Part shown: piece after piece, positions 1 through 64,000 of the stretch | How positions within the stretch are numbered: position 1 is the first letter of the stretch | Layout of the letters: the number at the start of each line of letters is the position of its first letter | NCBI GenBank assembly: GCA_017517305.1 | Contig: JAFWZV010000015.1 | Location: 1-64,000, forward strand | Length of the DNA: 64,000 nucleotides | Origin: Lachnospiraceae bacterium | GTDB taxonomy: Bacteria; Bacillota; Clostridia; Lachnospirales; Lachnospiraceae | Reading direction: 5' to 3' | Made by a program: the position numbers and the translations under genes | Notes under the pieces: generated by a model | Databases searched by the model: none | Seen by the model: the letters and a program-made list of their open reading frames with translations, nothing else | What the model was told of the DNA's origin: nothing

Positions 1-2
1 AT

Positions 3-527
3 TCACCTTAACTTTGACACTATATAATCATATCCCCTATTATCTCCAAATTTTTCAACCGCGTTTTGGGATAATTCAAGTATATTCTTACCATTTGAAC
101 AAACATAGTCAGGTTTTGCCCCTTCTTCTATCAATAACTTTATTACTTCATATTCGCCAAACCAAGCAGCATTAACCAACGCTTCATTCAAAATTCTTTC
201 TTTTTCAAAGTCGCCAATATACTCCAAAAGTATTTTTACAACCTGTGCTTGCTTAAGTTGATATTCTATTGATTTTTGTCTAAATCTTACTGTATGTAAA
301 ATCAGCTCTTTTGCCATACTAGTGTCTGTAACTTTGCCGAATATATATTTCAATATCTCTACATCTGAGTTTGCACAACTTGGATAAGCCAACTTTTTCC
401 ACTCTTCTTGACTTATTTCCTCTTTTGCTTCTACCTTTTGTATATGCTCTATTACTTCTGCATCTGATTGACCCAAACTCCGTTTTCCAATATACGTCTG
501 TAGATTTTTCATCGTTTTATCATTCAT
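3..527 (-). CDS. Ankyrin-repeat-like protein
   Basis: A protein of about 174 residues. Its C-terminal half contains an ankyrin-like helix pair (ALVNAAWFGEYEVIKLLIEEG followed within a few residues by a D-x-x-x-x-N-G-K turn), and a degenerate copy lies before it. Ankyrin repeats bind proteins, and small ankyrin proteins are common as immunity or accessory proteins in polymorphic-toxin loci; that role here is inference only. The ATG at 527 is chosen because a GGAGAG ribosome binding site sits 6-7 nt upstream; the longer frame would need a TTG with no such site. The stop codon lies at the window edge (3-5), so the gene is complete. Nearby genes are small and of unknown function. Confidence 0.6.
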   Translation of the reverse strand: MNDKTMKNLQTYIGKRSLGQSDAEVIEHIQKVEAKEEISQEEWKKLAYPSCANSDVEILKYIFGKVTDTSMAKELILHTVRFRQKSIEYQLKQAQVVKILLEYIGDFEKERILNEALVNAAWFGEYEVIKLLIEEGAKPDYVCSNGKNILELSQNAVEKFGDNRGYDYIVSKLR

Positions 528-608
528 TTGCTTTCTCTCCATCAAATTCAAAGTTTTCAACGAAAATCATATCATTAAAGTCTTCTAAATAGTATCCTGC
601 TTACTTTA

Positions 609-848
609 CTATCTTGCTATTGACATTTCTCCGCAATAAATAATATCTTCCAGCTTTTCTTCTGAAAGTTTTTCATAATCCTCTCTTGTTTTTGCTATAT
701 CAAAAGTAGCACATAATGTTTCACCATGAATACTACCATCTCCATCTTCATAAATAGAGTATTTCATTCCTGGGCATAATGTTTTTAGTTCATCTTTTTT
801 TATCAATATAGAATAATCATGGTCATTATACTTTCTTGGTCTTATCAT
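609..848 (-). CDS. Small hypothetical protein (79 aa)
   Basis: A short, charged, acidic soluble protein with no signal peptide or membrane segment and no motif I recognise. It starts with ATG behind a GGAGGG site with 4-5 nt spacing. It sits between an ankyrin-like gene and another small gene on the same strand, an arrangement typical of accessory or immunity-type gene strings. Function unknown. Confidence 0.5.
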   Translation of the reverse strand: MIRPRKYNDHDYSILIKKDELKTLCPGMKYSIYEDGDGSIHGETLCATFDIAKTREDYEKLSEEKLEDIIYCGEMSIAR

Positions 849-892
849 ATACCCTCCTTGCTATGCGTCAAATCTCCACTATCCACATAATA

Positions 893-1303
893 CTATCTCA
901 ACAATTCATTCCATCCTTCTAAAATCACAGAATGTCCATCAATATATTTGTTCTTGAACAACGCTGCAGTTATTGAATCAGCATTGATTTGTTCGGGATA
1001 GTCTCTACATATTTGTTCATATTCTTCTTCACTTATTTCCGCCGTAATGTAATAATCATCATTGCGATTTGGCGAACTATGAAAAGCAAAATACTGTTTT
1101 CTTCCTGATTCTATTCGATAACCACAACCAAATCTAACACTGTTAGATATAAAACGAATATATTCATCCGGCTGTTGCCCATCATGAGCCAACCACTTAC
1201 ATCCGTCAGTATGTGGCTTAGTTATAATTTCTATTTTATCCTGAGATATGGTATAGTTCTCAGGTTCACTTGTCCAGTTTAATTTATTTATATCAAATTT
1301 CAT
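893..1303 (-). CDS. Small protein with DUF1349-like N-terminus (136 aa)
   Basis: The first 35 or so residues (LNWTSEPENYTISQDKI and on to TKPHTD) resemble the start of DUF1349 concanavalin-like proteins. The rest does not follow that family and instead looks like a small globular domain ending in GHSVILEGWNELL. It is shorter than a normal DUF1349 protein (about 190-200 aa), so it could be a hybrid or a remnant. The start is ambiguous: a GTG at 1309 is better spaced from the GGTGG site, while the ATG at 1303 gives the family-like N-terminus. Function unknown. Confidence 0.45.
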   Translation of the reverse strand: MKFDINKLNWTSEPENYTISQDKIEIITKPHTDGCKWLAHDGQQPDEYIRFISNSVRFGCGYRIESGRKQYFAFHSSPNRNDDYYITAEISEEEYEQICRDYPEQINADSITAALFKNKYIDGHSVILEGWNELLR

Positions 1304-1391
1304 AATCACATTTCCACCTTAAAATGCATAAATCTATATTTCCCATTATACCCCATCAATTCTCCTTTTTCATCCATTTTATAATAATAAA

Positions 1392-1424
1392 AAGCCTGCA
1401 CATATAAATTATACGTACAGGCTT
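1392..1424 (-). terminator. Terminator after asnA
   Basis: On the minus strand a stem begins AAGCCTG and ends CAGGCTT, with a partly paired AT-rich inner part, followed by TTTATTATT. It lies 16 bp past the asnA stop codon and ends the trpBA-asnS-asnA string. Confidence 0.75.
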
Positions 1425-1439
1425 AAATTCATCTCATTA

Positions 1440-2450
1440 TTAAAGTATATTCACTCCATGCGCCTTTGCAGTTTCAAGCACATCCTCTGGCCAGATTGAA
1501 GACTGAACCTCTCCGATGTGTGCTCTCTGAAGGAAGAACATACATATTCTAGACTGTCCGATACCACCACCGATAGTATATGGAAGCTCCTTGTCTAATA
1601 CTGCCTTCTGGAATGGCAAGCTTGCTCTATCCTCACAGCCAGACTTCTTAAGCTGGGCGTCAAGTGCATCCTCGTCAACTCTGATTCCCATAGATGAAAG
1701 CTCTAAGGATATATCAAGTACCGGATAGTACACTAAGATATCGCCATTCAATGTCCAATCATCATAGTCAGGTGCTCTACCGTCATGACGCTCACCTGAA
1801 GCAAGCTTATCACCGATTCCCATAAGGAATACGGCACCCTTTTCCTTAGCAATAAGGTTCTCTCTTTCCTTTGGAGTCTTATCTGGATACATATCCTCTA
1901 ACTCCTGAGTAGTGATAAATGCAATCTCGTTAGGAAGAAATGGATCCATAAAATGGTATCTTCCACATATGTAATACTCTGTCTGCTTTATAGCCATATA
2001 TATACGGAATACTGTTTCCTTTAAGGTCTCAATATTTCTGTCCTCTTTGTTAATAATCTTCTCCCAATCCCACTGATCTACGTAGATTGAGTGAATATTA
2101 TCAGTGTCCTCGTCACGGCGGATAGCACTCATATCAGTGTAAAGACCTTCGCCTACCTCAAAGCCGTAGTTAGCAAGGGCAAGTCTCTTCCACTTAGCAA
2201 GGGAATGTACTATCTCCACAGGAGCATCATTTTGCTCCTTTACACCGAAGGATACAGGACGCTCAACACCATTTAAGTTATCATTAAGACCTGACTCAGG
2301 CTTAACGAAAAGTGGTGCTGAAACTCTGGTAAGATTTAGGGCTGATGCCAGAGCTCTCTCGAAATAATCCTTAACCTCTTTTATTGCAATTTCTGTGTCC
2401 TTGATGGACTGTGGGCTTTTGTAGCCCTCTGGAATATATATAGTTCCCAT
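1440..2450 (-). CDS. asnA: Aspartate-ammonia ligase AsnA
   Basis: Ammonia-dependent asparagine synthetase: aspartate + NH3 + ATP give asparagine, AMP and PPi, in the cytoplasm. The protein of 336 residues matches the family over its full length (about 330 aa), with class II aaRS-like conserved blocks such as [23 protein letters not shown] and the C-terminal [18 protein letters not shown]-binding segment. The ATG at 2450 is preceded by AGGAGG; an in-frame start further upstream lacks a site. It follows asnS after a 196-bp gap holding a large palindrome. Pairing with asnS places asparagine synthesis beside its use in tRNA charging. Confidence 0.95.
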
Positions 2451-2516
2451 ATATATTGCCTCCTTATATTGATTTTTGCCATGGCTTGCATAAATAGAAG
2501 CCATGCCGCATAAGTA

Positions 2517-2646
2517 TAAGCCATGCCGCCCTTACCAGCAAAGCTGGTAAGTAGCTACGGCGTGCGCCGTATACATAATGACCGTAATATGTCTGGCTGT
2601 GAGCAAGCTCCCATCATCCAATTCCGCTCATTATGTGCATGGCTTA
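2517..2646. repeat. Nested palindromic intergenic element
   Basis: An about 130-bp element of nested inverted repeats between asnS and asnA. The outer arms are taagccatgc (2517-2526) and gcatggctta (2637-2646). Inside are a 9-bp perfect hairpin with a 3-nt loop (2531-2551), TACGGCG/CGCCGTA (about 2556-2571), and the pair ACATAATGA (2573-2581)/TCATTATGT (2628-2636). The central loop holds CTGTGAGCAAGCTCCC (2597-2612), which recurs exactly at 30557-30572. In the minus-strand transcript it could act as a processing site or partial terminator between asnS and asnA. Confidence 0.7.
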
Positions 2647-4038
2647 CTAGAGTTCGCAGTTTCCTACTGTTCTTGGGAATGGAACAACGTCTCTGATGTT
2701 ACCCATACCAGTTACATACATAATCATTCTCTCAAATCCAAGACCAAAGCCAGCATGTCTTGTTGAACCATACTTTCTAAGATCAAGGTAGAAGTCGTAA
2801 TCCTCAGCCTTAAGACCAAGCTCTTCCATACGAGCTGAAAGCTTCTCGAAGTCATCCTCTCTCTGGCTACCACCGATAATCTCACCGATACCAGGTACGA
2901 GACAATCCATAGCTGCAACTGTCTTTCCATCCTCGTTAAGCTTCATGTAGAATGCCTTAATCTCCTTTGGATAATCAGTTACGAATACAGGGCGCTTGAA
3001 TACCTCCTCAGTAAGGTATCTCTCATGCTCAGTCTGTAAGTCACAGCCCCAGTATGCCTTAAACTCAAACTTATCGTTATTCTTCTCTAATATCTCAACA
3101 GCCTCAGTGTATGTCACATGACCAAACTCTGAATTCATAACATTCTCAAGTCTCTCGATAAGACCCTTGTCAATAAAGTTATTGAAGAACTTCATCTCCT
3201 CTGGTGCATTTTCAAGGACATAACGAATGATGTACTTAATCATGCTCTCTGCAAGAATCATATCATCCTTAAGGTCTGCAAATGCTATCTCTGGCTCAAT
3301 CATCCAGAACTCAGCTGCATGACGAGTTGTATTAGAATTCTCTGCTCTAAATGTTGGTCCAAATGTATAGATGTTTCTAAATGCCATAGCATAAGTCTCA
3401 CCATTTAACTGACCACTTACTGTAAGGTTAGTCTGCTTTCCGAAGAAGTCCTCCTTGAAATCAACCTTTCCATCATCAGTCTTAGGAATATTGTTCATAT
3501 CCATAGTTGTTACAGTGAACATCTCACCTGCACCCTCACAGTCACTTCCTGTGATGATTGGAGTGTGAACATACACGAAATCTCTCTCCTGGAAGAACTT
3601 GTGAATAGCATATGCCACAAGTGAACGCACTCTAAACACTGCCTGGAAGGTATTAGTTCTTGCACGAAGATGTGGAATAGTACGAAGGTACTCTAAGGTA
3701 TGTCTCTTCTTCTGAAGTGGATAGTCAGGAGTTGAATCTCCTTCAATCATTACCTCAGTTGCCTGAATCTCAAATGGCTGCTTTGCATCCGGAGTTGCAA
3801 TAAGTGTTCCCTTAACAATAAGAGCCGCACCTACATTTACCTTACAAATCTTGTCAAAGTTATCCATAGAGTCATTGTATACTACCTGAATTGGCTCGAA
3901 GAATGTACCATCATTAAGCACCAGGAAACCAAAGGTCTTAGAATCTCTGTTGCTTCTTACCCAACCACCTACAGTAATCTCTTTATCAAAATATGCTTCC
4001 TTGTTTCTAAATATTTCTCTTACTTCAATAAGCTCCAT
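2647..4038 (-). CDS. asnS: Asparaginyl-tRNA synthetase
   Basis: Charges tRNA-Asn with asparagine (class IIb aaRS, cytoplasm). The 463-residue protein has an N-terminal OB-fold anticodon-binding domain (about residues 15-105, beginning [19 protein letters not shown]) and a catalytic domain with motif 2 ([20 protein letters not shown]) and motif 3 ([17 protein letters not shown] near the C-terminus, followed by the proline-rich PFPRT). Length is typical. The ATG has a GGAGGAG site. It lies 13 bp after trpA and is probably co-transcribed with trpBA. Confidence 0.97.
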
Positions 4039-4051
4039 TTTTATACTCCTC

Positions 4052-4822
4052 CTAAATGCTATCTACCATTTTCTTAACGTAATCGTAAATGTGCTTTCCT
4101 GCATCAGCACCGTACTTCTCAATAAGCTTTACGATACGAGTCTCTATAATAATACCATCTGCAATATCGCTGTATCTTGCAATCTGCTCCGGTGTATTTG
4201 CGCCAAACTCAATAACAACTGGTGTGTCAGTAAGCTTTCTGATACGACCCACTGTCTCAAGAAGCTTTCCACTTAGCTCTCCCTCTGCCACATTATCCTC
4301 TGAAGGAAGGATGTAAATGTATCCTGTAGCCTCAGGTGCTATCATATTTATTCTATCACCACTGTTTGTTGAAATCAGGGAAATAATGTCGATACCATAC
4401 TTATTTGCTTCCTCTAGAAGCTCACCTTTTTCCTCATATGAAAGGTCCGGGATAATAATACCATCAACACCTGTCTCCTTACATTTTGCACAGAATCTCT
4501 CATATCCATACTTATAAACCGGATTAAGATATGTGAGAAGTACAAGTGGCACATCCACTTTCTTGCTAGCTCTTCCCACCATGTCAAACACCATATCAGT
4601 AGTACATCCACCTGGTGCTGAAAGTGCTCTGACATTTGCCTCCTGCACTACAGGTCCCTCAGCTATAGGATCTGAAAATGGAATTCCAATCTCTACTATG
4701 GCTGCGCCTGCATTTGCAATTTCAACTATAAAATCCTCTGTTTTATCAATGGACGGATCTCCTGCTGTGAGGAATCCGATAAATGATTTCTTACCGATTA
4801 ATGCTTCCTTAACTCTACTCAT
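4052..4822 (-). CDS. trpA: Tryptophan synthase alpha chain
   Basis: Cleaves indole-3-glycerol phosphate to indole and glyceraldehyde 3-phosphate and channels indole to TrpB. The 256-residue TIM barrel carries the catalytic glutamate in [16 protein letters not shown] and the conserved aspartate of FSDP. The phosphate-binding end is degenerate compared with enterobacterial TrpA, but the length is normal. The ATG overlaps the trpB stop by 8 nt (ATGAGTAG), which indicates translational coupling. No other trp biosynthetic gene of the pathway lies nearby. Confidence 0.96.
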
Positions 4823-5999
4823 GTAAATCCACTCCTCTATATCTTGCTATTGCTGCAACATCCTTATCACCACGACCTGACAGACAACAGATAATAATCT
4901 GATCCTTGCTCATGGTTGGAGCGATTTTCATAAGATGAGCCACCGCGTGGGAGCTCTCTATGGCAGCTATAATTCCCTCTGTCTTTGCTATGTATTCGAA
5001 TGCATTTACTGCTTCGTCATCTGTAACCGGTACATACTCTGCTCTACCAGAATCGTGTAGGTTCGCATGCTCCGGACCAACTCCCGGATAATCAAGTCCT
5101 GCTGATATAGAATATACAGGAGCTATCTGACCGTAATCATCCTGGCAGAAATAAGACTTCATACCGTGGAAGATTCCAAGTGAGCCTGTATTTACTGTAG
5201 CGGCAGTCTCATTAGTGTCAATTCCCTTACCTGCTGCCTCACAGCCGATAAGCTTAACACCATCATCATTTATAAACTCGTAGAACATTCCCATAGCGTT
5301 ACTTCCACCGCCTACGCAAGCCATAACCACATCAGGAAGCTTACCTTCCTTCTCAAGTATCTGTGCTCTTGCCTCACGGCTTATAACACTCTGGAAATCT
5401 CTTACTATCATAGGAAATGGATGTGGTCCCATAACTGAACCTAAGGCATAAAGGGTATCCTCAGTTCTTCTAGCCCACTCTCCCATACACTCATTTACTG
5501 CATCCTTAAGAGTCATGGTTCCTGTCTCAACAGCGTGAACCTTTGCACCAAGAAGCTCCATACGGTATACATTTAAGGCCTGACGAATAGTGTCCTCCTT
5601 ACCCATGTATATCTCACACTCAAGTCCAAGAAGGGCAGCTGCTGTAGCTGTTGCCACACCGTGCTGTCCAGCACCTGTCTCAGCGATAATTCTAGTCTTC
5701 CCCATCTTCTTAGCAAGAAGTGCCTGACCAAGTACATTGTTAATCTTGTGAGAGCCTGTGTGGTTTAAGTCCTCTCTCTTGAAGTAAATCTTGGCTCCAC
5801 CTAAATCCTTAGTCATCTTCTCTGCATAGTAAAGAAGTGATGGTCTGCCTGCATACTCTCTTGAAAGCTGATCTAACTCTCTAATAAAGTCAGGATCATT
5901 CTTGTAATGTTCATATGCTTTCTCTAATTTATTAACCTCATTCATAAGTGACTCAGGAATATACTGACCACCATGAATTCCATATCTTCCCTTTGACAT
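4815..5999 (-). CDS. trpB: Tryptophan synthase beta chain
   Basis: PLP enzyme condensing indole with serine to make tryptophan. The 394-residue protein has the PLP lysine in [10 protein letters not shown], the catalytic glutamate in [11 protein letters not shown], the phosphate-binding GGGSNAMG loop and the C-terminal LSGRGDKD. The start at 5999 ([13 protein letters not shown]) has a GAGG site 5-7 nt upstream; the ATG at 6017 has none. First gene of trpB-trpA-asnS-asnA. No T-box is seen upstream, unlike the second trpB at 37.3-38.5 kb. Confidence 0.96.
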
Positions 6000-6091
6000 A
6001 AGTGCCTCACTTTCCATATACTTTGATAGTTCTTAAGTATTGTAAATGCCTTTATCAGTCGGCATAGTTATTCCAATTCTAAAACTATATT

Positions 6092-6121
6092 ATTATACAC
6101 TCATTACGCTGGGAATAACAA
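6092..6121 (-). promoter_or_regulatory. Promoter of trpBA-asnS-asnA
   Basis: Minus-strand -35 TTGTTA (6116-6121) and -10 TATAAT (6092-6097), 18 bp apart, about 90 bp before the trpB start. The leader holds a small hairpin (ATGCC...GGCAT) but no T-box sequence or Trp-rich peptide. Confidence 0.6.
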
Positions 6122-6164
6122 GTGTTTTTTTAATTATGTGGGGAATAATGATTCTAAAATAAAA

Positions 6165-6198
6165 ATAACCGACCAAAATACGCTATTTGGTCGGTTAT
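6165..6198 (-). terminator. Terminator after the DUF4230 pair
   Basis: Perfect 13-bp stem ATAACCGACCAAA/TTTGGTCGGTTAT with an 8-nt loop, followed on the minus strand by TTTTATTTT. It separates the 6.2-7.5 kb genes from the trpB promoter. Confidence 0.85.
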
Positions 6199-6222
6199 CT
6201 AACCACTATAATCAGGCAATCT

Positions 6223-6876
6223 CTACTTCGTATCCTCTGGACTTTCCACATCCGGTGCTGGCTTATCTCCACTTATATAGTTACCCTCAGTGTCAACATA
6301 AACCCACTTAACAGTATACTTTATTCCAAATGCATCTCCTATATTCTTAACATAATCCTCTAAAAGCTGCTTAGTTCTCTCCTGAGCCTGTGACAAAAGT
6401 GCGGTATCACTTGCAGCTGTGTTCCACAGATCTTGCTGTGCCTGTTCAAAGGCATAGGTCTGGTCCTCGGCAGTTATGTCTGCTGACTTAGAGTCTACTA
6501 TAAACGAATCCTTGGATAATGAATTTTCATCCACCTCACACTGCAACACCTCTGCCTCTGGAATTGTAATTGTAACGGTTGTTCCATCCACCTCCATAGA
6601 TACTAAAGATGCATCCACACCTATGGTTACAATTCCACTGTACTCTATCCAGAACTTCTTATCCTTCTCCCAGAACAAAAAGCCCTCCGCATCCTCCTCA
6701 TAGTACTTTGCCACATTGTGATAATAGCACTCCATTACAGAAAGCTCACATATTGACTGCATCTGTGTAACCTCCGGCTCCATATTTGCAGTTTTTTCCT
6801 CTTCCTTCTTATCTCCACAAGCTGCTAAGCTAAGAGTCATAAGGATTAACATTATACTAACCAAAAGCTTCTTCAT
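6223..6876 (-). CDS. DUF4230 lipoprotein
   Basis: Predicted surface lipoprotein of 217 residues. It has a signal peptide with lipobox LSLAAC (cysteine near residue 20) and an acidic linker. The body has the DUF4230 pattern, alternating beta strands such as VTITIPEAEVLQCEVDENS, then a helical segment rich in Gln/Ala and a final WVYVD strand. The function of DUF4230 is unknown. It lies 12 bp after a second, membrane-anchored DUF4230 gene, so the two are an operon and probably partners at the membrane. Confidence 0.8.
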   Translation of the reverse strand: MKKLLVSIMLILMTLSLAACGDKKEEEKTANMEPEVTQMQSICELSVMECYYHNVAKYYEEDAEGFLFWEKDKKFWIEYSGIVTIGVDASLVSMEVDGTTVTITIPEAEVLQCEVDENSLSKDSFIVDSKSADITAEDQTYAFEQAQQDLWNTAASDTALLSQAQERTKQLLEDYVKNIGDAFGIKYTVKWVYVDTEGNYISGDKPAPDVESPEDTK

Positions 6877-6888
6877 ATCCTTACCCTC

Positions 6889-7542
6889 CTACTCTACAAC
6901 TATCTCATAATCAGGATCAACCTGATCCACAAATGGCTTAACTAAAGCTATAACAACATTTTGCGCATTCTGATTAGCCAGGTCTATAATAGCATCCTGG
7001 TTCTCGCTTTCATGCTTTACATCATATTTACAAAGCTTAAAAGCCTCCTCGGAAACAGTATCTGTGTTGGCTTTTTTATCTATGAAAATGTAATCAAGAG
7101 ATGCAATATCCACATATGTATCAAGAATCTCCGCTTCTGGAAGATTGATAGTAACCTTCTTCATCTCATTGTCCACATTAATCTCTATCTTTTCAAAGTC
7201 GATACCTGCATCAACTGTAGCCTCATAGGATACATAGTACTTGTCCTCCGCACAAGCAACACCATTGTATACCACCTTAAATGTAGAAAGGTCACTTACC
7301 TCAACTATTTTCTCCAAGGTTGATACAGTAATAACCTCCTTAACTGGCTCTTCCTTCTTAAATATATTCATAAGCACCACTGCAATCACAGCTATAACTA
7401 TCACTGCTATTATGATTGTTGTTGCACTCTTACTAAAGTATTTGGCGAAGATTTCCTTGCCACTTTTCTTGCTGTCCTTATCCTTTTCTTTTGTAGATTT
7501 GGCTTTATCTAATTCCTGTATTTCCTGTTCTTCTCTTCCCAT
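6889..7542 (-). CDS. Membrane-anchored DUF4230 protein
   Basis: A 217-residue protein with a lysine/aspartate-rich cytoplasmic tail (about 1-35), one hydrophobic segment (about 38-62, TTIIIAVIVIAVIAVVLMNIF) and an external DUF4230 domain. It shares the same strand pattern as its neighbour (VTINLPEAEILDTYVDIASL against VTITIPEAEVLQCEVDENS), so the pair probably arose by duplication, one copy being a lipoprotein and the other a type II membrane protein. Function unknown. Confidence 0.8.
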   Translation of the reverse strand: MGREEQEIQELDKAKSTKEKDKDSKKSGKEIFAKYFSKSATTIIIAVIVIAVIAVVLMNIFKKEEPVKEVITVSTLEKIVEVSDLSTFKVVYNGVACAEDKYYVSYEATVDAGIDFEKIEINVDNEMKKVTINLPEAEILDTYVDIASLDYIFIDKKANTDTVSEEAFKLCKYDVKHESENQDAIIDLANQNAQNVVIALVKPFVDQVDPDYEIVVE

Positions 7543-7584
7543 GGTACCCTCCTTTTATATGTAAGCTCATTTTATCTCTGTACC

Positions 7585-8589
7585 TTAAGTGCAGTCAAGA
7601 TTCTTTTCTTTCTCAAAGAATGCCTTCTTTAACTGCTCATATTCTTCGTCAATGCAAACCTTTCGACACTGTGGTTCAAATGATTTGGTAACTTCAAAAC
7701 ATTCCTTCATATTAGCGCAGGGATATTCTACACACTCTGCACAGGTTTTAATACCTCTATCCTCACAGCATTTTACAACCTTGTACCTACACCAATTTTC
7801 GGGTTTACACCCTGTACAGGATATTTCATCCTTGGATACGATATGGTCACGATAACCTATTTTCATCCACAACTCGGCTGTATGCTGTAGCTGTTCATCC
7901 GTTTTTTCAAATGGATGTGCTATATATCTAGGACAGCTTGAACAATCATTTCCACAGGCTGCGACTATTTTATCCACCCCATACCCAAGCTCCGTAGGAA
8001 GATCCTCCCACAGTGCTTTCCTAGTGTCATATTTTCTCAATCTTTCTAATACCTTCACATCAGGTTCAGGATATACCACAAAACTATCAACCTCTCCCAG
8101 CTCTGGGCGTATAGGAAATGCTAGTTGCTCTGTGTCTAGGGAAAACTGAGCATTTACCCCTTCCTTGTTACCTCTTGCATCAAGCCTAATCCACTTTTTT
8201 AATTCCGAAATATATACACCGTTAAGCCCGTGATATATTAATACCGGAGCTGTTTCATCATCCAAAATCAGCTTCTGATAACAAAAGCCTGTAGGTATGG
8301 ATTTCGCGCGTAACAAAGCTGCCAACAAATGTGATTTGGCAAAGCAAATTCCATGACCAGCCTCAAGCACCTCCGAAGCAGTGCAGGTAAGCACATCCTC
8401 ATTTATATCCGCTGAATGAGAAATGTTATCTCTCACATACTCATAAGCCATTCTAATATATTCCAGTTCGTTATCTGCCTTTTGATATAGCTGGTTGGAT
8501 AGCTTGGCAATTGATTCACATTTGTAGTTAATTACAATGTCCTCTTTTAGGTATTCTTCAATTATATTTGTAAATGGTACTATGTTCAT
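7585..8589 (-). CDS. Transglutaminase-like + DUF3795 fusion protein
   Basis: The N-terminal half (about 1-200) is a transglutaminase-like papain fold with a visible triad: Cys82 in GHGICFAKS, His120 in YHGLNGVY and Asp137 in RLDARGNK. Residues about 205-320 form a cysteine-rich DUF3795 domain (CGNDCSSCPRY, SCTGCKPENWC, KTCAECVEYPC), probably metal-binding. Transglutaminase-like proteins act as proteases or amide-bond enzymes; DUF3795 has no known role. No signal peptide is seen, so it is cytoplasmic. The combination suggests a metal- or redox-linked peptidase, which is inference. Confidence 0.75.
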   Translation of the reverse strand: MNIVPFTNIIEEYLKEDIVINYKCESIAKLSNQLYQKADNELEYIRMAYEYVRDNISHSADINEDVLTCTASEVLEAGHGICFAKSHLLAALLRAKSIPTGFCYQKLILDDETAPVLIYHGLNGVYISELKKWIRLDARGNKEGVNAQFSLDTEQLAFPIRPELGEVDSFVVYPEPDVKVLERLRKYDTRKALWEDLPTELGYGVDKIVAACGNDCSSCPRYIAHPFEKTDEQLQHTAELWMKIGYRDHIVSKDEISCTGCKPENWCRYKVVKCCEDRGIKTCAECVEYPCANMKECFEVTKSFEPQCRKVCIDEEYEQLKKAFFEKEKNLDCT

Positions 8590-8635
8590 ATTTACACTTC
8601 CCTTAATGTATAGAATCTATCTTGCAAACCATAAT

Positions 8636-9085
8636 CTATAGATTTCTCACATACACCCTTGAATCTTCTCCCTCTATATCTTTCATCACTTGGAAAAACT
8701 CGTAACCATACTTTTCATATAGCCCAATATGATTGGTTGAGATATAGATATTTTTAATTCCAGCCTCTTTCGCCAATGCTTCAGCATGTCCAAGCAGCTT
8801 TCCCGCATAGCGCTTTCCCCTGTAATCTGGGAATGTATAAACCCATCCAATCCAAGGTGTCAAATCTGTTGGCTGAATATCATCCTTTTCAGCAAAGGTG
8901 CAAAATGATACTAGATTTTCTCCATCCACCAGCATAAGAACCTTTGTACTCTCACCAACAAGCTGTTTTAGTTTTCCTTCTCTCAATAGCTTTTCCAAAT
9001 ACTGACCTGCTCTCCAATCACATTCTTTCATTTTTGAGAGCCAATACTCTTTATTATCTGTGCTAAAAAATTCTATTATTTCCAT
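8636..9085 (-). CDS. GNAT family N-acetyltransferase
   Basis: A 149-residue GNAT enzyme that would transfer an acetyl group from acetyl-CoA to an unknown amine. The acetyl-CoA loop is visible as DYRGKRYAGKLLGHAEALA (R-x-x-G-x-A), preceded by the WIGWVYTFP strand and followed by NIYISTNHIGLYEKYGYEF, the usual end of the fold. No substrate can be inferred. It sits 46 bp after a transglutaminase-like gene's start and 22 bp before the end of a hypothetical gene, in a loose string of accessory genes. Confidence 0.85.
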   Translation of the reverse strand: MEIIEFFSTDNKEYWLSKMKECDWRAGQYLEKLLREGKLKQLVGESTKVLMLVDGENLVSFCTFAEKDDIQPTDLTPWIGWVYTFPDYRGKRYAGKLLGHAEALAKEAGIKNIYISTNHIGLYEKYGYEFFQVMKDIEGEDSRVYVRNL

Positions 9086-9107
9086 TATATATTCCTCTTA
9101 AATTTCA

Positions 9108-9578
9108 TCATAAATCCTCTATAATCAAATTATATCTCAAGTATGTTATGGAACTCCCATCATATCCTGGCATTGCGTTTTCCTTCTTCTCCACAGAATA
9201 TTTGAAATCCTTCTTATAATAATTTTGAAATGCCTTTGCTATCTCATCCAAGGCTTTTTCGCAACCTGATAAGCCAATTGTCAAATTCATCAAATCCCAA
9301 TATTGCTCATAATAGAATTCAACCACGCAACCATCTATGTCCCATTCTACAACAATATGATTATCGTCAATAATGATATCCCCAAAGCATTCCGACTTAG
9401 TCAAGGTTATGTTTTCGTTACATTTGAACACATCCATATAAATGTCGCCCATCTTGCTGTACAGCATCTTATCACCTGAATTCATGCGTTCTTGTTCCAT
9501 ATTGTATTGATCGTTTATTTCCTTGAAGATGTCACCCTTTAATTCAATATTAAGGTATGCATTTTCTTGTTTTAGCAT
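9108..9578 (-). CDS. Hypothetical protein (156 aa)
   Basis: A soluble acidic protein rich in aromatic residues, with beta strands (ITLTKSECFGDIIIDDNHIVVEWDIDGCVVEFYYEQYWDL) followed by a helix (EKALDEIAKAFQNYYKKDF). There is no signal peptide. The fold looks like a small alpha/beta domain of the kind seen in immunity or SMI1-neighbour proteins, but I do not recognise the family. It is co-directional with the GNAT gene downstream. Confidence 0.5.
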   Translation of the reverse strand: MLKQENAYLNIELKGDIFKEINDQYNMEQERMNSGDKMLYSKMGDIYMDVFKCNENITLTKSECFGDIIIDDNHIVVEWDIDGCVVEFYYEQYWDLMNLTIGLSGCEKALDEIAKAFQNYYKKDFKYSVEKKENAMPGYDGSSITYLRYNLIIEDL

Positions 9579-9614
9579 TTTTATATGTACCTCATAAACA
9601 TTTATTTAATAGTA

Positions 9615-10376
9615 TTACCCCGCAATCAGCCTAACAATGTATATCAGCATCAAATGTGCAGGATAAAACACATAGAAGAAATATTTTGAAAACTTAGGAT
9701 GCTTTCCCTTTTCTCCGTTATAGAAAAATGTAATCAAAATAATAGCTATAAGAGTTACAACCAAGAACTTCCACTGGATAAGAATAGCATTCAACCCTCC
9801 TAAAGTTATTACAATGTAACCAAGCATAATAAGTTCATAAAGCGCAAATCGTACAACCGGGTTATCCCTATACACATGAAATACTAAGATAATCAATTGA
9901 CCTGTTATGGCCCATTCCATTTTCAGTCCGTAGCTCACACCACAACATATAGCTATAAGTAGTAGTCTTACAGGCAATGGTTTCTCCCACTCCCATATGA
10001 TTAATACCACAAGGCCTAAGAAAAGGGACATTATTACATTCCACTCTGTGAAAAACTTAACAACATCAAAGGTCATAGTGTGACATAGTACGTAGGCAAT
10101 CTGAGTTATTACTGCAAACACCAAAAGTCTTATGGCGTATTTCTTCTTAGAACTGGTATAGTGAAAACCCTCCGCTATAAAAAAGAAAAATATAGGCGGT
10201 GCCATAAACTCAAGCTGCACCAATACACTTGCTATGTTACCAGGTATTCCAATCAGCCTTAATTCTTTTATTGTATAAAGCAAGAAATGCCCTATAAACA
10301 TAAAAAGCATAGCTATGTACTTTAGCATGTCACGATTAATAATTCTTAAATTTAAACTTTTGTTCCCCATTTTCAT
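9615..10376 (-). CDS. TraX-like membrane acyltransferase
   Basis: A 253-residue polytopic membrane protein of the TraX family, named after the enzyme that N-acetylates F pilin; chromosomal members in Firmicutes have unknown acceptors. Typical family features are the start RDMLKYIAMLFMFIGHF with the conserved histidine after the first membrane segment, EFMAPPIFFFFIAEG, and several further hydrophobic helices ending in FYVFYPAHLMLIYIVRL (Y-P-x-H). Length fits TraX. No pilus or conjugation genes are nearby, so the substrate is probably not pilin. The ATG follows GGGGAGAA. Confidence 0.8.
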   Translation of the reverse strand: MKMGNKSLNLRIINRDMLKYIAMLFMFIGHFLLYTIKELRLIGIPGNIASVLVQLEFMAPPIFFFFIAEGFHYTSSKKKYAIRLLVFAVITQIAYVLCHTMTFDVVKFFTEWNVIMSLFLGLVVLIIWEWEKPLPVRLLLIAICCGVSYGLKMEWAITGQLIILVFHVYRDNPVVRFALYELIMLGYIVITLGGLNAILIQWKFLVVTLIAIILITFFYNGEKGKHPKFSKYFFYVFYPAHLMLIYIVRLIAG

Positions 10377-10463
10377 TTCTCCCCTAGATAAATTTATATT
10401 ACATCGCGTATTATAGCACGAAGGTACTGTATATTTCCATAATGTAACTCAAAAAAACAAAAA

Positions 10464-10484
10464 CCGGCACTTACAAAGCGCCGG
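10464..10484 (-). terminator. Terminator after glnN
   Basis: Minus-strand stem CCGGCGC/GTGCCGG (one G-U pair) with a 7-nt loop, then TTTTTGTTTTTTT. It is 55 bp past the glnN stop. Confidence 0.8.
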
Positions 10485-10539
10485 CCATAAAATCACTATA
10501 TATAATCTGTATAGAAATCTCCAACATATCAGCTATCTA

Positions 10540-12636
10540 TTATATCGAGAACAACAGCTGTCCATAGGTTGGATATGGAAGCATGCTCTCAGGCATTACT
10601 GCCTCAGCCTCATCAGCGAATACTCTGATATCAGCCATATCCTTAAGCACTACGCTCTGATAGAACTTAGCTGCCTCAAGGTGATCCTCAATCTTCTTCG
10701 CTGCTGCATTGTCAGTTTTAAGCTTCTCGATACCATTGTAAAGGTCTGTCTGAGCCTGTGAAAGCTTCTTAATAAGGGCAACCTCACTTACCAAGGAAAC
10801 ATCCTCTATTACAGACTTCTTAAGGCTTGCTGTTCTAGCTAACTGCTCTGTATAAGATACGATTGCAGGAAGTAAATCCTTCTGAATCATCTCAACCATA
10901 GTGTTAGCCTCAAGACTTACAGTCTTCATATAGTTATCAAGGAGAATCTCGTAACGTGAGTAAAGCTCCTGCTCTGTAAATATCTTGTGGTCAAGAAGAA
11001 GCTTCTTGTTCTTCTCGCTTGTAAGCTGCTCAAGTGCCTCAGGTGTTGATACAAGGTTGAATAAGCCTCTATTCTCTGCTTCCTCAACCCACTCCTGAGT
11101 GTAGCCGTTACCATTGAAGATTACTCTTCTGTGGTTTGCCATAGTATCCTGAATAAGCTTTCTTATCTCTGCATCAAGCTCCTCAGCTGGGACATTCTCA
11201 AGTCTTTCTCTAAATATATTAAGGGTCTCAGCCATTGCAGTGTTAAGGTATACATTAGGGTCTGCAACAGATGCAGATGAGCCAAGCATTCTGAACTCAA
11301 ACTTATTACCTGTAAATGCAAATGGTGATGTTCTATTTCTATCACTTGTATCCTGAAGGAAATGTGGAAGTACCTTTGCGATATCCATCTCCACCTTATC
11401 CTGCTGGTTAATCTCTCTATCCTTCTGAATAGAACGAAGAAGCTTATATAAATCGTCACCTAAGTAAACTGATACGATTGCTGGTGGCGCCTCATGTCCG
11501 CCAAGACGATGGTCATTGCCAGCACTGGCAACTGAAATTCTAAGCAGGTCTGCATAGTCATCCACAGACTTAAGCACCGCTGCAAGGAACACAAGGAATG
11601 TGGTGTTCTCTGCCGGATTCTTGCCAGGGTTAAACAGGTTGACTCCTGTATCAGTTGTAAGTGACCAGTTATCATGCTTACCACTTCCATTAATTCCTGC
11701 AAATGGCTTCTCGTGAAGAAGACAAACCATGTTGTGCTTGTCAGCAAGCTTCTTCATAATCTCCATAGTAAGCTGGTTGTGGTCTACTGCAACGTTGGCA
11801 GTTTCAAATACAGGGGCAAGCTCATGCTGTGCAGGCGCGCCCTCATTGTGCTTAGTTTTAACTGGAATTCCCAGCTTCCAAAGCTCCAAATCAAGCTCAT
11901 GCATAAATGCAGCTATACGTGGCTTAAGAGTACCAAAGTAGTGGTCCTCAAGCTCCTGTCCCTTAGGTGCTGGTGCACCAAAAAGTGTACGACCTGTAAA
12001 CTTAAGGTCCTTTCTATTCTGATAAACATCCTTATCTACAAGGAAATATTCTTGCTCTGCTCCAATAGTTATGGAAATGTGCTTAACATCCTCATGTCCT
12101 AAGAGATGAAGCATCTTAACTGCAGCCTTGTTCAAGGTCTCCATAGAGCGAAGAAGTGGTGTCTTCTTATCAAGAGCCTCACCTGAATATGAACAGAATG
12201 CAGTTGGTATGTAAAGTGTCTTATCCTTAATAAATGCAGGTGATGTTGGGTCCCATGCAGTATAGCCTCTAGCCTCAAAGGTAGCTCTAAGTCCACCTGA
12301 TGGGAAGCTTGATGCGTCAGGCTCACCCTTTACAAGTGCCTTGCCTGAGAAATCCATAATTACCTGTCCGTCACCTGTTGGCTCGATAAAGCTATCGTGC
12401 TTTTCTGCGGTAACATTTGTCATAGGTTGGAACCAGTGAGTGTAATGGGTTGCCCCATTTTCAATAGCCCACTCCTTCATAGCAACTGCTACGGAATTGG
12501 CGATGTCTAGCTGAAGATGTGTGTCGTTTTGAATAGTCTTACGAAGTGCCTTATATACATCCTTAGGCAGCTTGTTGCGCATAATCTTGTCGTTGAACAC
12601 ATAACATCCGTAAATTTCAGGTATGTTTAATTCCAT
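10540..12636 (-). CDS. glnN: Glutamine synthetase type III
   Basis: ATP-dependent synthesis of glutamine from glutamate and ammonia, the main ammonia-assimilation step. The 698 residues match GSIII (about 700 aa), far longer than GSI. Visible GSIII signatures are GATHYTHWFQPMT, KHNEGAPAQHELAP, GINGSGKHDNWSL and NDHRLGGHEAPP. The ATG at 12636 has GGAGG upstream; a start at 12660 has none. It is monocistronic with its own promoter and terminator. Its upstream region also holds the paired LytTR-like sites, which may affect it as well as the plus-strand operon. Confidence 0.97.
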   Translation of the reverse strand: MELNIPEIYGCYVFNDKIMRNKLPKDVYKALRKTIQNDTHLQLDIANSVAVAMKEWAIENGATHYTHWFQPMTNVTAEKHDSFIEPTGDGQVIMDFSGKALVKGEPDASSFPSGGLRATFEARGYTAWDPTSPAFIKDKTLYIPTAFCSYSGEALDKKTPLLRSMETLNKAAVKMLHLLGHEDVKHISITIGAEQEYFLVDKDVYQNRKDLKFTGRTLFGAPAPKGQELEDHYFGTLKPRIAAFMHELDLELWKLGIPVKTKHNEGAPAQHELAPVFETANVAVDHNQLTMEIMKKLADKHNMVCLLHEKPFAGINGSGKHDNWSLTTDTGVNLFNPGKNPAENTTFLVFLAAVLKSVDDYADLLRISVASAGNDHRLGGHEAPPAIVSVYLGDDLYKLLRSIQKDREINQQDKVEMDIAKVLPHFLQDTSDRNRTSPFAFTGNKFEFRMLGSSASVADPNVYLNTAMAETLNIFRERLENVPAEELDAEIRKLIQDTMANHRRVIFNGNGYTQEWVEEAENRGLFNLVSTPEALEQLTSEKNKKLLLDHKIFTEQELYSRYEILLDNYMKTVSLEANTMVEMIQKDLLPAIVSYTEQLARTASLKKSVIEDVSLVSEVALIKKLSQAQTDLYNGIEKLKTDNAAAKKIEDHLEAAKFYQSVVLKDMADIRVFADEAEAVMPESMLPYPTYGQLLFSI

Positions 12637-12727
12637 TTTGGTTCCTCCTATAAAATCCACTTAAGTGGTAATATATCTATGTACGAATTTCAAAAATTAT
12701 CCCATCTTAGAAACCTACATATTGTGT

Positions 12728-12755
12728 AGTATACTAAAAATGGAGATAATTTCAA
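12728..12755 (-). promoter_or_regulatory. Promoter of glnN
   Basis: Minus-strand -35 TTGAAA (12750-12755) and -10 TATACT (12728-12733), 16 bp apart, about 90 bp upstream of the glnN ATG. Confidence 0.55.
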
Positions 12756-12845
12756 TATTTTTTTCTCAAAGAAGGTAAATACGCAACAAAAAACGGACCA
12801 TAAGCCACTTTCTTGTCATACCTACTCAAGAGTATAGGTAGAATT

Positions 12846-12876
12846 CGACAAGTGGTATAAAATATCCGACGAATGG
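12846..12876. promoter_or_regulatory. Paired LytTR-type operator upstream of the two-component operon
   Basis: Two direct repeats, CGACAAGTGG (12846-12855) and CGACGAATGG (12867-12876), start exactly 21 bp (two helical turns) apart. Read on the minus strand they give CC-A-C/T-T-T/C-GTCG. The same motif, same 21-bp spacing and opposite orientation recurs at 14959-14989. A TACTAT -10-like hexamer follows at 12902-12907. Paired direct repeats two turns apart are typical of LytTR regulators, and such a regulator is encoded immediately downstream, so autoregulation is likely. The next 280-bp gap (12637-12940) otherwise holds only the glnN promoter. Confidence 0.6.
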
Positions 12877-12940
12877 ATTTTATTTTAACTCTCAAATGTA
12901 GTACTATGGATAGAGTTATATTTTTTATGGGAGAAGGAAA

Positions 12941-13666
12941 ATGAAACTTAGTTTTTCTGTATGTGATGATAATAAAGAGCATTTAGAAGAAATTAAAAAT
13001 ACAATCAATAAGCTTTCAGATAAACATAGTGTAGAGGTTTCTTTATACGCAATGGCAGGAGAGCTTATGGATAGTTTGGAAAAAGCAAAGACCTGTAATG
13101 AGCCTTTGCCTAATTTTGTGTTGATTGATATAGAACTCCTTGATATAGATGGCATAGAACTTGGTAAGAAAATAAAAGAATTATACCCTGAGGTTTGTCT
13201 TGTTTTCGTAACATCATATATTGAATATGCGGTAAAGGGTTATGAGGCTAAGGCAGATAGATATTTGTTAAAACCAATAAAGCTTGAAGACATAGAAAGC
13301 CTTGTAAGAGATTTTATTCAGGAGCAAAACAAAATCAAAAGAATCATTGTAAAGGATAAAGAACAGGAGCACTTGATTTTCATCAAGGATATAATGTATA
13401 TTAGTGCGGAGGATAAATACACTATTCTCTACACTGAAAACAATCGTTACTTTGATTACAAAAGTCTAAAGGACTATGAAGAGCTTCTTATAGACTATGG
13501 ATTTTACCGTATACATAGAAAATATCTGATAAATATGTATCATCATAAGAGCTTAAAGAAAGGGTTTGTAACCCTTAGCAATGATGTGGTTCTTCCTATT
13601 AGTAGACGAAAAGAAAGTCAGTATAGAGAAAATCTACTAAAGACATTGGAGAGAGATTTGCTATGA
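12941..13666 (+). CDS. LytTR response regulator (AgrA-like)
   Basis: A 241-residue DNA-binding response regulator. The receiver domain (1-125) has the acidic pair near residues 9-10 (CDD), the phosphoacceptor Asp63 in FVLIDIELLDIDG, a threonine in FVTSYIEY and the lysine in YLLKPI. A LytTR domain (about 135-236) follows, with IMYISAEDKYTILYT, FYRIHRKYLIN and a basic VLPISRRKESQYREN end. This class usually controls peptide quorum-sensing or cell-envelope genes. Its stop overlaps the kinase start (ATGA). The likely targets are its own operon and the lipoprotein downstream. Confidence 0.92.
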   Translation: MKLSFSVCDDNKEHLEEIKNTINKLSDKHSVEVSLYAMAGELMDSLEKAKTCNEPLPNFVLIDIELLDIDGIELGKKIKELYPEVCLVFVTSYIEYAVKGYEAKADRYLLKPIKLEDIESLVRDFIQEQNKIKRIIVKDKEQEHLIFIKDIMYISAEDKYTILYTENNRYFDYKSLKDYEELLIDYGFYRIHRKYLINMYHHKSLKKGFVTLSNDVVLPISRRKESQYRENLLKTLERDLL

Positions 13667-14958
13667 TAAATAGTCTTATTACTTTACTGATTATTTTTGT
13701 TAACGTGCTAGCAGTGCTTAATATGCTACTCATATTAAAAGTATTCTTTGGTGCAGCCATAAAGCTGAATCGTAGGATACTTTTTTGCGTTGGGGCATTG
13801 TATTTTGCTGGAAACATATTGTTTGGCTTAGTCAAGAACCTGACTAATTACACAGCTATTTTTGTTTTGGTATTTATGTTTGTGGTCATTATCAAATTGT
13901 CTGTGGAAAAAACCATAGGAAATATCATTCTTGTCATACCTGCGGCATTGATGTACGTGCAGTGGGGAAGTATGTTTGACCTAGCAGAAAGACTCATAGG
14001 TTTAGACAAATTTGTGTATCACTATGAGACTATGGATGTAACCATAAGTACATTTTTGCCTGATATTCTACTTTTGGTATTGCTTCTAGTTATTAAGGCA
14101 AAGGTAAATGAAGAGCTTTTAGCTATCAGACTCACTAAGCTTGAAGGTGTTGTCTTAACTATTATATGTATTATATACCCGATTATGGTGGCATTCTTTA
14201 ATTATATGGAAGGACATATTAAGCATGTTCTGTATAAACCAGTTTGGCTCTTTGTAATGATACTTATAAATATAGCCGTAATATATGCGGTGGCTCATAG
14301 AAAGAGGTCAAAGTATTATAAGAAATTAGCTGGCTCATATAAGGAGCAATTTCAGTCAGAGTATGACTATTTCAAGGAATATAAGGAACTCAATAGTGAT
14401 GTAATAAAATTCAGACATGATTTTAACAATCATATGTTAGTTGTTCAGGAGATGTTTGCTAAGGGGGAATATGATAGGGCAAACGAATACATTTCAAAGC
14501 TTTCTCATATTGCCAGTGGAGATAAGAAGATATATATCACAGGAAATGAAATCCTTGATATGATACTTAAGGCTAAGCACAATATTATGGAGGAATACAA
14601 TATTAAATTTAATGTAAAGGGTAATTTGTCAGGCTTTAATACAATGGATGATGTAGATAGTTGTATATTCTTTTCCAATATAGTTGATAATGCCATAGAA
14701 GCAAATATACTTTGCAATGAAGAAAGATATATAAATCTTATTGTGACCAAGGCGAAAAAACTAATTTATATTCAGTTTGACAACCCATATAAAGAGGTTG
14801 TGGATGATACAAAGCGTGAAGAATTAAAAACGAATGGTAAGATTCATGGTATCGGCCTTGGGAATATAAGTGAGATAGTTTTAAAATATGACGGTGAGAA
14901 AAAGATAGAGAAGAATAACAATAAGTTTTCTATTAAGGTGTGTTTTACTTGCGAATAG
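13663..14958 (+). CDS. GHKL sensor histidine kinase (AgrC-like)
   Basis: A 431-residue membrane kinase. The first about 205 residues contain roughly six hydrophobic segments. A coiled helix then leads to the phosphoacceptor block FRHDFNNHMLVVQE, the N box NIVDNAIEAN and the G box GIGLGNISEIV of the GHKL_5 ATPase type. It would sense an external signal, in AgrC relatives a peptide, and phosphorylate the LytTR regulator. No agrB- or agrD-like gene is visible in the window, so the signal is either made elsewhere or is not an Agr peptide. Confidence 0.92.
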   Translation: MINSLITLLIIFVNVLAVLNMLLILKVFFGAAIKLNRRILFCVGALYFAGNILFGLVKNLTNYTAIFVLVFMFVVIIKLSVEKTIGNIILVIPAALMYVQWGSMFDLAERLIGLDKFVYHYETMDVTISTFLPDILLLVLLLVIKAKVNEELLAIRLTKLEGVVLTIICIIYPIMVAFFNYMEGHIKHVLYKPVWLFVMILINIAVIYAVAHRKRSKYYKKLAGSYKEQFQSEYDYFKEYKELNSDVIKFRHDFNNHMLVVQEMFAKGEYDRANEYISKLSHIASGDKKIYITGNEILDMILKAKHNIMEEYNIKFNVKGNLSGFNTMDDVDSCIFFSNIVDNAIEANILCNEERYINLIVTKAKKLIYIQFDNPYKEVVDDTKREELKTNGKIHGIGLGNISEIVLKYDGEKKIEKNNNKFSIKVCFTCE

Positions 14959-14989
14959 CCATTTGTCGGTGAGACAATACCGTTCGTCA
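14959..14989 (+). promoter_or_regulatory. Paired LytTR-type operator before the lipoprotein gene
   Basis: CCATTTGTCG (14959-14968) and CCGTTCGTCA (14980-14989) are direct repeats with the same 21-bp spacing as the pair at 12846-12876. A -10-like TAATAT is at 15020-15025, about 30 bp downstream, then an AAGGAGG site for the gene at 15058. The short gap to the kinase gene and this pair suggest separate, regulator-dependent transcription of the lipoprotein. Confidence 0.6.
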
Positions 14990-15057
14990 AATTGCTCTTT
15001 AAATGTTAAGTGGGAATGCTAATATATACCTTGAATTAATTTTTAAGGAGGAATATT

Positions 15058-16047
15058 ATGAGAAAAATAAGTTTATATGCTTTGATAATGCTTTTAGCAT
15101 TTTCTTTATCAGGATGTGGTGACAAAAAGTCTGATGATAAAAATGATTTAAATGAAATAATTTCATCAGATGAAAAGACAGAGGCTCCTGATGAAGATGA
15201 TAAAACTGATAGCAAAGAGGATAGTGACACCGAAGCGGTACAGGATGGGGCAATAAACGACTTTAGTCCAAAGTTCTACTTAGGTAATATAGAGTGGGAC
15301 GAGGAAAAAGATTTAAGCCAGATTCCTATATATGGTCCTAATGTTACTATGCCAATTACAAAAGAGGATATGGAAGCTTTTACTCCTTATGAGGTTTTAG
15401 CTTCAAGTTCACCTTTAGAAGAGAATGGTATATATTTAACTTATGATGAATTGTATAATGCAGTAAAGGACTGGAGCAAAATATCATATAATTACATTTA
15501 TACAAAGCAACATGATGATGCAGAGATGGAAGATCCAAATCCTGAGTTTAACACAGGAAATCTTGTAATTAATGAGGAAAGTAAATGCGAAACCTTAGGG
15601 GAAGCCTTTGATACAGGAGATTGGATGATTGAATCTGTAACTGAATCAAGCTCAGGAAGAGCATTATTCTCTGCTTTTGGTTTAAGTGAGGATATTACAG
15701 GAGATGTTGCTTATCAGTGGGTAATTGATAATCTTGGTACACCTTCATATATTATCTTTAAGACTGAGGATGTGGAGCGTGCAAAAACAGGAGATACTAG
15801 TTGGTTCTTAGGTTATGAATTTATATATGAGCGTGAAGATTACGTGTTATCTGTATATCTGTGTGAATATTGGAATGATGGTGATTTCATGTATAATGAG
15901 GTTATGTCAGTAAAATATTATAATCCTGCAAGCTGGTTTAACAGATTAGAAGACGATGAAGAGCTTGAACAAGAAAAGGGTGAAGACTACTACACTACAT
16001 ACTATATAGCTATTCCAGAGGGAACACATAATACTATACAACCATAG
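15058..16047 (+). CDS. Putative LytTR-controlled surface lipoprotein
   Basis: A 329-residue lipoprotein with signal peptide and lipobox LSLSGC (cysteine at 20), then a very acidic, low-complexity linker (about 22-70) and a C-terminal globular domain rich in Tyr, Trp and Asp (ESVTESSSGRALFSAFG, SWFLGYEFIYEREDYVLSVYL). I do not recognise the family. It lies 99 bp after the kinase, behind a copy of the operator pair, so it is the best local candidate for the output of the two-component system. Confidence 0.75.
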   Translation: MRKISLYALIMLLAFSLSGCGDKKSDDKNDLNEIISSDEKTEAPDEDDKTDSKEDSDTEAVQDGAINDFSPKFYLGNIEWDEEKDLSQIPIYGPNVTMPITKEDMEAFTPYEVLASSSPLEENGIYLTYDELYNAVKDWSKISYNYIYTKQHDDAEMEDPNPEFNTGNLVINEESKCETLGEAFDTGDWMIESVTESSSGRALFSAFGLSEDITGDVAYQWVIDNLGTPSYIIFKTEDVERAKTGDTSWFLGYEFIYEREDYVLSVYLCEYWNDGDFMYNEVMSVKYYNPASWFNRLEDDEELEQEKGEDYYTTYYIAIPEGTHNTIQP

Positions 16048-16072
16048 TACATTAATCACTATGCATTATAAT

Positions 16073-16099
16073 AAGGGGCTATCATAAAGATAGCCCCTT
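16073..16099. terminator. Bidirectional terminator
   Basis: Perfect stem AAGGGGCTATC/GATAGCCCCTT with a 5-nt loop and T-rich/A-rich flanks. It lies between the convergent lipoprotein (plus) and PqqD-like (minus) genes and can serve both. Confidence 0.9.
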
Positions 16100-16109
16100 T
16101 ATTATTTAT

Positions 16110-16460
16110 CTATCTCCACTCTATGAAATTGTAACTATCTAGTATCTGAAAATACTTAGCCAGTCTCTCGTAAAGTGGTTCTGCTTTCTCGCCAAATTCT
16201 GCTTTTACAAGCTCTCCTATGGCTATTATATCCATCTTCCCATCAAGTACAGGCCATACAAAACTGCCCATCTCATCTAAATAGATGTGACTTACCTCAG
16301 GCTTTTTGAAAAGCTTCTGAGCTATTTTATTCATAAGTCCTTCATTCTTAATGTGAAGTGTTACTTTATTCTCATCATTCTTATCCCAATCAATCCCTTC
16401 CTTACGAGCAGGAATCTTCTCCAGATAATTTTTAGAGATAACTTCCTTTTTCTTTTTCAT
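16110..16460 (-). CDS. PqqD-like protein
   Basis: A 116-residue protein whose C-terminal half (about 35-115) resembles PqqD peptide-chaperone domains: VTLHIKNEGL, then LDEMGSFVWPVLDGK and a helix pair ending in LDSYNFIEW. PqqD domains bind precursor peptides for radical SAM or other modifying enzymes, but no such enzyme is nearby. The start overlaps the stop of the OPT transporter by 1 nt (TAATG), so the two are translated together. This suggests the protein works with peptide uptake, which is inference. Confidence 0.75.
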   Translation of the reverse strand: MKKKKEVISKNYLEKIPARKEGIDWDKNDENKVTLHIKNEGLMNKIAQKLFKKPEVSHIYLDEMGSFVWPVLDGKMDIIAIGELVKAEFGEKAEPLYERLAKYFQILDSYNFIEWR

Positions 16461-18427
16461 TACTCTTCAGTCGCTTCCTTCTCAGGCTTTCTCTTCTTCC
16501 ATACCGAGAACTTAAGAAGTGAAAGAATAACAAGTCCGAATACTACTAATGCAAGTATGCTTGATACTCCCTCTGAAAGACCAAGCTTTCCTGAAATATC
16601 AATAGCATCTGCAACACCGAATACTGCAAGTAATGCAAGAAGGATACCAACAAGTCCCTCACCTGCTATCATACCTGAACAGAATAAGATACCATCACTA
16701 ACAATAGCCTTCTTAACTTCCTCTCTCTTCTTCATCTTATCGAAAGCAAGTCTTACAAGACCACCAACCATAATACATGCATTAAGATGAACAGGAAGAT
16801 AAACACCGATTGCAAATGGAAGCACAGGAATTCCTAATACCTCAACGATAACTGCAATAACAGCACCGATTATAACAAGTGACCATGGAAGGTCTCCTCC
16901 CATAACACCCTCAATTACCATCTTCATAAGAGTAGCCTGTGGTGCACCGATTTCCTCTGAACCAAAGCCCCAAGCTGTATCAAGAAGGTAAAGAGTTCCA
17001 CCTATTGCAAATGCAGCTGCTACAACACCAACTACCTCACCAATCTGCTGCTTCTTAGGTGTTGAACCAAGAAGATAACCAGTCTTAAGATCCTGTGAAG
17101 TATCACCTGAGATTGCTGCTACTATACAGATGATAGAACCAATTGCGATGGCGCCCTGCATACCATGTGCTCCTGTATCACCAGTTAACTTAAGAATAAC
17201 TGTTGTGAAAAGAAGTGTTGCAATAGCCATACCTGAAACAGGGTTGTTACTACTTCCAACGATACCAACCATTCTGGATGATACAGTTGCGAAGAAGAAA
17301 CCAAATACTACAACTATAACTGCGCCAAGTGGGCTAACAGGAATAGCTGGAATCAACCATATAAGAAGTGTAAGTACGATGATAGCACCAATTACAAGCT
17401 TCATACTAAGCTCTCTAGCTGTACGAGGAACTTCACCCTTATCAGGCTCCATAATTGCACCTGATGCATCAGCTGCAGAAGAACCTGCCATACCCTTAAT
17501 GGCATCTCTAAATGTAGTTACAATAAGCGGTAATGACTTAATTAAGCTGATGATACCACCTGCTGCAAGAGCACCTGCTCCGATATAACGGATATATGAG
17601 CTCCAAATTCCTGAAGCTCCGTCTGCCGCAAATATTTCTCCTATGGTAGAAGTACCAGGATTAATAACTGCATCTGCTCCGAGAAGAACAAAAAGTGGAA
17701 TAAGAACCATCCAGCTAAGCACGCCACCGGCGAACATAAAGGATGCTATACGTGGTCCACAGATATAACCTACTGACATAACTGCCGGATAAATCTGAGT
17801 TCCTATCTCTCCACAATAACCACCCTTAAATCTAAGAGCAATTTCACCTGGAACTGCTTTAATTCCATCGATAATAAACTTAAATAAAGCTGCAAAGCCC
17901 ATACCTGCGAATACGGTACCTGCATTTGCTCCACCCTCTTCACCTGCTAAGAGAACCTCTGCACAAGCAGTTCCCTCTGGATATGGTAAAGTATTGTGTT
18001 CCTTAACAATAAGAGCATTACGAAGTGGTACCATAAAGAATACACCAAGTAAACCACCGATAAGGGCGATAAGTGTAATCTCAACAATGCCCGGCTTATC
18101 CATAACACCTTCCTTAGCCCAAAGGAAAAGAGCTGGAAGTGTAAAGATTGCACCTGCTGCAAGTGACTCACCTGCAGAACCGATAGTCTGTACAATATTA
18201 CTCTCCAAAATAGAGTTCTTACGCATAATAACACGGATAACACCCATGGAGATAACCGCTGCTGGAATAGATGCTGATACAGTCATACCAACTCTAAGTC
18301 CTAAGTATGCGTTTGCTGCGCCGAACACAACTGACAGGATAATACCCATGATTATAGACGTAACTGTAATCTCTGGGGTAATTCTCTCAGCAGGAACATA
18401 TGGCTTAAATTCGTTCTTGTTGTCCAT
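16460..18427 (-). CDS. OPT family oligopeptide transporter
   Basis: A 655-residue polytopic membrane protein of the OPT family (proton-coupled oligopeptide or metal-chelate uptake). It has many hydrophobic helices, with family landmarks such as SVVFGAANAYLGLRVGMTVSASIPAAV near the N-terminus, LPYPEGTACAEVL, NPVSGMAIATLL and SGDTSQDLKTGYLLG. A charged cytoplasmic C-terminus ends the protein. It heads a two-gene operon with the PqqD-like gene. The ATG has an AAGGAG site. The substrate is unknown. Confidence 0.93.
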   Translation of the reverse strand: MDNKNEFKPYVPAERITPEITVTSIIMGIILSVVFGAANAYLGLRVGMTVSASIPAAVISMGVIRVIMRKNSILESNIVQTIGSAGESLAAGAIFTLPALFLWAKEGVMDKPGIVEITLIALIGGLLGVFFMVPLRNALIVKEHNTLPYPEGTACAEVLLAGEEGGANAGTVFAGMGFAALFKFIIDGIKAVPGEIALRFKGGYCGEIGTQIYPAVMSVGYICGPRIASFMFAGGVLSWMVLIPLFVLLGADAVINPGTSTIGEIFAADGASGIWSSYIRYIGAGALAAGGIISLIKSLPLIVTTFRDAIKGMAGSSAADASGAIMEPDKGEVPRTARELSMKLVIGAIIVLTLLIWLIPAIPVSPLGAVIVVVFGFFFATVSSRMVGIVGSSNNPVSGMAIATLLFTTVILKLTGDTGAHGMQGAIAIGSIICIVAAISGDTSQDLKTGYLLGSTPKKQQIGEVVGVVAAAFAIGGTLYLLDTAWGFGSEEIGAPQATLMKMVIEGVMGGDLPWSLVIIGAVIAVIVEVLGIPVLPFAIGVYLPVHLNACIMVGGLVRLAFDKMKKREEVKKAIVSDGILFCSGMIAGEGLVGILLALLAVFGVADAIDISGKLGLSEGVSSILALVVFGLVILSLLKFSVWKKRKPEKEATEE

Positions 18428-18630
18428 AAAATAACTCCTTTTTTATATTTTCACATCTTGAATATAATACCTAATTTTTCGACAATTTGCAAGGAAATAT
18501 GACTTAGTTATGGTAATTTATATACAATTTGTACAAAATATACATTTTTTCATTAATTTACATTTATAAATCAAGTGTTTTTCGTTATTTTCCCCACATA
18601 TGAAGTAATTAATTCCTATTATTTTTTTAT

Positions 18631-18990
18631 GAATTTCTTTATGGCTAGGGTATGTGATTCATGCATCTTACTCCTATACCCACGGATTAGTGAATTTCTT
18701 CATGGCTTGGGTATGTGGCTTATACAGCTTACTCCTATACCCACAGATTAGTGAATTTCTTCATGGCTTGGGTATGTGACTTATGCAGCTTACTCCTATA
18801 CCCACAGATTAGTGAATTTCTTCATGGCTTGGGTATGTAATTCATGCAGCTTACTCCTATACCCACAGATTAGTGAATTTCTTCATGGCTTGGGTATGTG
18901 ACTTATATAGCTTACTCCTATACCCACAGATTAGTGAATTTCTTCCTGGGCTGGGTATGTGGCTTATGCAGCAAGCTTCCATACCCGCGC
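18631..18990. repeat. 61-bp tandem hairpin array (six units)
   Basis: Six units start at 18631, 18692, 18753, 18814, 18875 and 18936, each exactly 61 bp. Every unit has a conserved GATTAGTGAATTTCTTC lead, then TGGGTAT, a variable 8-10-nt patch, CTTACTCC and ATACCCA, so each can fold into a TGGGTAT/ATACCCA hairpin. The first unit is diverged at its start. The last differs most, with GCAGCAAGCTTCCATACCC. It lies in the 660-bp gap (18428-19089) between the OPT gene and a lipid-kinase gene; the rest of that gap is AT-rich with no gene seen. Confidence 0.9.
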
Positions 18991-19089
18991 CACATAAGAA
19001 AACTCACAGGAACAAATCCTGCGAGTTTATATACATGTAAATCTATATGTCAACACAAGTCATTAATACAACGATACACCTTGCAAACA

Positions 19090-20013
19090 CTACACAATAA
19101 GCCTGAGCTTCTCTGGCAGACATTCCATAACCACATGGTCCACATCTGCGCAGTATTCTCCATCCTCATGAAGCACTACCGGCTTATCCATCTTTATCTC
19201 ACATTTCTTGCAGTTAATAATATCGAAGCCAGGTATCCACTCGTGCTTTGCCGCAACTAAAAATGGTAGGCAAAAGAATGTAACCCACTTTGGAATACCA
19301 TGTACAATACACATAGATAAGAGTCCATCCTTTGCATCTGCGCGTGGTGCCATAGGAACTCCACCACCCTCAGCTCTAAAGTTCATAGCAGCCGCAAATA
19401 TCAGCTTACTAAACTCTTTTTCTTCACTATCATCAAAGGTGGCTTTAACCTCTGCTGTTTCCATAGAAAACAAGGTCTGAATAGTGAGAATGATATAAGT
19501 AAGTTTTCCTAATTTAAGCTTATTCAAAAACTTTTTAAGCTTAGAGGTAAGGGCCTTCTTGCACACGATAGCATCAAGACCAACACCTGCACTTATGGCA
19601 AAATATCTTGGTGTCTCACAGCCTTCCCACCAAACCTTGCCCATATCTATGTTTTCAGTGATTATACTGTTAGTTATTATATCCGCCTGAAGTAATGGAT
19701 CCTTGCTAATATTCAAACCTCTTGCGAAATCATTACCTGAGCCAGTTGGTATAACTCCGAAGCGAATCTTCTTAAAGTCAGCAATACCATTTAAAACCTC
19801 GTTAATAGTACCATCTCCACCGATGGTAACCATGGTTATCTCATCATAAGGAAGCTTACTAATTTTCTGGGCAAGTACAGTTGCATGACCCTCATACTTT
19901 GTCTCAAAGGCTTTAAACTCCACACCTTGTCTCTTAAGATGATTCCTAACCTGCTTCCAAATATTAAGTCCTTCTCCACTCCTTGCTGTTCCGTTAACAA
20001 TAAAGTATATCAA
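19090..20013 (-). CDS. Diacylglycerol/lipid kinase (YegS/BmrU type)
   Basis: A 307-residue lipid kinase of the DagK/YegS family, probably phosphorylating diacylglycerol or a related lipid at the membrane. The ATP-binding signature GGDGT is at residues 65-69 (TIGGDGTINEVLNG), followed by PTGSGNDFARGL and the C-terminal regulatory lobe (VVLHEDGEYCADVDHV). Translation appears to begin at TTG (20011-20013), the only start placed correctly behind the GGGAGGA site. It is a single gene between the hairpin array and the B12 transporter genes. Confidence 0.9.
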   Translation of the reverse strand: MIYFIVNGTARSGEGLNIWKQVRNHLKRQGVEFKAFETKYEGHATVLAQKISKLPYDEITMVTIGGDGTINEVLNGIADFKKIRFGVIPTGSGNDFARGLNISKDPLLQADIITNSIITENIDMGKVWWEGCETPRYFAISAGVGLDAIVCKKALTSKLKKFLNKLKLGKLTYIILTIQTLFSMETAEVKATFDDSEEKEFSKLIFAAAMNFRAEGGGVPMAPRADAKDGLLSMCIVHGIPKWVTFFCLPFLVAAKHEWIPGFDIINCKKCEIKMDKPVVLHEDGEYCADVDHVVMECLPEKLRLIV

Positions 20014-20133
20014 GATATATCCTCCCTAGTATTATACAAACAACATCGCACTGTATAATTTAAAACTATTTTATCCGATTAAATAATACACTTTCTTCAA
20101 TTAATTTGCAATCTCTACCAGAAATTACATCAT

Positions 20134-20955
20134 TCAACAGCCATAATGTGGCACTAAGTATGTCCTGCCTTTTCCCGAAGATTCTACCACTTCAAACTTC
20201 ATAGCATACAATTCTTCAAGATTAGCAGGTGTCAGCACCTGCTTAGTTGTTCCCTGAGCCACCACTTTGCCATCCTTCATCAACACTATGTCACTGCAAA
20301 ATGTAGCCGCCAGATTAATATCATGAAGTATAGCAACTATGGTCTTTTTCTTCTCAGTCCTAAGTCTATCAAGAAGCTGCATAAGACCAACCTGATGTGT
20401 AATATCAAGGTTAGACACCGGCTCATCAAGTATAATCCATTGTGTGTCCTGGGCTATAGTTCTAGCAATCATCACCCTCTGTCTTTCACCACCACTAAGT
20501 AGCCTTATACTCTTATCCTTAAACTTAAGACAATCTGTAAACTCCATAGCCTCATGTATTATTTTCTTGTCTTCATCACTTAACGGAGACAACGCCTTTC
20601 TATAGGGTTCTCTTCCCATAGAAACAATTTCTTCCACAGTGAATTCTACTGTATTATTTATTGTCTGAGGCAGAAAGGACATACTTCTGGCTAAATCCTT
20701 ACGCCTAATATCGTTCAAATCAATTTCATCAAGCTCCACAGTTCCCCTTGTTGCACCCTGTAGTTTAAGTAACTGTCTTACAAAGCTAGTCTTACCAGCT
20801 CCATTTGGTCCCAATAAACCATAAATTTTTCCCGAATTCAAATCTATAGAAATCTCATCTAATATAGGACTAGCCTTTTTCACAGGTTGCCAGGAAAGAT
20901 TATCTACATGTATATTTTCTAAAGCTTCTATACGTTCTATATTTTTATCCTTCAC
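20134..20955 (-). CDS. btuD: B12 ABC transporter ATP-binding protein
   Basis: A 273-residue ATPase of a FecCD-type importer. Walker A GPNGAGKT is at 49-56, signature LSGGE at 153-157 and Walker B IILDEP at 174-179, followed by the H-loop (VAILHDINLAATF). The start codon appears to be GTG. It follows the permease after 11 bp and is the last gene of the riboswitch-led operon. The family also serves ferric siderophores and haem; the cobalamin riboswitch upstream is what points to B12 or cobinamide. Confidence 0.9.
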   Translation of the reverse strand: MKDKNIERIEALENIHVDNLSWQPVKKASPILDEISIDLNSGKIYGLLGPNGAGKTSFVRQLLKLQGATRGTVELDEIDLNDIRRKDLARSMSFLPQTINNTVEFTVEEIVSMGREPYRKALSPLSDEDKKIIHEAMEFTDCLKFKDKSIRLLSGGERQRVMIARTIAQDTQWIILDEPVSNLDITHQVGLMQLLDRLRTEKKKTIVAILHDINLAATFCSDIVLMKDGKVVAQGTTKQVLTPANLEELYAMKFEVVESSGKGRTYLVPHYGC

Positions 20956-20966
20956 TTTAATACCCC

Positions 20967-22004
20967 CTATACTTTCTTCCTATTTCTTAGAATCAGGAAT
21001 ATGAAAAATGGAGCTCCAAGCACGGAGGTTATTATTCCAACTGGTATCTCAGTAGGAGCTGCTATGGTTCTTGCTGCCGTATCGCACAACATAAGAAATG
21101 TAGCTCCACCAAAGAAGGAATATGGAAGAAGACTCTTATTATTAGAACCACTTAAAAGTCTCACTGAATGAGGTATTATTAGTCCCACAAATCCAATTAT
21201 TCCACTAACAGAAACTGCGGACGCCACTAAAAATGAAGATATAACTATAATTACTCTTCTAACCTTCACCGTATCAACACCTAAAGATTTTGCTTCCTCT
21301 TCCCCCATCATCATCACATTTATCTTCTGAGCAAAGGCAAAAAGCAAAATCACACCTAGAGCAACCATCACCACAAGAAATCTAACCTTCTCCCAGGTTG
21401 CTGCAGAAAAGCTTCCCAAAGTCCACATATACACCTTGTCAACCTGCTCTTCATTAAAGGTCATAAGTAGAGAAATGATTGCACTTAGCATAGTACTTAT
21501 GGCAGTACCTGTTAGCAACATATTTGTGGTGGAAATCTCCCCACCCACTCTGGCAAGATGGTACACCAAAAACACTGTAAGTAATGCACCTATAAAGGCA
21601 CATATTCCTACAGTTCCCAAACTAAGAAAGCTTATTGTCACTCCGCTAAGCATACCAAAGGTTGCTCCAAGAGCTGCTCCAGAGGATACTCCAAGTATGT
21701 GTGGATCCGCCAGGGAGTTACCGAAAACTCCCTGGAACACTCCTCCCACCACAGCCAGTGCACCACCCACCAAGGCAGACAGCACTATTCTTGGCATACG
21801 TACCTTCCAAACGATTATTTCGTATGTGGCTCCTATATCCGACACATCTATCAAATCACCCACAAATGGTAGCTTGCTCACAAAAAGTCTTAAGCTATCC
21901 CACACTGACAAATTTGCAGAGCCAACAGACACCGAAAAAATCATCCCAGCTAACATTACTAATATTAAAATGATTATGTTAAGCCATCTTCTGTTACATT
22001 TCAT
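20967..22004 (-). CDS. btuC: B12 ABC transporter permease (FecCD family)
   Basis: A 345-residue polytopic permease of the BtuC/FecCD family, about ten membrane helices. Family signatures include KVRMPRIVLSALVGGALAVVGGVFQGVFGNSLADPHILGVSSGAALG (read in parts: RMPRI, GGVFQGVFGN, LADPHILGVSSGA) and the coupling-helix region GIIGFVGLIIPHSVRLL. It is 3 bp after the binding-protein gene and would form the membrane channel with BtuD. Confidence 0.92.
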   Translation of the reverse strand: MKCNRRWLNIIILILVMLAGMIFSVSVGSANLSVWDSLRLFVSKLPFVGDLIDVSDIGATYEIIVWKVRMPRIVLSALVGGALAVVGGVFQGVFGNSLADPHILGVSSGAALGATFGMLSGVTISFLSLGTVGICAFIGALLTVFLVYHLARVGGEISTTNMLLTGTAISTMLSAIISLLMTFNEEQVDKVYMWTLGSFSAATWEKVRFLVVMVALGVILLFAFAQKINVMMMGEEEAKSLGVDTVKVRRVIIVISSFLVASAVSVSGIIGFVGLIIPHSVRLLSGSNNKSLLPYSFFGGATFLMLCDTAARTIAAPTEIPVGIITSVLGAPFFIFLILRNRKKV

Positions 22005-22007
22005 ATA

Positions 22008-22979
22008 TTATTCAAATACCCCCGGATGGAATATCTTAGCAAGCTCTAATATTCCCTGTGCATTTCTATAGCCCTGTCTCTCTAGCATATTTACATCCAT
22101 AGTGTAAACCTTGCCATTCTTCACTGCTGAAAGCTCACTGTAATTAGGTGCATTTACAAAGTCATCCTTCATCCATTCACTGATGATTATTATATCTGGA
22201 TCTGATTCTATAATTTTCTCAAGACTTATATTCCAACCACTAATGTCCTTAGCTATATTGTCACCGCCTGCAAGCTCTAACATACCACCTACAAATGTGT
22301 CTCCTCCGGCAGTGTAATCACCATACTCCCCATAGCCAACAACGTAATATACTGTTGGTTTATCCAAGTCCTTAGTCTTTTCATGTATGTTAGAAACAGT
22401 GGTTTTCATATCAGCTATAAGCTCTGCTGCCTTCTGATTATTATTTGTGATTTTTCCCAAATCACTTAGGAGCACATAAACACCATCTATATTTGTGTCC
22501 TCATGAAGCACTACCACAGGTATACCTGCCTCACCAAGCTTAGTTATTCCCTCCTCAGTAAAGGTTGTAGCAATTACTACATCTGGCTCTAAGGATATAA
22601 TCTTCTCCAAATCAGGCTTATCAATAGCACCTACTGACTGAATATTCGCAGTTTCAGCAGGATAATCACAGTAGTCAGTTCTACCAACCACCTTATCACC
22701 TACCCCAAGCTCGAATAACATCTCTGTCATATTTGGGGCAACAGAAACTATCCTTTCAGGACAAGCCTCAATGGTTACAACATTTCCGTATGAATCTGCA
22801 AACTCAAATGGATAAACAGTATCAGCTACATTACTAGCCTCACCAGAATCAACGCTTTGGGTAGTAACCCCTGAATCAGCGCCATTAGAATCTTTGGCCT
22901 TTTCTCCACAACCTGCAAGTCCCATTACAAGCAGCATCATGGCAACAAGTAAAGCCACCTTGTTCTTTAAATATTTCAT
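22008..22979 (-). CDS. btuF: B12-binding lipoprotein (BtuF-like)
   Basis: A 323-residue substrate-binding lipoprotein with signal peptide and lipobox LAGC. The mature part has the two-lobed FecB/BtuF fold: PERIVSVAPNMTEMLFELGVGDKVVGRTDYCDYP at the start (SVAPNMTEML is typical of BtuF), a central helix, and SEWMKDDFVNAPNYSEL in the second lobe. The ATG at 22979 has GGAG 5 nt upstream. It is the first gene after the cobalamin riboswitch, which supports a cobalamin or corrinoid ligand. Confidence 0.9.
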   Translation of the reverse strand: MKYLKNKVALLVAMMLLVMGLAGCGEKAKDSNGADSGVTTQSVDSGEASNVADTVYPFEFADSYGNVVTIEACPERIVSVAPNMTEMLFELGVGDKVVGRTDYCDYPAETANIQSVGAIDKPDLEKIISLEPDVVIATTFTEEGITKLGEAGIPVVVLHEDTNIDGVYVLLSDLGKITNNNQKAAELIADMKTTVSNIHEKTKDLDKPTVYYVVGYGEYGDYTAGGDTFVGGMLELAGGDNIAKDISGWNISLEKIIESDPDIIIISEWMKDDFVNAPNYSELSAVKNGKVYTMDVNMLERQGYRNAQGILELAKIFHPGVFE

Positions 22980-23032
22980 ATTACTCCATTCTTTGTACTT
23001 TCGCCTCAACAAAAGTCAACGATAATTATTAT

Positions 23033-23290
23033 GGCAGGTCTCCTGGCTTACAGACATCATAACCCTCGTCTTCTCAGATTTATGCGCTAAATAGCACACT
23101 CCATCCAATGACGCCGCATGTCAATTTATGGGTTGCGGATATGGGATATGAGGTGAAGTCTCCCTGACAGGCAGCAAGCTGACCTACAGGTATTCTCCTT
23201 CTGCTTACAGTAGTAGAGGCTGCTACGGATTCGCACCGTATTCCCTTTTCACCTTTCACTACAAAGGCACCACAAGGGGAGTGTAGCATT
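23033..23290 (-). promoter_or_regulatory. Cobalamin riboswitch
   Basis: On the minus strand the leader reads, from its 5' part, AAAGGGAATACGGTGCGAAT then CCGTAGCAGCC, a CTACTGTAAGC-AGAAGGAG region, and the B12-box AAGCCAGGAGACCTGCC (23033-23049). These are the conserved pieces of the adenosylcobalamin riboswitch in the correct order. It ends about 53 bp before the btuF start, so ligand binding would hide the ribosome binding site or cause termination and lower transporter expression when B12 is plentiful. Confidence 0.93.
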
Positions 23291-23362
23291 AAATATATTA
23301 TTTTTCAACATATAAATGCACACATCCCCTAGTGGCTTATGAGCTTTTACCTTTGAATTATT

Positions 23363-24910
23363 CTATACTCCGAATCCTATTGCTTTCCTAGTTTCCTTAG
23401 TAACCCTTCTGTCTTCGAAGAATTTCTCCGCCGCTCTTCTCACATCCGCTGGAGCAACTACTATTCCCGAAAGGGCCTCTGCCTCCCTATCATAAAGTTC
23501 CACGTATTTATTGCGCTTAATCAATTCCGCAAGATTTCTAACCACTCTGGCATTGCGCTGATTGTCCTCTAGCTCTGCCACAAATTCTGAAATTTCTTTT
23601 GAAACATCTGTTTTCTCATAGTCAAAGCCATCCTTGTCTAGAAATTTGCACCCAATTTCAACCAGAGTTTCCTGATTATAATCAGGTATGGATACAAAAT
23701 CCTTAATTCTTGATTCGAGACCTGCATCTAATGCTAAAAATTCTCTTATTTCTGACTCATATCCAGCTATAATTATATGCTTATATCTATATTCCGGGTT
23801 CTCCATAAAGTACACCAGCTTCTTAACCAATGCCTGTGCAAAATTATCTCCTCCACCAGCTGTAAGCAATCCGCCTATCTCATCAATAACTATTAAATCT
23901 GAATTATCAAATACTCGGTCCGCCTCCCTCTCGGTATGTCCAACATAGCCTTTTATAAAGGATCTAGCGCTAATTATCTCGTATCCCATATCCTGTAAAA
24001 GTCCCTCCTGTCTTAGGGCTTCAGCGATTATTTCCATAATAGTGCTTTTGCCCATGCCAGGCTTTCCTGCCAAGGCTAGTCTAATTCCTACCCTCCTATT
24101 CTTATTCCCACTAATTCTTGCTTCAGCAACAGTTGCCTTAATCAGCCTTGACAGCTCAAGCTTAACCTCCTCCAGGCCAACCATATCAGCAAACAGCTGC
24201 TGCCAGGAGGGTTCATTTCCCATATCCATGATACCACTTATATCCTGATTAATTGTAAGCTGCATATCACTACCCATAGAAATGCTCCATATTATGGACA
24301 CTGCGTTGGCAATAGTGGAAAAGGACAGTCTATTCCCCCGCCTAATCACCTGCTCTATGGCACTAACAGTGCCCGGCATAGGCTCTAGGCCAAATTGAAG
24401 CTTAAATCTATCTTCAATATATCTACCATAATCCACACCAAAAATTCTCATTCCTCTAGCGCCACTTTCATACATGAACGAGTTCAATTTCTCCCGACTA
24501 AACCTCTTGTCTGCCACAAATATTGTTCTATACCCTCTTTGCTCCAACCAAGAGGATGCCATATTCAAAAATGAAATGTCACTCATATCCTCCCTAGATA
24601 ATTCTATGGCAACCATGTGATTTTCTAAGCTGTCACATCCACCTGATGCAATAATTGTCAAATCCTGCAAAGCGTTAGCTTTACTACCACTATAGCTATC
24701 CCTAATAGTTGCAAAATCACTCTTAGAAATCATAGTAATTCCATCCTGCTTCCAAAGTCTAAATGCTAAGTCAGCCAGAATATCACCCTCTATATCCCCT
24801 TCAAAATGCACCACTTTATCACTTCTACATGCCGAACCGCCCTTGTAATATCTACGTAAATCCTCTCCTGTTCTAGCCCATTTGTGCTTATATATAATCT
24901 GTGTTTTCAT
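23363..24910 (-). CDS. CbxX/SpoVK-type AAA+ ATPase
   Basis: A 515-residue protein. Residues 1-225 are an uncharacterised N-terminal region. From about 240 a CbxX/CfxQ-type AAA+ module follows: Walker A GKPGMGKST (282-290), Walker B LIVIDEIGG (339-347), then an arginine-containing GLESRIKDFV and a C-terminal helical lid (ELEDNQRNARVVRNL). CbxX relatives remodel protein complexes such as Rubisco. The usual N-terminal G-x-P-G-T-G-K-T is altered (M for T). It lies 19 bp after an XRE regulator gene. Confidence 0.85.
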   Translation of the reverse strand: MKTQIIYKHKWARTGEDLRRYYKGGSACRSDKVVHFEGDIEGDILADLAFRLWKQDGITMISKSDFATIRDSYSGSKANALQDLTIIASGGCDSLENHMVAIELSREDMSDISFLNMASSWLEQRGYRTIFVADKRFSREKLNSFMYESGARGMRIFGVDYGRYIEDRFKLQFGLEPMPGTVSAIEQVIRRGNRLSFSTIANAVSIIWSISMGSDMQLTINQDISGIMDMGNEPSWQQLFADMVGLEEVKLELSRLIKATVAEARISGNKNRRVGIRLALAGKPGMGKSTIMEIIAEALRQEGLLQDMGYEIISARSFIKGYVGHTEREADRVFDNSDLIVIDEIGGLLTAGGGDNFAQALVKKLVYFMENPEYRYKHIIIAGYESEIREFLALDAGLESRIKDFVSIPDYNQETLVEIGCKFLDKDGFDYEKTDVSKEISEFVAELEDNQRNARVVRNLAELIKRNKYVELYDREAEALSGIVVAPADVRRAAEKFFEDRRVTKETRKAIGFGV

Positions 24911-24929
24911 ACCCTAATCCTCCTTCAAA

Positions 24930-25748
24930 TTAAATATATGTCCAGACATTAGGATCACCATCAAGGCAGTCTTCTGACAGATCTTCCTCCCAATCCTCAT
25001 TGTCATCATCAGCATCATCAACTAATAGTTCTCCGTCTTCTGAGTAATCATCCTCATCCATGCTGTCCTCTCTAAGATATGTACCATCACAAAAATCCTT
25101 CTCTCTACTGCTTAATGCCAACAGAAAATCCGACTTGTACACTCCATCAAATAATCTCTCCAGCATACCTGCAAAATCATATTCATCCCAAAGCTCTTTA
25201 TATCTTCTATAGTCCATCTGCCCCTCTTCATCACACCAATCCTTAGCGAACAAATCGTATATGATTCGTGGCTCCTTCTGAAGCAATCTCCATCTAGCCA
25301 CAAATCTGTCTCTATGCTGCCCCTCCATGTTACTCATCAAATCATATAACCCCTTGTGTAACAAATTATTGTACATAAATCTCTGTGTTTCTCTTGTCAT
25401 AAAATACTCCTCCTTATTCTTAAGCTCTTCTATCTCCTGTTCTAACTGATTAACCCTACTTCTAAGAACGCATTGTAGCTTTGAACCACTGTTCAGCTTT
25501 AATATCTCCAAAGGACATATGTCATACATATTTCCCAAGGTTAACAGACGGATAAGATCCGGTATATTTCTACCATTCTGCCAATTATATATAGCCTGTG
25601 TGGTGGCAAGTCCCAACATGTCAGCTATCTGGTGTTTAGTCAGGTTACCACCCTCAATCAAACGGTATATCTCATCCCCTGTGGCCTGCATATCAATATT
25701 GAAGGAAGGGTTGCCGGAAATGGTAAAAAACTCATTTTTAATCTTCAT
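24930..25748 (-). CDS. XRE-family regulator with acidic C-terminal tail
   Basis: A 272-residue protein. Residues about 22-80 form a helix-turn-helix of the XRE type (NLTKHQIADMLGLATTQAIYNWQNGRNIPD). A coiled helix (about 98-125) and an alpha-helical middle follow, and the last 45 residues are almost all Asp and Glu before NVWTYI. The acidic tail could mimic DNA or interact with the AAA+ partner. It is co-transcribed with the CbxX-type gene 19 bp downstream and starts just after a strong terminator, so it probably has a promoter close to the gene. Confidence 0.8.
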   Translation of the reverse strand: MKIKNEFFTISGNPSFNIDMQATGDEIYRLIEGGNLTKHQIADMLGLATTQAIYNWQNGRNIPDLIRLLTLGNMYDICPLEILKLNSGSKLQCVLRSRVNQLEQEIEELKNKEEYFMTRETQRFMYNNLLHKGLYDLMSNMEGQHRDRFVARWRLLQKEPRIIYDLFAKDWCDEEGQMDYRRYKELWDEYDFAGMLERLFDGVYKSDFLLALSSREKDFCDGTYLREDSMDEDDYSEDGELLVDDADDDNEDWEEDLSEDCLDGDPNVWTYI

Positions 25749-25780
25749 ATTATAGTCCTCCTTTTATCTTTGTATTAAAA

Positions 25781-25834
25781 AACGCCGAACAAAGACATAC
25801 TAATCCACTGATTAATATATCCTTGTCCGGCGTT
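25781..25834 (-). terminator. Strong terminator after the GTPase-Com operon
   Basis: Long minus-strand hairpin, AACGCCGGACAAGGATAT paired with ATGTCTTTGTTCGGCGTT (with G-U pairs), extended by TTAATC/GATTAG, then TTTTTT. It ends the upstream operon only about 33 bp before the XRE start, so it could also act as an attenuator for that gene. Confidence 0.9.
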
Positions 25835-25912
25835 GGTCGCTAAGCTTAGCCTGCGCCTATTTGCTCGGTACTATTTCTTATATGTTTCTTATTTATAAAA
25901 CATATTCCATAT

Positions 25913-26068
25913 TTACTTTTTGGATATAAGCTTTAAACGCATATTTGAGAATTGCAGTATACTTTTACATCTATAACACTTTATATTTACAGTAGTACCA
26001 CATCCCTCTGCATCGAAAACTCTAAAATTGCAAACTGGACAATTCATTATGGTAAATTCTTTACTCAT
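25913..26068 (-). CDS. Com-like zinc-ribbon peptide (51 aa)
   Basis: A short protein. It contains CPVC (10-13), another Cys at 23, and CYRC (31-34), spaced as in the Mu Com zinc finger and related cysteine-rich KTR peptides, where the second knuckle is C-x-R/K-C. Mu Com is a translational activator that binds mRNA. The ATG overlaps the stop of the large GTPase-like gene (ATGAGTAA) and AAAGGAGG lies about 10 nt upstream, which strongly supports translation coupled to that gene. A role as RNA-binding partner of the GTPase is inference. Confidence 0.75.
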   Translation of the reverse strand: MSKEFTIMNCPVCNFRVFDAEGCGTTVNIKCYRCKSILQFSNMRLKLISKK

Positions 26069-28217
26069 GGGCTGGGTCCTCCTTTGCCAAAATCATGTTT
26101 CTGTTTAGTGTATACTCAACAGCTTGATAAAGCATAAGCTCTAATGCACCTACATATGCTTCTAACACTGAGTCATTGCTACAATTACAGAAATATTCTC
26201 TGCAGTTTCTTAAAAGGGCATTAAACTTATTTCCATAACCCACGTTATTTCTCTCAGCTTCTAGCAAAACTTTATTATAAACCAGCTCAGAAACAAACAC
26301 CTTTTTAAAATCCTCCTCGCATATGGACTGCCATATACACTCCTTGAATCGCGCTGATTCAGCTTCTCTGGTGCCAGTTTTTTCTTCTCTTAATGTTCTG
26401 CCTGCAACATCAATTGAATCTAACAATTCATATACAAAATCTTTAGAAACAAAATCTCTTAACTGTGATGTGAAACCGACAGCTATACAATCCTCATTAT
26501 AATAAGGTGAGTCCTCCATTCTAGAACTGAAATTCCTTCCATACTTAAGCTGTCCTCTAAGCTTTTTATATGCCTTCTCTGATGGTCTACGACCTTCATT
26601 TAAGTTTACGTCTTTCAGGCTAGACTCCAAAAGCTTTTTAGTGCTGACCAATTTATCCAGGTAAGCCTTGACCTTTTCTTTCAACTGCGCTTTATCAATT
26701 TCAATTTTTGAATTCTCTCTATCAACAACTGTCCAACTTTTTCTATTGCCAACTAATCTTCCCTTTTCGACCACTCTATATTTAGTACCAGAATTTTGAG
26801 ATCTGTGTGCAAAGATTGTATTTAACACTTGTATCACACTGTACTTATCTTGATACACCTGTGGCAACTGAATTTCATATTTCAACGCACAAGTCAAAGG
26901 ATTAAGCGAATAACTACTAGCCAAGCACTTTTGATTATTACGTAATGTAGCACCAACTATTTGTGATACATTTACAATCACTGCATCTGGTTTCTCTATG
27001 AAATTGTATTTTTCATCCCTAAGCATTCTAGATGCATATAAATCAAGCTTTGTATTTATCACATATACAGGCACTCTTTTGCTATAATACTTAAATGCCT
27101 TAGCTAACAGATTATTATTAGATATATCCGATATATCATCTGTCAAAGAATTCATAAGGAATAATATATCCTCATTACCATCCAACAGAGTAGGATGACT
27201 TAATGTATCTATATCTGCCATTTCCGCTTCTTGACCTTCACAGATTGCCTCTGAATCGATTATCTCTATACAAGCAGGTGCCTTATCACTAAATAGCCCT
27301 GTTGTATAATCTTGAAACAAATTCAAATCTGTATCACTAATGTGCTTTCTATTAACATCATCTTCTTTAAAGTCCTCGAAGAACTTTTTGAAACGACTAC
27401 TTAATGGCATCTTAATATAAATTTTATCTATCAGTGGAGTCAGCATAGTAAACGTTCCATTGATTGGGCAACCTAATATGGCTGCTGTGTCTAACGTATC
27501 AAAATGTTGTGAATATCTTTCATCTGACAACTTACAATATATTCTATTGCCTTCTTCAAAAAAACAAGTAAGAGTATTCTTTAAATAATTATTAAATGCT
27601 TCATATATCTTAAGCATTTCGCTTGCCAAGCAATTAAGTTCCTCTTCTACCTGACCCTTAATGATTCTAAAAACAGACTCTCTATTGCTTTTGATTTCTA
27701 TCACATCAAGCTTATTAGTAGCTCTATATAACACACCTGGTGTTCCTTCAACGAACTTAACAACCAAATTTGTTGATTCTACCAGAATGTCTTTTTTATT
27801 ATCCTCAGATAGAAATCTCCACTGTTTGATGTTAGACAATTTTTCACTCAAACTAGTTTGTAACTCATTCTTGGTAGTCTCATTTTTTAAATCTACATAT
27901 CCACCCTTATTCATATTATCCTGTAAGAGTTTTGCAATTACAGTAGCATGAGCTGAATCGAAGTCATTCTTGTCTACAAAATAATCTTTAAATTCTACCA
28001 TAACATCAAATCCCACTTGATCTGATGTCATTATGTAATGAACCTCTTTCTTTTCATCCATCAAGCGTTGAATTAAAGGTGGCAAACATGGTTCATTATC
28101 ATTATGTCCAATGCAATGTGCCACAAAGGTACTCTTTCCAGAACCTTTAGTTCCTACTACTCTTGCAGTAACATATTCTCCTGATTTCCATTCCCATACT
28201 TTCTTTTCCTTGTTCAT
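26061..28217 (-). CDS. Large GTPase-like P-loop protein
   Basis: A 718-residue protein of no family I can name. Walker A is GTKGSGKST at 22-30. Later landmarks look like GTPase motifs: IEIIDSEAI at about 317-325 (G3-like) and VINTKLDLY at about 387-394 (G4-like T-K-L-D). The C-terminal half is helical and charged. The ATG at 28217 is chosen because GGAGG lies 8 nt upstream; upstream in-frame starts lack a site. Its stop overlaps the Com-like gene. A 330-bp untranslated leader with a U-rich hairpin precedes it. It could be a dynamin-like or STAND-like conflict protein. Confidence 0.7.
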   Translation of the reverse strand: MNKEKKVWEWKSGEYVTARVVGTKGSGKSTFVAHCIGHNDNEPCLPPLIQRLMDEKKEVHYIMTSDQVGFDVMVEFKDYFVDKNDFDSAHATVIAKLLQDNMNKGGYVDLKNETTKNELQTSLSEKLSNIKQWRFLSEDNKKDILVESTNLVVKFVEGTPGVLYRATNKLDVIEIKSNRESVFRIIKGQVEEELNCLASEMLKIYEAFNNYLKNTLTCFFEEGNRIYCKLSDERYSQHFDTLDTAAILGCPINGTFTMLTPLIDKIYIKMPLSSRFKKFFEDFKEDDVNRKHISDTDLNLFQDYTTGLFSDKAPACIEIIDSEAICEGQEAEMADIDTLSHPTLLDGNEDILFLMNSLTDDISDISNNNLLAKAFKYYSKRVPVYVINTKLDLYASRMLRDEKYNFIEKPDAVIVNVSQIVGATLRNNQKCLASSYSLNPLTCALKYEIQLPQVYQDKYSVIQVLNTIFAHRSQNSGTKYRVVEKGRLVGNRKSWTVVDRENSKIEIDKAQLKEKVKAYLDKLVSTKKLLESSLKDVNLNEGRRPSEKAYKKLRGQLKYGRNFSSRMEDSPYYNEDCIAVGFTSQLRDFVSKDFVYELLDSIDVAGRTLREEKTGTREAESARFKECIWQSICEEDFKKVFVSELVYNKVLLEAERNNVGYGNKFNALLRNCREYFCNCSNDSVLEAYVGALELMLYQAVEYTLNRNMILAKEDPAHE

Positions 28218-28549
28218 AAATTGTTCCTCCATTTTTCTGATTATTTCAAATAAAAAAAGCCCGTAACTGCTATAAAATAACAAGTTGCGAACCACAAAAA
28301 AACACAAGATACAATTCTTGATTGCAAAAAGAGGTTATAGGAATAATTGTATGAAAGAACATATCTTTCATCACCATATGCCACCGCAACATCCTAGAAT
28401 TATGGCTCATCACCACCCTGTTCTAGTTTGAATCTATTAGCAAATAACGATATCCTTCTTATTTGATTTTCACCACCACTTAGTAGCTTAAACTAAAAAT
28501 ACCACCACCCACCCAAATCTGTCAATACTTTTTTCTTCTTATCACCTTA
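28218..28549 (-). promoter_or_regulatory. Long leader of the GTPase-like operon
   Basis: A 332-bp gap without a convincing gene. On the minus strand it has TTGACA near 28514, then a run of GGTGG motifs (GGGTGGTA, GTGGTGGTGA, GGGTGGTGATG, GGTGGCATATGG), and near the GTPase start a weak stem (CGCAACT/AGTTACG) followed by GGGCTTTTTTT at about 28255-28290. The latter could attenuate transcription. A structured regulatory RNA is possible but unproven. Confidence 0.35.
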
Positions 28550-29260
28550 CTATTGGATGATTCCAAAATACTTTGTCAGCTTCTCACTCTCACCCATATA
28601 ATATTCTACAAAGTGATCTATGCCAGCCCGCAAAGGACCACAAAAATGCTTAATATGCTCTCTTCCAGTAAGGTATCCCAACGCAACGTAATTATCAGCA
28701 TGAAATCCCTTAAATACACTTACCAAAAAATCATAATATTTCATCAGCTTTTTCTCGTCCTCAACAGAAGTACAAACACGATAAGGATAGTCACATTCAT
28801 CTATAATGATTACCCACCTTTGTCCTGTTTTCTCATAAATATAATACAACAGCTGATGCAAACTCACTATATCTCGATTTAAAAATGGATAATTGTCTTT
28901 TAATTCATCCACCACCAGCTGTTCAATATATAAGATATCTTTTTCTGCTTTATCATAAAGCTTATACATATCAAGAAAAAGCACATTGTATTTATTCAAA
29001 TGTTCTTCAAAGCTATCTGATTGTCCAACGGCTAGTTTTGAAAAACTCTCTCTAGTCTTCTCCTTGCATGAATAATACGCAGTCAAAAGCTTTGTGGCAA
29101 CAGTCTTACCATAACCCTCTGGCATATAAACAGCCATATATTGATTATATCCATCTATACGATTATTAAGTTCCGTTATCAAATCACTTCTATCAACGAA
29201 TTCAGGTTTCTTTATTTGTTCTAATATTTCACTACAATTTGGATTCAAATACTTTCCCAC
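28550..29260 (-). CDS. Truncated AAA-ATPase_like protein
   Basis: A 236-residue protein matching only the N-terminal part of the AAA-ATPase_like family (usually 500-600 aa with a C-terminal PD-(D/E)XK/DUF1703 nuclease). It has the family start (PEFVDRSDLITELN), a P-loop altered to PEGYGKT instead of the usual R-R-F-G-K-S, and Walker B VIIIDECDYPY. It stops at EYYMGESEKLTKYFGI, about where the ATPase domain ends, so the nuclease part is missing. The start is GTG with GAGGTG 5 nt upstream. It may be a decayed or a standalone ATPase. Confidence 0.7.
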   Translation of the reverse strand: MGKYLNPNCSEILEQIKKPEFVDRSDLITELNNRIDGYNQYMAVYMPEGYGKTVATKLLTAYYSCKEKTRESFSKLAVGQSDSFEEHLNKYNVLFLDMYKLYDKAEKDILYIEQLVVDELKDNYPFLNRDIVSLHQLLYYIYEKTGQRWVIIIDECDYPYRVCTSVEDEKKLMKYYDFLVSVFKGFHADNYVALGYLTGREHIKHFCGPLRAGIDHFVEYYMGESEKLTKYFGIIQ

Positions 29261-29358
29261 GCAATCACCTCATCACACATCTTCTCAATGCCTATCCATA
29301 AATCATTTTGGTCATCAGACAAATATGCAAAATTTTTTCTTAATATCCATGTTTTCAA
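29245..29358 (-). CDS. Possible 37-aa coupled ORF
   Basis: An ORF starting at TTG that overlaps the stop of the upstream gene as TTGA, and running 16 nt into the next gene's start. The product includes SDDQNDLWIGIEKMCDEVIAW, which reads like a real coding segment. The overlap at both ends suggests a coupled small gene, but the TTG start and short length keep this tentative; a remnant is equally possible. Confidence 0.3.
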   Translation of the reverse strand: MKTWILRKNFAYLSDDQNDLWIGIEKMCDEVIAWESI

Positions 29359-30323
29359 GCATACTCCCTTATCCTTTCTATAACCAACCTATACTCTGGT
29401 CCCTTATCTCCATATTTTTTCTCCAAAAACCTCATCAGAGTATCTTTTTGTTCTTCTGTTAGATATATTTCATATAGATATCTTATTATGGCACCATCTA
29501 AGGCTCGCTTAAAATTCGTCCTCAACAATGAATCCACTAGGGATGACAGCTTGGAATACACAGTGGTCATATTATCCAATCTTAGTTCTTCTTCCATTAA
29601 TCTAATTCGCTCCAACTCATCTTCACTTTCTTCATATTCCCAAGCAGAGGAAACTACCACATTAATTTCAGTATCTAAATCTTCCACATCTACTTCCTCA
29701 TATGTCATATTAGTGTAGGAGCTGTTAACATCCGATATAGACATTTTGATATTACTGGTTCTAACTCGGAATACCTCATCCTCCTTAGTTCCACACACGT
29801 TCATGGCAATTTTAGATAATCCAAGCATATACAATACGTGCAAACCATAAATATCATCCTTTATAGGAGCAATATTCATAGCATTATACTCCTTGGCTTT
29901 AACATATGAAGTACAATAATCAGCATACAAAAGCATATCTTTGGTTCTTTTCACTGCCTCAGGTTTACCTGATTGCTCCACACCCATATGCACATTCAGC
30001 TTTCCTTCCCCACAGCTATTATATGACACCTCAACATACCTAGAAATCCTATGTGTAAAACCATCCACCCTGCATTTTGCCCAGGTCAGGTTTCCTGTTG
30101 TGCCATATTCATATATCATATAAGGTTGCAGACAATTCAAGTAGTCAAAGAAATAGCTTCTTCTATCCATTCCACAAAGTTCTAAATATTGGGAAAAATA
30201 GTCATCTTGGCTAAGTTCATCTCTCTGACAGCATATGTTATCTATATCAAATGATAAAAAACGTATGGTCTTACATATTTTCAGTAGTTCTTGATTCAAT
30301 TCTCGCAATAGACTCACCCCCAT
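29355..30323 (-). CDS. Hypothetical protein (322 aa)
   Basis: A soluble protein with no membrane segment or recognised motif. The N-terminal region is helical, the middle (YEYGTTGNLTWAKCRVDGFTHRISRYVEV) is beta-rich, and the C-terminus is helical and acidic (SEDELERIRLMEEELRLDNM). The annotated ATG has no ribosome binding site. A TTG five codons on (30308) sits behind GGGGTGAG and may be the true start. It is the first of a string of overlapping genes leading to the truncated AAA-ATPase_like gene, so the three were probably one accessory operon. Confidence 0.55.
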   Translation of the reverse strand: MGVSLLRELNQELLKICKTIRFLSFDIDNICCQRDELSQDDYFSQYLELCGMDRRSYFFDYLNCLQPYMIYEYGTTGNLTWAKCRVDGFTHRISRYVEVSYNSCGEGKLNVHMGVEQSGKPEAVKRTKDMLLYADYCTSYVKAKEYNAMNIAPIKDDIYGLHVLYMLGLSKIAMNVCGTKEDEVFRVRTSNIKMSISDVNSSYTNMTYEEVDVEDLDTEINVVVSSAWEYEESEDELERIRLMEEELRLDNMTTVYSKLSSLVDSLLRTNFKRALDGAIIRYLYEIYLTEEQKDTLMRFLEKKYGDKGPEYRLVIERIREYA

Positions 30324-30395
30324 AATTTAATTATACAAATCGTTTTCGTCAGGTGCATTATAGTGACAGTATAATTTTTATTAGAGTGTTTTACG

Positions 30396-30523
30396 TGAGC
30401 CGTACCACAAGTTCGCTACGCGTTCCGCGTGCTCACTGTGGGGCATAATTATCACTCATACTTGGTTATAAATGAGCCGTACCACAAGTTCGCTACGCGT
30501 TCCGCGTGCTCACTGTGGGGCAT
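30396..30523. repeat. Direct duplicate of a 51-bp element
   Basis: Two identical 51-bp copies at 30396-30446 and 30473-30523, separated by 26 bp. Each begins TGAGCCGTACCACAAG and ends CTGTGGGGCAT, and is itself a hairpin (CCACA...TGTGG, with ACGCG in the centre). The second copy plus flank (TTATAAATGAGCCGT) forms an inverted repeat with ACGGCTCATTTATAA at about 30600-30614, enclosing the corA terminator. The gap 30324-30608 contains no gene. Confidence 0.85.
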
Positions 30524-30533
30524 TCGCCCTATG

Positions 30534-30596
30534 CAAAAAAGTCAAAAAGCATCTATCTGTGAGCAAGCTCCCGATAGATGCTTTTTGACTTTTTTG
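30534..30596. terminator. corA terminator, 24-bp perfect stem
   Basis: Arms at 30534-30557 and 30573-30596 are perfect reverse complements over 24 bp with T-runs on both strands. The loop is within CTGTGAGCAAGCTCCC, the 16-mer also found at 2597-2612. It ends the minus-strand corA transcript and would also stop plus-strand transcription. Confidence 0.9.
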
Positions 30597-30608
30597 CGCA
30601 CGGCTCAT

Positions 30609-31550
30609 TTATAACATCTTTCTCTTCTTCAAGAAGAATGCAACCACCAAACATACCAAAAGTGTGATTCCACACACTATTGCAAATCCATATGGTGACT
30701 GGGAGAATGGCATTCCATCTCCATTTACATTCATACCGTAGATACCTGAGATAATAGTAGGTATAGCCATAACTATAGTGATGGCGGTTAAGTATTTCAT
30801 AATCTCATTCTGACGGTTATCAATCATTGTTGACATCAACTCTCTGGTACCCTTTAAGATATCGCGATATATCTGGGTCATCTCGATAGCCTGAAGGTTC
30901 TCAACTATAACATCATCCAGGAGCTCCTGGTCTTCAGGGAACTTCTTAATTCCACTGTAACGGGTAAGTCTGTCAACTATCATTCGATTCGCTCTAAGGG
31001 ATGTATCGAAGTATACAAGGTTGGACTCCAATTCATGCAGGTTTACAATATCTGCATTCTCAGTAACTCCACCCATCTTTTCCTCCATCTCAAGACGACG
31101 TCTGTCGATGATTCGAAGGTATGACTGATACAGCATATTAGTTCTATATATAATCTGGTAAGTGAATCTAACCTGCTTCTTAGTGGTAAAGTCTCGCAAG
31201 TGATTCACTATAAAATGCTTTATAACCGGTGTCTCCACAGAGCACACTGTAATAATTGCCTCGTCTGTCCAAATAATACCAAGAGGAATAGTTGTATACG
31301 CCTCCTGATTATGACGAATCTCAACTGTAGGTATATCGAAGAGGATAAGAACGTAGTCTTCATTCACATCCACACGTGATGACTCTTCTTCATCGAGAGC
31401 GGCACGAACATCAGTTATATCGATATTATAACGATCTGCTATTTCACGACTTTCCTCATGACTGGGCGCCGTAAGATTAATCCACATTCCAGGTGTATAT
31501 TCGGTAATCTCTCTTAAGGTTCCATTTTCAGTAATGAATTTACTTATCAT
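30609..31550 (-). CDS. corA: CorA-type magnesium transporter
   Basis: A 313-residue CorA family divalent-cation channel, forming a membrane pentamer that admits Mg2+ (or Co2+/Ni2+). The N-terminal cytoplasmic alpha/beta domain is followed by a long helix and two C-terminal membrane segments. The selectivity motif YGMN ends the first segment (IISGIYGMNVNG), and a basic KKRKML tail closes the protein. It has a typical length and stands alone between a strong terminator and ylmH-like and GGDEF genes. Confidence 0.94.
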   Translation of the reverse strand: MISKFITENGTLREITEYTPGMWINLTAPSHEESREIADRYNIDITDVRAALDEEESSRVDVNEDYVLILFDIPTVEIRHNQEAYTTIPLGIIWTDEAIITVCSVETPVIKHFIVNHLRDFTTKKQVRFTYQIIYRTNMLYQSYLRIIDRRRLEMEEKMGGVTENADIVNLHELESNLVYFDTSLRANRMIVDRLTRYSGIKKFPEDQELLDDVIVENLQAIEMTQIYRDILKGTRELMSTMIDNRQNEIMKYLTAITIVMAIPTIISGIYGMNVNGDGMPFSQSPYGFAIVCGITLLVCLVVAFFLKKRKML

Positions 31551-31633
31551 GTCCTCGCTCTCCTTCTCCTAGTATTTGGGCCAACACCCATATTTTAGTA
31601 TAGTCCCACCATAAGCTTGTGTAAAGTTATTTT

Positions 31634-32401
31634 TTAAACATATCTTTGAAGGCTTACATATACTCTACCCTTACGAGTTTCATTGCCCTCACCACAGTAC
31701 TTAAACTTTCCATAGCCTCTTATGGAAAATATATCCCCAGCCTTCAAGGTCATACTGTTGCGTTCGCACAATCTTCCATTCAGGGTTACCTTCTTAGCCT
31801 TAAATAAATTCAAAGCTTCACTTCGAGAAACCTTGGTAGCTCCTCCCACAATAGCGTCAAATCTAGGTGATGCCACAATCACATTCATATCAACCAAAAC
31901 AGGCTTTAAATCATCCATATTGTCAGAATCAGGCTCCACAATAGAAGTCCTAACATTAGTGTGCTTAATTTTAGTAAGATTATCCATAATAAATTCTGCT
32001 ATAGAATCTGTGGCAAATATATATGCTCTCTTACCATCTTTAACCAGTATATCTCCGAATACATTTCGCTCAATACCCAGATTCATAACTGCCCCAAGGA
32101 AATCTCTATGGCTAAGGTCATCTGCAAATTTTTCTATAAGTGGCTCCACCTTAATTATTCTAATAGGCCAAATGCCCTCATAACCTAAGCTTTGCTCTGA
32201 GCCAAAGCCCACCATACATCTTTCAGCCATCTCATAGCCACCAAAGACCTGATAATCCACATGGCTAATCTCTGCTTTAAGCTCATCTAGCAAGATAAGC
32301 TCTGCAGGTGTAAGAAAGCCTGAGTAGGTATAAATGTTTTGCTTGTAGGATTTATTCGCCAAATCCTTAAGTCTTGATTTTAATAAGTCCTCATCATTCA
32401 T
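31634..32401 (-). CDS. YlmH-like S4 RNA-binding protein
   Basis: A 255-residue protein with an N-terminal YlmH-type domain and a C-terminal S4 RNA-binding domain (about 185-245: KVSRSEALNLFKAKKVTLNGRLCERNSMTLKAGDIFSIRGYGKF in outline). YlmH relatives act on stalled ribosomes in Firmicutes (RqcP2) or are encoded near division genes. Here it directly follows a GGDEF gene, not the usual division cluster. The ATG at 32401 has AGGTG 7 nt upstream; a GTG at 32410 is also possible. Confidence 0.85.
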   Translation of the reverse strand: MNDEDLLKSRLKDLANKSYKQNIYTYSGFLTPAELILLDELKAEISHVDYQVFGGYEMAERCMVGFGSEQSLGYEGIWPIRIIKVEPLIEKFADDLSHRDFLGAVMNLGIERNVFGDILVKDGKRAYIFATDSIAEFIMDNLTKIKHTNVRTSIVEPDSDNMDDLKPVLVDMNVIVASPRFDAIVGGATKVSRSEALNLFKAKKVTLNGRLCERNSMTLKAGDIFSIRGYGKFKYCGEGNETRKGRVYVSLQRYV

Positions 32402-32410
32402 GATATGCAC

Positions 32411-33547
32411 CTATTCGTAAACATCTCTAATAATATATCTGCAGCGTCCAAGCTCCTTAGCCGCGTACAAGGAATTGTCTGCAGCTTCAAGCAATGTGCT
32501 ATAGGCAATCTTATCCGCCATACAATATGCTACTCCAATACTTGCAGATAAATTCACCACATCCGTTCCATTTGAATATGTTTCCCTAAGCTTTTCCACA
32601 GCCCAATTAAGCTTATCAAGAAGTGTATCTCTAGGAATATTCTTAACAAATATAAGGAATTCATCTCCACCAAATCTAGATACCATGTCACAATTTGCAA
32701 ATATAATCTGAAGCTTTAAGGCGATATCCCTTATGGCTCTGTCACCCATAGTGTGACCGAATTTATCATTTACATCCTTAAAATAATCCATGTCTATAAA
32801 AAGCAATGCTGAACCAGTGGAAATGCTAGTCATAAGGAACTTCATAGCCTCCTCCTCGAAGGTCTGCTTATTCATAAGTCCTGTAAGACCATCAGTTCTT
32901 GACTGATGCTCAAGACGTTCCTTCTCCTTAACCTCACTATCCACATCCTCTATCTTACCTACGATGGATACCATATTATTATCTCCATCAAGAAGAGGAA
33001 TATATATAATGTTGCACCACAGATAAGCACCATCGGTCTTTTGCAAACGGACAGTTATCTCCTTAGTCATCTTATTGGTGATAAGGCCTGATGTAGAATG
33101 ATAAAACAGCTCCTCATCCTCAGGATGAACATGAAGTATCTCAAACAGTTTTTTCACATCAAGTCTATCCACCTGTCTTGGAATATCCCAGCCAAACTTT
33201 TCTCTAATTTTGTCTGTAGATATACAAGTATCGTTGTTAAGACTAATCTCATACATCATCTCACCAGAATTATCTATTATTATCTGGTAACGTCTCTGCT
33301 GAAGAATAAGGCGATTCTCTTCTTTCTTCAGTGTTTTCTCATTGCGCTTTCGTATAGCAAGTATGTAAAAGAAGTATGACCACACAATAACCGTCTGAGC
33401 CACAAGTAACACAATTATGAAATTTTTATCCTGTGATGATATGGTTTTTAAATCCTCTATATCACAATTGTGAGTAACCATATATCCACCAATTGCAATG
33501 GCGTAGGAAATCAACAAACAAGCGATTGCACCAATTATATTTTTCAT
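32411..33547 (-). CDS. Membrane GGDEF protein with PAS domain
   Basis: A probable diguanylate cyclase (378 aa) making cyclic di-GMP. Two N-terminal membrane helices (about 5-25 and 43-65) are followed by a PAS-like region (about 85-200) and a GGDEF domain (about 210-375) that includes the intact active site RFGGDEFLIF and the substrate-binding segments DMDYFKDVNDKFGHTMGDRAI. Its stop is adjacent to the ylmH-like start. No EAL or PilZ gene is seen nearby. Confidence 0.9.
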   Translation of the reverse strand: MKNIIGAIACLLISYAIAIGGYMVTHNCDIEDLKTISSQDKNFIIVLLVAQTVIVWSYFFYILAIRKRNEKTLKKEENRLILQQRRYQIIIDNSGEMMYEISLNNDTCISTDKIREKFGWDIPRQVDRLDVKKLFEILHVHPEDEELFYHSTSGLITNKMTKEITVRLQKTDGAYLWCNIIYIPLLDGDNNMVSIVGKIEDVDSEVKEKERLEHQSRTDGLTGLMNKQTFEEEAMKFLMTSISTGSALLFIDMDYFKDVNDKFGHTMGDRAIRDIALKLQIIFANCDMVSRFGGDEFLIFVKNIPRDTLLDKLNWAVEKLRETYSNGTDVVNLSASIGVAYCMADKIAYSTLLEAADNSLYAAKELGRCRYIIRDVYE

Positions 33548-33613
33548 AGCCTACTCCTTTCGTCGCGTATATCAACATATTATCACAAATGACAAAATTA
33601 AACAATTAAAAAA

Positions 33614-33662
33614 GGTGTGGAAGCATCATTCATTCACCATAAAATGTTGACGATTCCACACC
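33614..33662 (-). terminator. Terminator after DUF4272 gene
   Basis: Minus-strand stem GGTGTGGAA/TTCCACACC followed by TTTTTTTAATT, ending the DUF4272 gene transcript. Confidence 0.85.
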
Positions 33663-33680
33663 CTAAATCTTATATCAAAA

Positions 33681-34874
33681 TTACGCCTTTCTAGGCACCT
33701 TATCCCAGTCAGTTACACCTTCAACTCCTGTAAGCCAGTTAAGTGCATAATGCCATTCAACCACTATCTCGGAGCTTATCTCCTTAAGCTCAAGCTTCTT
33801 AATCTGCGCCTCGATACAAGCCCAGTCATATCTGTGAAGAAGATCCTGCTTATCAAGAAGCTCAGCCTTTTCTCTTACTTCAGCCTTCTCCATAAGAGAG
33901 TTCATATCGTTTGACCAGATAATCTCTCCTAATGTAGCCGCGTCTACTATCTCATCAGGTTCATCTAAATCAAGCAGCTTAAGTGCCCAGAAAATAATGG
34001 CACAGCACTCATATCTCCAACCGAATTTGTTAACATCAGCAGGTGCCGGTGCACTGTTATTAATATATGCCTGCTCTTCCTTAGACAGAAAGTCTAGCTT
34101 ACCATATCTGCTTTCAAGTGCAGCAAGAAGTTCAGACAGCTTCTCATCTGGATTCTCATATGCCCCAGAGCCATACACCTCACTCTTAACTGCAGCTGCA
34201 AATATAGCTACTGCACGCTTGATTATTGTTTCCTTGTCAGGAATTATTGCTTTTGATTCAAAGGCAGAAACTGGCATACCCTCTGGACAAGGAAGTCCCT
34301 TGCTCTTAAGTATCTCATTATTCTTAGCAGCTCTTGCTTTGTCCTCCTCTGACATTTCCACATTAGGCATAACCATTTCTCTACACATAATTGGATAATA
34401 CTCTGTGAAATCAGACTCACCCTTTACAGAGATAAGTAGCTTGCCCTCTGGGTGAAATAGCTCCATAGTTGGATAAAGCACAAAGGCTGTGATAAGCTTG
34501 GCCAAGCCATGAACTGTGCCAACGATTGCATTTGTTCTATTATTGTCCTCAGTTATTGGAAATGTAATTCCTATAATGGCTGTAAACATCTTTATCTGAT
34601 GAATGGCTGCTGTCTTAACACTTTCATTGGCAAGAGGTGCCTGTGCAAAGAAATTTGCCATGCCCATATTCTGTTGCATAAGAATCTGTGGATTGTTCAT
34701 TACTGAGAATTTCACCATTGATTCATCCTGTAGCTTTATCTCGAAATCGTAGTCGCTATCCCCCACTGCCTCTATGGCATTCTTGCCGAATAAAGATAAT
34801 GTCTTATCCTTAAAATCCTTTAGATTACTGCCTGCACAATATAATGTAATGTTGGCTTGTTTTGTATCTGACAT
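33681..34874 (-). CDS. DUF4272 domain protein
   Basis: A 397-residue cytoplasmic protein. The N-terminal half (about 1-170) looks like DUF4261 and carries VHGLAKLITAFVLYP. The C-terminal half matches DUF4272 with KRAVAIFAAAVKSEV, LSKEEQAYIN, NKFGWRYECCAIIFWALKLLDLDEPDE and the final DWDKVPRK. Neither domain has a known function, although DUF4272 proteins often occur in accessory loci. It has a strong AGGAGG site and its own terminator, so it is probably monocistronic. Confidence 0.75.
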   Translation of the reverse strand: MSDTKQANITLYCAGSNLKDFKDKTLSLFGKNAIEAVGDSDYDFEIKLQDESMVKFSVMNNPQILMQQNMGMANFFAQAPLANESVKTAAIHQIKMFTAIIGITFPITEDNNRTNAIVGTVHGLAKLITAFVLYPTMELFHPEGKLLISVKGESDFTEYYPIMCREMVMPNVEMSEEDKARAAKNNEILKSKGLPCPEGMPVSAFESKAIIPDKETIIKRAVAIFAAAVKSEVYGSGAYENPDEKLSELLAALESRYGKLDFLSKEEQAYINNSAPAPADVNKFGWRYECCAIIFWALKLLDLDEPDEIVDAATLGEIIWSNDMNSLMEKAEVREKAELLDKQDLLHRYDWACIEAQIKKLELKEISSEIVVEWHYALNWLTGVEGVTDWDKVPRKA

Positions 34875-34925
34875 ATAATATTCCTCCTTATTTCAACATC
34901 CTGAATGTCAATTGCTTTTATAGCT

Positions 34926-35049
34926 ATGTGTCTGTGCATATCTACTCTTTTGCCGGCCTGTCTAGGGATTTTGCCTCGCTGACACTTAAAACGGTCAGCT
35001 CAGCAAAACCCTGCCGCGGCCGGAATATAAGTTATTGGCACAGACACAT
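34926..35049. repeat. 124-bp nested palindrome
   Basis: Perfect 12-bp outer arms ATGTGTCTGTGC (34926-34937) and GCACAGACACAT (35038-35049). Inside, CCGGCC pairs with GGCCGG, and AGGG-TTTTGC-GCTGAC pairs with GTCAGC-GCAAAA-CCCT around a short AT loop. It occupies the 338-bp gap between the divergent DUF4272 and Uma2-like genes, along with their leaders. The overall design resembles the element at 2517-2646. Confidence 0.8.
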
Positions 35050-35212
35050 TTGATATTCATATAACATTCCAGGTTGCCATAATCATAAAAAACTCACCTA
35101 TAAATATTATCATATTTACAGGCGAGTCGCAAATTATCTTTAAACTACCAGTTGATATATATAGTATATGTGGTGTGCTATATTATTTTTACTAATTAAT
35201 TTGGAGGTAAAT

Positions 35213-35749
35213 ATGAATAACAAATTCACAATAGAGCAAATTGAGCAGATGGATGGTCATGTGGAGCTAATCGGCGGTGAATTAGTTATACAACCATTCA
35301 CGTCTCCACTCCACAATTCGGTTGTTCTAGAAATTGCATGCACAGTATATAATTATATAATTTCCCATAAGGACAGCTGTCACGTATTTAGAGAAAATGT
35401 AGCTTTGTATGTAAACGAACTACTGGAGGAGGATAAAGAATTTTATCTACCAGATGTTATGATAATAAGCGATTCCCATGGAATAAGTGAAAATGGAGTC
35501 CATGTGGCTCCTATATTTGTAGCCGAGGTCACATCAGAAGAATCTAAAATATGGGAAAATAATATAAAACTTGAAACCTATAAAAAAATAGGAGTTGAAG
35601 AATATTGGATTATTGATTTGACAGAAAAAAAGGTATGCAAATATTTGGCTTCAAAGGATTATGTTCCTCAGTATTATGATAATCCAAGCTCAATGAATAT
35701 TTCTGTATATCATAATCTCTCTATAGATTTATCCGAGTTTATGCAGTAA
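35213..35749 (+). CDS. Uma2 family endonuclease-like protein
   Basis: A 178-residue Uma2 (DUF820) protein with a restriction-endonuclease-like fold. Catalytic-type residues are in FYLPDVMIISD, then FVAEVTSEES, with the lysine in KLETYKKIGVEEYWIID; all appear intact. Uma2 proteins are abundant in cyanobacteria and some Firmicutes but their biological role is unclear. The ATG at 35213 has GGAGG 7 nt upstream. It is one of the few plus-strand genes and has its own promoter region and terminator. Confidence 0.88.
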   Translation: MNNKFTIEQIEQMDGHVELIGGELVIQPFTSPLHNSVVLEIACTVYNYIISHKDSCHVFRENVALYVNELLEEDKEFYLPDVMIISDSHGISENGVHVAPIFVAEVTSEESKIWENNIKLETYKKIGVEEYWIIDLTEKKVCKYLASKDYVPQYYDNPSSMNISVYHNLSIDLSEFMQ

Positions 35750-35798
35750 ACACAAAAGCTCACCTATACGCGTACAGTATAGGTGAGCTTTTGTGTTT
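35748..35798. terminator. Bidirectional terminator, 21-bp stem
   Basis: Perfect 21-bp arms (35748-35768 and 35778-35798) with a 9-nt loop and T- or A-tracts in the arm ends. It separates the convergent Uma2-like and NSS transporter genes. Confidence 0.92.
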
Positions 35799-35808
35799 TA
35801 TCTAAGTA

Positions 35809-37158
35809 TCAAATCAGTCCCATAATAAATATTACAAGAACTATAATCGGAAGCACATATGTCATATATGGTTTCATCCACTTCTTTACCTTCAGTCCCT
35901 TACCTGTGTTGGCTTCTTCCATAAACTTATCAAATCCAAATCCATATCTAAGTGTACAGAAAAGTACGAAGCACAGTGAGCCGAGAGGAAGAAGGATATT
36001 ACTTACTGCAAAGTCCTCCATATCCATAATGTTCTTGCCTGCTACAACCACGTCATCAAGTACATTGAAACCTAAAGCACATGGAAGGGACAAGATAATC
36101 ATCAAGAATGTGTTGATTAAGCAGGTCTTCTTTCTACTCCAGCCAAAAAGGTCCATGTTACAGGAAATAATATTCTCAAATACTCCAAGCACTGTTGAGA
36201 ATGCTGCAAATGTAAGGAATACGAAGAACAGCGTTCCCCAAACTCTTCCCATAGCCATATTATTAAATATGTTTGGAAGTGTGATAAATATAAGGTCTGG
36301 ACCTGCATTTACATCAACTCCATATGCAAAGCATGCTGGGAAGATAATAAGTCCGGAAGTAAATGCCACAAATGTATCGAGGGAAGCAACACTTACTGCC
36401 TCGCCCATAAGGGCTCTGTCCCTATTTATATAGCTACCAAATATAGCCATGGAACCGATACCTAAGCTAAGGGTGAAGAATGCCTGATTCATGGCACCTA
36501 CTATAACCTCACCTATGCCGATATCTGCCATTCTCTGAAAATCTGGCACAAGGTAGAACTTAAGACCTTCAGCGCCACCATCCATAGTTGCACTATTAAT
36601 CGCAAGAACAACCATGATCACAAGAAGTGCAATCATCATAACCTTAGTAACTCGCTCAAGTCCCTTCTGAAGACCTATCGAGCAAACCAAAAATCCGAGG
36701 ATAATAACGATAGCTGTATATACAACCATACTTACAGGTTCTGCCTTCATACCAGCAAAAATTTCCTTAACCTTAGCAGCATCCGCCCCTTCAAAGTCAC
36801 CTTTTGCAATCCTTACAAAATACTGAACCATCCAACCTGATACGATGGTGTAAAACATCATAAGAAGGTAGTTACCAATCATAGCTGCGTAGCCGTGAAT
36901 GTGCCATTTCTGTCCTGGCTTTTCAAGCTGCTGATAAAGCTTTACAGGACTCTTCTGTGATGCACGTCCAAGGGCAAACTCCATAGTAAGTACAGGTACA
37001 CCCATAATAATTAAGAAGAACAGATAGACAAGTACAAATGCTCCACCACCGTACTGTCCTGCCATATAAGGGAACTTCCATACATTTCCGATTCCTATGG
37101 CACAGCCTGCGCTAAGAAGCAGGAAACCTAATCTACTGCCTAGTTTTTCTCTTTCCAT
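35809..37158 (-). CDS. Neurotransmitter:sodium symporter family transporter
   Basis: A 449-residue Na+-coupled amino acid transporter (NSS/SNF, LeuT fold), about 11-12 membrane helices. The first helix has the sodium and substrate site GFLLLSAGCAIGIGNVWKFPYMAGQYGGGAFVL (unwound SAGCAIGIGNVWKFP). Bacterial NSS proteins such as TnaT carry tryptophan, and here the gene lies 110 bp downstream of a Trp T-box-controlled trpB, so tryptophan or indole-related uptake is a reasonable inference. A weak hairpin lies between the two genes. Confidence 0.88.
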   Translation of the reverse strand: MEREKLGSRLGFLLLSAGCAIGIGNVWKFPYMAGQYGGGAFVLVYLFFLIIMGVPVLTMEFALGRASQKSPVKLYQQLEKPGQKWHIHGYAAMIGNYLLMMFYTIVSGWMVQYFVRIAKGDFEGADAAKVKEIFAGMKAEPVSMVVYTAIVIILGFLVCSIGLQKGLERVTKVMMIALLVIMVVLAINSATMDGGAEGLKFYLVPDFQRMADIGIGEVIVGAMNQAFFTLSLGIGSMAIFGSYINRDRALMGEAVSVASLDTFVAFTSGLIIFPACFAYGVDVNAGPDLIFITLPNIFNNMAMGRVWGTLFFVFLTFAAFSTVLGVFENIISCNMDLFGWSRKKTCLINTFLMIILSLPCALGFNVLDDVVVAGKNIMDMEDFAVSNILLPLGSLCFVLFCTLRYGFGFDKFMEEANTGKGLKVKKWMKPYMTYVLPIIVLVIFIMGLI

Positions 37159-37191
37159 AATATATCCTCCGAGGTGTGAATTTCTTAGAAT

Positions 37192-37217
37192 AAGGCCCGC
37201 AGGTTAATGCGAGCCTT
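37192..37217 (-). terminator. Weak or partial terminator between trpB2 and NSS gene
   Basis: Minus-strand AAGGCTCGCA/TGCGGGCCTT hairpin with a poor T-tract (ATTCT), so read-through into the transporter gene is plausible. Confidence 0.5.
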
Positions 37218-37268
37218 TTAGATTAAAACATTTATAATTATGATTGTCAAGGAAAGATGTGTTCCAGC

Positions 37269-38486
37269 TTACCTAATCCCATACTTCTCTATAATATAAT
37301 CCATATCCTTATCTCCTCTACCTGACAGATTTATAAGAATTGAACCCTTACCCATCTCCTTGGCAAGCTTCATACCGTATGCCACCGCATGTGAGCTTTC
37401 TATGGCTGGGATGATTCCCTCAAGTCTTGAAAGCTTGAAGAAGGCGTCGATGGTTTCCTCATCATCTACCACATCATACTTTACTCTTCCAAGGTCATGA
37501 AGGAATGCGTGCTCCGGTCCACTTGATGGGTAGTCAAGTCCGCTTGCTACTGAGTAAACTGGGGCTGGCTCACCATTTTCATCCTTAAGCATAATACTGT
37601 TAAAGCCGTGCATAATTCCTTCGGTTCCGTACTTTAGGCTGGCTGCGTGGTCACCAAGAGCTGTACCACGTCCAAGTGGCTCTACACCGTAGATATCAAC
37701 TGGATCATTTAGGAAGCCTGAGAACATTCCCATGGCATTTGAACCTCCACCTACACAGGCTACTACTGCGTCAGGAAGCTCTCCTGTCATCTCCAAGAAC
37801 TGTGAACGCGCCTCGATACCCACTACACTCTGGAAGTCTCTAACCATCATAGGGAATGGATGTGGTCCTACCACTGAACCAATGCAATATATTGCATCCT
37901 TGTACTCCTTGCAATATGCCTCAAATGCTGCGTCTACAGCTTCTTTCAAAGTTGCAAGACCATGAGTTACCTCCACTACATTTGCGCCAAGAATCTTCAT
38001 ACGAGCAACATTTGGAGCCTGCTTCTTGATATCTACAGCACCCATATAGATGTCACATTCAAGTCCAAAGTATGCTGCTGCCGTAGCCAAAGCCACACCA
38101 TGCTGACCTGCTCCTGTCTCTGCGATTACCTTCTTCTTGCCCATGTATTTTGCAAGAAGTGCTTCGCCCATACAGTGATTAAGCTTGTGGGCTCCTGTAT
38201 GATTTAAGTCCTCTCTTTTTACATAAAGCTGAACATTTCCCAGAGAACCTGAAAGTCTCTCAAGATATGATATAGGGGTTGGTCTTCCCTGAAACTCCTT
38301 ACGGATTCTTCTTAGCTCACTGATGAATTTGCTGGACTTACAGATGGTGAAGTAAGCCTCGTTAATTTCCTCCATAGCCTTCTTAAGCTCAGGCGCGATG
38401 TATGCTCCGCCGTACTTTCCATAGTAGCCGTTAGCGTCTGGGTAGTTCTTAAAATATGTGTTGAAATCGATATTGTTAAATGTCAT
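37269..38486 (-). CDS. trpB: Second tryptophan synthase beta chain
   Basis: A complete second TrpB (405 aa): PLP lysine in [10 protein letters not shown], catalytic glutamate in [19 protein letters not shown] and LSGRGDKD are all present. It differs from the copy at 4.8-6.0 kb in an N-terminal extension and in several active-site neighbours (HKLNH instead of HKINN). No trpA partner lies beside it, so it may use free indole. The ATG at 38486 has GGAGG 8 nt upstream. Tandem T-box control upstream ties it to tryptophan starvation. Confidence 0.93.
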
Positions 38487-38537
38487 AGTGTTGTCCTCCA
38501 TAATCTATATTTTTGAATTCTTAATTAAAGTTTTGTT

Positions 38538-38609
38538 TTAAATCTTATTAGTCTGAGTGCTACGCCATCGTCTGACCACACTCTGATATATTATTTTAGA
38601 TAATTGCAT
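38538..38609 (-). CDS. 23-codon ORF between T-box and trpB
   Basis: ATG preceded by an ideal AGGAGGTGAGTGTT site placed right after the T-box terminator. The product starts MQLSKIIYQS and contains RRWR, with a single Trp codon, and ends about 50 bp before the trpB start. It may be a leader peptide, a coupled small protein, or chance; the strong initiation region is the main support. Confidence 0.45.
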   Translation of the reverse strand: MQLSKIIYQSVVRRWRSTQTNKI

Positions 38610-38631
38610 AACACTCACCTCCTAAAAAACA

Positions 38632-38942
38632 AAAATCCTTGACAGACTTATAACATCTGTCAAGGACGAATAAATTCTAATCTATCCGCGGTGCCACCTT
38701 GATTCGTGTACTCACGCTCTTAGCAAGATACTATCATATCTCTGGCAACTGACGTATGCCCTCACGTCGCAGAATACTCTGTGCCAGCCATCTAATTATG
38801 ACTATATAACACATTTGACTGCGCCCTCAGCGGTCCATTTGCTAACCTGTTTTTCACCCGGCTCTCAGCTACCCAGGCTCTCTGTAGAAGCATAATTAAC
38901 TTTATCTCCGCGTCAACGGTTTAGATATATTTAATTATATGC
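38632..38942 (-). promoter_or_regulatory. Tryptophan T-box leader
   Basis: The conserved T-box AAGGTGGCACCGCG is at 38687-38700 (minus strand). The terminator TCCTTGACAGA/TCTGTCAAGGA followed by TTTTTGTTTTTT is at 38626-38666. Upstream stem I carries CAGAGAGCC, GCTGAGAGCCGGGTG and, in the specifier position, TGG (38835-38837) inside GCAAATGGACCGCTGAGG. Uncharged tRNA-Trp would stabilise the antiterminator and allow trpB expression. Confidence 0.92.
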
Positions 38943-38946
38943 ACTT

Positions 38947-38975
38947 GTTATACCACTATGACACTTTTGTGTCAA
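38947..38975 (-). promoter_or_regulatory. Promoter of the T-box/trpB2 transcript
   Basis: Minus-strand -35 TTGACA (38970-38975), 17-bp spacer, -10 TATAAC (38947-38952). It is directly upstream of the T-box stem I and just downstream of the telA-like stop at 38999. Confidence 0.8.
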
Positions 38976-38998
38976 GAAAAAAGATTGTCGATAAAAAA

Positions 38999-40051
38999 CT
39001 ACATCAACCTATTCTTCATCTCCTCATCTATCCTTACAAGTTCAAGCTCTGCTGCGCTTCTGCTGTCACGACCTTCTGCCTGAATTCTTGCAACCTCATC
39101 TAAGCTTTCGATAAGAAGCTTGTTAGTTGCATCAAGAGTTGCCACATCTACGAAACCACGATTTGCAGCCTGCATAGTTTCAACAGAGGCAAGCTTAAGG
39201 GTTTCTGCATTCTTAAGGAGAAGCTTGTTAGTCATGTCATTGATTTCCTTCTCAGCCTTAACTGCCTGTCTAGTGTGCTCCATACCAAGGGCAAGAACCA
39301 CCTGATTCTTCCAAAGCGGAATAGTGTTAAGTAATGTAGACTGAATCTTCTCAGCCATAGTTGCCTGATTAGACTGAATAAGTCTTATCTGTGGTGCTGA
39401 CTGAAGTGATATAGTTCTTGTAAGCTCAAGCTCATATATCTTCTTCTCTAATCTATCCATCTGATTCTTCATATCTGTAACTGCCTGAGCGTCCTGAGCA
39501 AGACCTGTCTCTATAGCCTTTTTCTCCAATGCAGGAAGCTCAATATGCTTGCAGTCATCAAGCTTTCTCTTACCAGCTGCTATCTTAACATTTAAGTCTC
39601 TAAAATATACTGTGTTCATATGGTACATCTGATCAAGCATAGCACAGTCCTTCATAAGCTGAATCTGATGCTGCTGAAGAGTACCTGTAACCTTGTCGAT
39701 ATTCTTCTCGGCTTCTCTGTATTTTTCTCTAACAGACATCTCCTTTGCCTTCTTGAAAAGTGAGAATTTTCCCTTCTCCTCCTCAATATCTCTAAGGTAG
39801 CCAACTGTGGTATCAAGCACCTCACCGATATCATCTATATCCTGTGAATTAAGGTTAGTAAGCATAGTTCCTGAAAGCTCTGAAAGCTTCTTCTGAACAT
39901 CTGAACCATACTCAATTATAGCTGAAGAGTTGGCCAAATCGATTGATTTAACACACTCATCAACTTCCTTAAGTTCCTCCTCTGTAAGATTAATCTCAGG
40001 ATTATTTGCAATTGTTTGGAGCATATCATAGCTCATCAATGTATCACTCAT
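38999..40051 (-). CDS. telA: TelA family protein
   Basis: A 350-residue TelA (toxic anion resistance) protein, mainly helical, with family segments such as LTNLNSQDIDDIGEVLDTTV, the PEINLTEEELKEVDE N-terminus and LLNTIPLWKNQVVLALGMEHTRQAV. TelA is linked in the literature to tellurite and other stress (Ter) systems, often beside AAA+ and VWA proteins. Here it is the last gene of the second block of the 39-55.7 kb cluster. Its start overlaps the previous stop by 1 nt (TAATG). Confidence 0.9.
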   Translation of the reverse strand: MSDTLMSYDMLQTIANNPEINLTEEELKEVDECVKSIDLANSSAIIEYGSDVQKKLSELSGTMLTNLNSQDIDDIGEVLDTTVGYLRDIEEEKGKFSLFKKAKEMSVREKYREAEKNIDKVTGTLQQHQIQLMKDCAMLDQMYHMNTVYFRDLNVKIAAGKRKLDDCKHIELPALEKKAIETGLAQDAQAVTDMKNQMDRLEKKIYELELTRTISLQSAPQIRLIQSNQATMAEKIQSTLLNTIPLWKNQVVLALGMEHTRQAVKAEKEINDMTNKLLLKNAETLKLASVETMQAANRGFVDVATLDATNKLLIESLDEVARIQAEGRDSRSAAELELVRIDEEMKNRLM

Positions 40052-40980
40052 TATCTAACCTCTTCCTCCTTAGATTCCTTCACATAATTTGGCACAACAA
40101 TCTCCTTGTTAAGATTTAGCTTTGCCAAAAATCTATCTGCATCCTCATAAACATTCTCACCCATAATTCCCATCTCCGCAGGGGAATTAATTACAATGGC
40201 ATTCTCTGGAATATCCATAATAATTCTAGACTGTTTGTCACTTAACAGCTGCCCATAGCTCATATGCCAGTTTTCCTTAAATGGCATAGACTCCTTAATT
40301 CTACACATAACACGCCTTAAGAATTCCTTACCACATAGAGGATAATAACATTTCTTAACATTAAGCAGTTCGCCAGGTTTATTAATACCTATACTTGCAG
40401 CAAACACTTCATTACCCACCATACAGGTTTCAAACACCTTAAGATTAACTCCATAATCGTTATTCTCCAGAATTTTAATTAGATTAAGGGTAAGTATACC
40501 TCTGTTTCTAATCTGAGCCTCTGTGGTGTCATTGGCATATGCCAGGTTTATGTAAATGGTTATGAATTTTTTCTCCTTAACTCTGTCCATACGGTACATA
40601 GACTTTGGAGCACCTGCCACGTAAGCCGGTACATTGGGCCTTGAGCCCACTACTGATGGGCGAACCTTTCTCGTCTGAACATGACGGATATTTACCCTGT
40701 CTATGTCCTTCTTAAGCTTTACAAACATAGAGAAATCCTTCTCATATCCACCTACACAGTATCCGATAGCAACATCCAACGGTTCCCCTGCAAACTTGCT
40801 GGAGGAATTAATACTTTTCTGAGTATAGAAAATGTTAGTATTTACCGTAGGATTATCAATTAGAAACAAATGCAACTGGCTTAAGGACTTGAAGCTTGCT
40901 CGAAATATATTTATATTTCCTCTGTTTTCAACCTTAAGATTTGGACATTCCTCTGGCTTTAATCCATAGCTTATATCCAT
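40051..40980 (-). CDS. Uncharacterised cluster protein (309 aa)
   Basis: A soluble protein of 309 residues that I do not recognise. It has a phage-like flavour in the segment PSVVGSRPNVPAYVAGAPKSM followed by alternating strands and helices (FITIYINLAYANDTTEAQIRNRGILTLNLIKILE). No catalytic motif is evident. It sits 1 bp after the coiled-coil AAA+ gene and overlaps telA, so it is certainly part of this operon; it may be a structural or adaptor component. Confidence 0.6.
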   Translation of the reverse strand: MDISYGLKPEECPNLKVENRGNINIFRASFKSLSQLHLFLIDNPTVNTNIFYTQKSINSSSKFAGEPLDVAIGYCVGGYEKDFSMFVKLKKDIDRVNIRHVQTRKVRPSVVGSRPNVPAYVAGAPKSMYRMDRVKEKKFITIYINLAYANDTTEAQIRNRGILTLNLIKILENNDYGVNLKVFETCMVGNEVFAASIGINKPGELLNVKKCYYPLCGKEFLRRVMCRIKESMPFKENWHMSYGQLLSDKQSRIIMDIPENAIVINSPAEMGIMGENVYEDADRFLAKLNLNKEIVVPNYVKESKEEEVR

Positions 40981-40981
40981 A

Positions 40982-43273
40982 CTATCTTACTCCGCCTTTC
41001 TGTCTAAGGTCGTTAACCTTTGCAGCAAACATCTTGTAAATCTCACCTGCTCCAGGATAAGAAGCAACACTACCTCCCATATGCTGTACAAGGAATGCAA
41101 GGTACTCCATATCCTTAGTCTGAATAAATTCGTAATCCAAAATCTTACCCATATCCAAACTCTTATTATCAAGGTATCTTCTAATTCTGGCAGTATCTCT
41201 AGTTGTAAGAATACCAGGTGCTGCGCAGTCATTCTGATTACTCCATGCATCTGTAGCAAGTCTAAATATAACACAGAACTGATACCAATCCTTGTACTCT
41301 CCAAGAATCTTCTCCTCCACGTAGTTATCATAGCCTACGTACACAGGAGTAAATCTCTGCTGTACTGACTCCTCGATTTTCTCTCTGGTGTTGTAGTTTG
41401 CATCAGCTCCATTTCCCGCTGTGTTACCTGCAGCTATAATACGGAAGTTCTGATGTCTCTTAACATTTTCACCATGAGGGAAGCTGTAGCTTGCGTCCTT
41501 ACCATTAGACAGGAAGGAATTAAGCTTAACTGTAGCTCTTGAGTTACCGTTATCAAGCTCATCACAGAATGCAATCTTACCGTACTTGTAGCAACGGTAA
41601 AAGTTAGGTGTACTATATGCACCTGTTGCTGTCTGGAAGCCTAAGATATCGTACTCCTCGTTGATATATCCTATATCTATGAAATCAAGGTTAAGAATAG
41701 AAGCTATCTGCTTAACCATAAATGTCTTACCACAGCCTGAAGGTCCAATCATATACGGATTTGCATCCTCCATAAGCACTGTAACAACATCATCAAACAT
41801 CTTGTGGAAATGCTCTCCCTTAGCAATTCTTCTCTGCTTCTCCTCCATAACCATCTTGTATCTTGTCTCAAATGGAATGCTAGTATCAAGAAGTGGATTA
41901 ACCTCTGGTATAGCCTGTGGGTCTACCTCCATCGGTGGAAGTCCAGCTGACGAAAACTGTGGAGTGCCCATCATCTGCACTGTCTGCATAGGATCTGCAA
42001 CTACTGTAGCACCCTTATTAGGAGTAGTTGCTGCCTGAGCCTCACCATTTGCACCATCTAAATTCATAGCTGCCGCCTGGGCTTCGATACCCTTAGTTAT
42101 AGCATCGATGTTCTGATTATTAAGAAGCTCTAGCTTTGCAAGTCTATCATAAAGCTCCTTATTCTCATCTGCCTTAGAAAGAATCTTCTCGATATCCTTA
42201 TCATTTGCCACCATATTGTTAATCTTATCCATGGCACTTGAGGCCTCAGTGTTAATACGAAGAAGCTCTGAATTAGCAGCAGTTGTAATAGCTCTAGCCA
42301 TAGTTCTAAGCTCATTAAGCTTACTTTCTGCCTCACTAAATATCTGTCCAAGAAGTACATCCTTCTGGATAATAACCTCCTGCTTTTGCTCCTCTAAGAA
42401 GCTATTATACGCAGCATTCATATCCTCTTTAGCAGTAGCTGCCTTCATAGATATAAGATTTGTTTCTCTCTTACTAATCTCAGTTATTGCATCTGTAGTA
42501 TCCTTCATAACTCGGCTAAGCTGCATAGTCTTAGCATCAGCCTGCTCTAGGATTCCAACAGTCTCGGAAAGCATAGCATTGGCCTTTGCAAGCTGCTGCT
42601 CAGTCTTAGCCACATCAGCCTCATCTATATCATAGATACCTGCCATGTGCTCTACACGCTTTGTCTCGCTAGCTATAACTGCCTTTACATCACCTGAACG
42701 AAGAATCTTCTGTGCCACATCCTTCATATTTGCAGTATAGGTCTCATCATCAATGAAGAATGCTCTAACAGACAAGCCGTACTGAATTATGTCATGGAGA
42801 CACTCGTTACACTTTGCATCTCTCTTAATGCTATCCATAAACTCAATATAGTTGTCCTTATCCTTAAATGTAGCGTAAAGAGTAACATTGAATAATCCCT
42901 TACCTATAAGTCCATCCTGCTTAAATAAGCTTACAAACACCATGGCGTTTAGCTCAAAATTAGGTGTGTTCTCACCATAAGGAAATATTCTAGCATAGAT
43001 TTCTTCTGCTCTTCTCAAAACTGCAAGATATGAAGTTGCAGCAATATCCGCCTTATTGGCCACGATAGTTTCAATAAGCTCTGCGCAAAGCTCTATAGGC
43101 TGAATCTTGGTAGATACAGGATCCTTACAAATCTCCTTACAATATGTAACAAATGCTCTGTCTATAGACTGAGTCAAATTATAGGTATAGTCATCATTAA
43201 TGCTATTTATAACCTTTTCTATACGCTTAATATGTAACTTATCATCATTTTCCTTCTTATCAAAAAGCCCCAT
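40982..43273 (-). CDS. Coiled-coil AAA+ ATPase (CobS/MoxR-like)
   Basis: A 763-residue protein. Residues 1-200 form a helical domain, about 215-400 a long coiled coil, and 490-750 an AAA+ module: Walker A GPSGCGKT (510-517), Walker B KIAFCDELDN (566-575), sensor 1 IIAAGNTAG and arginine-containing REKIEESVQQRFTPVYV. The ATPase type is AAA_5/CobS-MoxR, which usually works with a VWA partner. The coiled coil could contact the TelA protein. Its start overlaps the previous stop by 1 nt. This is the second AAA+ of the cluster, distinct from the one at 54.5-55.7 kb. Confidence 0.85.
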   Translation of the reverse strand: MGLFDKKENDDKLHIKRIEKVINSINDDYTYNLTQSIDRAFVTYCKEICKDPVSTKIQPIELCAELIETIVANKADIAATSYLAVLRRAEEIYARIFPYGENTPNFELNAMVFVSLFKQDGLIGKGLFNVTLYATFKDKDNYIEFMDSIKRDAKCNECLHDIIQYGLSVRAFFIDDETYTANMKDVAQKILRSGDVKAVIASETKRVEHMAGIYDIDEADVAKTEQQLAKANAMLSETVGILEQADAKTMQLSRVMKDTTDAITEISKRETNLISMKAATAKEDMNAAYNSFLEEQKQEVIIQKDVLLGQIFSEAESKLNELRTMARAITTAANSELLRINTEASSAMDKINNMVANDKDIEKILSKADENKELYDRLAKLELLNNQNIDAITKGIEAQAAAMNLDGANGEAQAATTPNKGATVVADPMQTVQMMGTPQFSSAGLPPMEVDPQAIPEVNPLLDTSIPFETRYKMVMEEKQRRIAKGEHFHKMFDDVVTVLMEDANPYMIGPSGCGKTFMVKQIASILNLDFIDIGYINEEYDILGFQTATGAYSTPNFYRCYKYGKIAFCDELDNGNSRATVKLNSFLSNGKDASYSFPHGENVKRHQNFRIIAAGNTAGNGADANYNTREKIEESVQQRFTPVYVGYDNYVEEKILGEYKDWYQFCVIFRLATDAWSNQNDCAAPGILTTRDTARIRRYLDNKSLDMGKILDYEFIQTKDMEYLAFLVQHMGGSVASYPGAGEIYKMFAAKVNDLRQKGGVR

Positions 43274-44430
43274 TACTTGCTAACCTCCATACTCTCATAA
43301 AAATATTTATTCTCTAAAAATTCCTTGTAATCCCAACCTGAGTAATATCCTACAGGAATAAATAATGTCTCTAATTCACCATGCTTATCACCGTAGTAAA
43401 GCTTACGCATATTAGCTCCGTCAGTTCTAAGCTTTAAGCCATCTGCAAGATTCTCCACCAATCCATAGGAGAAATGTCTCACCGAAACCTTAGTGTCATG
43501 TGATTCTATGAAAATGGTATCATAGTCAGTACGTTTTGTGGCTTCATCTGCCTCCTTAGTCACTCTGCAAACCACATATCCTCCCCAAGGAAGCTGATAT
43601 ACCTTACTATTTGCCACATCAATGTCTGCATACTTAGGAAGATTTTTAAATGTAGCTCCCTCAGCACCTATTTCCACCATAGGAACTGCATCATCCATAT
43701 AATATACAGTCTGACCATTGACACTGATTGTAGTTACTGACTTAAGACCATCACCACTAATATCAATTCTATTCTCTCCCACCAGTGCAAGCTCTGGGCA
43801 CTCAAATACTATAAGCTGTCTGTTGTCTGCATATGTAACGCTAAACTCTATGGTACTCATATCCTGTAGGAAGTTTCCAACCCTTGCGGTACAGGAATTA
43901 TTCTCCTGAAACTCCATCTTAACTGGAAGCATCAATGTATCTGTACCCTTCTTAAGCTTAAGCACACAATTTCTATGCCAACCTCTGGTGTTCTTATCAA
44001 ATTCCACATTAACATCCCAAAGATTATACAGCTCCTTAATGTAATACTGTAGCATAGGAATCATAGTCTCTCTCATGGCACCGTCCGCAGCAAATCTAGG
44101 TGCTTCAAGGCCTTCCAGCTCCTTATATTTTCTACCTACTCTGTTAAAGAAATTGGTATAGTTTTCTCCTCTGCGGTTAGCAGCTTCTAAAAGTTTCTTA
44201 GCAGCCTCATCTACAATTATTGAATTCTTATCTTCACACTGGGAATAAAGGGTGAGCACCCTTTCCATCAAAAGATCATAATGCTTATCCATGGCACACA
44301 TATTTATCTGCTGATTATCACCATAGTAAGCAGCTATGGCATCACTGCCACCAAGCTTATACAGATGAAGCATCTTAAGGCTATCCATCTGCCTGATTTC
44401 TATTTCCTCTTTATCCATAAATCTATACAT
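43273..44430 (-). CDS. Uncharacterised cluster protein (385 aa)
   Basis: First gene of the second block. A soluble protein: the N-terminal half is helical (EEIEIRQMDSLKMLHLYKL, then LLEAANRRGENYTNFFNRVGRKY), and the C-terminal half is beta-rich with many short strands (VTYADNRQLIVFECPELAL, VYQLPWGGYVVCRVTKEAD). I recognise no family. The ATG at 44430 has GGGGGAA 6 nt upstream. Its own promoter lies about 63 bp before the start, after the end of the DUF4132 gene. Confidence 0.6.
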   Translation of the reverse strand: MYRFMDKEEIEIRQMDSLKMLHLYKLGGSDAIAAYYGDNQQINMCAMDKHYDLLMERVLTLYSQCEDKNSIIVDEAAKKLLEAANRRGENYTNFFNRVGRKYKELEGLEAPRFAADGAMRETMIPMLQYYIKELYNLWDVNVEFDKNTRGWHRNCVLKLKKGTDTLMLPVKMEFQENNSCTARVGNFLQDMSTIEFSVTYADNRQLIVFECPELALVGENRIDISGDGLKSVTTISVNGQTVYYMDDAVPMVEIGAEGATFKNLPKYADIDVANSKVYQLPWGGYVVCRVTKEADEATKRTDYDTIFIESHDTKVSVRHFSYGLVENLADGLKLRTDGANMRKLYYGDKHGELETLFIPVGYYSGWDYKEFLENKYFYESMEVSK

Positions 44431-44492
44431 ATCTTTCCCCCGACACATATGTTGTAGCAGGCACTTGCAACACAAAGTAACCCACTATAATG

Positions 44493-44521
44493 ATAATACC
44501 AAGAATTAGGTAAAGTAACAA
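44493..44521 (-). promoter_or_regulatory. Promoter of the second cluster block
   Basis: Minus-strand -35 TTGTTA (44516-44521) and -10 TATTAT (44493-44498), 17 bp apart, in the 184-bp gap after the DUF4132 gene. It allows the four genes 44430-38999 to be expressed apart from the MoxR-VWA block. Confidence 0.65.
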
Positions 44522-44567
44522 TATGAAATTTACGTTGTTAGAGGGGATTTTAGTGCAAAATACAAAT

Positions 44568-44600
44568 GATATGAATTCCATATAATACGGAATCCATATC
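44568..44600 (-). terminator. Weak terminator after the DUF4132 gene
   Basis: Hairpin GATATGGATTCC/GGAATTCATATC (one mismatch), followed on the minus strand by ATTTGTATTTT. The T-tract is interrupted, so partial read-through into the second block is possible. Confidence 0.5.
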
Positions 44601-44614
44601 ATCTGTTAAATTAC

Positions 44615-47600
44615 CTACTTTTCACTTTGCCAATTCTCATTAGTCTCTGTACTTGTGGCTGTTGCCTTCTCTAGCTGATACACTATCTCCGAGTAGTATC
44701 TAGCTGGCACATCACCTAAATCTAAGGCACTTTCCTTGGCAACATCACCCCAGCCTTTTCTGTCATATTGTACAGTTTCTGTGTTATAAATCACTGCATC
44801 GTAAACTGTTACATCATCCTCGTTGATGCTTGCGTAATCACCTATAAATGCTCCGGAGAAATATAGCTCCACACCCAGCCCACAATCAGCATCGTCACGG
44901 ATGTATTTGTAGAATCCTCCACCATCCATAGCAGGTCCCTTTGTCCATCCCATACCAATAAGCTTACTGGATAGAGAAAGTGGATTTAACATCTTGCCTG
45001 CCACCTTAGTTAAGGATTTCTCCTTCTTCTCAGCATCAGTTATTCTGTAGACTGGTCTTGATAGCTGCTCTATGGACTGAGTAATCTCATAATCGATAAG
45101 CTGTTCCTGCCACTTAGACTTTATTTCCTCATCTAGCTCTACCGGATGAACCAAACCAATTACAGCTGACTCAGAAAGCTCATATTCATCCTCATCCACT
45201 GTGTTAAAGGTTCCATCCTCCATATATCTAAAGGTATCCTTTAAATCTTCCTTCTCATACACGCCCCAGATTAAGCTTATGGCAAACTGATGCATAATAG
45301 GATTTTTCACAAATAGCTTCTCCCAATCAACTGCCTTCCACCTTCTATTAACAGTAAGAGCATATTCAAGTCTAAGCTTCTGATTAGTAACAGTTGTCTT
45401 CATCTGCTTCTTCATCTGCTTAAATTCAGCATAAGCCTCTGCTGCCTTAGCTTCATCGTCCTTTTTACCTGGTGCTGGCATATTCTTAAGCTTCTTGTCA
45501 TTCTCATCGAATATCTCAACCTCAAGAGCCGGTGTAATGTAAACCTTAAACTGTCTCTCTCCATAGTCGAAGATTCTCTCTAGGTTCTCATTAAAGCCTA
45601 GGTCCGGAACAATTCTATCCGCCAGCTCTTCACGGGTAAGTCCAAGCTCCTCTGCTGCAAATGCTAGTGCATCCCCAGCAGCAGCCTTAACCTGCTTATA
45701 CTTGTACTTTCTAGCTATTCCGTCCACAACAAGAAGTGCTGTTGGAGAATCATTTAAAGCCATAGACTTAACTGCCTCTGCAGCTATGGCTCCTCTTGAG
45801 TTACCTGCCCAATCATTAATTTGTCTCTGAAGCTTAACCACCATATCAGCTCCACCATAGATTGCAGTTACATAGAGAACCCATTTTTTCTTGGCCTCAG
45901 CACCTGCCTCTATCCAGCGGTCATAAAGCTCGTTCATGTAAAGGGCAAGCTCCGACTTGTTAAGCTTGTTAGTCAAGGTCTCAATTCTCTTATTGTACTT
46001 TGGTGCAGTCATATCGTTATAACCAAGTAGAATTGCCTGCATATAAGCTTCATCAGCTACAGTCTCAGCGTTATCTCCTGTAAAATGTACATCTGGATAT
46101 GGTGCCTCGTAAGCCCAGGCAAGAGAGCGCTTTCTGTTACCCTTGTGAAGTTCCTTAACAAGAGAATCTGCTGTAAGTGGTGAACCATTTGTCCCTTCTT
46201 CACCAGCTTCTCCCTCCATAGCAGCTGCTCCTAAGAGCCCTCTTATAACATCTGCTGTCTTCTTGGATTTCTCCACTTCAAGGGCAGCCTTTAATTCCTG
46301 GGTGTAATCACCCTTTGACTTGGCAAGAATTGTAGCAGCCAACTCTCTGTCTGCTGCCTTCTTACTCTTAAGCTTTTCCAACACCTCAGGCAGCCATTCC
46401 TCATTGGCGGAAATGGCATTAGCCAATTCCTCCTTAACAAGCTTAGAGCCATCAGCGAAATATGCAAATAGCGCATCCTTATACTGTCCCTTATTGACAC
46501 CAATTACATACACACCCAGGTATCTACCATCCGCATTTGCCTCAGCAAAGGCCTTAAGCATCTCCTCCTCACGAAGATGCAGGTAAGTGTTGAATATATC
46601 TATGTAAGCATCCATAAGGGAGCTTTTAAACGAATCCAAATAAGCATTATCGTAGATTCCCATAGCAACAGCCACCTGAGTATTAAGATGCACACCCATA
46701 GCATCTAACCCTTTAAATATATCCTTTACCTCGTCCTTGTTGTAACTACCATTATTTCTGGTAAGATTGTTCGAGAAAATGTAATAACTACCATCCTCTG
46801 CTACAAGCTTTACGGCTAGATATGCCTTACATCTCTTATAGAAATCATCACTGCCATAAGCATTGTGATAATTTTTCAGAGAGTTTACATAGTTACTGCT
46901 ATTATAATAGGAGCTGACACCTTTAAGCTGGTCTGAAAGACTATAAATAAGGTTTATATCTCCTCCGTTAATTAAGTAGCTCTTAACAGCTTCCACATCC
47001 TCTTTTTTAAGTCTTCCCTCTATGATCTTAGCAATTTCACCAGCAATCATTCTTCGCTTGTCATCGCCGGAATCCGATACAACTGACTTAAACTTATTCT
47101 CATAAATTTGTGAGTCTATATCATTCAATGCTTCTATCATCTTAGAGTAGCTATTCAAATCCACCTTCTTAAGCGCAGCGATATACTCATCACTATTTTC
47201 CTGTGCTAACTTAGGAAGGGCACTTTTAAGACCTATCTTTGCACACCAACAGATTAGCTCAGTAGTATCAAGCATAAAATCCTTACGCCACTCATCTATT
47301 TGCTTAGTTATCTCTTCACCTACTCTATTACCTCTTACAAGGTCCATGGTGCGATTAAAATTGTTGCCACAAGCACACACCTTAATCAAATTAGTAAGCT
47401 TGTAGGACATCTTATAATTAGCTACTGCGCAACCTAGGAAAAGAGCATCAAAATACTCATTGATCTTGTACCTATTTACAATGTCGCATATTTCCTTAGG
47501 TCTAGGTGTTTTAGTAGTTACATCTTTATTAATATATTCCATTACTTTAGCCACATCAGAGTTAGGAACATTCCCCTCAAATATGCTTCTTATATTTGTT

Positions 47601-48661
47601 ATTATCAAGTGAACATACTCATCGAATAGAGCTTTATCCTCAGAGCTAAGTGTCTTTTTCTTAGCAAATGCAGTGTTTGGAGTTGGCTGTTGCACAGTTT
47701 GCTGCGCCGATTGTTGCACATTCTGTGTTGATTGCTGTACTCCCGCCTGCTGCTGTAGATTAATTTGCTGTTGTACTGCATCTTGCATTTGTTGTATCGC
47801 TTGTGGTTGCTGCCCAATAACCTGCATGGCCTGCTGAATATACGGTGCCTTCTTCTTACCAAATAACTTAACTAGCCCACCTAATATACCACTTACACTA
47901 ATTTGCGCTGGTTGAGATGATAACTGCATCCCAGGATTATTTGGTACATATTGTGATGTATTTTGCCAAACACCAGGATTCACATTTCCACCTACATTTT
48001 GTCCAGCCATCTGACTAGGCTTTGGTGCAGGCTCAAATGCCTTATTCATCTGCGCCACCAAATTCTTAACTGCACTACCCGAGTCCTCGTCCACTATATC
48101 TGTAATCCCTGAAAATGTATTCTTCTGCATCTTAAAATATGCTGCAAGAAGCAATATTCTACCATTACAATACTGCTTATCTGCCAGCTCGTAGGCCATT
48201 TTCACCACCACTGGATTCTTGGCCATATTTATCACTTCGTTGATGCTTTGAGTATTTACTCTGTACACATCTCTAGTTCTCATCTCTGCCATAAGTGCAA
48301 CCAGCTGAGCCGTTGATACATACTTATCTAACTCTAGCTTAGATGAGTATGTTCCAAAGAGATATCTGGGAAACATACACCTCATGCTGACACCATACAC
48401 CTGAAACAGAAGATTAAAAAGTTTCCCAAACTCCTCCATACGCTTACTATTAATCAGTTTCTGAAGATAATTTTCCACCTCTCGCTGTTGAGCAGAATTA
48501 ACCTTCACCTTTGCGTCCAGCTTATTTACTATTCCATAATTGGGGCACTCCCCATCCCCTGCAATATAGTCCTCCGCCTGAGCTAGCTGCTCCGGTGTAA
48601 GACCTGCGCTTCTAAGACAATCTAACATCTTATCAAGCTGCATTTCCTTTGCATTCTTCAT
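44615..48661 (-). CDS. DUF4132 (MolR/YehI-like) protein
   Basis: A 1348-residue cytoplasmic protein, by far the largest in the window. Its C-terminal 230 residues match DUF4132, the domain of E. coli MolR/YehI: RWKAVDWEKLFVKNPIMHQF, LAHP-like IGLVHPVELDEEIKSKWQE and DYEITQSIEQLSRPVYRI. The middle (about 330-1100) is made of helical repeat-like segments, and a Gln-rich linker (about 285-345, with QQQINLQQQAG) joins it to the N-terminal region. It may be a scaffold or sensor for the AAA+/VWA machine. The gap to the previous gene is only 1 bp. Confidence 0.85.
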   Translation of the reverse strand: MKNAKEMQLDKMLDCLRSAGLTPEQLAQAEDYIAGDGECPNYGIVNKLDAKVKVNSAQQREVENYLQKLINSKRMEEFGKLFNLLFQVYGVSMRCMFPRYLFGTYSSKLELDKYVSTAQLVALMAEMRTRDVYRVNTQSINEVINMAKNPVVVKMAYELADKQYCNGRILLLAAYFKMQKNTFSGITDIVDEDSGSAVKNLVAQMNKAFEPAPKPSQMAGQNVGGNVNPGVWQNTSQYVPNNPGMQLSSQPAQISVSGILGGLVKLFGKKKAPYIQQAMQVIGQQPQAIQQMQDAVQQQINLQQQAGVQQSTQNVQQSAQQTVQQPTPNTAFAKKKTLSSEDKALFDEYVHLIITNIRSIFEGNVPNSDVAKVMEYINKDVTTKTPRPKEICDIVNRYKINEYFDALFLGCAVANYKMSYKLTNLIKVCACGNNFNRTMDLVRGNRVGEEITKQIDEWRKDFMLDTTELICWCAKIGLKSALPKLAQENSDEYIAALKKVDLNSYSKMIEALNDIDSQIYENKFKSVVSDSGDDKRRMIAGEIAKIIEGRLKKEDVEAVKSYLINGGDINLIYSLSDQLKGVSSYYNSSNYVNSLKNYHNAYGSDDFYKRCKAYLAVKLVAEDGSYYIFSNNLTRNNGSYNKDEVKDIFKGLDAMGVHLNTQVAVAMGIYDNAYLDSFKSSLMDAYIDIFNTYLHLREEEMLKAFAEANADGRYLGVYVIGVNKGQYKDALFAYFADGSKLVKEELANAISANEEWLPEVLEKLKSKKAADRELAATILAKSKGDYTQELKAALEVEKSKKTADVIRGLLGAAAMEGEAGEEGTNGSPLTADSLVKELHKGNRKRSLAWAYEAPYPDVHFTGDNAETVADEAYMQAILLGYNDMTAPKYNKRIETLTNKLNKSELALYMNELYDRWIEAGAEAKKKWVLYVTAIYGGADMVVKLQRQINDWAGNSRGAIAAEAVKSMALNDSPTALLVVDGIARKYKYKQVKAAAGDALAFAAEELGLTREELADRIVPDLGFNENLERIFDYGERQFKVYITPALEVEIFDENDKKLKNMPAPGKKDDEAKAAEAYAEFKQMKKQMKTTVTNQKLRLEYALTVNRRWKAVDWEKLFVKNPIMHQFAISLIWGVYEKEDLKDTFRYMEDGTFNTVDEDEYELSESAVIGLVHPVELDEEIKSKWQEQLIDYEITQSIEQLSRPVYRITDAEKKEKSLTKVAGKMLNPLSLSSKLIGMGWTKGPAMDGGGFYKYIRDDADCGLGVELYFSGAFIGDYASINEDDVTVYDAVIYNTETVQYDRKGWGDVAKESALDLGDVPARYYSEIVYQLEKATATSTETNENWQSEK

Positions 48662-48662
48662 A

Positions 48663-49010
48663 CTACATTTCCTCCTGCTTACTTTCCTTTAAACCTTCTC
48701 TAACCTTGTCGTACCTACACTTTTTTATTCCTAGCGAAAGATACTTATTGATATGACAATATATTTTCATAAGCTCCTGCTTCTTCTCATCAGCAAAATC
48801 CAGACTATGCCTTAATTCATCCATATTATTTTTCAGTAAGGTAAGCTTATCTGCTAAATCAGACAAACCCAACTGTCTGCTCTTATCTGCCCTATCTATA
48901 ATATCTAGCGAAATTGTGTCATGAGCTACAGAAAAGCCTGATAGAAACAAAGCTTCCATTGTTTTTTCGCAATCCTTTAAGTGTTTTTCCAAAATAGTCT
49001 CTGCGCCCAT
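48663..49010 (-). CDS. Small helical cluster protein (115 aa)
   Basis: A short all-helical, charged protein (ILEKHLKDCEKTMEALFLSG, then KLTLLKNNMDELRHSLDFADEKKQE) with coiled-coil character. It starts immediately after the SWIM gene and ends 1 bp before the DUF4132 gene, so it is an integral operon member. Its small size suggests an adaptor. I see no similarity to a named family. Confidence 0.65.
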   Translation of the reverse strand: MGAETILEKHLKDCEKTMEALFLSGFSVAHDTISLDIIDRADKSRQLGLSDLADKLTLLKNNMDELRHSLDFADEKKQELMKIYCHINKYLSLGIKKCRYDKVREGLKESKQEEM

Positions 49011-50918
49011 TTACAACACCTCCTCTTCCCTGTCATAGTATTCTATAGGGTAAAGTCTTAGCTCGCCGTCTTCTATGTAAAGCCTACCGAAAAAGTCAGG
49101 CACACCGCGTCTGCCTTCCTTTATCCTTCTATGAAGTCGTTCAAGGTGATTGATAATATACTTGTCCTCCTTGCTGTAGGTCATTTTAATAAATAAGCTC
49201 TGACCATCCCCGTCCACAAGACGCATGTAAAATGCCTGTCTTATGTTATCAAAATCCGCCTCCAAAACAGCCGCAGGTCTAACTACTGCAAGGTGATTTT
49301 TCTCTCTGTTTTCATCCTCATTTTCAAACCAATGGTCTCCGAAAAGCTCTGAGAAAAGCTGACCAAAATCACTGTAAATGTGTGATTCAAGCATCTCGTG
49401 ATTTAAGTCTCTATTTCCAATAAGCTCTGCCACAGCCTCACTAGTGGAGGACAATCGATTCTCCACACTAACCTTTCCGTTTGTAAGCTTTATCCTGTGC
49501 TCTGACAGAGTATCTAAGCTACAATTTAACCCCCATGGTGCAGGAGAATTGGCATTTAGCCCTCTGGCTCCTCTGTTATCATAGATAGTCGGTCTGGCAT
49601 TGGTAAATGTGTACCACTCACCACTGTCCTCCTCTATAAAATATACTGTTTCACCCTCAAAGCCTGCCTGGCTTACAAAATGTCTCATACCCATGCCCAT
49701 TAAGCTAAGAGGCTTTGACAGCTCGTACTCTGAGCGAAGCTTCCCGGCTATTTGCTGTAGGCGGTCTACATTAACCGCTTGTTCCTTATTGGTTTTTACA
49801 GTTTTATCTATGTCATGTTTTACCCTATTGTCTGGCACTGGGTCAGACATCTCCTTAGACATATTTTCAACTATATTCTCTAGCTTTATTGTATTACCAT
49901 ACATTTCACACACAAAGTGCATAAGTGCTACCACATCTGAGGATGCATGTCTTTTAAAATATTTATTCAGTCTCTCGGAAAGCCTTCTAAAATCACTTTC
50001 GAAATTAGCCAATCTGCCATTGTGGCACATAATGGCCATTCGTTCACAGCTATCTGACATATCAGGGGATATACGAGCAAGTCCAGTGAAGATAACCTCC
50101 CCTAAAAGCTGCTTCATACTTACAATCAGTTCTTTAATCTCATCTATATCAAGCCCTGGATTATCTGTACCCTCATAATATGAATCCAGCTTATCCTTAG
50201 TCAATATACCTTTATGTAGCTGGTAGGATATTATTGCTTCTGCCTTGTGTGAACAAAGCTCTTTCATATGACAGGAGCAAGTTGAATAAGCCAAGGGCTC
50301 GAGGAGCTTAACAATGGTATCTGTATCTCCAAATGAAACTGTCACCACCGATGTTACGGTTATGTTCGGTGCTTCTGCCACCCTCATACGCTGGCACACC
50401 TTGCGAAATGTGCTTGCTCCCAGCTGTTTTTTTATCTGTTCTAGGGTGTAGGATTCAAGCTCAGAGAAGCTTCGTTCCTGACTTGATTTTATACCAATCA
50501 CCTGTTGAGCTTCCTGTCCTGGCTTCGTCCCATCGCCCACCGATGAGCTTACACGTTCTGTAGCTTCCGTTAGGTCTACTAGCAGCTCATCTGCACCTTC
50601 GATTCCAGGTTGCGATCCATAAGGCTCATCAACATCTCCAATCTCACCAGACTCATATTTTCTCTTTACAGCTATAGCTCCCATAACTATATGCTTACAC
50701 ATACTTCTAGATGGACAGCTACATTTGCTATCACCAAGAGGCATATAAAGCTTACAGCTTACATCCTCCATAGAAACATTTATGCACTTATCAGTCTCAT
50801 CTATGTCTACAGCCACACTTTCCAAATCCTTGTAAGAGCGCTTAACAATTCCCTTATTTGACAAACCAACTAGGTAGTCATCATCTATAGTTTGGAAGTA
50901 CTTTATCATCTCACTCAT
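49011..50918 (-). CDS. Double SWIM zinc-finger protein
   Basis: A 635-residue protein with two identically spaced SWIM zinc-binding motifs (C-x-C-x5-C-x-H): CSCPSRSMCKH at 66-76 and CSCHMKELCSH at 214-224. SWIM domains bind nucleic acid or protein. The remainder is helical (LRSEYELSKPLSLMGMGMRH) with a beta-rich C-terminus. It corresponds in position and domain to YehQ of the E. coli yeh cluster. The ATGA overlap couples it to the VWA gene. It likely links the machine to a target molecule, which is inference. Confidence 0.85.
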   Translation of the reverse strand: MSEMIKYFQTIDDDYLVGLSNKGIVKRSYKDLESVAVDIDETDKCINVSMEDVSCKLYMPLGDSKCSCPSRSMCKHIVMGAIAVKRKYESGEIGDVDEPYGSQPGIEGADELLVDLTEATERVSSSVGDGTKPGQEAQQVIGIKSSQERSFSELESYTLEQIKKQLGASTFRKVCQRMRVAEAPNITVTSVVTVSFGDTDTIVKLLEPLAYSTCSCHMKELCSHKAEAIISYQLHKGILTKDKLDSYYEGTDNPGLDIDEIKELIVSMKQLLGEVIFTGLARISPDMSDSCERMAIMCHNGRLANFESDFRRLSERLNKYFKRHASSDVVALMHFVCEMYGNTIKLENIVENMSKEMSDPVPDNRVKHDIDKTVKTNKEQAVNVDRLQQIAGKLRSEYELSKPLSLMGMGMRHFVSQAGFEGETVYFIEEDSGEWYTFTNARPTIYDNRGARGLNANSPAPWGLNCSLDTLSEHRIKLTNGKVSVENRLSSTSEAVAELIGNRDLNHEMLESHIYSDFGQLFSELFGDHWFENEDENREKNHLAVVRPAAVLEADFDNIRQAFYMRLVDGDGQSLFIKMTYSKEDKYIINHLERLHRRIKEGRRGVPDFFGRLYIEDGELRLYPIEYYDREEEVL

Positions 50919-52045
50919 GATATTACACCTCCTACCCAGTCTGCTAACTGCTCCGGAGTCATAGCAGCAACATGAGCTCCAAGGTCCACCAGGCGAGCTG
51001 CCACAGTTCGATTGTAATTTGGATTGGCATTTACATCCAAAGCTGTAAGAACAATCATCTTAGCTCCAGACTCTATAATATTTCTGCTGGTGGCGTACAG
51101 CTCGTTAAGGCTACCACCCTCATACAAATCTGTAATAAGCACAAATATAGTCTTGTCCGGGTTATCTATAAGACCCTCGCAATACCTAACCGCCTGACCG
51201 ATATTGGTTCCACCGCCCAGCTGAACACTTATAAGAGTCTCCACCGGATTATCTAAATGGTCACTTAAATCAACTACATTTGTGTCAAATATAACTAGTC
51301 TTGTATCAAGCATTGGAAGCTTGGCAAATATACCTGCTGTAACAGCACTATGAATTACAGAATCAAGCATAGAACCACTTTCGTCCACAGCTATTACTAT
51401 ACGCCAGTTGTTGTATTTTCTAACGCGAGAGTTAAAGTAAACTCTATCTAAAATCAGCTTCTCCCTATCCTTGTCATAGTTCTTAAGGTTCTTGGCAATG
51501 GTCTTCTTAATATCCAGATTCCTGGATGACTTTATAACACTTTCACTATTACGATTAAGCTTGCCTGTAATACCAATCTTAATCCTTTGCTCCAGCTTCT
51601 CCATAAGTTCCTTAACCACAGCCTTTACAATTCGCTCTGCCTCCTCTAGGACACTTCTGTTCATAGAACCCTTAAGCTGAAGTATCATCTTAAGAAGCTC
51701 CTGATTAGGCTCCATCTTAGCCAATACCTCTCTATCAGTGAGAAGCTCTGTCATGCCATATCTATCAAGTGCCTGCTTCTCTAATATCTCCACAGTTTCC
51801 TTAGGGAACAGCTTACGCACCTTGTTAATCCAGTGAGAAACCGTAGGATTAGAGTCCTCCAAACTCCCCTTTTCTTCTCTGACACCACTGTCCTCACCGT
51901 ACTCTCTTGAGTAGAGATAATCCAGCACATCCTCCATCTCCATATATCTGGCTGAGCCCTGTCCAAAGGATATCTGATCACTAGAATACTTACCTAGCAT
52001 GAGACGCCATTTATTTAATTGTTCTATATCTCTCTCATTATTCAT
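50915..52045 (-). CDS. VWA domain protein (YehP-like)
   Basis: A 376-residue protein. Residues 1-205 are helical, and a von Willebrand A domain covers about 210-375 with a complete metal-binding MIDAS: DESGS (221-225), the threonine in LGGGTNIG and the aspartate in LITDLYEGG. VWA proteins recruit substrates for MoxR-type AAA+ ATPases. Its size and position correspond to YehP. The ATG abuts the stop of the DUF5682 gene, and its stop overlaps the SWIM gene by 4 nt. Confidence 0.92.
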   Translation of the reverse strand: MNNERDIEQLNKWRLMLGKYSSDQISFGQGSARYMEMEDVLDYLYSREYGEDSGVREEKGSLEDSNPTVSHWINKVRKLFPKETVEILEKQALDRYGMTELLTDREVLAKMEPNQELLKMILQLKGSMNRSVLEEAERIVKAVVKELMEKLEQRIKIGITGKLNRNSESVIKSSRNLDIKKTIAKNLKNYDKDREKLILDRVYFNSRVRKYNNWRIVIAVDESGSMLDSVIHSAVTAGIFAKLPMLDTRLVIFDTNVVDLSDHLDNPVETLISVQLGGGTNIGQAVRYCEGLIDNPDKTIFVLITDLYEGGSLNELYATSRNIIESGAKMIVLTALDVNANPNYNRTVAARLVDLGAHVAAMTPEQLADWVGGVIS

Positions 52046-54583
52046 TTAAAACTCCATAATCTGAAGAATCTGCTCCTCCAAGTTCTTTCCATAAGCAAAC
52101 ACCTCAGGTGTAATCTGTTGCAGCTTCTTAAACTTGGATTTCTCCATGCCGTGCATAGCCGCCACCCTGCCACCCAGCTTATCAATCTCCGCAGGTGTAA
52201 AATAGCTAAAGGCTATTCTAAACTGGGGCAGAAGCTGCATAAAGTCTGCATCCTCCACACCAAGTAAAAACTCATCTATAATTCTAAGGAAGGTGTCACC
52301 TACAAAGACTAAGTCTCTAGCTGTGAAGAATACTCCTCTTAAAAATGTTGCTGCTTTAAGCTTCTTCTCTTTGGTTCCTGACATATATCCGGCACATGCA
52401 TTTCCCACCTCACTGGCAGTGAATCTTCCTCTTCCATAAAGCACTCCTCGAATGGCCCCATCAAGCCCCGGGTTAATGTCCTTCTTAGCAAGAAGTCCCT
52501 CCAATATATCTATAAAGCTTTCTAAATCCTTCTCATATTCCTTACGACTTAATATGGAATTAAGGGTTTTCACCGCCTCCATAGTATCAGCTAAGTTCTC
52601 CTCCTTTACCTGATGCATATGTGGAAGGGTGTACATTACCTTTCGGTATACTGCCATAATAAGAGGCTTTATATCTATATCGCTCTGGTACAGAGTGCTT
52701 AACTCATCCAGCATAATTACATTTGAAAAAGCATTTACCAATGAGAAAAAATCCTCATCCTGACCAAGAAGCTGTTCTAATCTTAACATAGCTCCAGATA
52801 GTTGTTCAGAAAGTCCCATCTCAAACATCTGAATCAAAATATCTGATGCGGCACTAGAATTCATATCCTCCTTAAGCTTGCTCCCTACAAGGGATACACA
52901 CGCCTCCTCTAAGGTTCCACCGTACACCGACTTATCGATAAGGGCTGCAATAACCTGAGTGCTCCACTTATATGTCCATATCTCACGAATAAGATTCCTG
53001 TCCTTTTTAAGCCTTAGATTTGGACCTTTCTGCCTTATGGCAAAGCCAGTATCTAAGAATGTCATCTGATACAAAAACTCACTTATTTCCCTGTGTCTCT
53101 TGGTAGAAAATATGGACAATGTCACTTCATTCTTTACACTAGTACCAATCTTAAGCTTATATTTACGGCTAAGCTCCTCAAAACTTTGTACTAGAGGTGG
53201 AATTTTGGCGTTCTTACACAGCTTACCAATCTTATTTCCAGTAAGCTGCCTTCTTAAAATGTCCATAGGCAGACTTGTGGCAAAGTTGTACTCACCCTTT
53301 ACAAAGGATGACAGCACACTGTCATACAGCTCGTATGCACCAGGGTACTCCTTACCTCTAAGCATAGCCAGATTATCTGCCATATTGTATGCACAAATCT
53401 CGTCGTAAGTGGAAAGGTAGCCCTCCTTTTTACGAACTGCCTTGCCAACATTTACTATGTATTTTAAAACTGTGTCCTTGTATATCTGGCACATACCAGG
53501 GTCCACGGTTTCATCTTCATTACTGTCTCCATTATCAACAGATACTATCGCCTTGTCATTACCATCTTTTATCCCATCTGTAACATTTTTCTCAAGCTCC
53601 TGCCACACATTCTGATAAAAGCTTGGATGTGGCATACCGCTGGCGTAACCATTTAGTCCATCTGCTGCCTCCATAGAATATGACATAAGGTACACACCCT
53701 GGTCATCCTGTGGAATATTATGCAACTTCAACGAGACTGATGAGTTAGAGCTAATCCCATTAGATGATTTTATATTCTGTTCATCACAGCCTACCACATC
53801 ACCCCACATGCTATCCATCAACCCATAGGTATGAAATCCACCTGTAACAACAAGAATCCTGCTATATTTTCCCTTAGCAGCTTCAATATTCTTACGCATA
53901 TATGCTTCTCTGGCAAAACAGCCCTCCTCTTGAAGCCTTCTCTCATCAGAATTCATCCTGGAAAGCACACAGTAATGAAGCATATTCCCCACGAATTCAT
54001 CAGTGGAAATTGTAAGACCCTTTAGCTCAAAATATTTCTCCCAAAATTCATCGAAATTCCTGACCCCTGTACGCTCCACTAATGATTTGAAAAAGCGATT
54101 AGAAGCCAAGTAATAATCGTCATTATAGTTATTCTTGTCCTCCTTCTTACGAAGACCCTTGTTCTCCTCTGAGGCTATAAGAATTTCAGCGTAAGGCAGG
54201 TCAAAAAAGGCAGTATCTGCCCCCTGCTTCACTCCATATCTTGCCGCCACCAGCTCTGGGGAATAGTCAAGAAATGGATAGTAGCACTTGTACGCCTCCT
54301 TCTCCTTAGACACATAGCCCTTACTATCCTTATAGGAATAGTAAATTGCAAATGGCGCCTCAGTATCAGCATCAGTCATAACATCAAGCATCTCATTAGC
54401 CCCCTCAGGGCCCTCTATAAGAATGCACTCTGGCTTGTATTCCTCCATACATTTAAACAAATGATAGGAGCATGCCGGACTGTGGTGACGAATTGGAAAA
54501 TATACTACCTGTTTAGAATATGAAAATGCTTCCTGAAAGATAGGCTCTATAGCCACTTCCTGGCCTCGTAATAATTCTTCCAT
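52046..54583 (-). CDS. DUF5682 protein (YehM-like)
   Basis: An 845-residue protein of the DUF5682 family, recognisable by QVVYFPIRHHSPACSYHLFKCMEEYKPECILIEGPEGANEM near the N-terminus (read in parts: FPIRHHSPA, ILIEGP) and VTGGFHTYGL later. The histidine-rich N-terminal part resembles erythromycin-esterase/ChaN-like folds, but no function is established. Such genes occur with MoxR-VWA-SWIM genes in many bacteria. It overlaps the MoxR-like gene by 37 nt and touches the VWA gene, which is typical for subunits made in fixed ratio. Confidence 0.88.
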   Translation of the reverse strand: MEELLRGQEVAIEPIFQEAFSYSKQVVYFPIRHHSPACSYHLFKCMEEYKPECILIEGPEGANEMLDVMTDADTEAPFAIYYSYKDSKGYVSKEKEAYKCYYPFLDYSPELVAARYGVKQGADTAFFDLPYAEILIASEENKGLRKKEDKNNYNDDYYLASNRFFKSLVERTGVRNFDEFWEKYFELKGLTISTDEFVGNMLHYCVLSRMNSDERRLQEEGCFAREAYMRKNIEAAKGKYSRILVVTGGFHTYGLMDSMWGDVVGCDEQNIKSSNGISSNSSVSLKLHNIPQDDQGVYLMSYSMEAADGLNGYASGMPHPSFYQNVWQELEKNVTDGIKDGNDKAIVSVDNGDSNEDETVDPGMCQIYKDTVLKYIVNVGKAVRKKEGYLSTYDEICAYNMADNLAMLRGKEYPGAYELYDSVLSSFVKGEYNFATSLPMDILRRQLTGNKIGKLCKNAKIPPLVQSFEELSRKYKLKIGTSVKNEVTLSIFSTKRHREISEFLYQMTFLDTGFAIRQKGPNLRLKKDRNLIREIWTYKWSTQVIAALIDKSVYGGTLEEACVSLVGSKLKEDMNSSAASDILIQMFEMGLSEQLSGAMLRLEQLLGQDEDFFSLVNAFSNVIMLDELSTLYQSDIDIKPLIMAVYRKVMYTLPHMHQVKEENLADTMEAVKTLNSILSRKEYEKDLESFIDILEGLLAKKDINPGLDGAIRGVLYGRGRFTASEVGNACAGYMSGTKEKKLKAATFLRGVFFTARDLVFVGDTFLRIIDEFLLGVEDADFMQLLPQFRIAFSYFTPAEIDKLGGRVAAMHGMEKSKFKKLQQITPEVFAYGKNLEEQILQIMEF

Positions 54584-55659
54584 AAGCCGCCCTCTCTATC
54601 CTGCTTGTCGCGAACTACTGTATTAAAATATCCCTTAACCTTCTGTAAATCGTCCTTATTCTCCTTGGCGATGGCACCTACCAGATTCTGAACTAAGCTA
54701 TCCATGCTTATGGTTCCATCTCCGTAGTAATATCCGCTCATCATGGACTGATAGTAAACAGACACTGCCTCTGCTGTACTCATAACTGCAGTTGGTCTGT
54801 CAATCTGGTGTCCCATAGAAGACACTCCCTCTCTAAGCTCATGGTATGTAGATGCAAGAATCTCAGCCACATTCTCGTCAGCTGACATCTCAACGTGATT
54901 CTCCTTAGCCAGCTTATTTACCTCGCTTATTATAATCTGTTTCTCCAGTGCCACCTCACGAACAGGAGCAACTGTCTCAAAATTAAATCTTCTCTTAAGA
55001 GCGCTACTCATCTCATTTACACCCTTATCACGTGTGTTGGCAGTACCGATTACATTAAAGCCAGGCTTGGCAAATATTAAGCCTTCGTCACCTAGCTCAG
55101 GTACATTTAACACCTTATCACTAAGCACACTAATTAAACTGTCCTGAATCTCCGCAGGAGTTCTGGTGATTTCCTCAAATCGAGTGATAATTCCCTGCTC
55201 CATACCCACATAAAGAGGAGATGGAACAAGTGCTTCTCTAACCGGTCCCTTATCCAGCAAAAGTGCGTAATTCCAAGAATACTTAATCATATCCTCTGTG
55301 GTGCCTGCTGTACCCTGAATAGTGTTGGTGCTGACACCACTAATTGCCGCAGACAAAAGCTCTGACAGCATGGTTTTGGCAGTTCCCGGCTCACCCACCA
55401 GCATCAGTCCTCTGTTACCAGCAAGTGTAACTATACACCTTTCAACCAAGGCATCATTGCCGAAATATTTCTTATCTATCTTAATCTCCTTGCCCTGATA
55501 AATCACAGGCTGATTGCTTCCAAGTATAAATGTGCGCACTGCCTGGGGTGACATCCTCCAGTTAAGCGGCCTTTTGGCAGTATCCGTAGCTCTAAGTGCC
55601 TCTAATTCTTCTTTATAAGCCACCTCCACAGGGGGCTTTATCATAATATTTTCTCCCAT
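54547..55659 (-). CDS. MoxR-like AAA+ ATPase (YehL-like)
   Basis: A 370-residue AAA+ ATPase, first gene of the cluster. Walker A is GEPGTAKT (89-96), followed by the MoxR-type insert and sensor 1 FNVIGTANTRDKG and R-finger ALKRRFNF. The Walker B region reads GIITRFEEITRT, so the usual D-E pair is E-E, as may also be true of YehL relatives. It would power remodelling of a target bound by the VWA protein. The ATG at 55659 has AAGGAG 7 nt upstream; a GTG at 55725 lies inside the promoter. Confidence 0.9.
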   Translation of the reverse strand: MGENIMIKPPVEVAYKEELEALRATDTAKRPLNWRMSPQAVRTFILGSNQPVIYQGKEIKIDKKYFGNDALVERCIVTLAGNRGLMLVGEPGTAKTMLSELLSAAISGVSTNTIQGTAGTTEDMIKYSWNYALLLDKGPVREALVPSPLYVGMEQGIITRFEEITRTPAEIQDSLISVLSDKVLNVPELGDEGLIFAKPGFNVIGTANTRDKGVNEMSSALKRRFNFETVAPVREVALEKQIIISEVNKLAKENHVEMSADENVAEILASTYHELREGVSSMGHQIDRPTAVMSTAEAVSVYYQSMMSGYYYGDGTISMDSLVQNLVGAIAKENKDDLQKVKGYFNTVVRDKQDREGGLWKNYYEARKWL

Positions 55660-55696
55660 AAGTTTCTCCTTTTTTTCGACTAAAAATTCTACTTCA

Positions 55697-55725
55697 AATA
55701 TACACTTTAATGTGGTAAGACTCAA
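55697..55725 (-). promoter_or_regulatory. Promoter of the MoxR-VWA cluster
   Basis: Minus-strand -35 TTGAGT (55720-55725), 17-bp spacer, -10 TATATT (55697-55702), 38 bp before the YehL-like ATG. Together with the terminator at 55758 it separates the cluster from the sigma-factor gene. Confidence 0.65.
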
Positions 55726-55757
55726 CTATATTTTGCATTTTGGAGTGGGAATAAAGC

Positions 55758-55792
55758 AAGCAGGAGCTACAAAACTACAGTAGCTCCTGCTT
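55758..55792 (-). terminator. Terminator after the sigma-factor gene
   Basis: Perfect stem AAGCAGGAGCTAC/GTAGCTCCTGCTT with a 9-nt loop, followed by TGCTTTATT on the minus strand. Confidence 0.8.
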
Positions 55793-55842
55793 ATTAGTTA
55801 TTATATTAAATTTTGTAACTCATGAAAAGATCGTCACCACAC

Positions 55843-57909
55843 TTACTCCACAGGTATAAAAGCTATCTCAAATATCTCAAGAGCTATCTCTGGAGTCATT
55901 TCAATATCAGTAGTTTCTATGGTAACTATCTCTTCATTTTCCGGTATCCATATAAAGAACTCTCTATCTGTCAAGTAATCGCTTGTATTCTCATAGATTG
56001 TATATTCACCAAACTTAAGCCCGGTATCCACCACATTTCTGTCATAATCAAGATGCCCTATGGTATCTGCAAACTTTTCATATTCTAAACTTACAAAGCA
56101 GTACTCCCCATCCCTATACATGTTCATTCGCAAGTCTAGTCTTGTACTTTCTTCTCTGTAAACAGTATTGCCACCATTAGCATTTGGCATATAATGCCAA
56201 CTAGGACTCTCAGATGGTCTAAATGCAAATCTGTATCCTGGAAGCAATTCCATGGACATTACATTTCCATGAAGAGCTAAATCTGTCACATCACCCTGGG
56301 CTTCTTCCACGCATGTTGTAAATTCCTTAAGCTTCACCCATAAGTTATCAAGGGTTAAGCCATATTCATTGTCCTTGTTATATTCCACTCTGAAATACAA
56401 ATCCTTAATCTTAAGATAGTAGTTTTCATCAGGCTCCATCTCTGGGTCATCCTCATACTCTTCAAGTCTATAATACAGGGATAAATCTCCCTCATTATAC
56501 AGAAGCTCCATATCCTCTGAATATTTGTTAAAGTTTTCATAGGTATAATCAAAAAGCTTTACCAAATATCGTTCATCCACAACAAGCATAAATACTGCGT
56601 CATCAATAACTATATTCTCGTAGCTTTCATCCCAATCACCAGATGCAGAAAACAGCTTAATGGTATCTGTGGCTGTAAAGATATAGTTCTTCCCATCTGA
56701 AGAAAATGCAAAATGATTCTCATCACCGTAATTGGCTATAAGCGGAAGTGGGTCACTGCTTAGACCATTTGACGCCTCTGTAGTAGGCTCAGCAGTTATC
56801 TCCTCGCCCTGACCTAATATTTCCTCACCCTGGTCTCTTTCCTCTGTGGAAGCTGCGTCCTGAGCACTAGTGTCTGCAGGATTGCTATTTCCCTGACCAT
56901 TCTCTGCATCACTGTACTCTGTCACAATATTATCTTCTTTGTCTCTGTGCTTTTTATCATCATCCTTATTAGACAAAATCACAGCTGCACCAATACCACC
57001 AAGCAAAGTTAAACCTACAGCAGTTACTATAATTTTTCTCTTAGCTGATGCAAATAAAGCGGACACAATTTTTTTGGTTGCCACAGGCTTGGCACCTACA
57101 AAGCCTGGTTGAGCTACAGGTGTTATGGTTGGTTGTATTACTGGCTGAACTGGGTCTACTGGCGCTGTTGCCATTGCTGGCTGTACTGACTCCATTGGCG
57201 CTGTTGCCATTGCTGGTGCAGTATACTGCATAGCTCCTCCAATGGCTGCACCTAAGATGTTGCCTAATACATTTGGAATAACAAGATTCTCTGCCTCTGC
57301 CCAGAACAAAGCTGTAAGGAATGGTACTGCCGTAACTGAGTAAAGCTTTTCTCCTGTCTGGCTCTCATACTGCTGAACCCCAAGCTTAATCTTACCTCTG
57401 GCAGCACTCAATCTAGAGGTTACTGTTCCTACAGTACAACCCATAGAATCTGCAATCTCCTGTGCAGTCAAACCATCAAAGTAATATAATACGATAGTCT
57501 GGTACTGAGCCACCGTAAGTGTCTCACTCATAATATTAAGAACTAGCTGTCTCTTCTCTGTATTCACCACATAATTCTCCGGAAGGAAATAATCATCCTC
57601 CTCCATAGGAAGTGACTCAAGAAGCTCATCATCAGCATAAGCAATCTGCTTCTTAGACAAAAGTGTCTTGCATTTATTAACAGCTATTTGAGTTATCCAC
57701 TGACAGAATCTTCCTCTATCCTGTAAACTCTGCAAATGAGTAAGACCTGCTAGATATGTATCCTGTAAAACATCCATAGCATCCTGCTCGTTACACATAA
57801 AGCTAAAGCATGCGTAATAGACCTGCTTATTAGTCAGGTTATATAGCTCCTCAAAAGCCTTCATATCCCCTTCTAAAACTCTTGTTACTAACTGCTCTGT
57901 TGTATTCAT
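55843..57909 (-). CDS. ECF sigma factor fused to a membrane and sensor-like domain
   Basis: A 688-residue fusion. Residues 1-180 are an ECF sigma factor: region 2 (AFEELYNLTNKQVYYACFSF, DVLQDTYLAGL) and region 4 (LTVAQYQTIVLYYFDGLTAQEIADSMGCTVGTVTSRL, a typical region 4.2 HTH). A Pro/Ala-rich linker with APMESVQPAMATAP follows, then one membrane helix (292-312) and an Asp/Glu-rich, probably external domain (about 390-688). Sigma and sensor are usually separate (anti-sigma); here they are joined. The ATG at 57909 has AGGAGG. It lies just upstream of the MoxR-VWA cluster. Confidence 0.88.
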   Translation of the reverse strand: MNTTEQLVTRVLEGDMKAFEELYNLTNKQVYYACFSFMCNEQDAMDVLQDTYLAGLTHLQSLQDRGRFCQWITQIAVNKCKTLLSKKQIAYADDELLESLPMEEDDYFLPENYVVNTEKRQLVLNIMSETLTVAQYQTIVLYYFDGLTAQEIADSMGCTVGTVTSRLSAARGKIKLGVQQYESQTGEKLYSVTAVPFLTALFWAEAENLVIPNVLGNILGAAIGGAMQYTAPAMATAPMESVQPAMATAPVDPVQPVIQPTITPVAQPGFVGAKPVATKKIVSALFASAKRKIIVTAVGLTLLGGIGAAVILSNKDDDKKHRDKEDNIVTEYSDAENGQGNSNPADTSAQDAASTEERDQGEEILGQGEEITAEPTTEASNGLSSDPLPLIANYGDENHFAFSSDGKNYIFTATDTIKLFSASGDWDESYENIVIDDAVFMLVVDERYLVKLFDYTYENFNKYSEDMELLYNEGDLSLYYRLEEYEDDPEMEPDENYYLKIKDLYFRVEYNKDNEYGLTLDNLWVKLKEFTTCVEEAQGDVTDLALHGNVMSMELLPGYRFAFRPSESPSWHYMPNANGGNTVYREESTRLDLRMNMYRDGEYCFVSLEYEKFADTIGHLDYDRNVVDTGLKFGEYTIYENTSDYLTDREFFIWIPENEEIVTIETTDIEMTPEIALEIFEIAFIPVE

Positions 57910-58021
57910 TATCTTTCCTCCTAATCTGAGCACTTCAATTATACTACATTTGTGCTCTATATATAAAGACTATTTAGAAATGTATTTTATTGAGCAAAAT
58001 GAAAAAAATTTTTTATTGCCT

Positions 58022-58048
58022 CAAACCAGCCTTTAAACAGCTGGTTTG
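58022..58048 (-). terminator. Possible terminator in the 377-bp gap
   Basis: Perfect 9-bp CAAACCAGC/GCTGGTTTG hairpin followed on the minus strand by a run of A then T. It lies in the gap between the TauE/SafE and sigma-factor genes (57910-58310), which otherwise is AT-rich with no gene; a TATAAT at 57938-57943 may be the sigma gene -10. Confidence 0.5.
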
Positions 58049-58310
58049 GGCATTTAGAATGTTAAGATTAGAGAAGTATTAGATTGTTGTAGAGTAATTA
58101 AATTATATTACCACGTTGCCAAATTTGCATAGTCTAACTTTTTACGCAAATGTTAATATTTTACACATTTTGTGAAAATTTTGTGAAAACCATCAGTGTG
58201 CTTTTGTGTGCGATTTAGATAAATTCGGCTAAAATCAACAGGTTTCAACATTTGATGCTTTTCATACATATATTCACAAGTCTCTCAATTTTCCGACGAT
58301 AGAATTAATG

Positions 58311-59087
58311 CTACATTAATTTCACCGCAAATATAGCCACTCCAATCACAATCAAAACCACTCCAACCACACGATTAAGAGTTTCCGGCTTAGATTTATT
58401 AGCAATTAATGCTGCCACCCTTGCCCATAGGAGTGTAGAGAGCACGCAAACTGCAAGGCACAGCATATCAGGCATACCACCTATGGCAAAATGACTAGCC
58501 GCCCCTGTAAATGCAGTAAATGCCATAACAAACACACTGGTTCCAACTGCTGTTTTAAGCTCATATCCCAACACTGTGGTAAGTACAAGAAGCATCATCA
58601 TACCTCCACCAGCGCCTATAAAGCCACAGATAAAGCCTATCAAACCGCCACATATTATAGAACGAATCACTCTCTGCTTGCTGTCTAGCTCAGCCATCAT
58701 TTCCTTAGTAGTCATAACCGGCTTAACTATAAATTTCACACCCAGCACCATGGTCATAAACACCGAAAAGCCACCCATAGTATTGCTTGGCACCAGAGAT
58801 GATACAAAGCTTCCAACAGTGGTAAATATAAGGACTGTTATCATCATAACCAATCCATTTTTCACATCCAAATTCTTATTCTTCCAATATGTATGAGCGC
58901 TGACTGCGCTGGCCAAAACATCACTGGCAAGGGCTATACCCACCGCCTCATAAGGCTCCATACCTAAAAATGTAATCAAGATGGGACTAATGGCTGCTGC
59001 CGCACTCATGCCCGCAAAGCCGGTTCCCACACCTGCACCTATACCTGCTATAAAGCATACTATGACTTTTAACACTATTGATTCCAT
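58311..59087 (-). CDS. TauE/SafE family membrane transporter
   Basis: A 258-residue membrane protein of the TauE/SafE (sulfite exporter/DUF81) family with about eight helices. Two family repeats are seen: GAGVGTGFAGMSAAAAISPILITFLGM at the N-terminus and GFICGFIGAGGGMMMLLVLTTVLG in the middle. Such proteins export sulfite, sulfoacetate or related organic anions; the substrate here is unknown. It is preceded by a GGAAG site and stands as a single gene. Confidence 0.9.
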   Translation of the reverse strand: MESIVLKVIVCFIAGIGAGVGTGFAGMSAAAAISPILITFLGMEPYEAVGIALASDVLASAVSAHTYWKNKNLDVKNGLVMMITVLIFTTVGSFVSSLVPSNTMGGFSVFMTMVLGVKFIVKPVMTTKEMMAELDSKQRVIRSIICGGLIGFICGFIGAGGGMMMLLVLTTVLGYELKTAVGTSVFVMAFTAFTGAASHFAIGGMPDMLCLAVCVLSTLLWARVAALIANKSKPETLNRVVGVVLIVIGVAIFAVKLM

Positions 59088-59113
59088 ATTATTACTTCCT
59101 TTATCCGTTGATT

Positions 59114-59139
59114 AAGGGCTTAGTTTTCACCAAGCCCTT
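59114..59139 (-). terminator. Terminator after the MerR operon
   Basis: AAGGGCTT/AAGCCCTT hairpin 70-95 bp past the acidic-protein stop, with a poor T-tract. Confidence 0.5.
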
Positions 59140-59207
59140 TACTGTAAGATATAATATCATATTTTATCAAGGAAGTACTAATGTTTTTGTTGTAAACAAA
59201 CCTAAAA

Positions 59208-59816
59208 TTAATCCTTCATTTTCAAAATATCTCTCTCGAAATCCGATATGTCTTCCAATGCATTTTCCATATCCTCATCATAAATTTCTCCCCTTAAATC
59301 AGAATACAATCCATAAGAATCAGACCTATAGTCAGAATATTCTCCATATACATCCGAGCGAGTATCTGACCACCATCCATACTCATCAGATCTAGCCTCT
59401 GACCATTCACTATATTCCGCATCCTCATAAGCATCATCAAGAATACCATCATAGTAATACTCATACATTTCATCTAAGATACCATCATAGATATCATCAT
59501 AAATCACTTCTCCTGCATCCTCGTACAAAGCATCATATATTGCTTCTAAATCATCATACATATCATCATATGGCACATCAGAATTCACAATCAGCTTTGC
59601 ATAAATCAAACAATATTCTCTTAATCTTATAGAAAGCAGCTCTGTCTCATCATATATTTTTTCGTAAAATGCCTCAACAGCATCAACATTATCCAAATAC
59701 TTTTCATAAGTATCAACATCCGTTTGTAAGGCTTCCCACTCTGCCGAAAGAGCTGCTACTGTATTGGCTGTATCCTGTTCAATCATAAGCTCCAGTTCTT
59801 CGAAGGTCATATTCAT
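59208..59816 (-). CDS. Acidic repeat protein coupled to MerR regulator
   Basis: A 202-residue very acidic protein. The C-terminal part has four tandem 11-residue repeats, EWSEARSDEYG, WWSDTRSDVYG, EYSDYRSDSYG and LYSDLRGEIYD, and the middle has Tyr/Asp-rich YDDIYDGILDEMYEY-like repeats. The N-terminus (FEELELMIEQDTANTVAALSAEWEAL) is a coiled helix. It overlaps the MerR gene by 4 nt, so it may form the effector half of a split MerR-type regulator. No enzyme motif is seen. Confidence 0.65.
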   Translation of the reverse strand: MNMTFEELELMIEQDTANTVAALSAEWEALQTDVDTYEKYLDNVDAVEAFYEKIYDETELLSIRLREYCLIYAKLIVNSDVPYDDMYDDLEAIYDALYEDAGEVIYDDIYDGILDEMYEYYYDGILDDAYEDAEYSEWSEARSDEYGWWSDTRSDVYGEYSDYRSDSYGLYSDLRGEIYDEDMENALEDISDFERDILKMKD

Positions 59817-60088
59817 ATCCCAAGCAATATCACCTGACGTTCTAAGGCTGCTGTCACCAGCTCATCCGATGCATCAATCAAGGACTCTATCTCCTTCAGC
59901 TTAAAACCCAGCCTCTGGTAATCCTTAATGATGGCAATACGCTTCTGTGCCTGTTCATCATATAGTAAATGACCGTACTTATTCTTAGCTGAGGGCTTCA
60001 CCAACCCTCTCTTCTCATACCCTTGCACAGCACGTCTTGTGACTCCAAGTTCTTCATAAACCTCGTGTAAAGTCTTAATGTTACTCAT
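59813..60088 (-). CDS. MerR family regulator (short)
   Basis: A 91-residue MerR protein consisting mainly of the winged helix (IKTLHEVYEELGVTRRAVQGYEKRGLVKPSAKNKYGHLLYDEQAQKRIAIIKDYQRLGFKLKEI in outline) and a short dimerisation helix, without the usual C-terminal effector domain. A downstream coupled gene may supply it. The promoter has an 18-bp spacer with a palindrome (60122-60134), typical of MerR-activated genes, so autoregulation is likely. Confidence 0.85.
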   Translation of the reverse strand: MSNIKTLHEVYEELGVTRRAVQGYEKRGLVKPSAKNKYGHLLYDEQAQKRIAIIKDYQRLGFKLKEIESLIDASDELVTAALERQVILLGI

Positions 60089-60110
60089 AAGTTCCTCCCT
60101 TTACTTTATT

Positions 60111-60140
60111 AGCCTAAAACTGCACGTTAAGTGCCGTCAA
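60111..60140 (-). promoter_or_regulatory. MerR-type promoter with palindromic operator
   Basis: Minus-strand -35 TTGACG (60135-60140) and -10 TAGGCT (60111-60116) with an 18-bp spacer holding GCACTTAACGTGC (60122-60134). Long spacers with central dyads are the usual MerR target. The gap 60089-60297 also contains a G+C-rich patch (60231-60268) and a terminator. Confidence 0.6.
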
Positions 60141-60274
60141 AGACTTTTTTCTAAGAGCTGAAAATGTATTTGCTCTCGTAAAAGGAGTTGTAAATTTCGC
60201 GAATCGATGAGCATACGCAGTATGCTTTTATTTCGGCATGGCTCGCCCTGCCCCCGTCGTCAGGGCATAAAAAA

Positions 60275-60296
60275 AGCGGTAGCTCTCGCTACCGCT
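60275..60296 (-). terminator. Terminator after the 70-aa gene
   Basis: Minus-strand AGCGGTAGC/GCTACCGCT with a 4-nt loop, then TTTTTTT. It overlaps the end of the 70-aa gene region. Confidence 0.85.
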
Positions 60297-60297
60297 T

Positions 60298-60510
60298 CTA
60301 CTTCTTCGCCATCTTCTTTAGATAGGAATTCTTAAGCTCGTTCTCCTGCTTAAGCTTATCCTTCTCGTCCTCTAAAAGCTTAATATAATCCCTGCACAGC
60401 TTCACTCCGCCACGAACAGCTATGTCATCATGCTGTTCCATTTCAGTTAGCCAAGCCTCAAGGGATTTCTGGCGTATATCATTAAATGTATTGTCTTGTT
60501 TTGTGAACAT
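60298..60510 (-). CDS. Small coiled-coil protein (70 aa)
   Basis: A short, charged helical protein (FNDIRQKSLEAWLTEMEQ, then KLLEDEKDKLKQENELKN) with a coiled-coil C-terminus. It has no signal or recognised motif. It is single, with a terminator after it and the Rpn-gene terminator just upstream of its start. Function unknown. Confidence 0.55.
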   Translation of the reverse strand: MFTKQDNTFNDIRQKSLEAWLTEMEQHDDIAVRGGVKLCRDYIKLLEDEKDKLKQENELKNSYLKKMAKK

Positions 60511-60530
60511 GGTGGGTCTCCTTTACAAAA

Positions 60531-60553
60531 AGCCCATCTGTCTTAAGATGAGC
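60531..60553 (-). terminator. Terminator after the Rpn-like gene
   Basis: Minus-strand stem AGCTCATCT/AGATGGGCT (one mismatch) followed by TTTTTG, about 130 bp past the Rpn stop. Confidence 0.65.
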
Positions 60554-60614
60554 TCAACATTTATATTCGGTAATCCTGCAATCCTGCCGTTTGTTACTTA
60601 TTAATGGATTATGT

Positions 60615-60631
60615 GGGAGTTCGAATCTCCC
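60615..60631 (+). other. tRNA T-arm-like fragment
   Basis: GGGAGTTCGAATCTCCC forms a 5-bp stem around the canonical TTCGAAT T-loop, followed by TGATTAAT which could be an acceptor 3' strand. No D-arm, anticodon arm or 5' acceptor strand is present, so this is not a functional tRNA. Such 3' pieces can mark an old integration site. Confidence 0.35.
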
Positions 60632-60680
60632 TGATTAATGATATTTAGAAATTACCTAGAAACAACTATAGTCCATGATA

Positions 60681-61496
60681 CTATAACTGATACTTTTGTA
60701 ACATCTCCTTCAAAAATTCCTCGTCAGTGGACAGGCGTGGTATATCTGTAGCTAAGCCATCTTCGGTCATTCGCGAGATAAGACATAAGATATTGTTAGT
60801 ACCTTTCTGCTCACCAGCCTTTTCGCCTTTGGAATATTCTATTTTCATCATCTCTTCATATGTCATATACTTTTCCTCCAGCTGACGATTTTTCTTCAAT
60901 GCCTTTACTCTACTATGTATCTTCTGCACATTCACATCTGCTATAGAACTTACATATTTATCAGTGGAATCCACAACGTAATTCAATAAGTTCACCAGGC
61001 TGTCTGGTACCTGTTCCCTATTCTTACCCTTGGTACTGATAAATATTTTCTTAACCTCGTCCCCTAAAGGTTTTCCCGTTTCTATACAGGTGGTTTCATA
61101 TGTATATCTGTACAATCCATCACCAAATGGATCAAATGTACATACAAATATTATTACTATAGGTTTTAAGTCATTGAAATCTTGTCCGGGCTTCAATGAT
61201 GACAAATCCATTTCCGCCTGGTGGTATCTGCTTCGCTTTGGAAGATTATATTCATTCTCGTTCTGCATCTCCACATTATAGTCACGAGTTCTCTCACTAG
61301 AGAAAACATCCAACCTAACACATCTAAAATCCGAATTATACATAATCATTCTCTCGGATTTCACTGTGATATTCCCTAACTGCTCACCTAGTATAGTTTC
61401 GATAAACAGCTTACAGGTTTCCTCATCTTCCATAGCTACCGCAAATAAAAAAGCATTATTCAAGTTTAAATCTTGAAATCTCGTTGTCCGTGCCAT
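60681..61496 (-). CDS. Rpn-family nuclease / PDDEXK transposase-like
   Basis: A 271-residue Rpn (recombination-promoting nuclease, PD-(D/E)XK) family protein. The N-terminal catalytic region shows RFQDLNLNNAFLFAVAMEDEETCK, then the active-site type residues in RLDVF and NVEMQNENE (D...E-x-Q). The C-terminus has a charged helix and GEKAGEQKG-type tail common in this family. Such genes move with mobile DNA and promote recombination. It is single here, with a GGGGAAA site and a downstream terminator. Confidence 0.88.
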   Translation of the reverse strand: MARTTRFQDLNLNNAFLFAVAMEDEETCKLFIETILGEQLGNITVKSERMIMYNSDFRCVRLDVFSSERTRDYNVEMQNENEYNLPKRSRYHQAEMDLSSLKPGQDFNDLKPIVIIFVCTFDPFGDGLYRYTYETTCIETGKPLGDEVKKIFISTKGKNREQVPDSLVNLLNYVVDSTDKYVSSIADVNVQKIHSRVKALKKNRQLEEKYMTYEEMMKIEYSKGEKAGEQKGTNNILCLISRMTEDGLATDIPRLSTDEEFLKEMLQKYQL

Positions 61497-61641
61497 AAAA
61501 TTTCCCCTTTCTTACGGCACGGTATTGCAAGATTACCTTAAATCAAGATTAACATATTTTATTCGTATTTTCAAGAATGAAATTCCCAGCGTAAGCCACT
61601 GCGCTATGCAGTACCCACGCTGGGTTTATTATGTACTATGA

Positions 61642-62172
61642 TTAATCCGCATCCACCCATAGATGGTACTTCTTACAATGTAGGCACTGGAACAAATACC
61701 CTGCTGTGTACCCCTTCTTCACCATATACTTACGGGCATCCTCATATCCGCCACGCTCTATGAATTCAGCGAAAACCTCATCAGCTATACCCATCTGTTC
61801 CAATTCCTTTGTTCCAACATCACCAATATAGGCACAATAATCGTCACAGCAAGCCAGCCAGTACTCACCCTGCCAGCTCATATAGCCAGGGGTTCTGCAA
61901 TAAAGCTCCTGACGCTTATTCTCATCATTCACCTTGAAATCCTCTGCATCCTGAACAAACTGACCATCAAACTTCTTCGCCGCATCGCCATTTGCAATGC
62001 ACTGAGGACATAAACATTCTACATCCTCATTAGAATACATGGTTTCATAGGCGTATTTTGTTTCATTTCCACAGCATTCGCAAATAAGACTTTGTCCTTC
62101 TTTTGCTTCGTAGAAAATGTTCATATCCCATACATTAGGGTGATATTTGAAATGTGGTTTGTTGTGTTTCAT
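61642..62172 (-). CDS. CbrC family (UPF0167) protein
   Basis: A 176-residue member of the CbrC family, named after the E. coli protein giving tolerance to the nuclease colicin E2. Zinc-type cysteines are in LICECCGNETKYAY, CLCPQC, LACCDDYCAYIG and FQCLHCKKYHL. It directly follows an orphan LHH nuclease domain (14-bp gap), which suggests a cognate immunity protein. The exact mode of CbrC action is not known. Confidence 0.85.
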   Translation of the reverse strand: MKHNKPHFKYHPNVWDMNIFYEAKEGQSLICECCGNETKYAYETMYSNEDVECLCPQCIANGDAAKKFDGQFVQDAEDFKVNDENKRQELYCRTPGYMSWQGEYWLACCDDYCAYIGDVGTKELEQMGIADEVFAEFIERGGYEDARKYMVKKGYTAGYLFQCLHCKKYHLWVDAD

Positions 62173-62186
62173 GTTATTACCTCAGG

Positions 62187-62402
62187 TTAGTTGTAGTAGG
62201 TTGCCATTGCTTTCCAAAATTCTTTGCAGGTTTTGTCAAATGATTCTCTGTCTATCTCAGAAGATTGTTTATAACCATGCAAAGATGCATTATGATGCTC
62301 TGTAGATGTCAGAATAGCTAATGTACCGTCATTTTCTTGGCCGATATGATGCAACTCATATCTTTTTCCTGTAGTATCAAATGGTGCGTTACCATTCATC
62401 AT
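62187..62402 (-). CDS. Orphan LHH nuclease toxin domain, probably truncated
   Basis: A 71-residue HNH/Endo VII superfamily domain with the LHH signature (RYELHHIGQENDG, then STEHHNASLHG), normally the C-terminal tip of long polymorphic toxins. The frame stays open upstream to 62510 without a start codon, and the extra residues read APSANGKTNRELMMNGNAPF, which fits the upstream part of LHH toxin domains. So the homology appears to begin before the ATG and the gene is likely the remnant of a longer toxin. It is followed by the CbrC-like gene. Confidence 0.75.
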   Translation of the reverse strand: MMNGNAPFDTTGKRYELHHIGQENDGTLAILTSTEHHNASLHGYKQSSEIDRESFDKTCKEFWKAMATYYN

Positions 62403-62446
62403 TAATTCCCTATTTGTTTTCCCATTTGCACTAGGTGCAACATACT

Positions 62447-63073
62447 TTACATAATATTTCTTTTTACCATTAATACATTCTTTATCATTCCCAATCCAGC
62501 ATAAAACTCTTCATTATCTTTACATTGTTCTTGTAACCCGATTATATTTAACAATAAATAATCCAGTCTATGTAATTCCGAACCCAACCGAATCTTGTCA
62601 TAAAAATCTTTAATATACTGATCTTCTTTATATTCATCGTTTATACAAATATTATAATTATCGTCTCTAATAAATGTATTTTTTATTCCCTCTCCATCTG
62701 GATATAATTCATCAAAATAATTCTCCTCAATCCAAAAGGAACTTTTGTTATGATTACAATCATGACACGCCAGAATTAAATTTTCAATATATCCCGCATC
62801 TTTCTTCGATTTAAACTTTGGTGCCTTTTCATATAAAAAATGGTCTATTTCAAATTCATTTTTCTTTATTAAATCGACAGATACTCCACAATATGCACAT
62901 TTCCCATTATATACCTTTAAAAAATCTAACTTGAATTTTTCCGAATTATCACTAATGTAAGTATGCATATCTTGTGCATATGGATGTTCATCTTTTACCA
63001 AAGCTTCGACTTTTTTCTTCTTCTCTTTAACGTCAATTAATACTGGACAATACTTGGTTCTTCTGTAATCCAT
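62447..63073 (-). CDS. HNH endonuclease
   Basis: A 208-residue HNH (McrA-type) nuclease. The motif is spread over KCAYCGVSVDLIKKNEFEID HFLYEK and NLILACHDCNHNKSS (read in parts: CAYCG, EIDHF, CHDCNHNKSS), with two C-x-x-C zinc knuckles. It lies 3 bp after the receiver-like gene, which itself is coupled to a GHKL ATPase gene, so it is probably the effector of that set. Its N-terminal region (about 1-45) is basic and may bind nucleic acid. Confidence 0.88.
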   Translation of the reverse strand: MDYRRTKYCPVLIDVKEKKKKVEALVKDEHPYAQDMHTYISDNSEKFKLDFLKVYNGKCAYCGVSVDLIKKNEFEIDHFLYEKAPKFKSKKDAGYIENLILACHDCNHNKSSFWIEENYFDELYPDGEGIKNTFIRDDNYNICINDEYKEDQYIKDFYDKIRLGSELHRLDYLLLNIIGLQEQCKDNEEFYAGLGMIKNVLMVKRNIM

Positions 63074-63076
63074 ATT

Positions 63077-63670
63077 TTAACCTTCCACTTTCTCTTGCAA
63101 CTCACGAAACATCCTAATCACATCATCAATATCATTTTTAGTTAATTCGTCAAATCTGCCTTGTCCATTTATTGAATTAACTATTTTTTCTACCATTACC
63201 TTTTCCCAACTTGTATTTTTCTCCATTTCGGATGCGATTTTACGCACCTCAAAAATATTTCTTACAGCCTGTTCTAACAACTCTGGTAATTTATCATCAT
63301 AGTACTCTTCTGGGAATTTTCCGCATTTAGGATCATATTTGGAAACTGTTTCGTAATCCTTGTCAACTTCATTTTGTGTTATAACAATAACCTCTATGAA
63401 TGGAAAATACTTTTTTAATATAATTTTGAATTCTTCTCCTGTAAATTTACCGGTCGTAGCATTTCTATTTTCAAACAGTCTAGAATCTATAAATATTATA
63501 TTTGCCGTTTTTACATCTGGATTATTAATTAAACTTTCATAACCTTCATCTGGATTAAATTTAATATCTGAATATTCAAAATTGCAGGTATGACTTTGAT
63601 ACTTGTCTAAATATTTCGCCAAAGCAGGTTCTGGATTGTCATCTATATATATTATTTTCAAAGTAGACAT
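63077..63670 (-). CDS. Receiver-like protein of nuclease operon
   Basis: A 197-residue protein with a CheY-like receiver fold: acidic pair IIYIDDNPEP at the start, the presumed phosphoacceptor Asp in IIFIDSRLFENRN and the Thr in EVIVITQNEVD. The conserved Lys is not obvious. A helical C-terminal tail (KNTSWEKVMVEKIVNSINGQ) takes the place of a DNA-binding domain. It overlaps the GHKL gene by 1 nt (TAATG) and precedes the HNH gene by 3 nt, so it likely links sensing to the nuclease. Confidence 0.75.
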   Translation of the reverse strand: MSTLKIIYIDDNPEPALAKYLDKYQSHTCNFEYSDIKFNPDEGYESLINNPDVKTANIIFIDSRLFENRNATTGKFTGEEFKIILKKYFPFIEVIVITQNEVDKDYETVSKYDPKCGKFPEEYYDDKLPELLEQAVRNIFEVRKIASEMEKNTSWEKVMVEKIVNSINGQGRFDELTKNDIDDVIRMFRELQEKVEG

Positions 63671-64000
63671 TATAATTTCCCTCCTATTGTAAATTCAATG
63701 GAAAATCCATCTTCTCCTTCTATTTTTTGAATTTCTCCACCTGACATTATACAGGTATTGTTCACAATCCACATACCCAATCCATGTCCATTTGTTCTTG
63801 TTGTTTCATGCACTTCTAATATTTTTCTAGGATCCGTTTTATACTTATCATCAAGTCCCTTTCCATTGTCACTATACTTAATTTTAAGAAATCCATTCGA
63901 TTCACTTGCTTTAATTGTGATAAGCAATTTTTGTGTATTATCATTTTGCTGTACACTATTTAAAATTAAATTATCCATAATAACTTGTAACATATCTTCC
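63670..64000 (-). CDS. GHKL ATPase / histidine kinase (partial)
   Basis: The C-terminal part of a GHKL-type ATPase; the frame runs past the right end of the window. N box DNLILNSVQQN, G1 DNGKGLDD and G2 GHGLGMWIVNN are intact, and LLITIKASESNGFLKIKYSD precedes them. The methionine near 63993 is internal because the frame continues with EDMLQVIMDN, the usual start of the N box helix. It may be a histidine kinase or an MutL/Hsp90-type ATPase; the receiver-like gene after it favours a kinase. Confidence 0.75.
   Translation of the reverse strand, partial: EDMLQVIMDNLILNSVQQNDNTQKLLITIKASESNGFLKIKYSDNGKGLDDKYKTDPRKILEVHETTRTNGHGLGMWIVNNTCIMSGGEIQKIEGEDGFSIEFTIGGKL

Follow-up and report, generated by a model that had tools for sequence, protein, structure and literature searches.

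A Yeh-type operon and a four-gene ATPase cassette with DUF7192 and TelA lie side by side at a Lachnospiraceae locus

We have analysed ten genes on the minus strand of a window of 64,000 nucleotides (positions 1 to 64,000 of contig JAFWZV010000015.1 of a Lachnospiraceae bacterium), where they occupy positions 38999..55659 (Table 1). A preliminary description of this DNA had given their positions and strand correctly to within a few bases, and its gene assignments are upheld by Pfam. It was right that a Yeh-like set is contained in the first six genes and that the last is a TelA; its count of nine was wrong, as ten genes were listed and ten are present. One of two proteins that it had left as unknown, the 385-aa protein, has no Pfam family, while the other was found to match DUF7192. 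The 184-bp gap that it had noted is real (44431-44614, between the DUF4132 gene and the 385-aa gene) and is the border of two modules. The ten genes almost certainly comprise a Yeh-type operon (55659-44615) and, beside it, a four-gene cassette (44430-38999).

Table 1. Genes and other features of the locus, with the evidence for each
Feature	Position in window	Strand	Evidence
MoxR-type AAA+ ATPase, YehL homologue	54547..55659	-	AAA_5 1.9e-33; 371 aa aligned with E. coli YehL at 46% identity
DUF5682 protein, YehM homologue	52046..54583	-	PF18934 1.8e-96; 25% to YehM, E 1.8e-40
VWA protein, DxSGS motif, YehP homologue	50915..52045	-	VWA_CoxE 4.8e-43; 41% to YehP
SWIM zinc-finger protein, YehQ homologue	49011..50918	-	SWIM E 0.0039; 125 aa aligned with YehQ at 31% identity, E 2e-8
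Small helical protein, 115 aa, no family	48663..49010	-	No Pfam match under E 0.9
DUF4132 protein, YehI homologue	44615..48661	-	PF13569 8.3e-51; 33% over 361 aa to C-terminal YehI fragment
20-pair hairpin 3' of DUF4132 stop codon	44563..44605	-	Scan; fold z -7.6
Conserved cassette leader, promoter-like site TTGTTA-17-TATTAT at 44521-44493	44431..44530	-	Alignment of window, L011, L012 and L013
Cassette gene 1, protein of 385 aa, no family	43273..44430	-	In 57/61 loci
Cassette gene 2, CobS/MoxR-type AAA+ ATPase	40982..43273	-	AAA_5 1.1e-9; phrog_249 4.5e-32
Cassette gene 3, DUF7192 protein, AAA+ partner	40051..40980	-	PF23822 4.7e-19
Cassette gene 4, TelA	38999..40051	-	PF05816 1.4e-94
Terminator-like hairpin with T tail 3' of TelA	38635..38667	-	Scan; fold z -6.5

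The first block is a Yeh-type MoxR/VWA operon of known kind. Its MoxR-type AAA+, DUF5682, VWA and SWIM genes are contiguous and follow the order of E. coli yehL-M-P-Q, and a DUF4132 gene (yehI in E. coli) is likewise present inside the block, although it comes after the SWIM gene in the window and before yehL in E. coli. The window further differs in lacking yehK and in having the additional 115-aa gene, weak homologues of which occupy the equivalent position in L122 and L123. Similarity of the SWIM protein to YehQ is weak and its SWIM score lies under the curated Pfam cut-off; two CxC..CxH motifs can be discerned by eye. Yeh-type blocks occur without the cassette, genes of which were near such blocks in 1 of 20 stretches. 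Among the papers listed by a literature search there was no functional study of DUF4132, DUF5682 or the yeh genes.

The cassette recurs at 61 loci, almost all of which carry Lachnospiraceae or related names in their titles, and its order is fixed: 385-aa protein, AAA+, DUF7192, TelA. Only these four families recur around it, on one strand and in 61, 61, 58 and 56 of the 61 loci, and the next family reaches 14. Clustering identified 56 copies of the 385-aa gene and 58 of TelA, to which tblastn added one each (in L064 and L031, respectively), so that TelA is present in 59/61 loci; the AAA+ gene runs off the contig in L027 and L042, and in L044 just a short piece of it is present. Cultured rumen isolates are among the carriers, and isolates with a copy include AC2031, NE2001, LC2019 and YSD2013. 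PF23822, the DUF7192 family, was matched in the window's genome only among 398 genomes of the phylum. TelA is common in the family, with 76 of 150 over the cut-off, in contrast to the rare cassette. The assemblies are mostly MAGs, in which absence may reflect missing sequence. Three scans of viral contigs returned no cassette; their patterns had been built on the bacterial versions and would overlook those of phages.

The preliminary description had inferred that the whole locus makes up a single large assembly, possibly a stress or phage-defence machine containing two ATPases. The single strand and the short gaps would agree with this, as would the joining of the blocks in the window and in two further loci, L011 and L012. 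We nevertheless rejected this reading on comparative evidence and regard it as highly improbable. DUF4132 adjoins the cassette in 2 of 55 testable loci and is missing beside the remaining 53, and the two in question are the window's nearest kin, forming a single clade with it in the tree. Just outside this clade is L013, where the cassette is present with no Yeh genes at the site, nine flanking genes on both sides match those of the window at 84-99%, and no DUF5682 was found in the genome. When whole genomes were considered, DUF5682 was present in 7 of the 49 cassette carriers tested, near its rate in the family sample (21 of 200 genomes, including the window's own). Occurrence of the second block mostly without the first in related genomes is what the preliminary description had itself named as counting against its reading. 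In G638 a single contig seemingly holds both blocks, with about 20 kb between them, an arrangement that favours a single assembly and leaves room for a loose link between the two blocks.

The border itself also speaks against one assembly. The 20-pair hairpin, probably the end of the Yeh transcript, is retained in L011 and L012 and absent in L013, which has no Yeh block. The cassette leader starts 3' of this hairpin and can be aligned in all four loci. Its promoter-like site rests on conservation, because a promoter scan of the region yielded 49 sites overall vs 47.7 in shuffles, which is no excess. A leader peptide considered for this stretch was dropped; a one-base frame change is visible there by eye in the L011 sequence of the alignment. 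Because the cassette mostly occurs without DUF4132, stands without Yeh genes in L013 and is set off by the hairpin and a conserved leader of its own, we consider it separate from the Yeh block. As a whole, the locus is probably best explained by two independent transcription units, the second of which is a four-gene ATPase cassette. What had been taken for a giant machine thereby divides into a Yeh-type operon, itself of a known kind, and a cassette of which the literature search turned up no description.

The cassette AAA+ is a CobS/MoxR-type ATPase with intact Walker A and B motifs. Walker A (GPSGCGKT), the DE of Walker B and the arginine of QQR are invariant in 38 aligned rows, and judged from these motifs it would be a working enzyme. 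It carries a long N-terminal region, predicted by eye to be helical, and among solved structures it matched only ClpX (0.0029) and a coiled-coil protein (0.0037). Its neighbour matched PF23822 in 51 of 51 members of the DUF7192 alignment (A5). No similarity of DUF7192 to VWA was found by Pfam or by hhalign (probabilities of 0.1 to 2.3), and a comparison with solved structures gave nothing significant (best E 0.22). The same comparison for the 385-aa protein gave nothing significant either (best E 0.051, Ran-binding domains). No paper naming DUF7192 was found in the literature search.

In the window, the 61 loci and seven phages, DUF7192 comes directly or almost directly after a CobS-like AAA+ and shares its strand. 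Searching named phages with both proteins (queries P0002 and P0003) revealed kin, and in 7/7 inspected phage regions, four picked via the AAA+ query and three via the DUF7192 query, PF23822 adjoins the AAA+ gene or sits within two small genes of it, in the same strand and order and across different hosts. Six phage records appear in both query lists; in each of them the two matches share a strand and are separated by about 1 kb. What is new in this analysis is that the AAA+/DUF7192 pair is common to the cassette and to all seven of these phages. From this shared gene neighbourhood, the two proteins likely form a physical pair. Kayvirus and others (A5W ORF029-ORF028) have the same families, order and strand as the cassette; however, their DUF7192 copies are 15-25% identical to that of the window, the A5W AAA+ is short (372 aa) with the bacterial AAA+ about 400 residues longer, and no TelA gene is named beside the phage pair in the eight annotated regions viewed. 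Phage branches in the tree are long and join with a support of only 39/68.

A close known arrangement is the CobS/CobT pair of tailed viruses and cobaltochelatase, in which a CobS-like AAA+ likewise stands beside a partner gene of ~280-310 aa. The cassette differs in that its partner is DUF7192, with no detectable VWA similarity, and in that its AAA+ has the long N-terminal extension and is accompanied by TelA and the 385-aa protein. With Ter stress systems it has TelA in common, but a scan of the ten genes and of four genes beside them gave no match to TerB, TerC or TerD. We propose that the AAA+ would form a CobS/MoxR-type hexameric ring, with DUF7192 as a dedicated adaptor in the place held by a VWA protein (CobT, NorD, ViaA) in related systems. 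Powered by ATP, ring and adaptor would build up or dismantle the helical protein TelA, perhaps with the long N-terminal AAA+ region as the contact toward it, and the 385-aa protein may confer target or signal specificity. NorQ/NorD (PMC9976466) and phage cobST (PMC8651126) offer mechanistic precedents. That TelA is the substrate of the AAA+/DUF7192 pair is a tentative suggestion, falling somewhat short of probable; the cassette does give TelA, common yet poorly understood, a fixed ATPase partner. More tentatively still, DUF7192 could define a class of AAA+ partner that is either separate from the VWA co-chaperone or a degenerate version of it. Tailed phages with Gram-positive or alphaproteobacterial hosts would have this class in common with a four-gene system of bacteria, where the pair would act on a TelA structure, and phage and host would then use the same machine, possibly in conflict. 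The biological purpose may be a stress or phage response.

Other roles for the cassette were weighed. It could be a domesticated phage pair with a housekeeping or envelope-stress function unrelated to phages, which we consider unlikely. The short phage AAA+, the longer bacterial one and the added TelA and 385-aa protein are consistent with domestication, as are flanks of ordinary metabolic genes, but the poorly supported phage branches do not fix a direction of transfer, and occurrence in 4 of 397 family genomes argues against a basic role. The same rare and patchy distribution, together with a core pair common to phages, would suit an anti-phage defence in which the phage-like AAA+/DUF7192 acts, for example, as a decoy or disturbs the phage pair, with TelA as effector; Ter/TelA systems are proposed to block phage entry (PMC7824862). 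This seems to us improbable. No model of PADLOC-DB 2.0.0 convincingly matched any of the 10 proteins (the two hits had E 0.011 and 0.035), there was no plasmid match, and Pfam families on the flanks of the cassette are metabolic and housekeeping. A defence island around the cassette was not supported by the 75 of 97 flanking genes scanned, in which PADLOC at 1e-10 gave few matches, to mad2 (4), mad3 (2), dGTPase (1), LmuB (1 and 1) and AriA (1), all broad families for which there was no control set.

Insertion of a metal or cofactor, as by cobaltochelatase CobST, is very improbable. It is suggested by the match of the AAA+ to phrog_249 ("porphyrin biosynthesis"), a label that many phage copies bear and that derives from the ATPase by itself, whereas neither CobN nor a VWA/MIDAS domain nor a corrin gene is present among the ten genes. 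Under our preferred reading of an ATPase with its adaptor, the AAA+ genes in relatives of phage K, which frequently carry this annotation, gain a partner and a chaperone role that can be tested.

Identity correlations among the four cassette proteins ranged from 0.67 to 0.96, were obtained with no housekeeping control and are not used here as proof of co-evolution. TelA has a mean pairwise identity of 0.39 (minimum 0.14) and is the most variable member of the cassette after the 385-aa protein.

The minus-strand genes from 55659 to 38999 had been described preliminarily as one assembly with two ATPases and TelA. Gene calls and Pfam searches bore out that order and those domains; the region contains ten genes, nine having been a miscount. 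The 309-aa protein, previously without an assignment, matched PF23822, DUF7192 (4.7e-19), and phrog_1909 (5.3e-23), and no family was matched by the 385-aa and 115-aa proteins. All ten proteins are probably soluble, because none contains a 19-residue segment of strong hydrophobicity (mean hydropathy at most 1.51).

Coordinates of the two gene blocks and related features
Feature	Location	Remark
Yeh block	window 55659-44615	MoxR-type AAA+, DUF5682, VWA, SWIM, 115-aa protein, DUF4132
Cassette	window 44430-38999	385-aa protein, AAA+, DUF7192, TelA
Sigma-factor gene	window 55843-57933	ECF-type, long C-terminal extension
Yeh block in genome G638	G638:C17:45201-55765 (L107)	seemingly one contig with cassette locus L065
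Yeh VWA protein homologue	MT835988.1:9392-10489	35% over 96%
Space upstream of AAA+ in L067	about 4096-5380	
Second TelA gene	L046:13142-14188	
DUF7192 copy	G819:C70:7170-8066 (L135)	one internal TAG in the frame searched

Comparison with the E. coli K-12 region indicates that the first block is a Yeh-type operon, with homologues of YehL (46% over 371 residues), YehP (41%), YehM (25%, E 1.8e-40), YehI (33% over 361, a C-terminal YehI fragment) and YehQ (31% over 125, E 2e-8). YehL has been described as a subfamily within the MoxR family (PMC3893208). DUF5682 was found in 21 of 200 sampled Lachnospiraceae genomes, the window's own included, and SWIM and DUF4132 homologues were both present in 7 of the 20 stretches fetched around DUF5682; a single one of these 20, from the window's clade (L112), contained cassette genes. 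The sigma-factor gene lies just upstream of the block. The VWA homologue in MT835988.1 comes from a 14-kb human faecal record labelled 'Bacteriophage sp.', which may be a misfiled bacterial contig.

The second block is a cassette in its own right. Scanning 84,980 species genomes with a DUF7192 profile yielded 61 loci, titled Lachnospiraceae, Eubacterium, Acetatifactor or Lachnoclostridium, with two named only as Eubacteriales or Clostridiales; many came from herbivore guts. By tblastn and ORF clustering, AAA+ was present at all 61 (truncated where the contig ends in L027 and L042, a short piece only in L044), TelA at 59 (58 via clustering, L031 via tblastn) and the 385-aa gene at 57 (56 via clustering, L064 via tblastn), with one strand and one order throughout. 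TelA had no match in L042, and the L021 contig stops within DUF7192; the stretch upstream is missing in L027, L042 and L044, and no 385-aa homologue was found in L067, though there is space for one. The next most frequent flanking family by ORF clustering occurred at 14 of 61 loci. The cassette is rare (3/200 and 4/397 family genomes, in overlapping samples that each count the window's own genome), and G180, a genome of the same genus, has neither it nor DUF5682.

A single assembly of both blocks was not borne out, as DUF4132 adjoins the cassette at only two (L011 and L012) of the 55 loci with enough upstream sequence, the other six not being testable. The DUF7192 tree places L011, L012 and the window together in a supported clade, with L013 just outside. 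The flanks of L013 match those of the window (three upstream genes at 89-94%, six downstream at 84-99%), and the site between them holds unrelated ORFs and lacks both the Yeh genes and a sigma-factor counterpart; no DUF5682 was found in that genome. Among the 49 of 61 cassette genomes tested, seven have DUF5682; two of these are the joined clade, and four of the other five carry it on a contig whose length differs from that of the cassette contig. In G638 the DUF5682 contig matches that of L065 in length (72,010 bases) and number; the blocks seem to share one contig, about 20 kb apart if so, as the sole loose link outside the window's clade. This one case counts against full independence. Gene neighbourhoods across the loci indicate that the two blocks are independent. 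At their border, a 20-pair hairpin 3' of the DUF4132 stop (z -7.6) is kept in L011 and L012 and missing from L013, and about 100 bases upstream of the 385-aa gene, which contain a promoter-like site, are conserved across the window, L011, L012 and L013. Scans gave 49 promoter-like sites versus 47.7 in shuffles and 14 terminator-like sites versus 9.1 (sd 3.3), both weak evidence. A hairpin with a T tail (z -6.5) lies 3' of TelA.

An AAA+/DUF7192 pair also occurs in phages. DUF7192 matched 241 of 50,697 phage records by tblastn at E up to 1 (236 Staphylococcus, 2 Lactobacillus, and 1 each of Rhizobium, Enterococcus and Sinorhizobium), and AAA+ matched 412 at E up to 1e-3, including 236 Staphylococcus, 82 Mycobacterium, 70 Listeria, 8 Acinetobacter and 6 Gordonia. 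In six records common to both queries the two matches share a strand and are separated by about 1 kb. Eight phage regions were inspected, representing seven distinct phages (A5W and A3R are near copies; Acinetobacter and Alteromonas records lie outside this set). In all seven, AAA+ is followed on its own strand by a gene of 254-381 aa, immediately adjacent in A5W, phiM5, LMTA-148 and Sephiroth; RHph_X2_24, 3-521 and DuncansLeg have one or two small genes in between. Every partner protein exceeds the PF23822 cut-off, that of Listeria barely (31.6 vs 27 bits). Transfer between phages and bacteria could have run in either direction, given the long phage and bacterial branches and the poor support of the phage group (39/68).

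The AAA+ protein retains intact ATPase motifs, with Walker A, the DE of Walker B and the arginine of QQR invariant across 38 aligned rows. VWA proteins are the usual partners of MoxR ATPases, with NorD plugging the NorQ ring and binding the target (PMC9976466), and tailed viruses widely carry cobST pairs (PMC8651126). In gene order, DUF7192 occupies the place of the VWA partner in the MoxR/NorQ-NorD and cobST pairs. Its middle, read by eye, resembles the strand-helix-strand of a Rossmannoid, and hhalign of DUF7192 versus VWA found no likeness. It is hypothesized that the AAA+ protein would act as an ATPase ring with DUF7192 as its adaptor, that together they would act on TelA, and that the 385-aa protein would provide specificity. 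Published work has proposed that TelA forms sub-membrane structures (PMC7824862). TelA is common in the family (a match in 81 of 150, 76 over the cut-off); genome G073 has a separate second TelA, and therefore its cassette TelA is a dedicated copy. Identity correlations among the four cassette proteins, computed over 38 loci without a control, range from Pearson 0.67 to 0.96 and are compatible with a joint history. Our literature search found no paper naming DUF7192 and, by title among the matches listed for TelA, AAA and Lachnospiraceae, none on such a cassette.

A defence role for the cassette is possible but not favoured, given that the flanking genes (75 of 97 scanned) belong to metabolic and housekeeping families, that PADLOC matches among those 75 were few, counted without a control set, and that the ten proteins themselves lacked any convincing PADLOC match. 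Two minor observations concern individual loci: L046 carries its second TelA gene a little downstream of the cassette TelA, and the DUF7192 copy L135 shows the internal TAG tabulated above.
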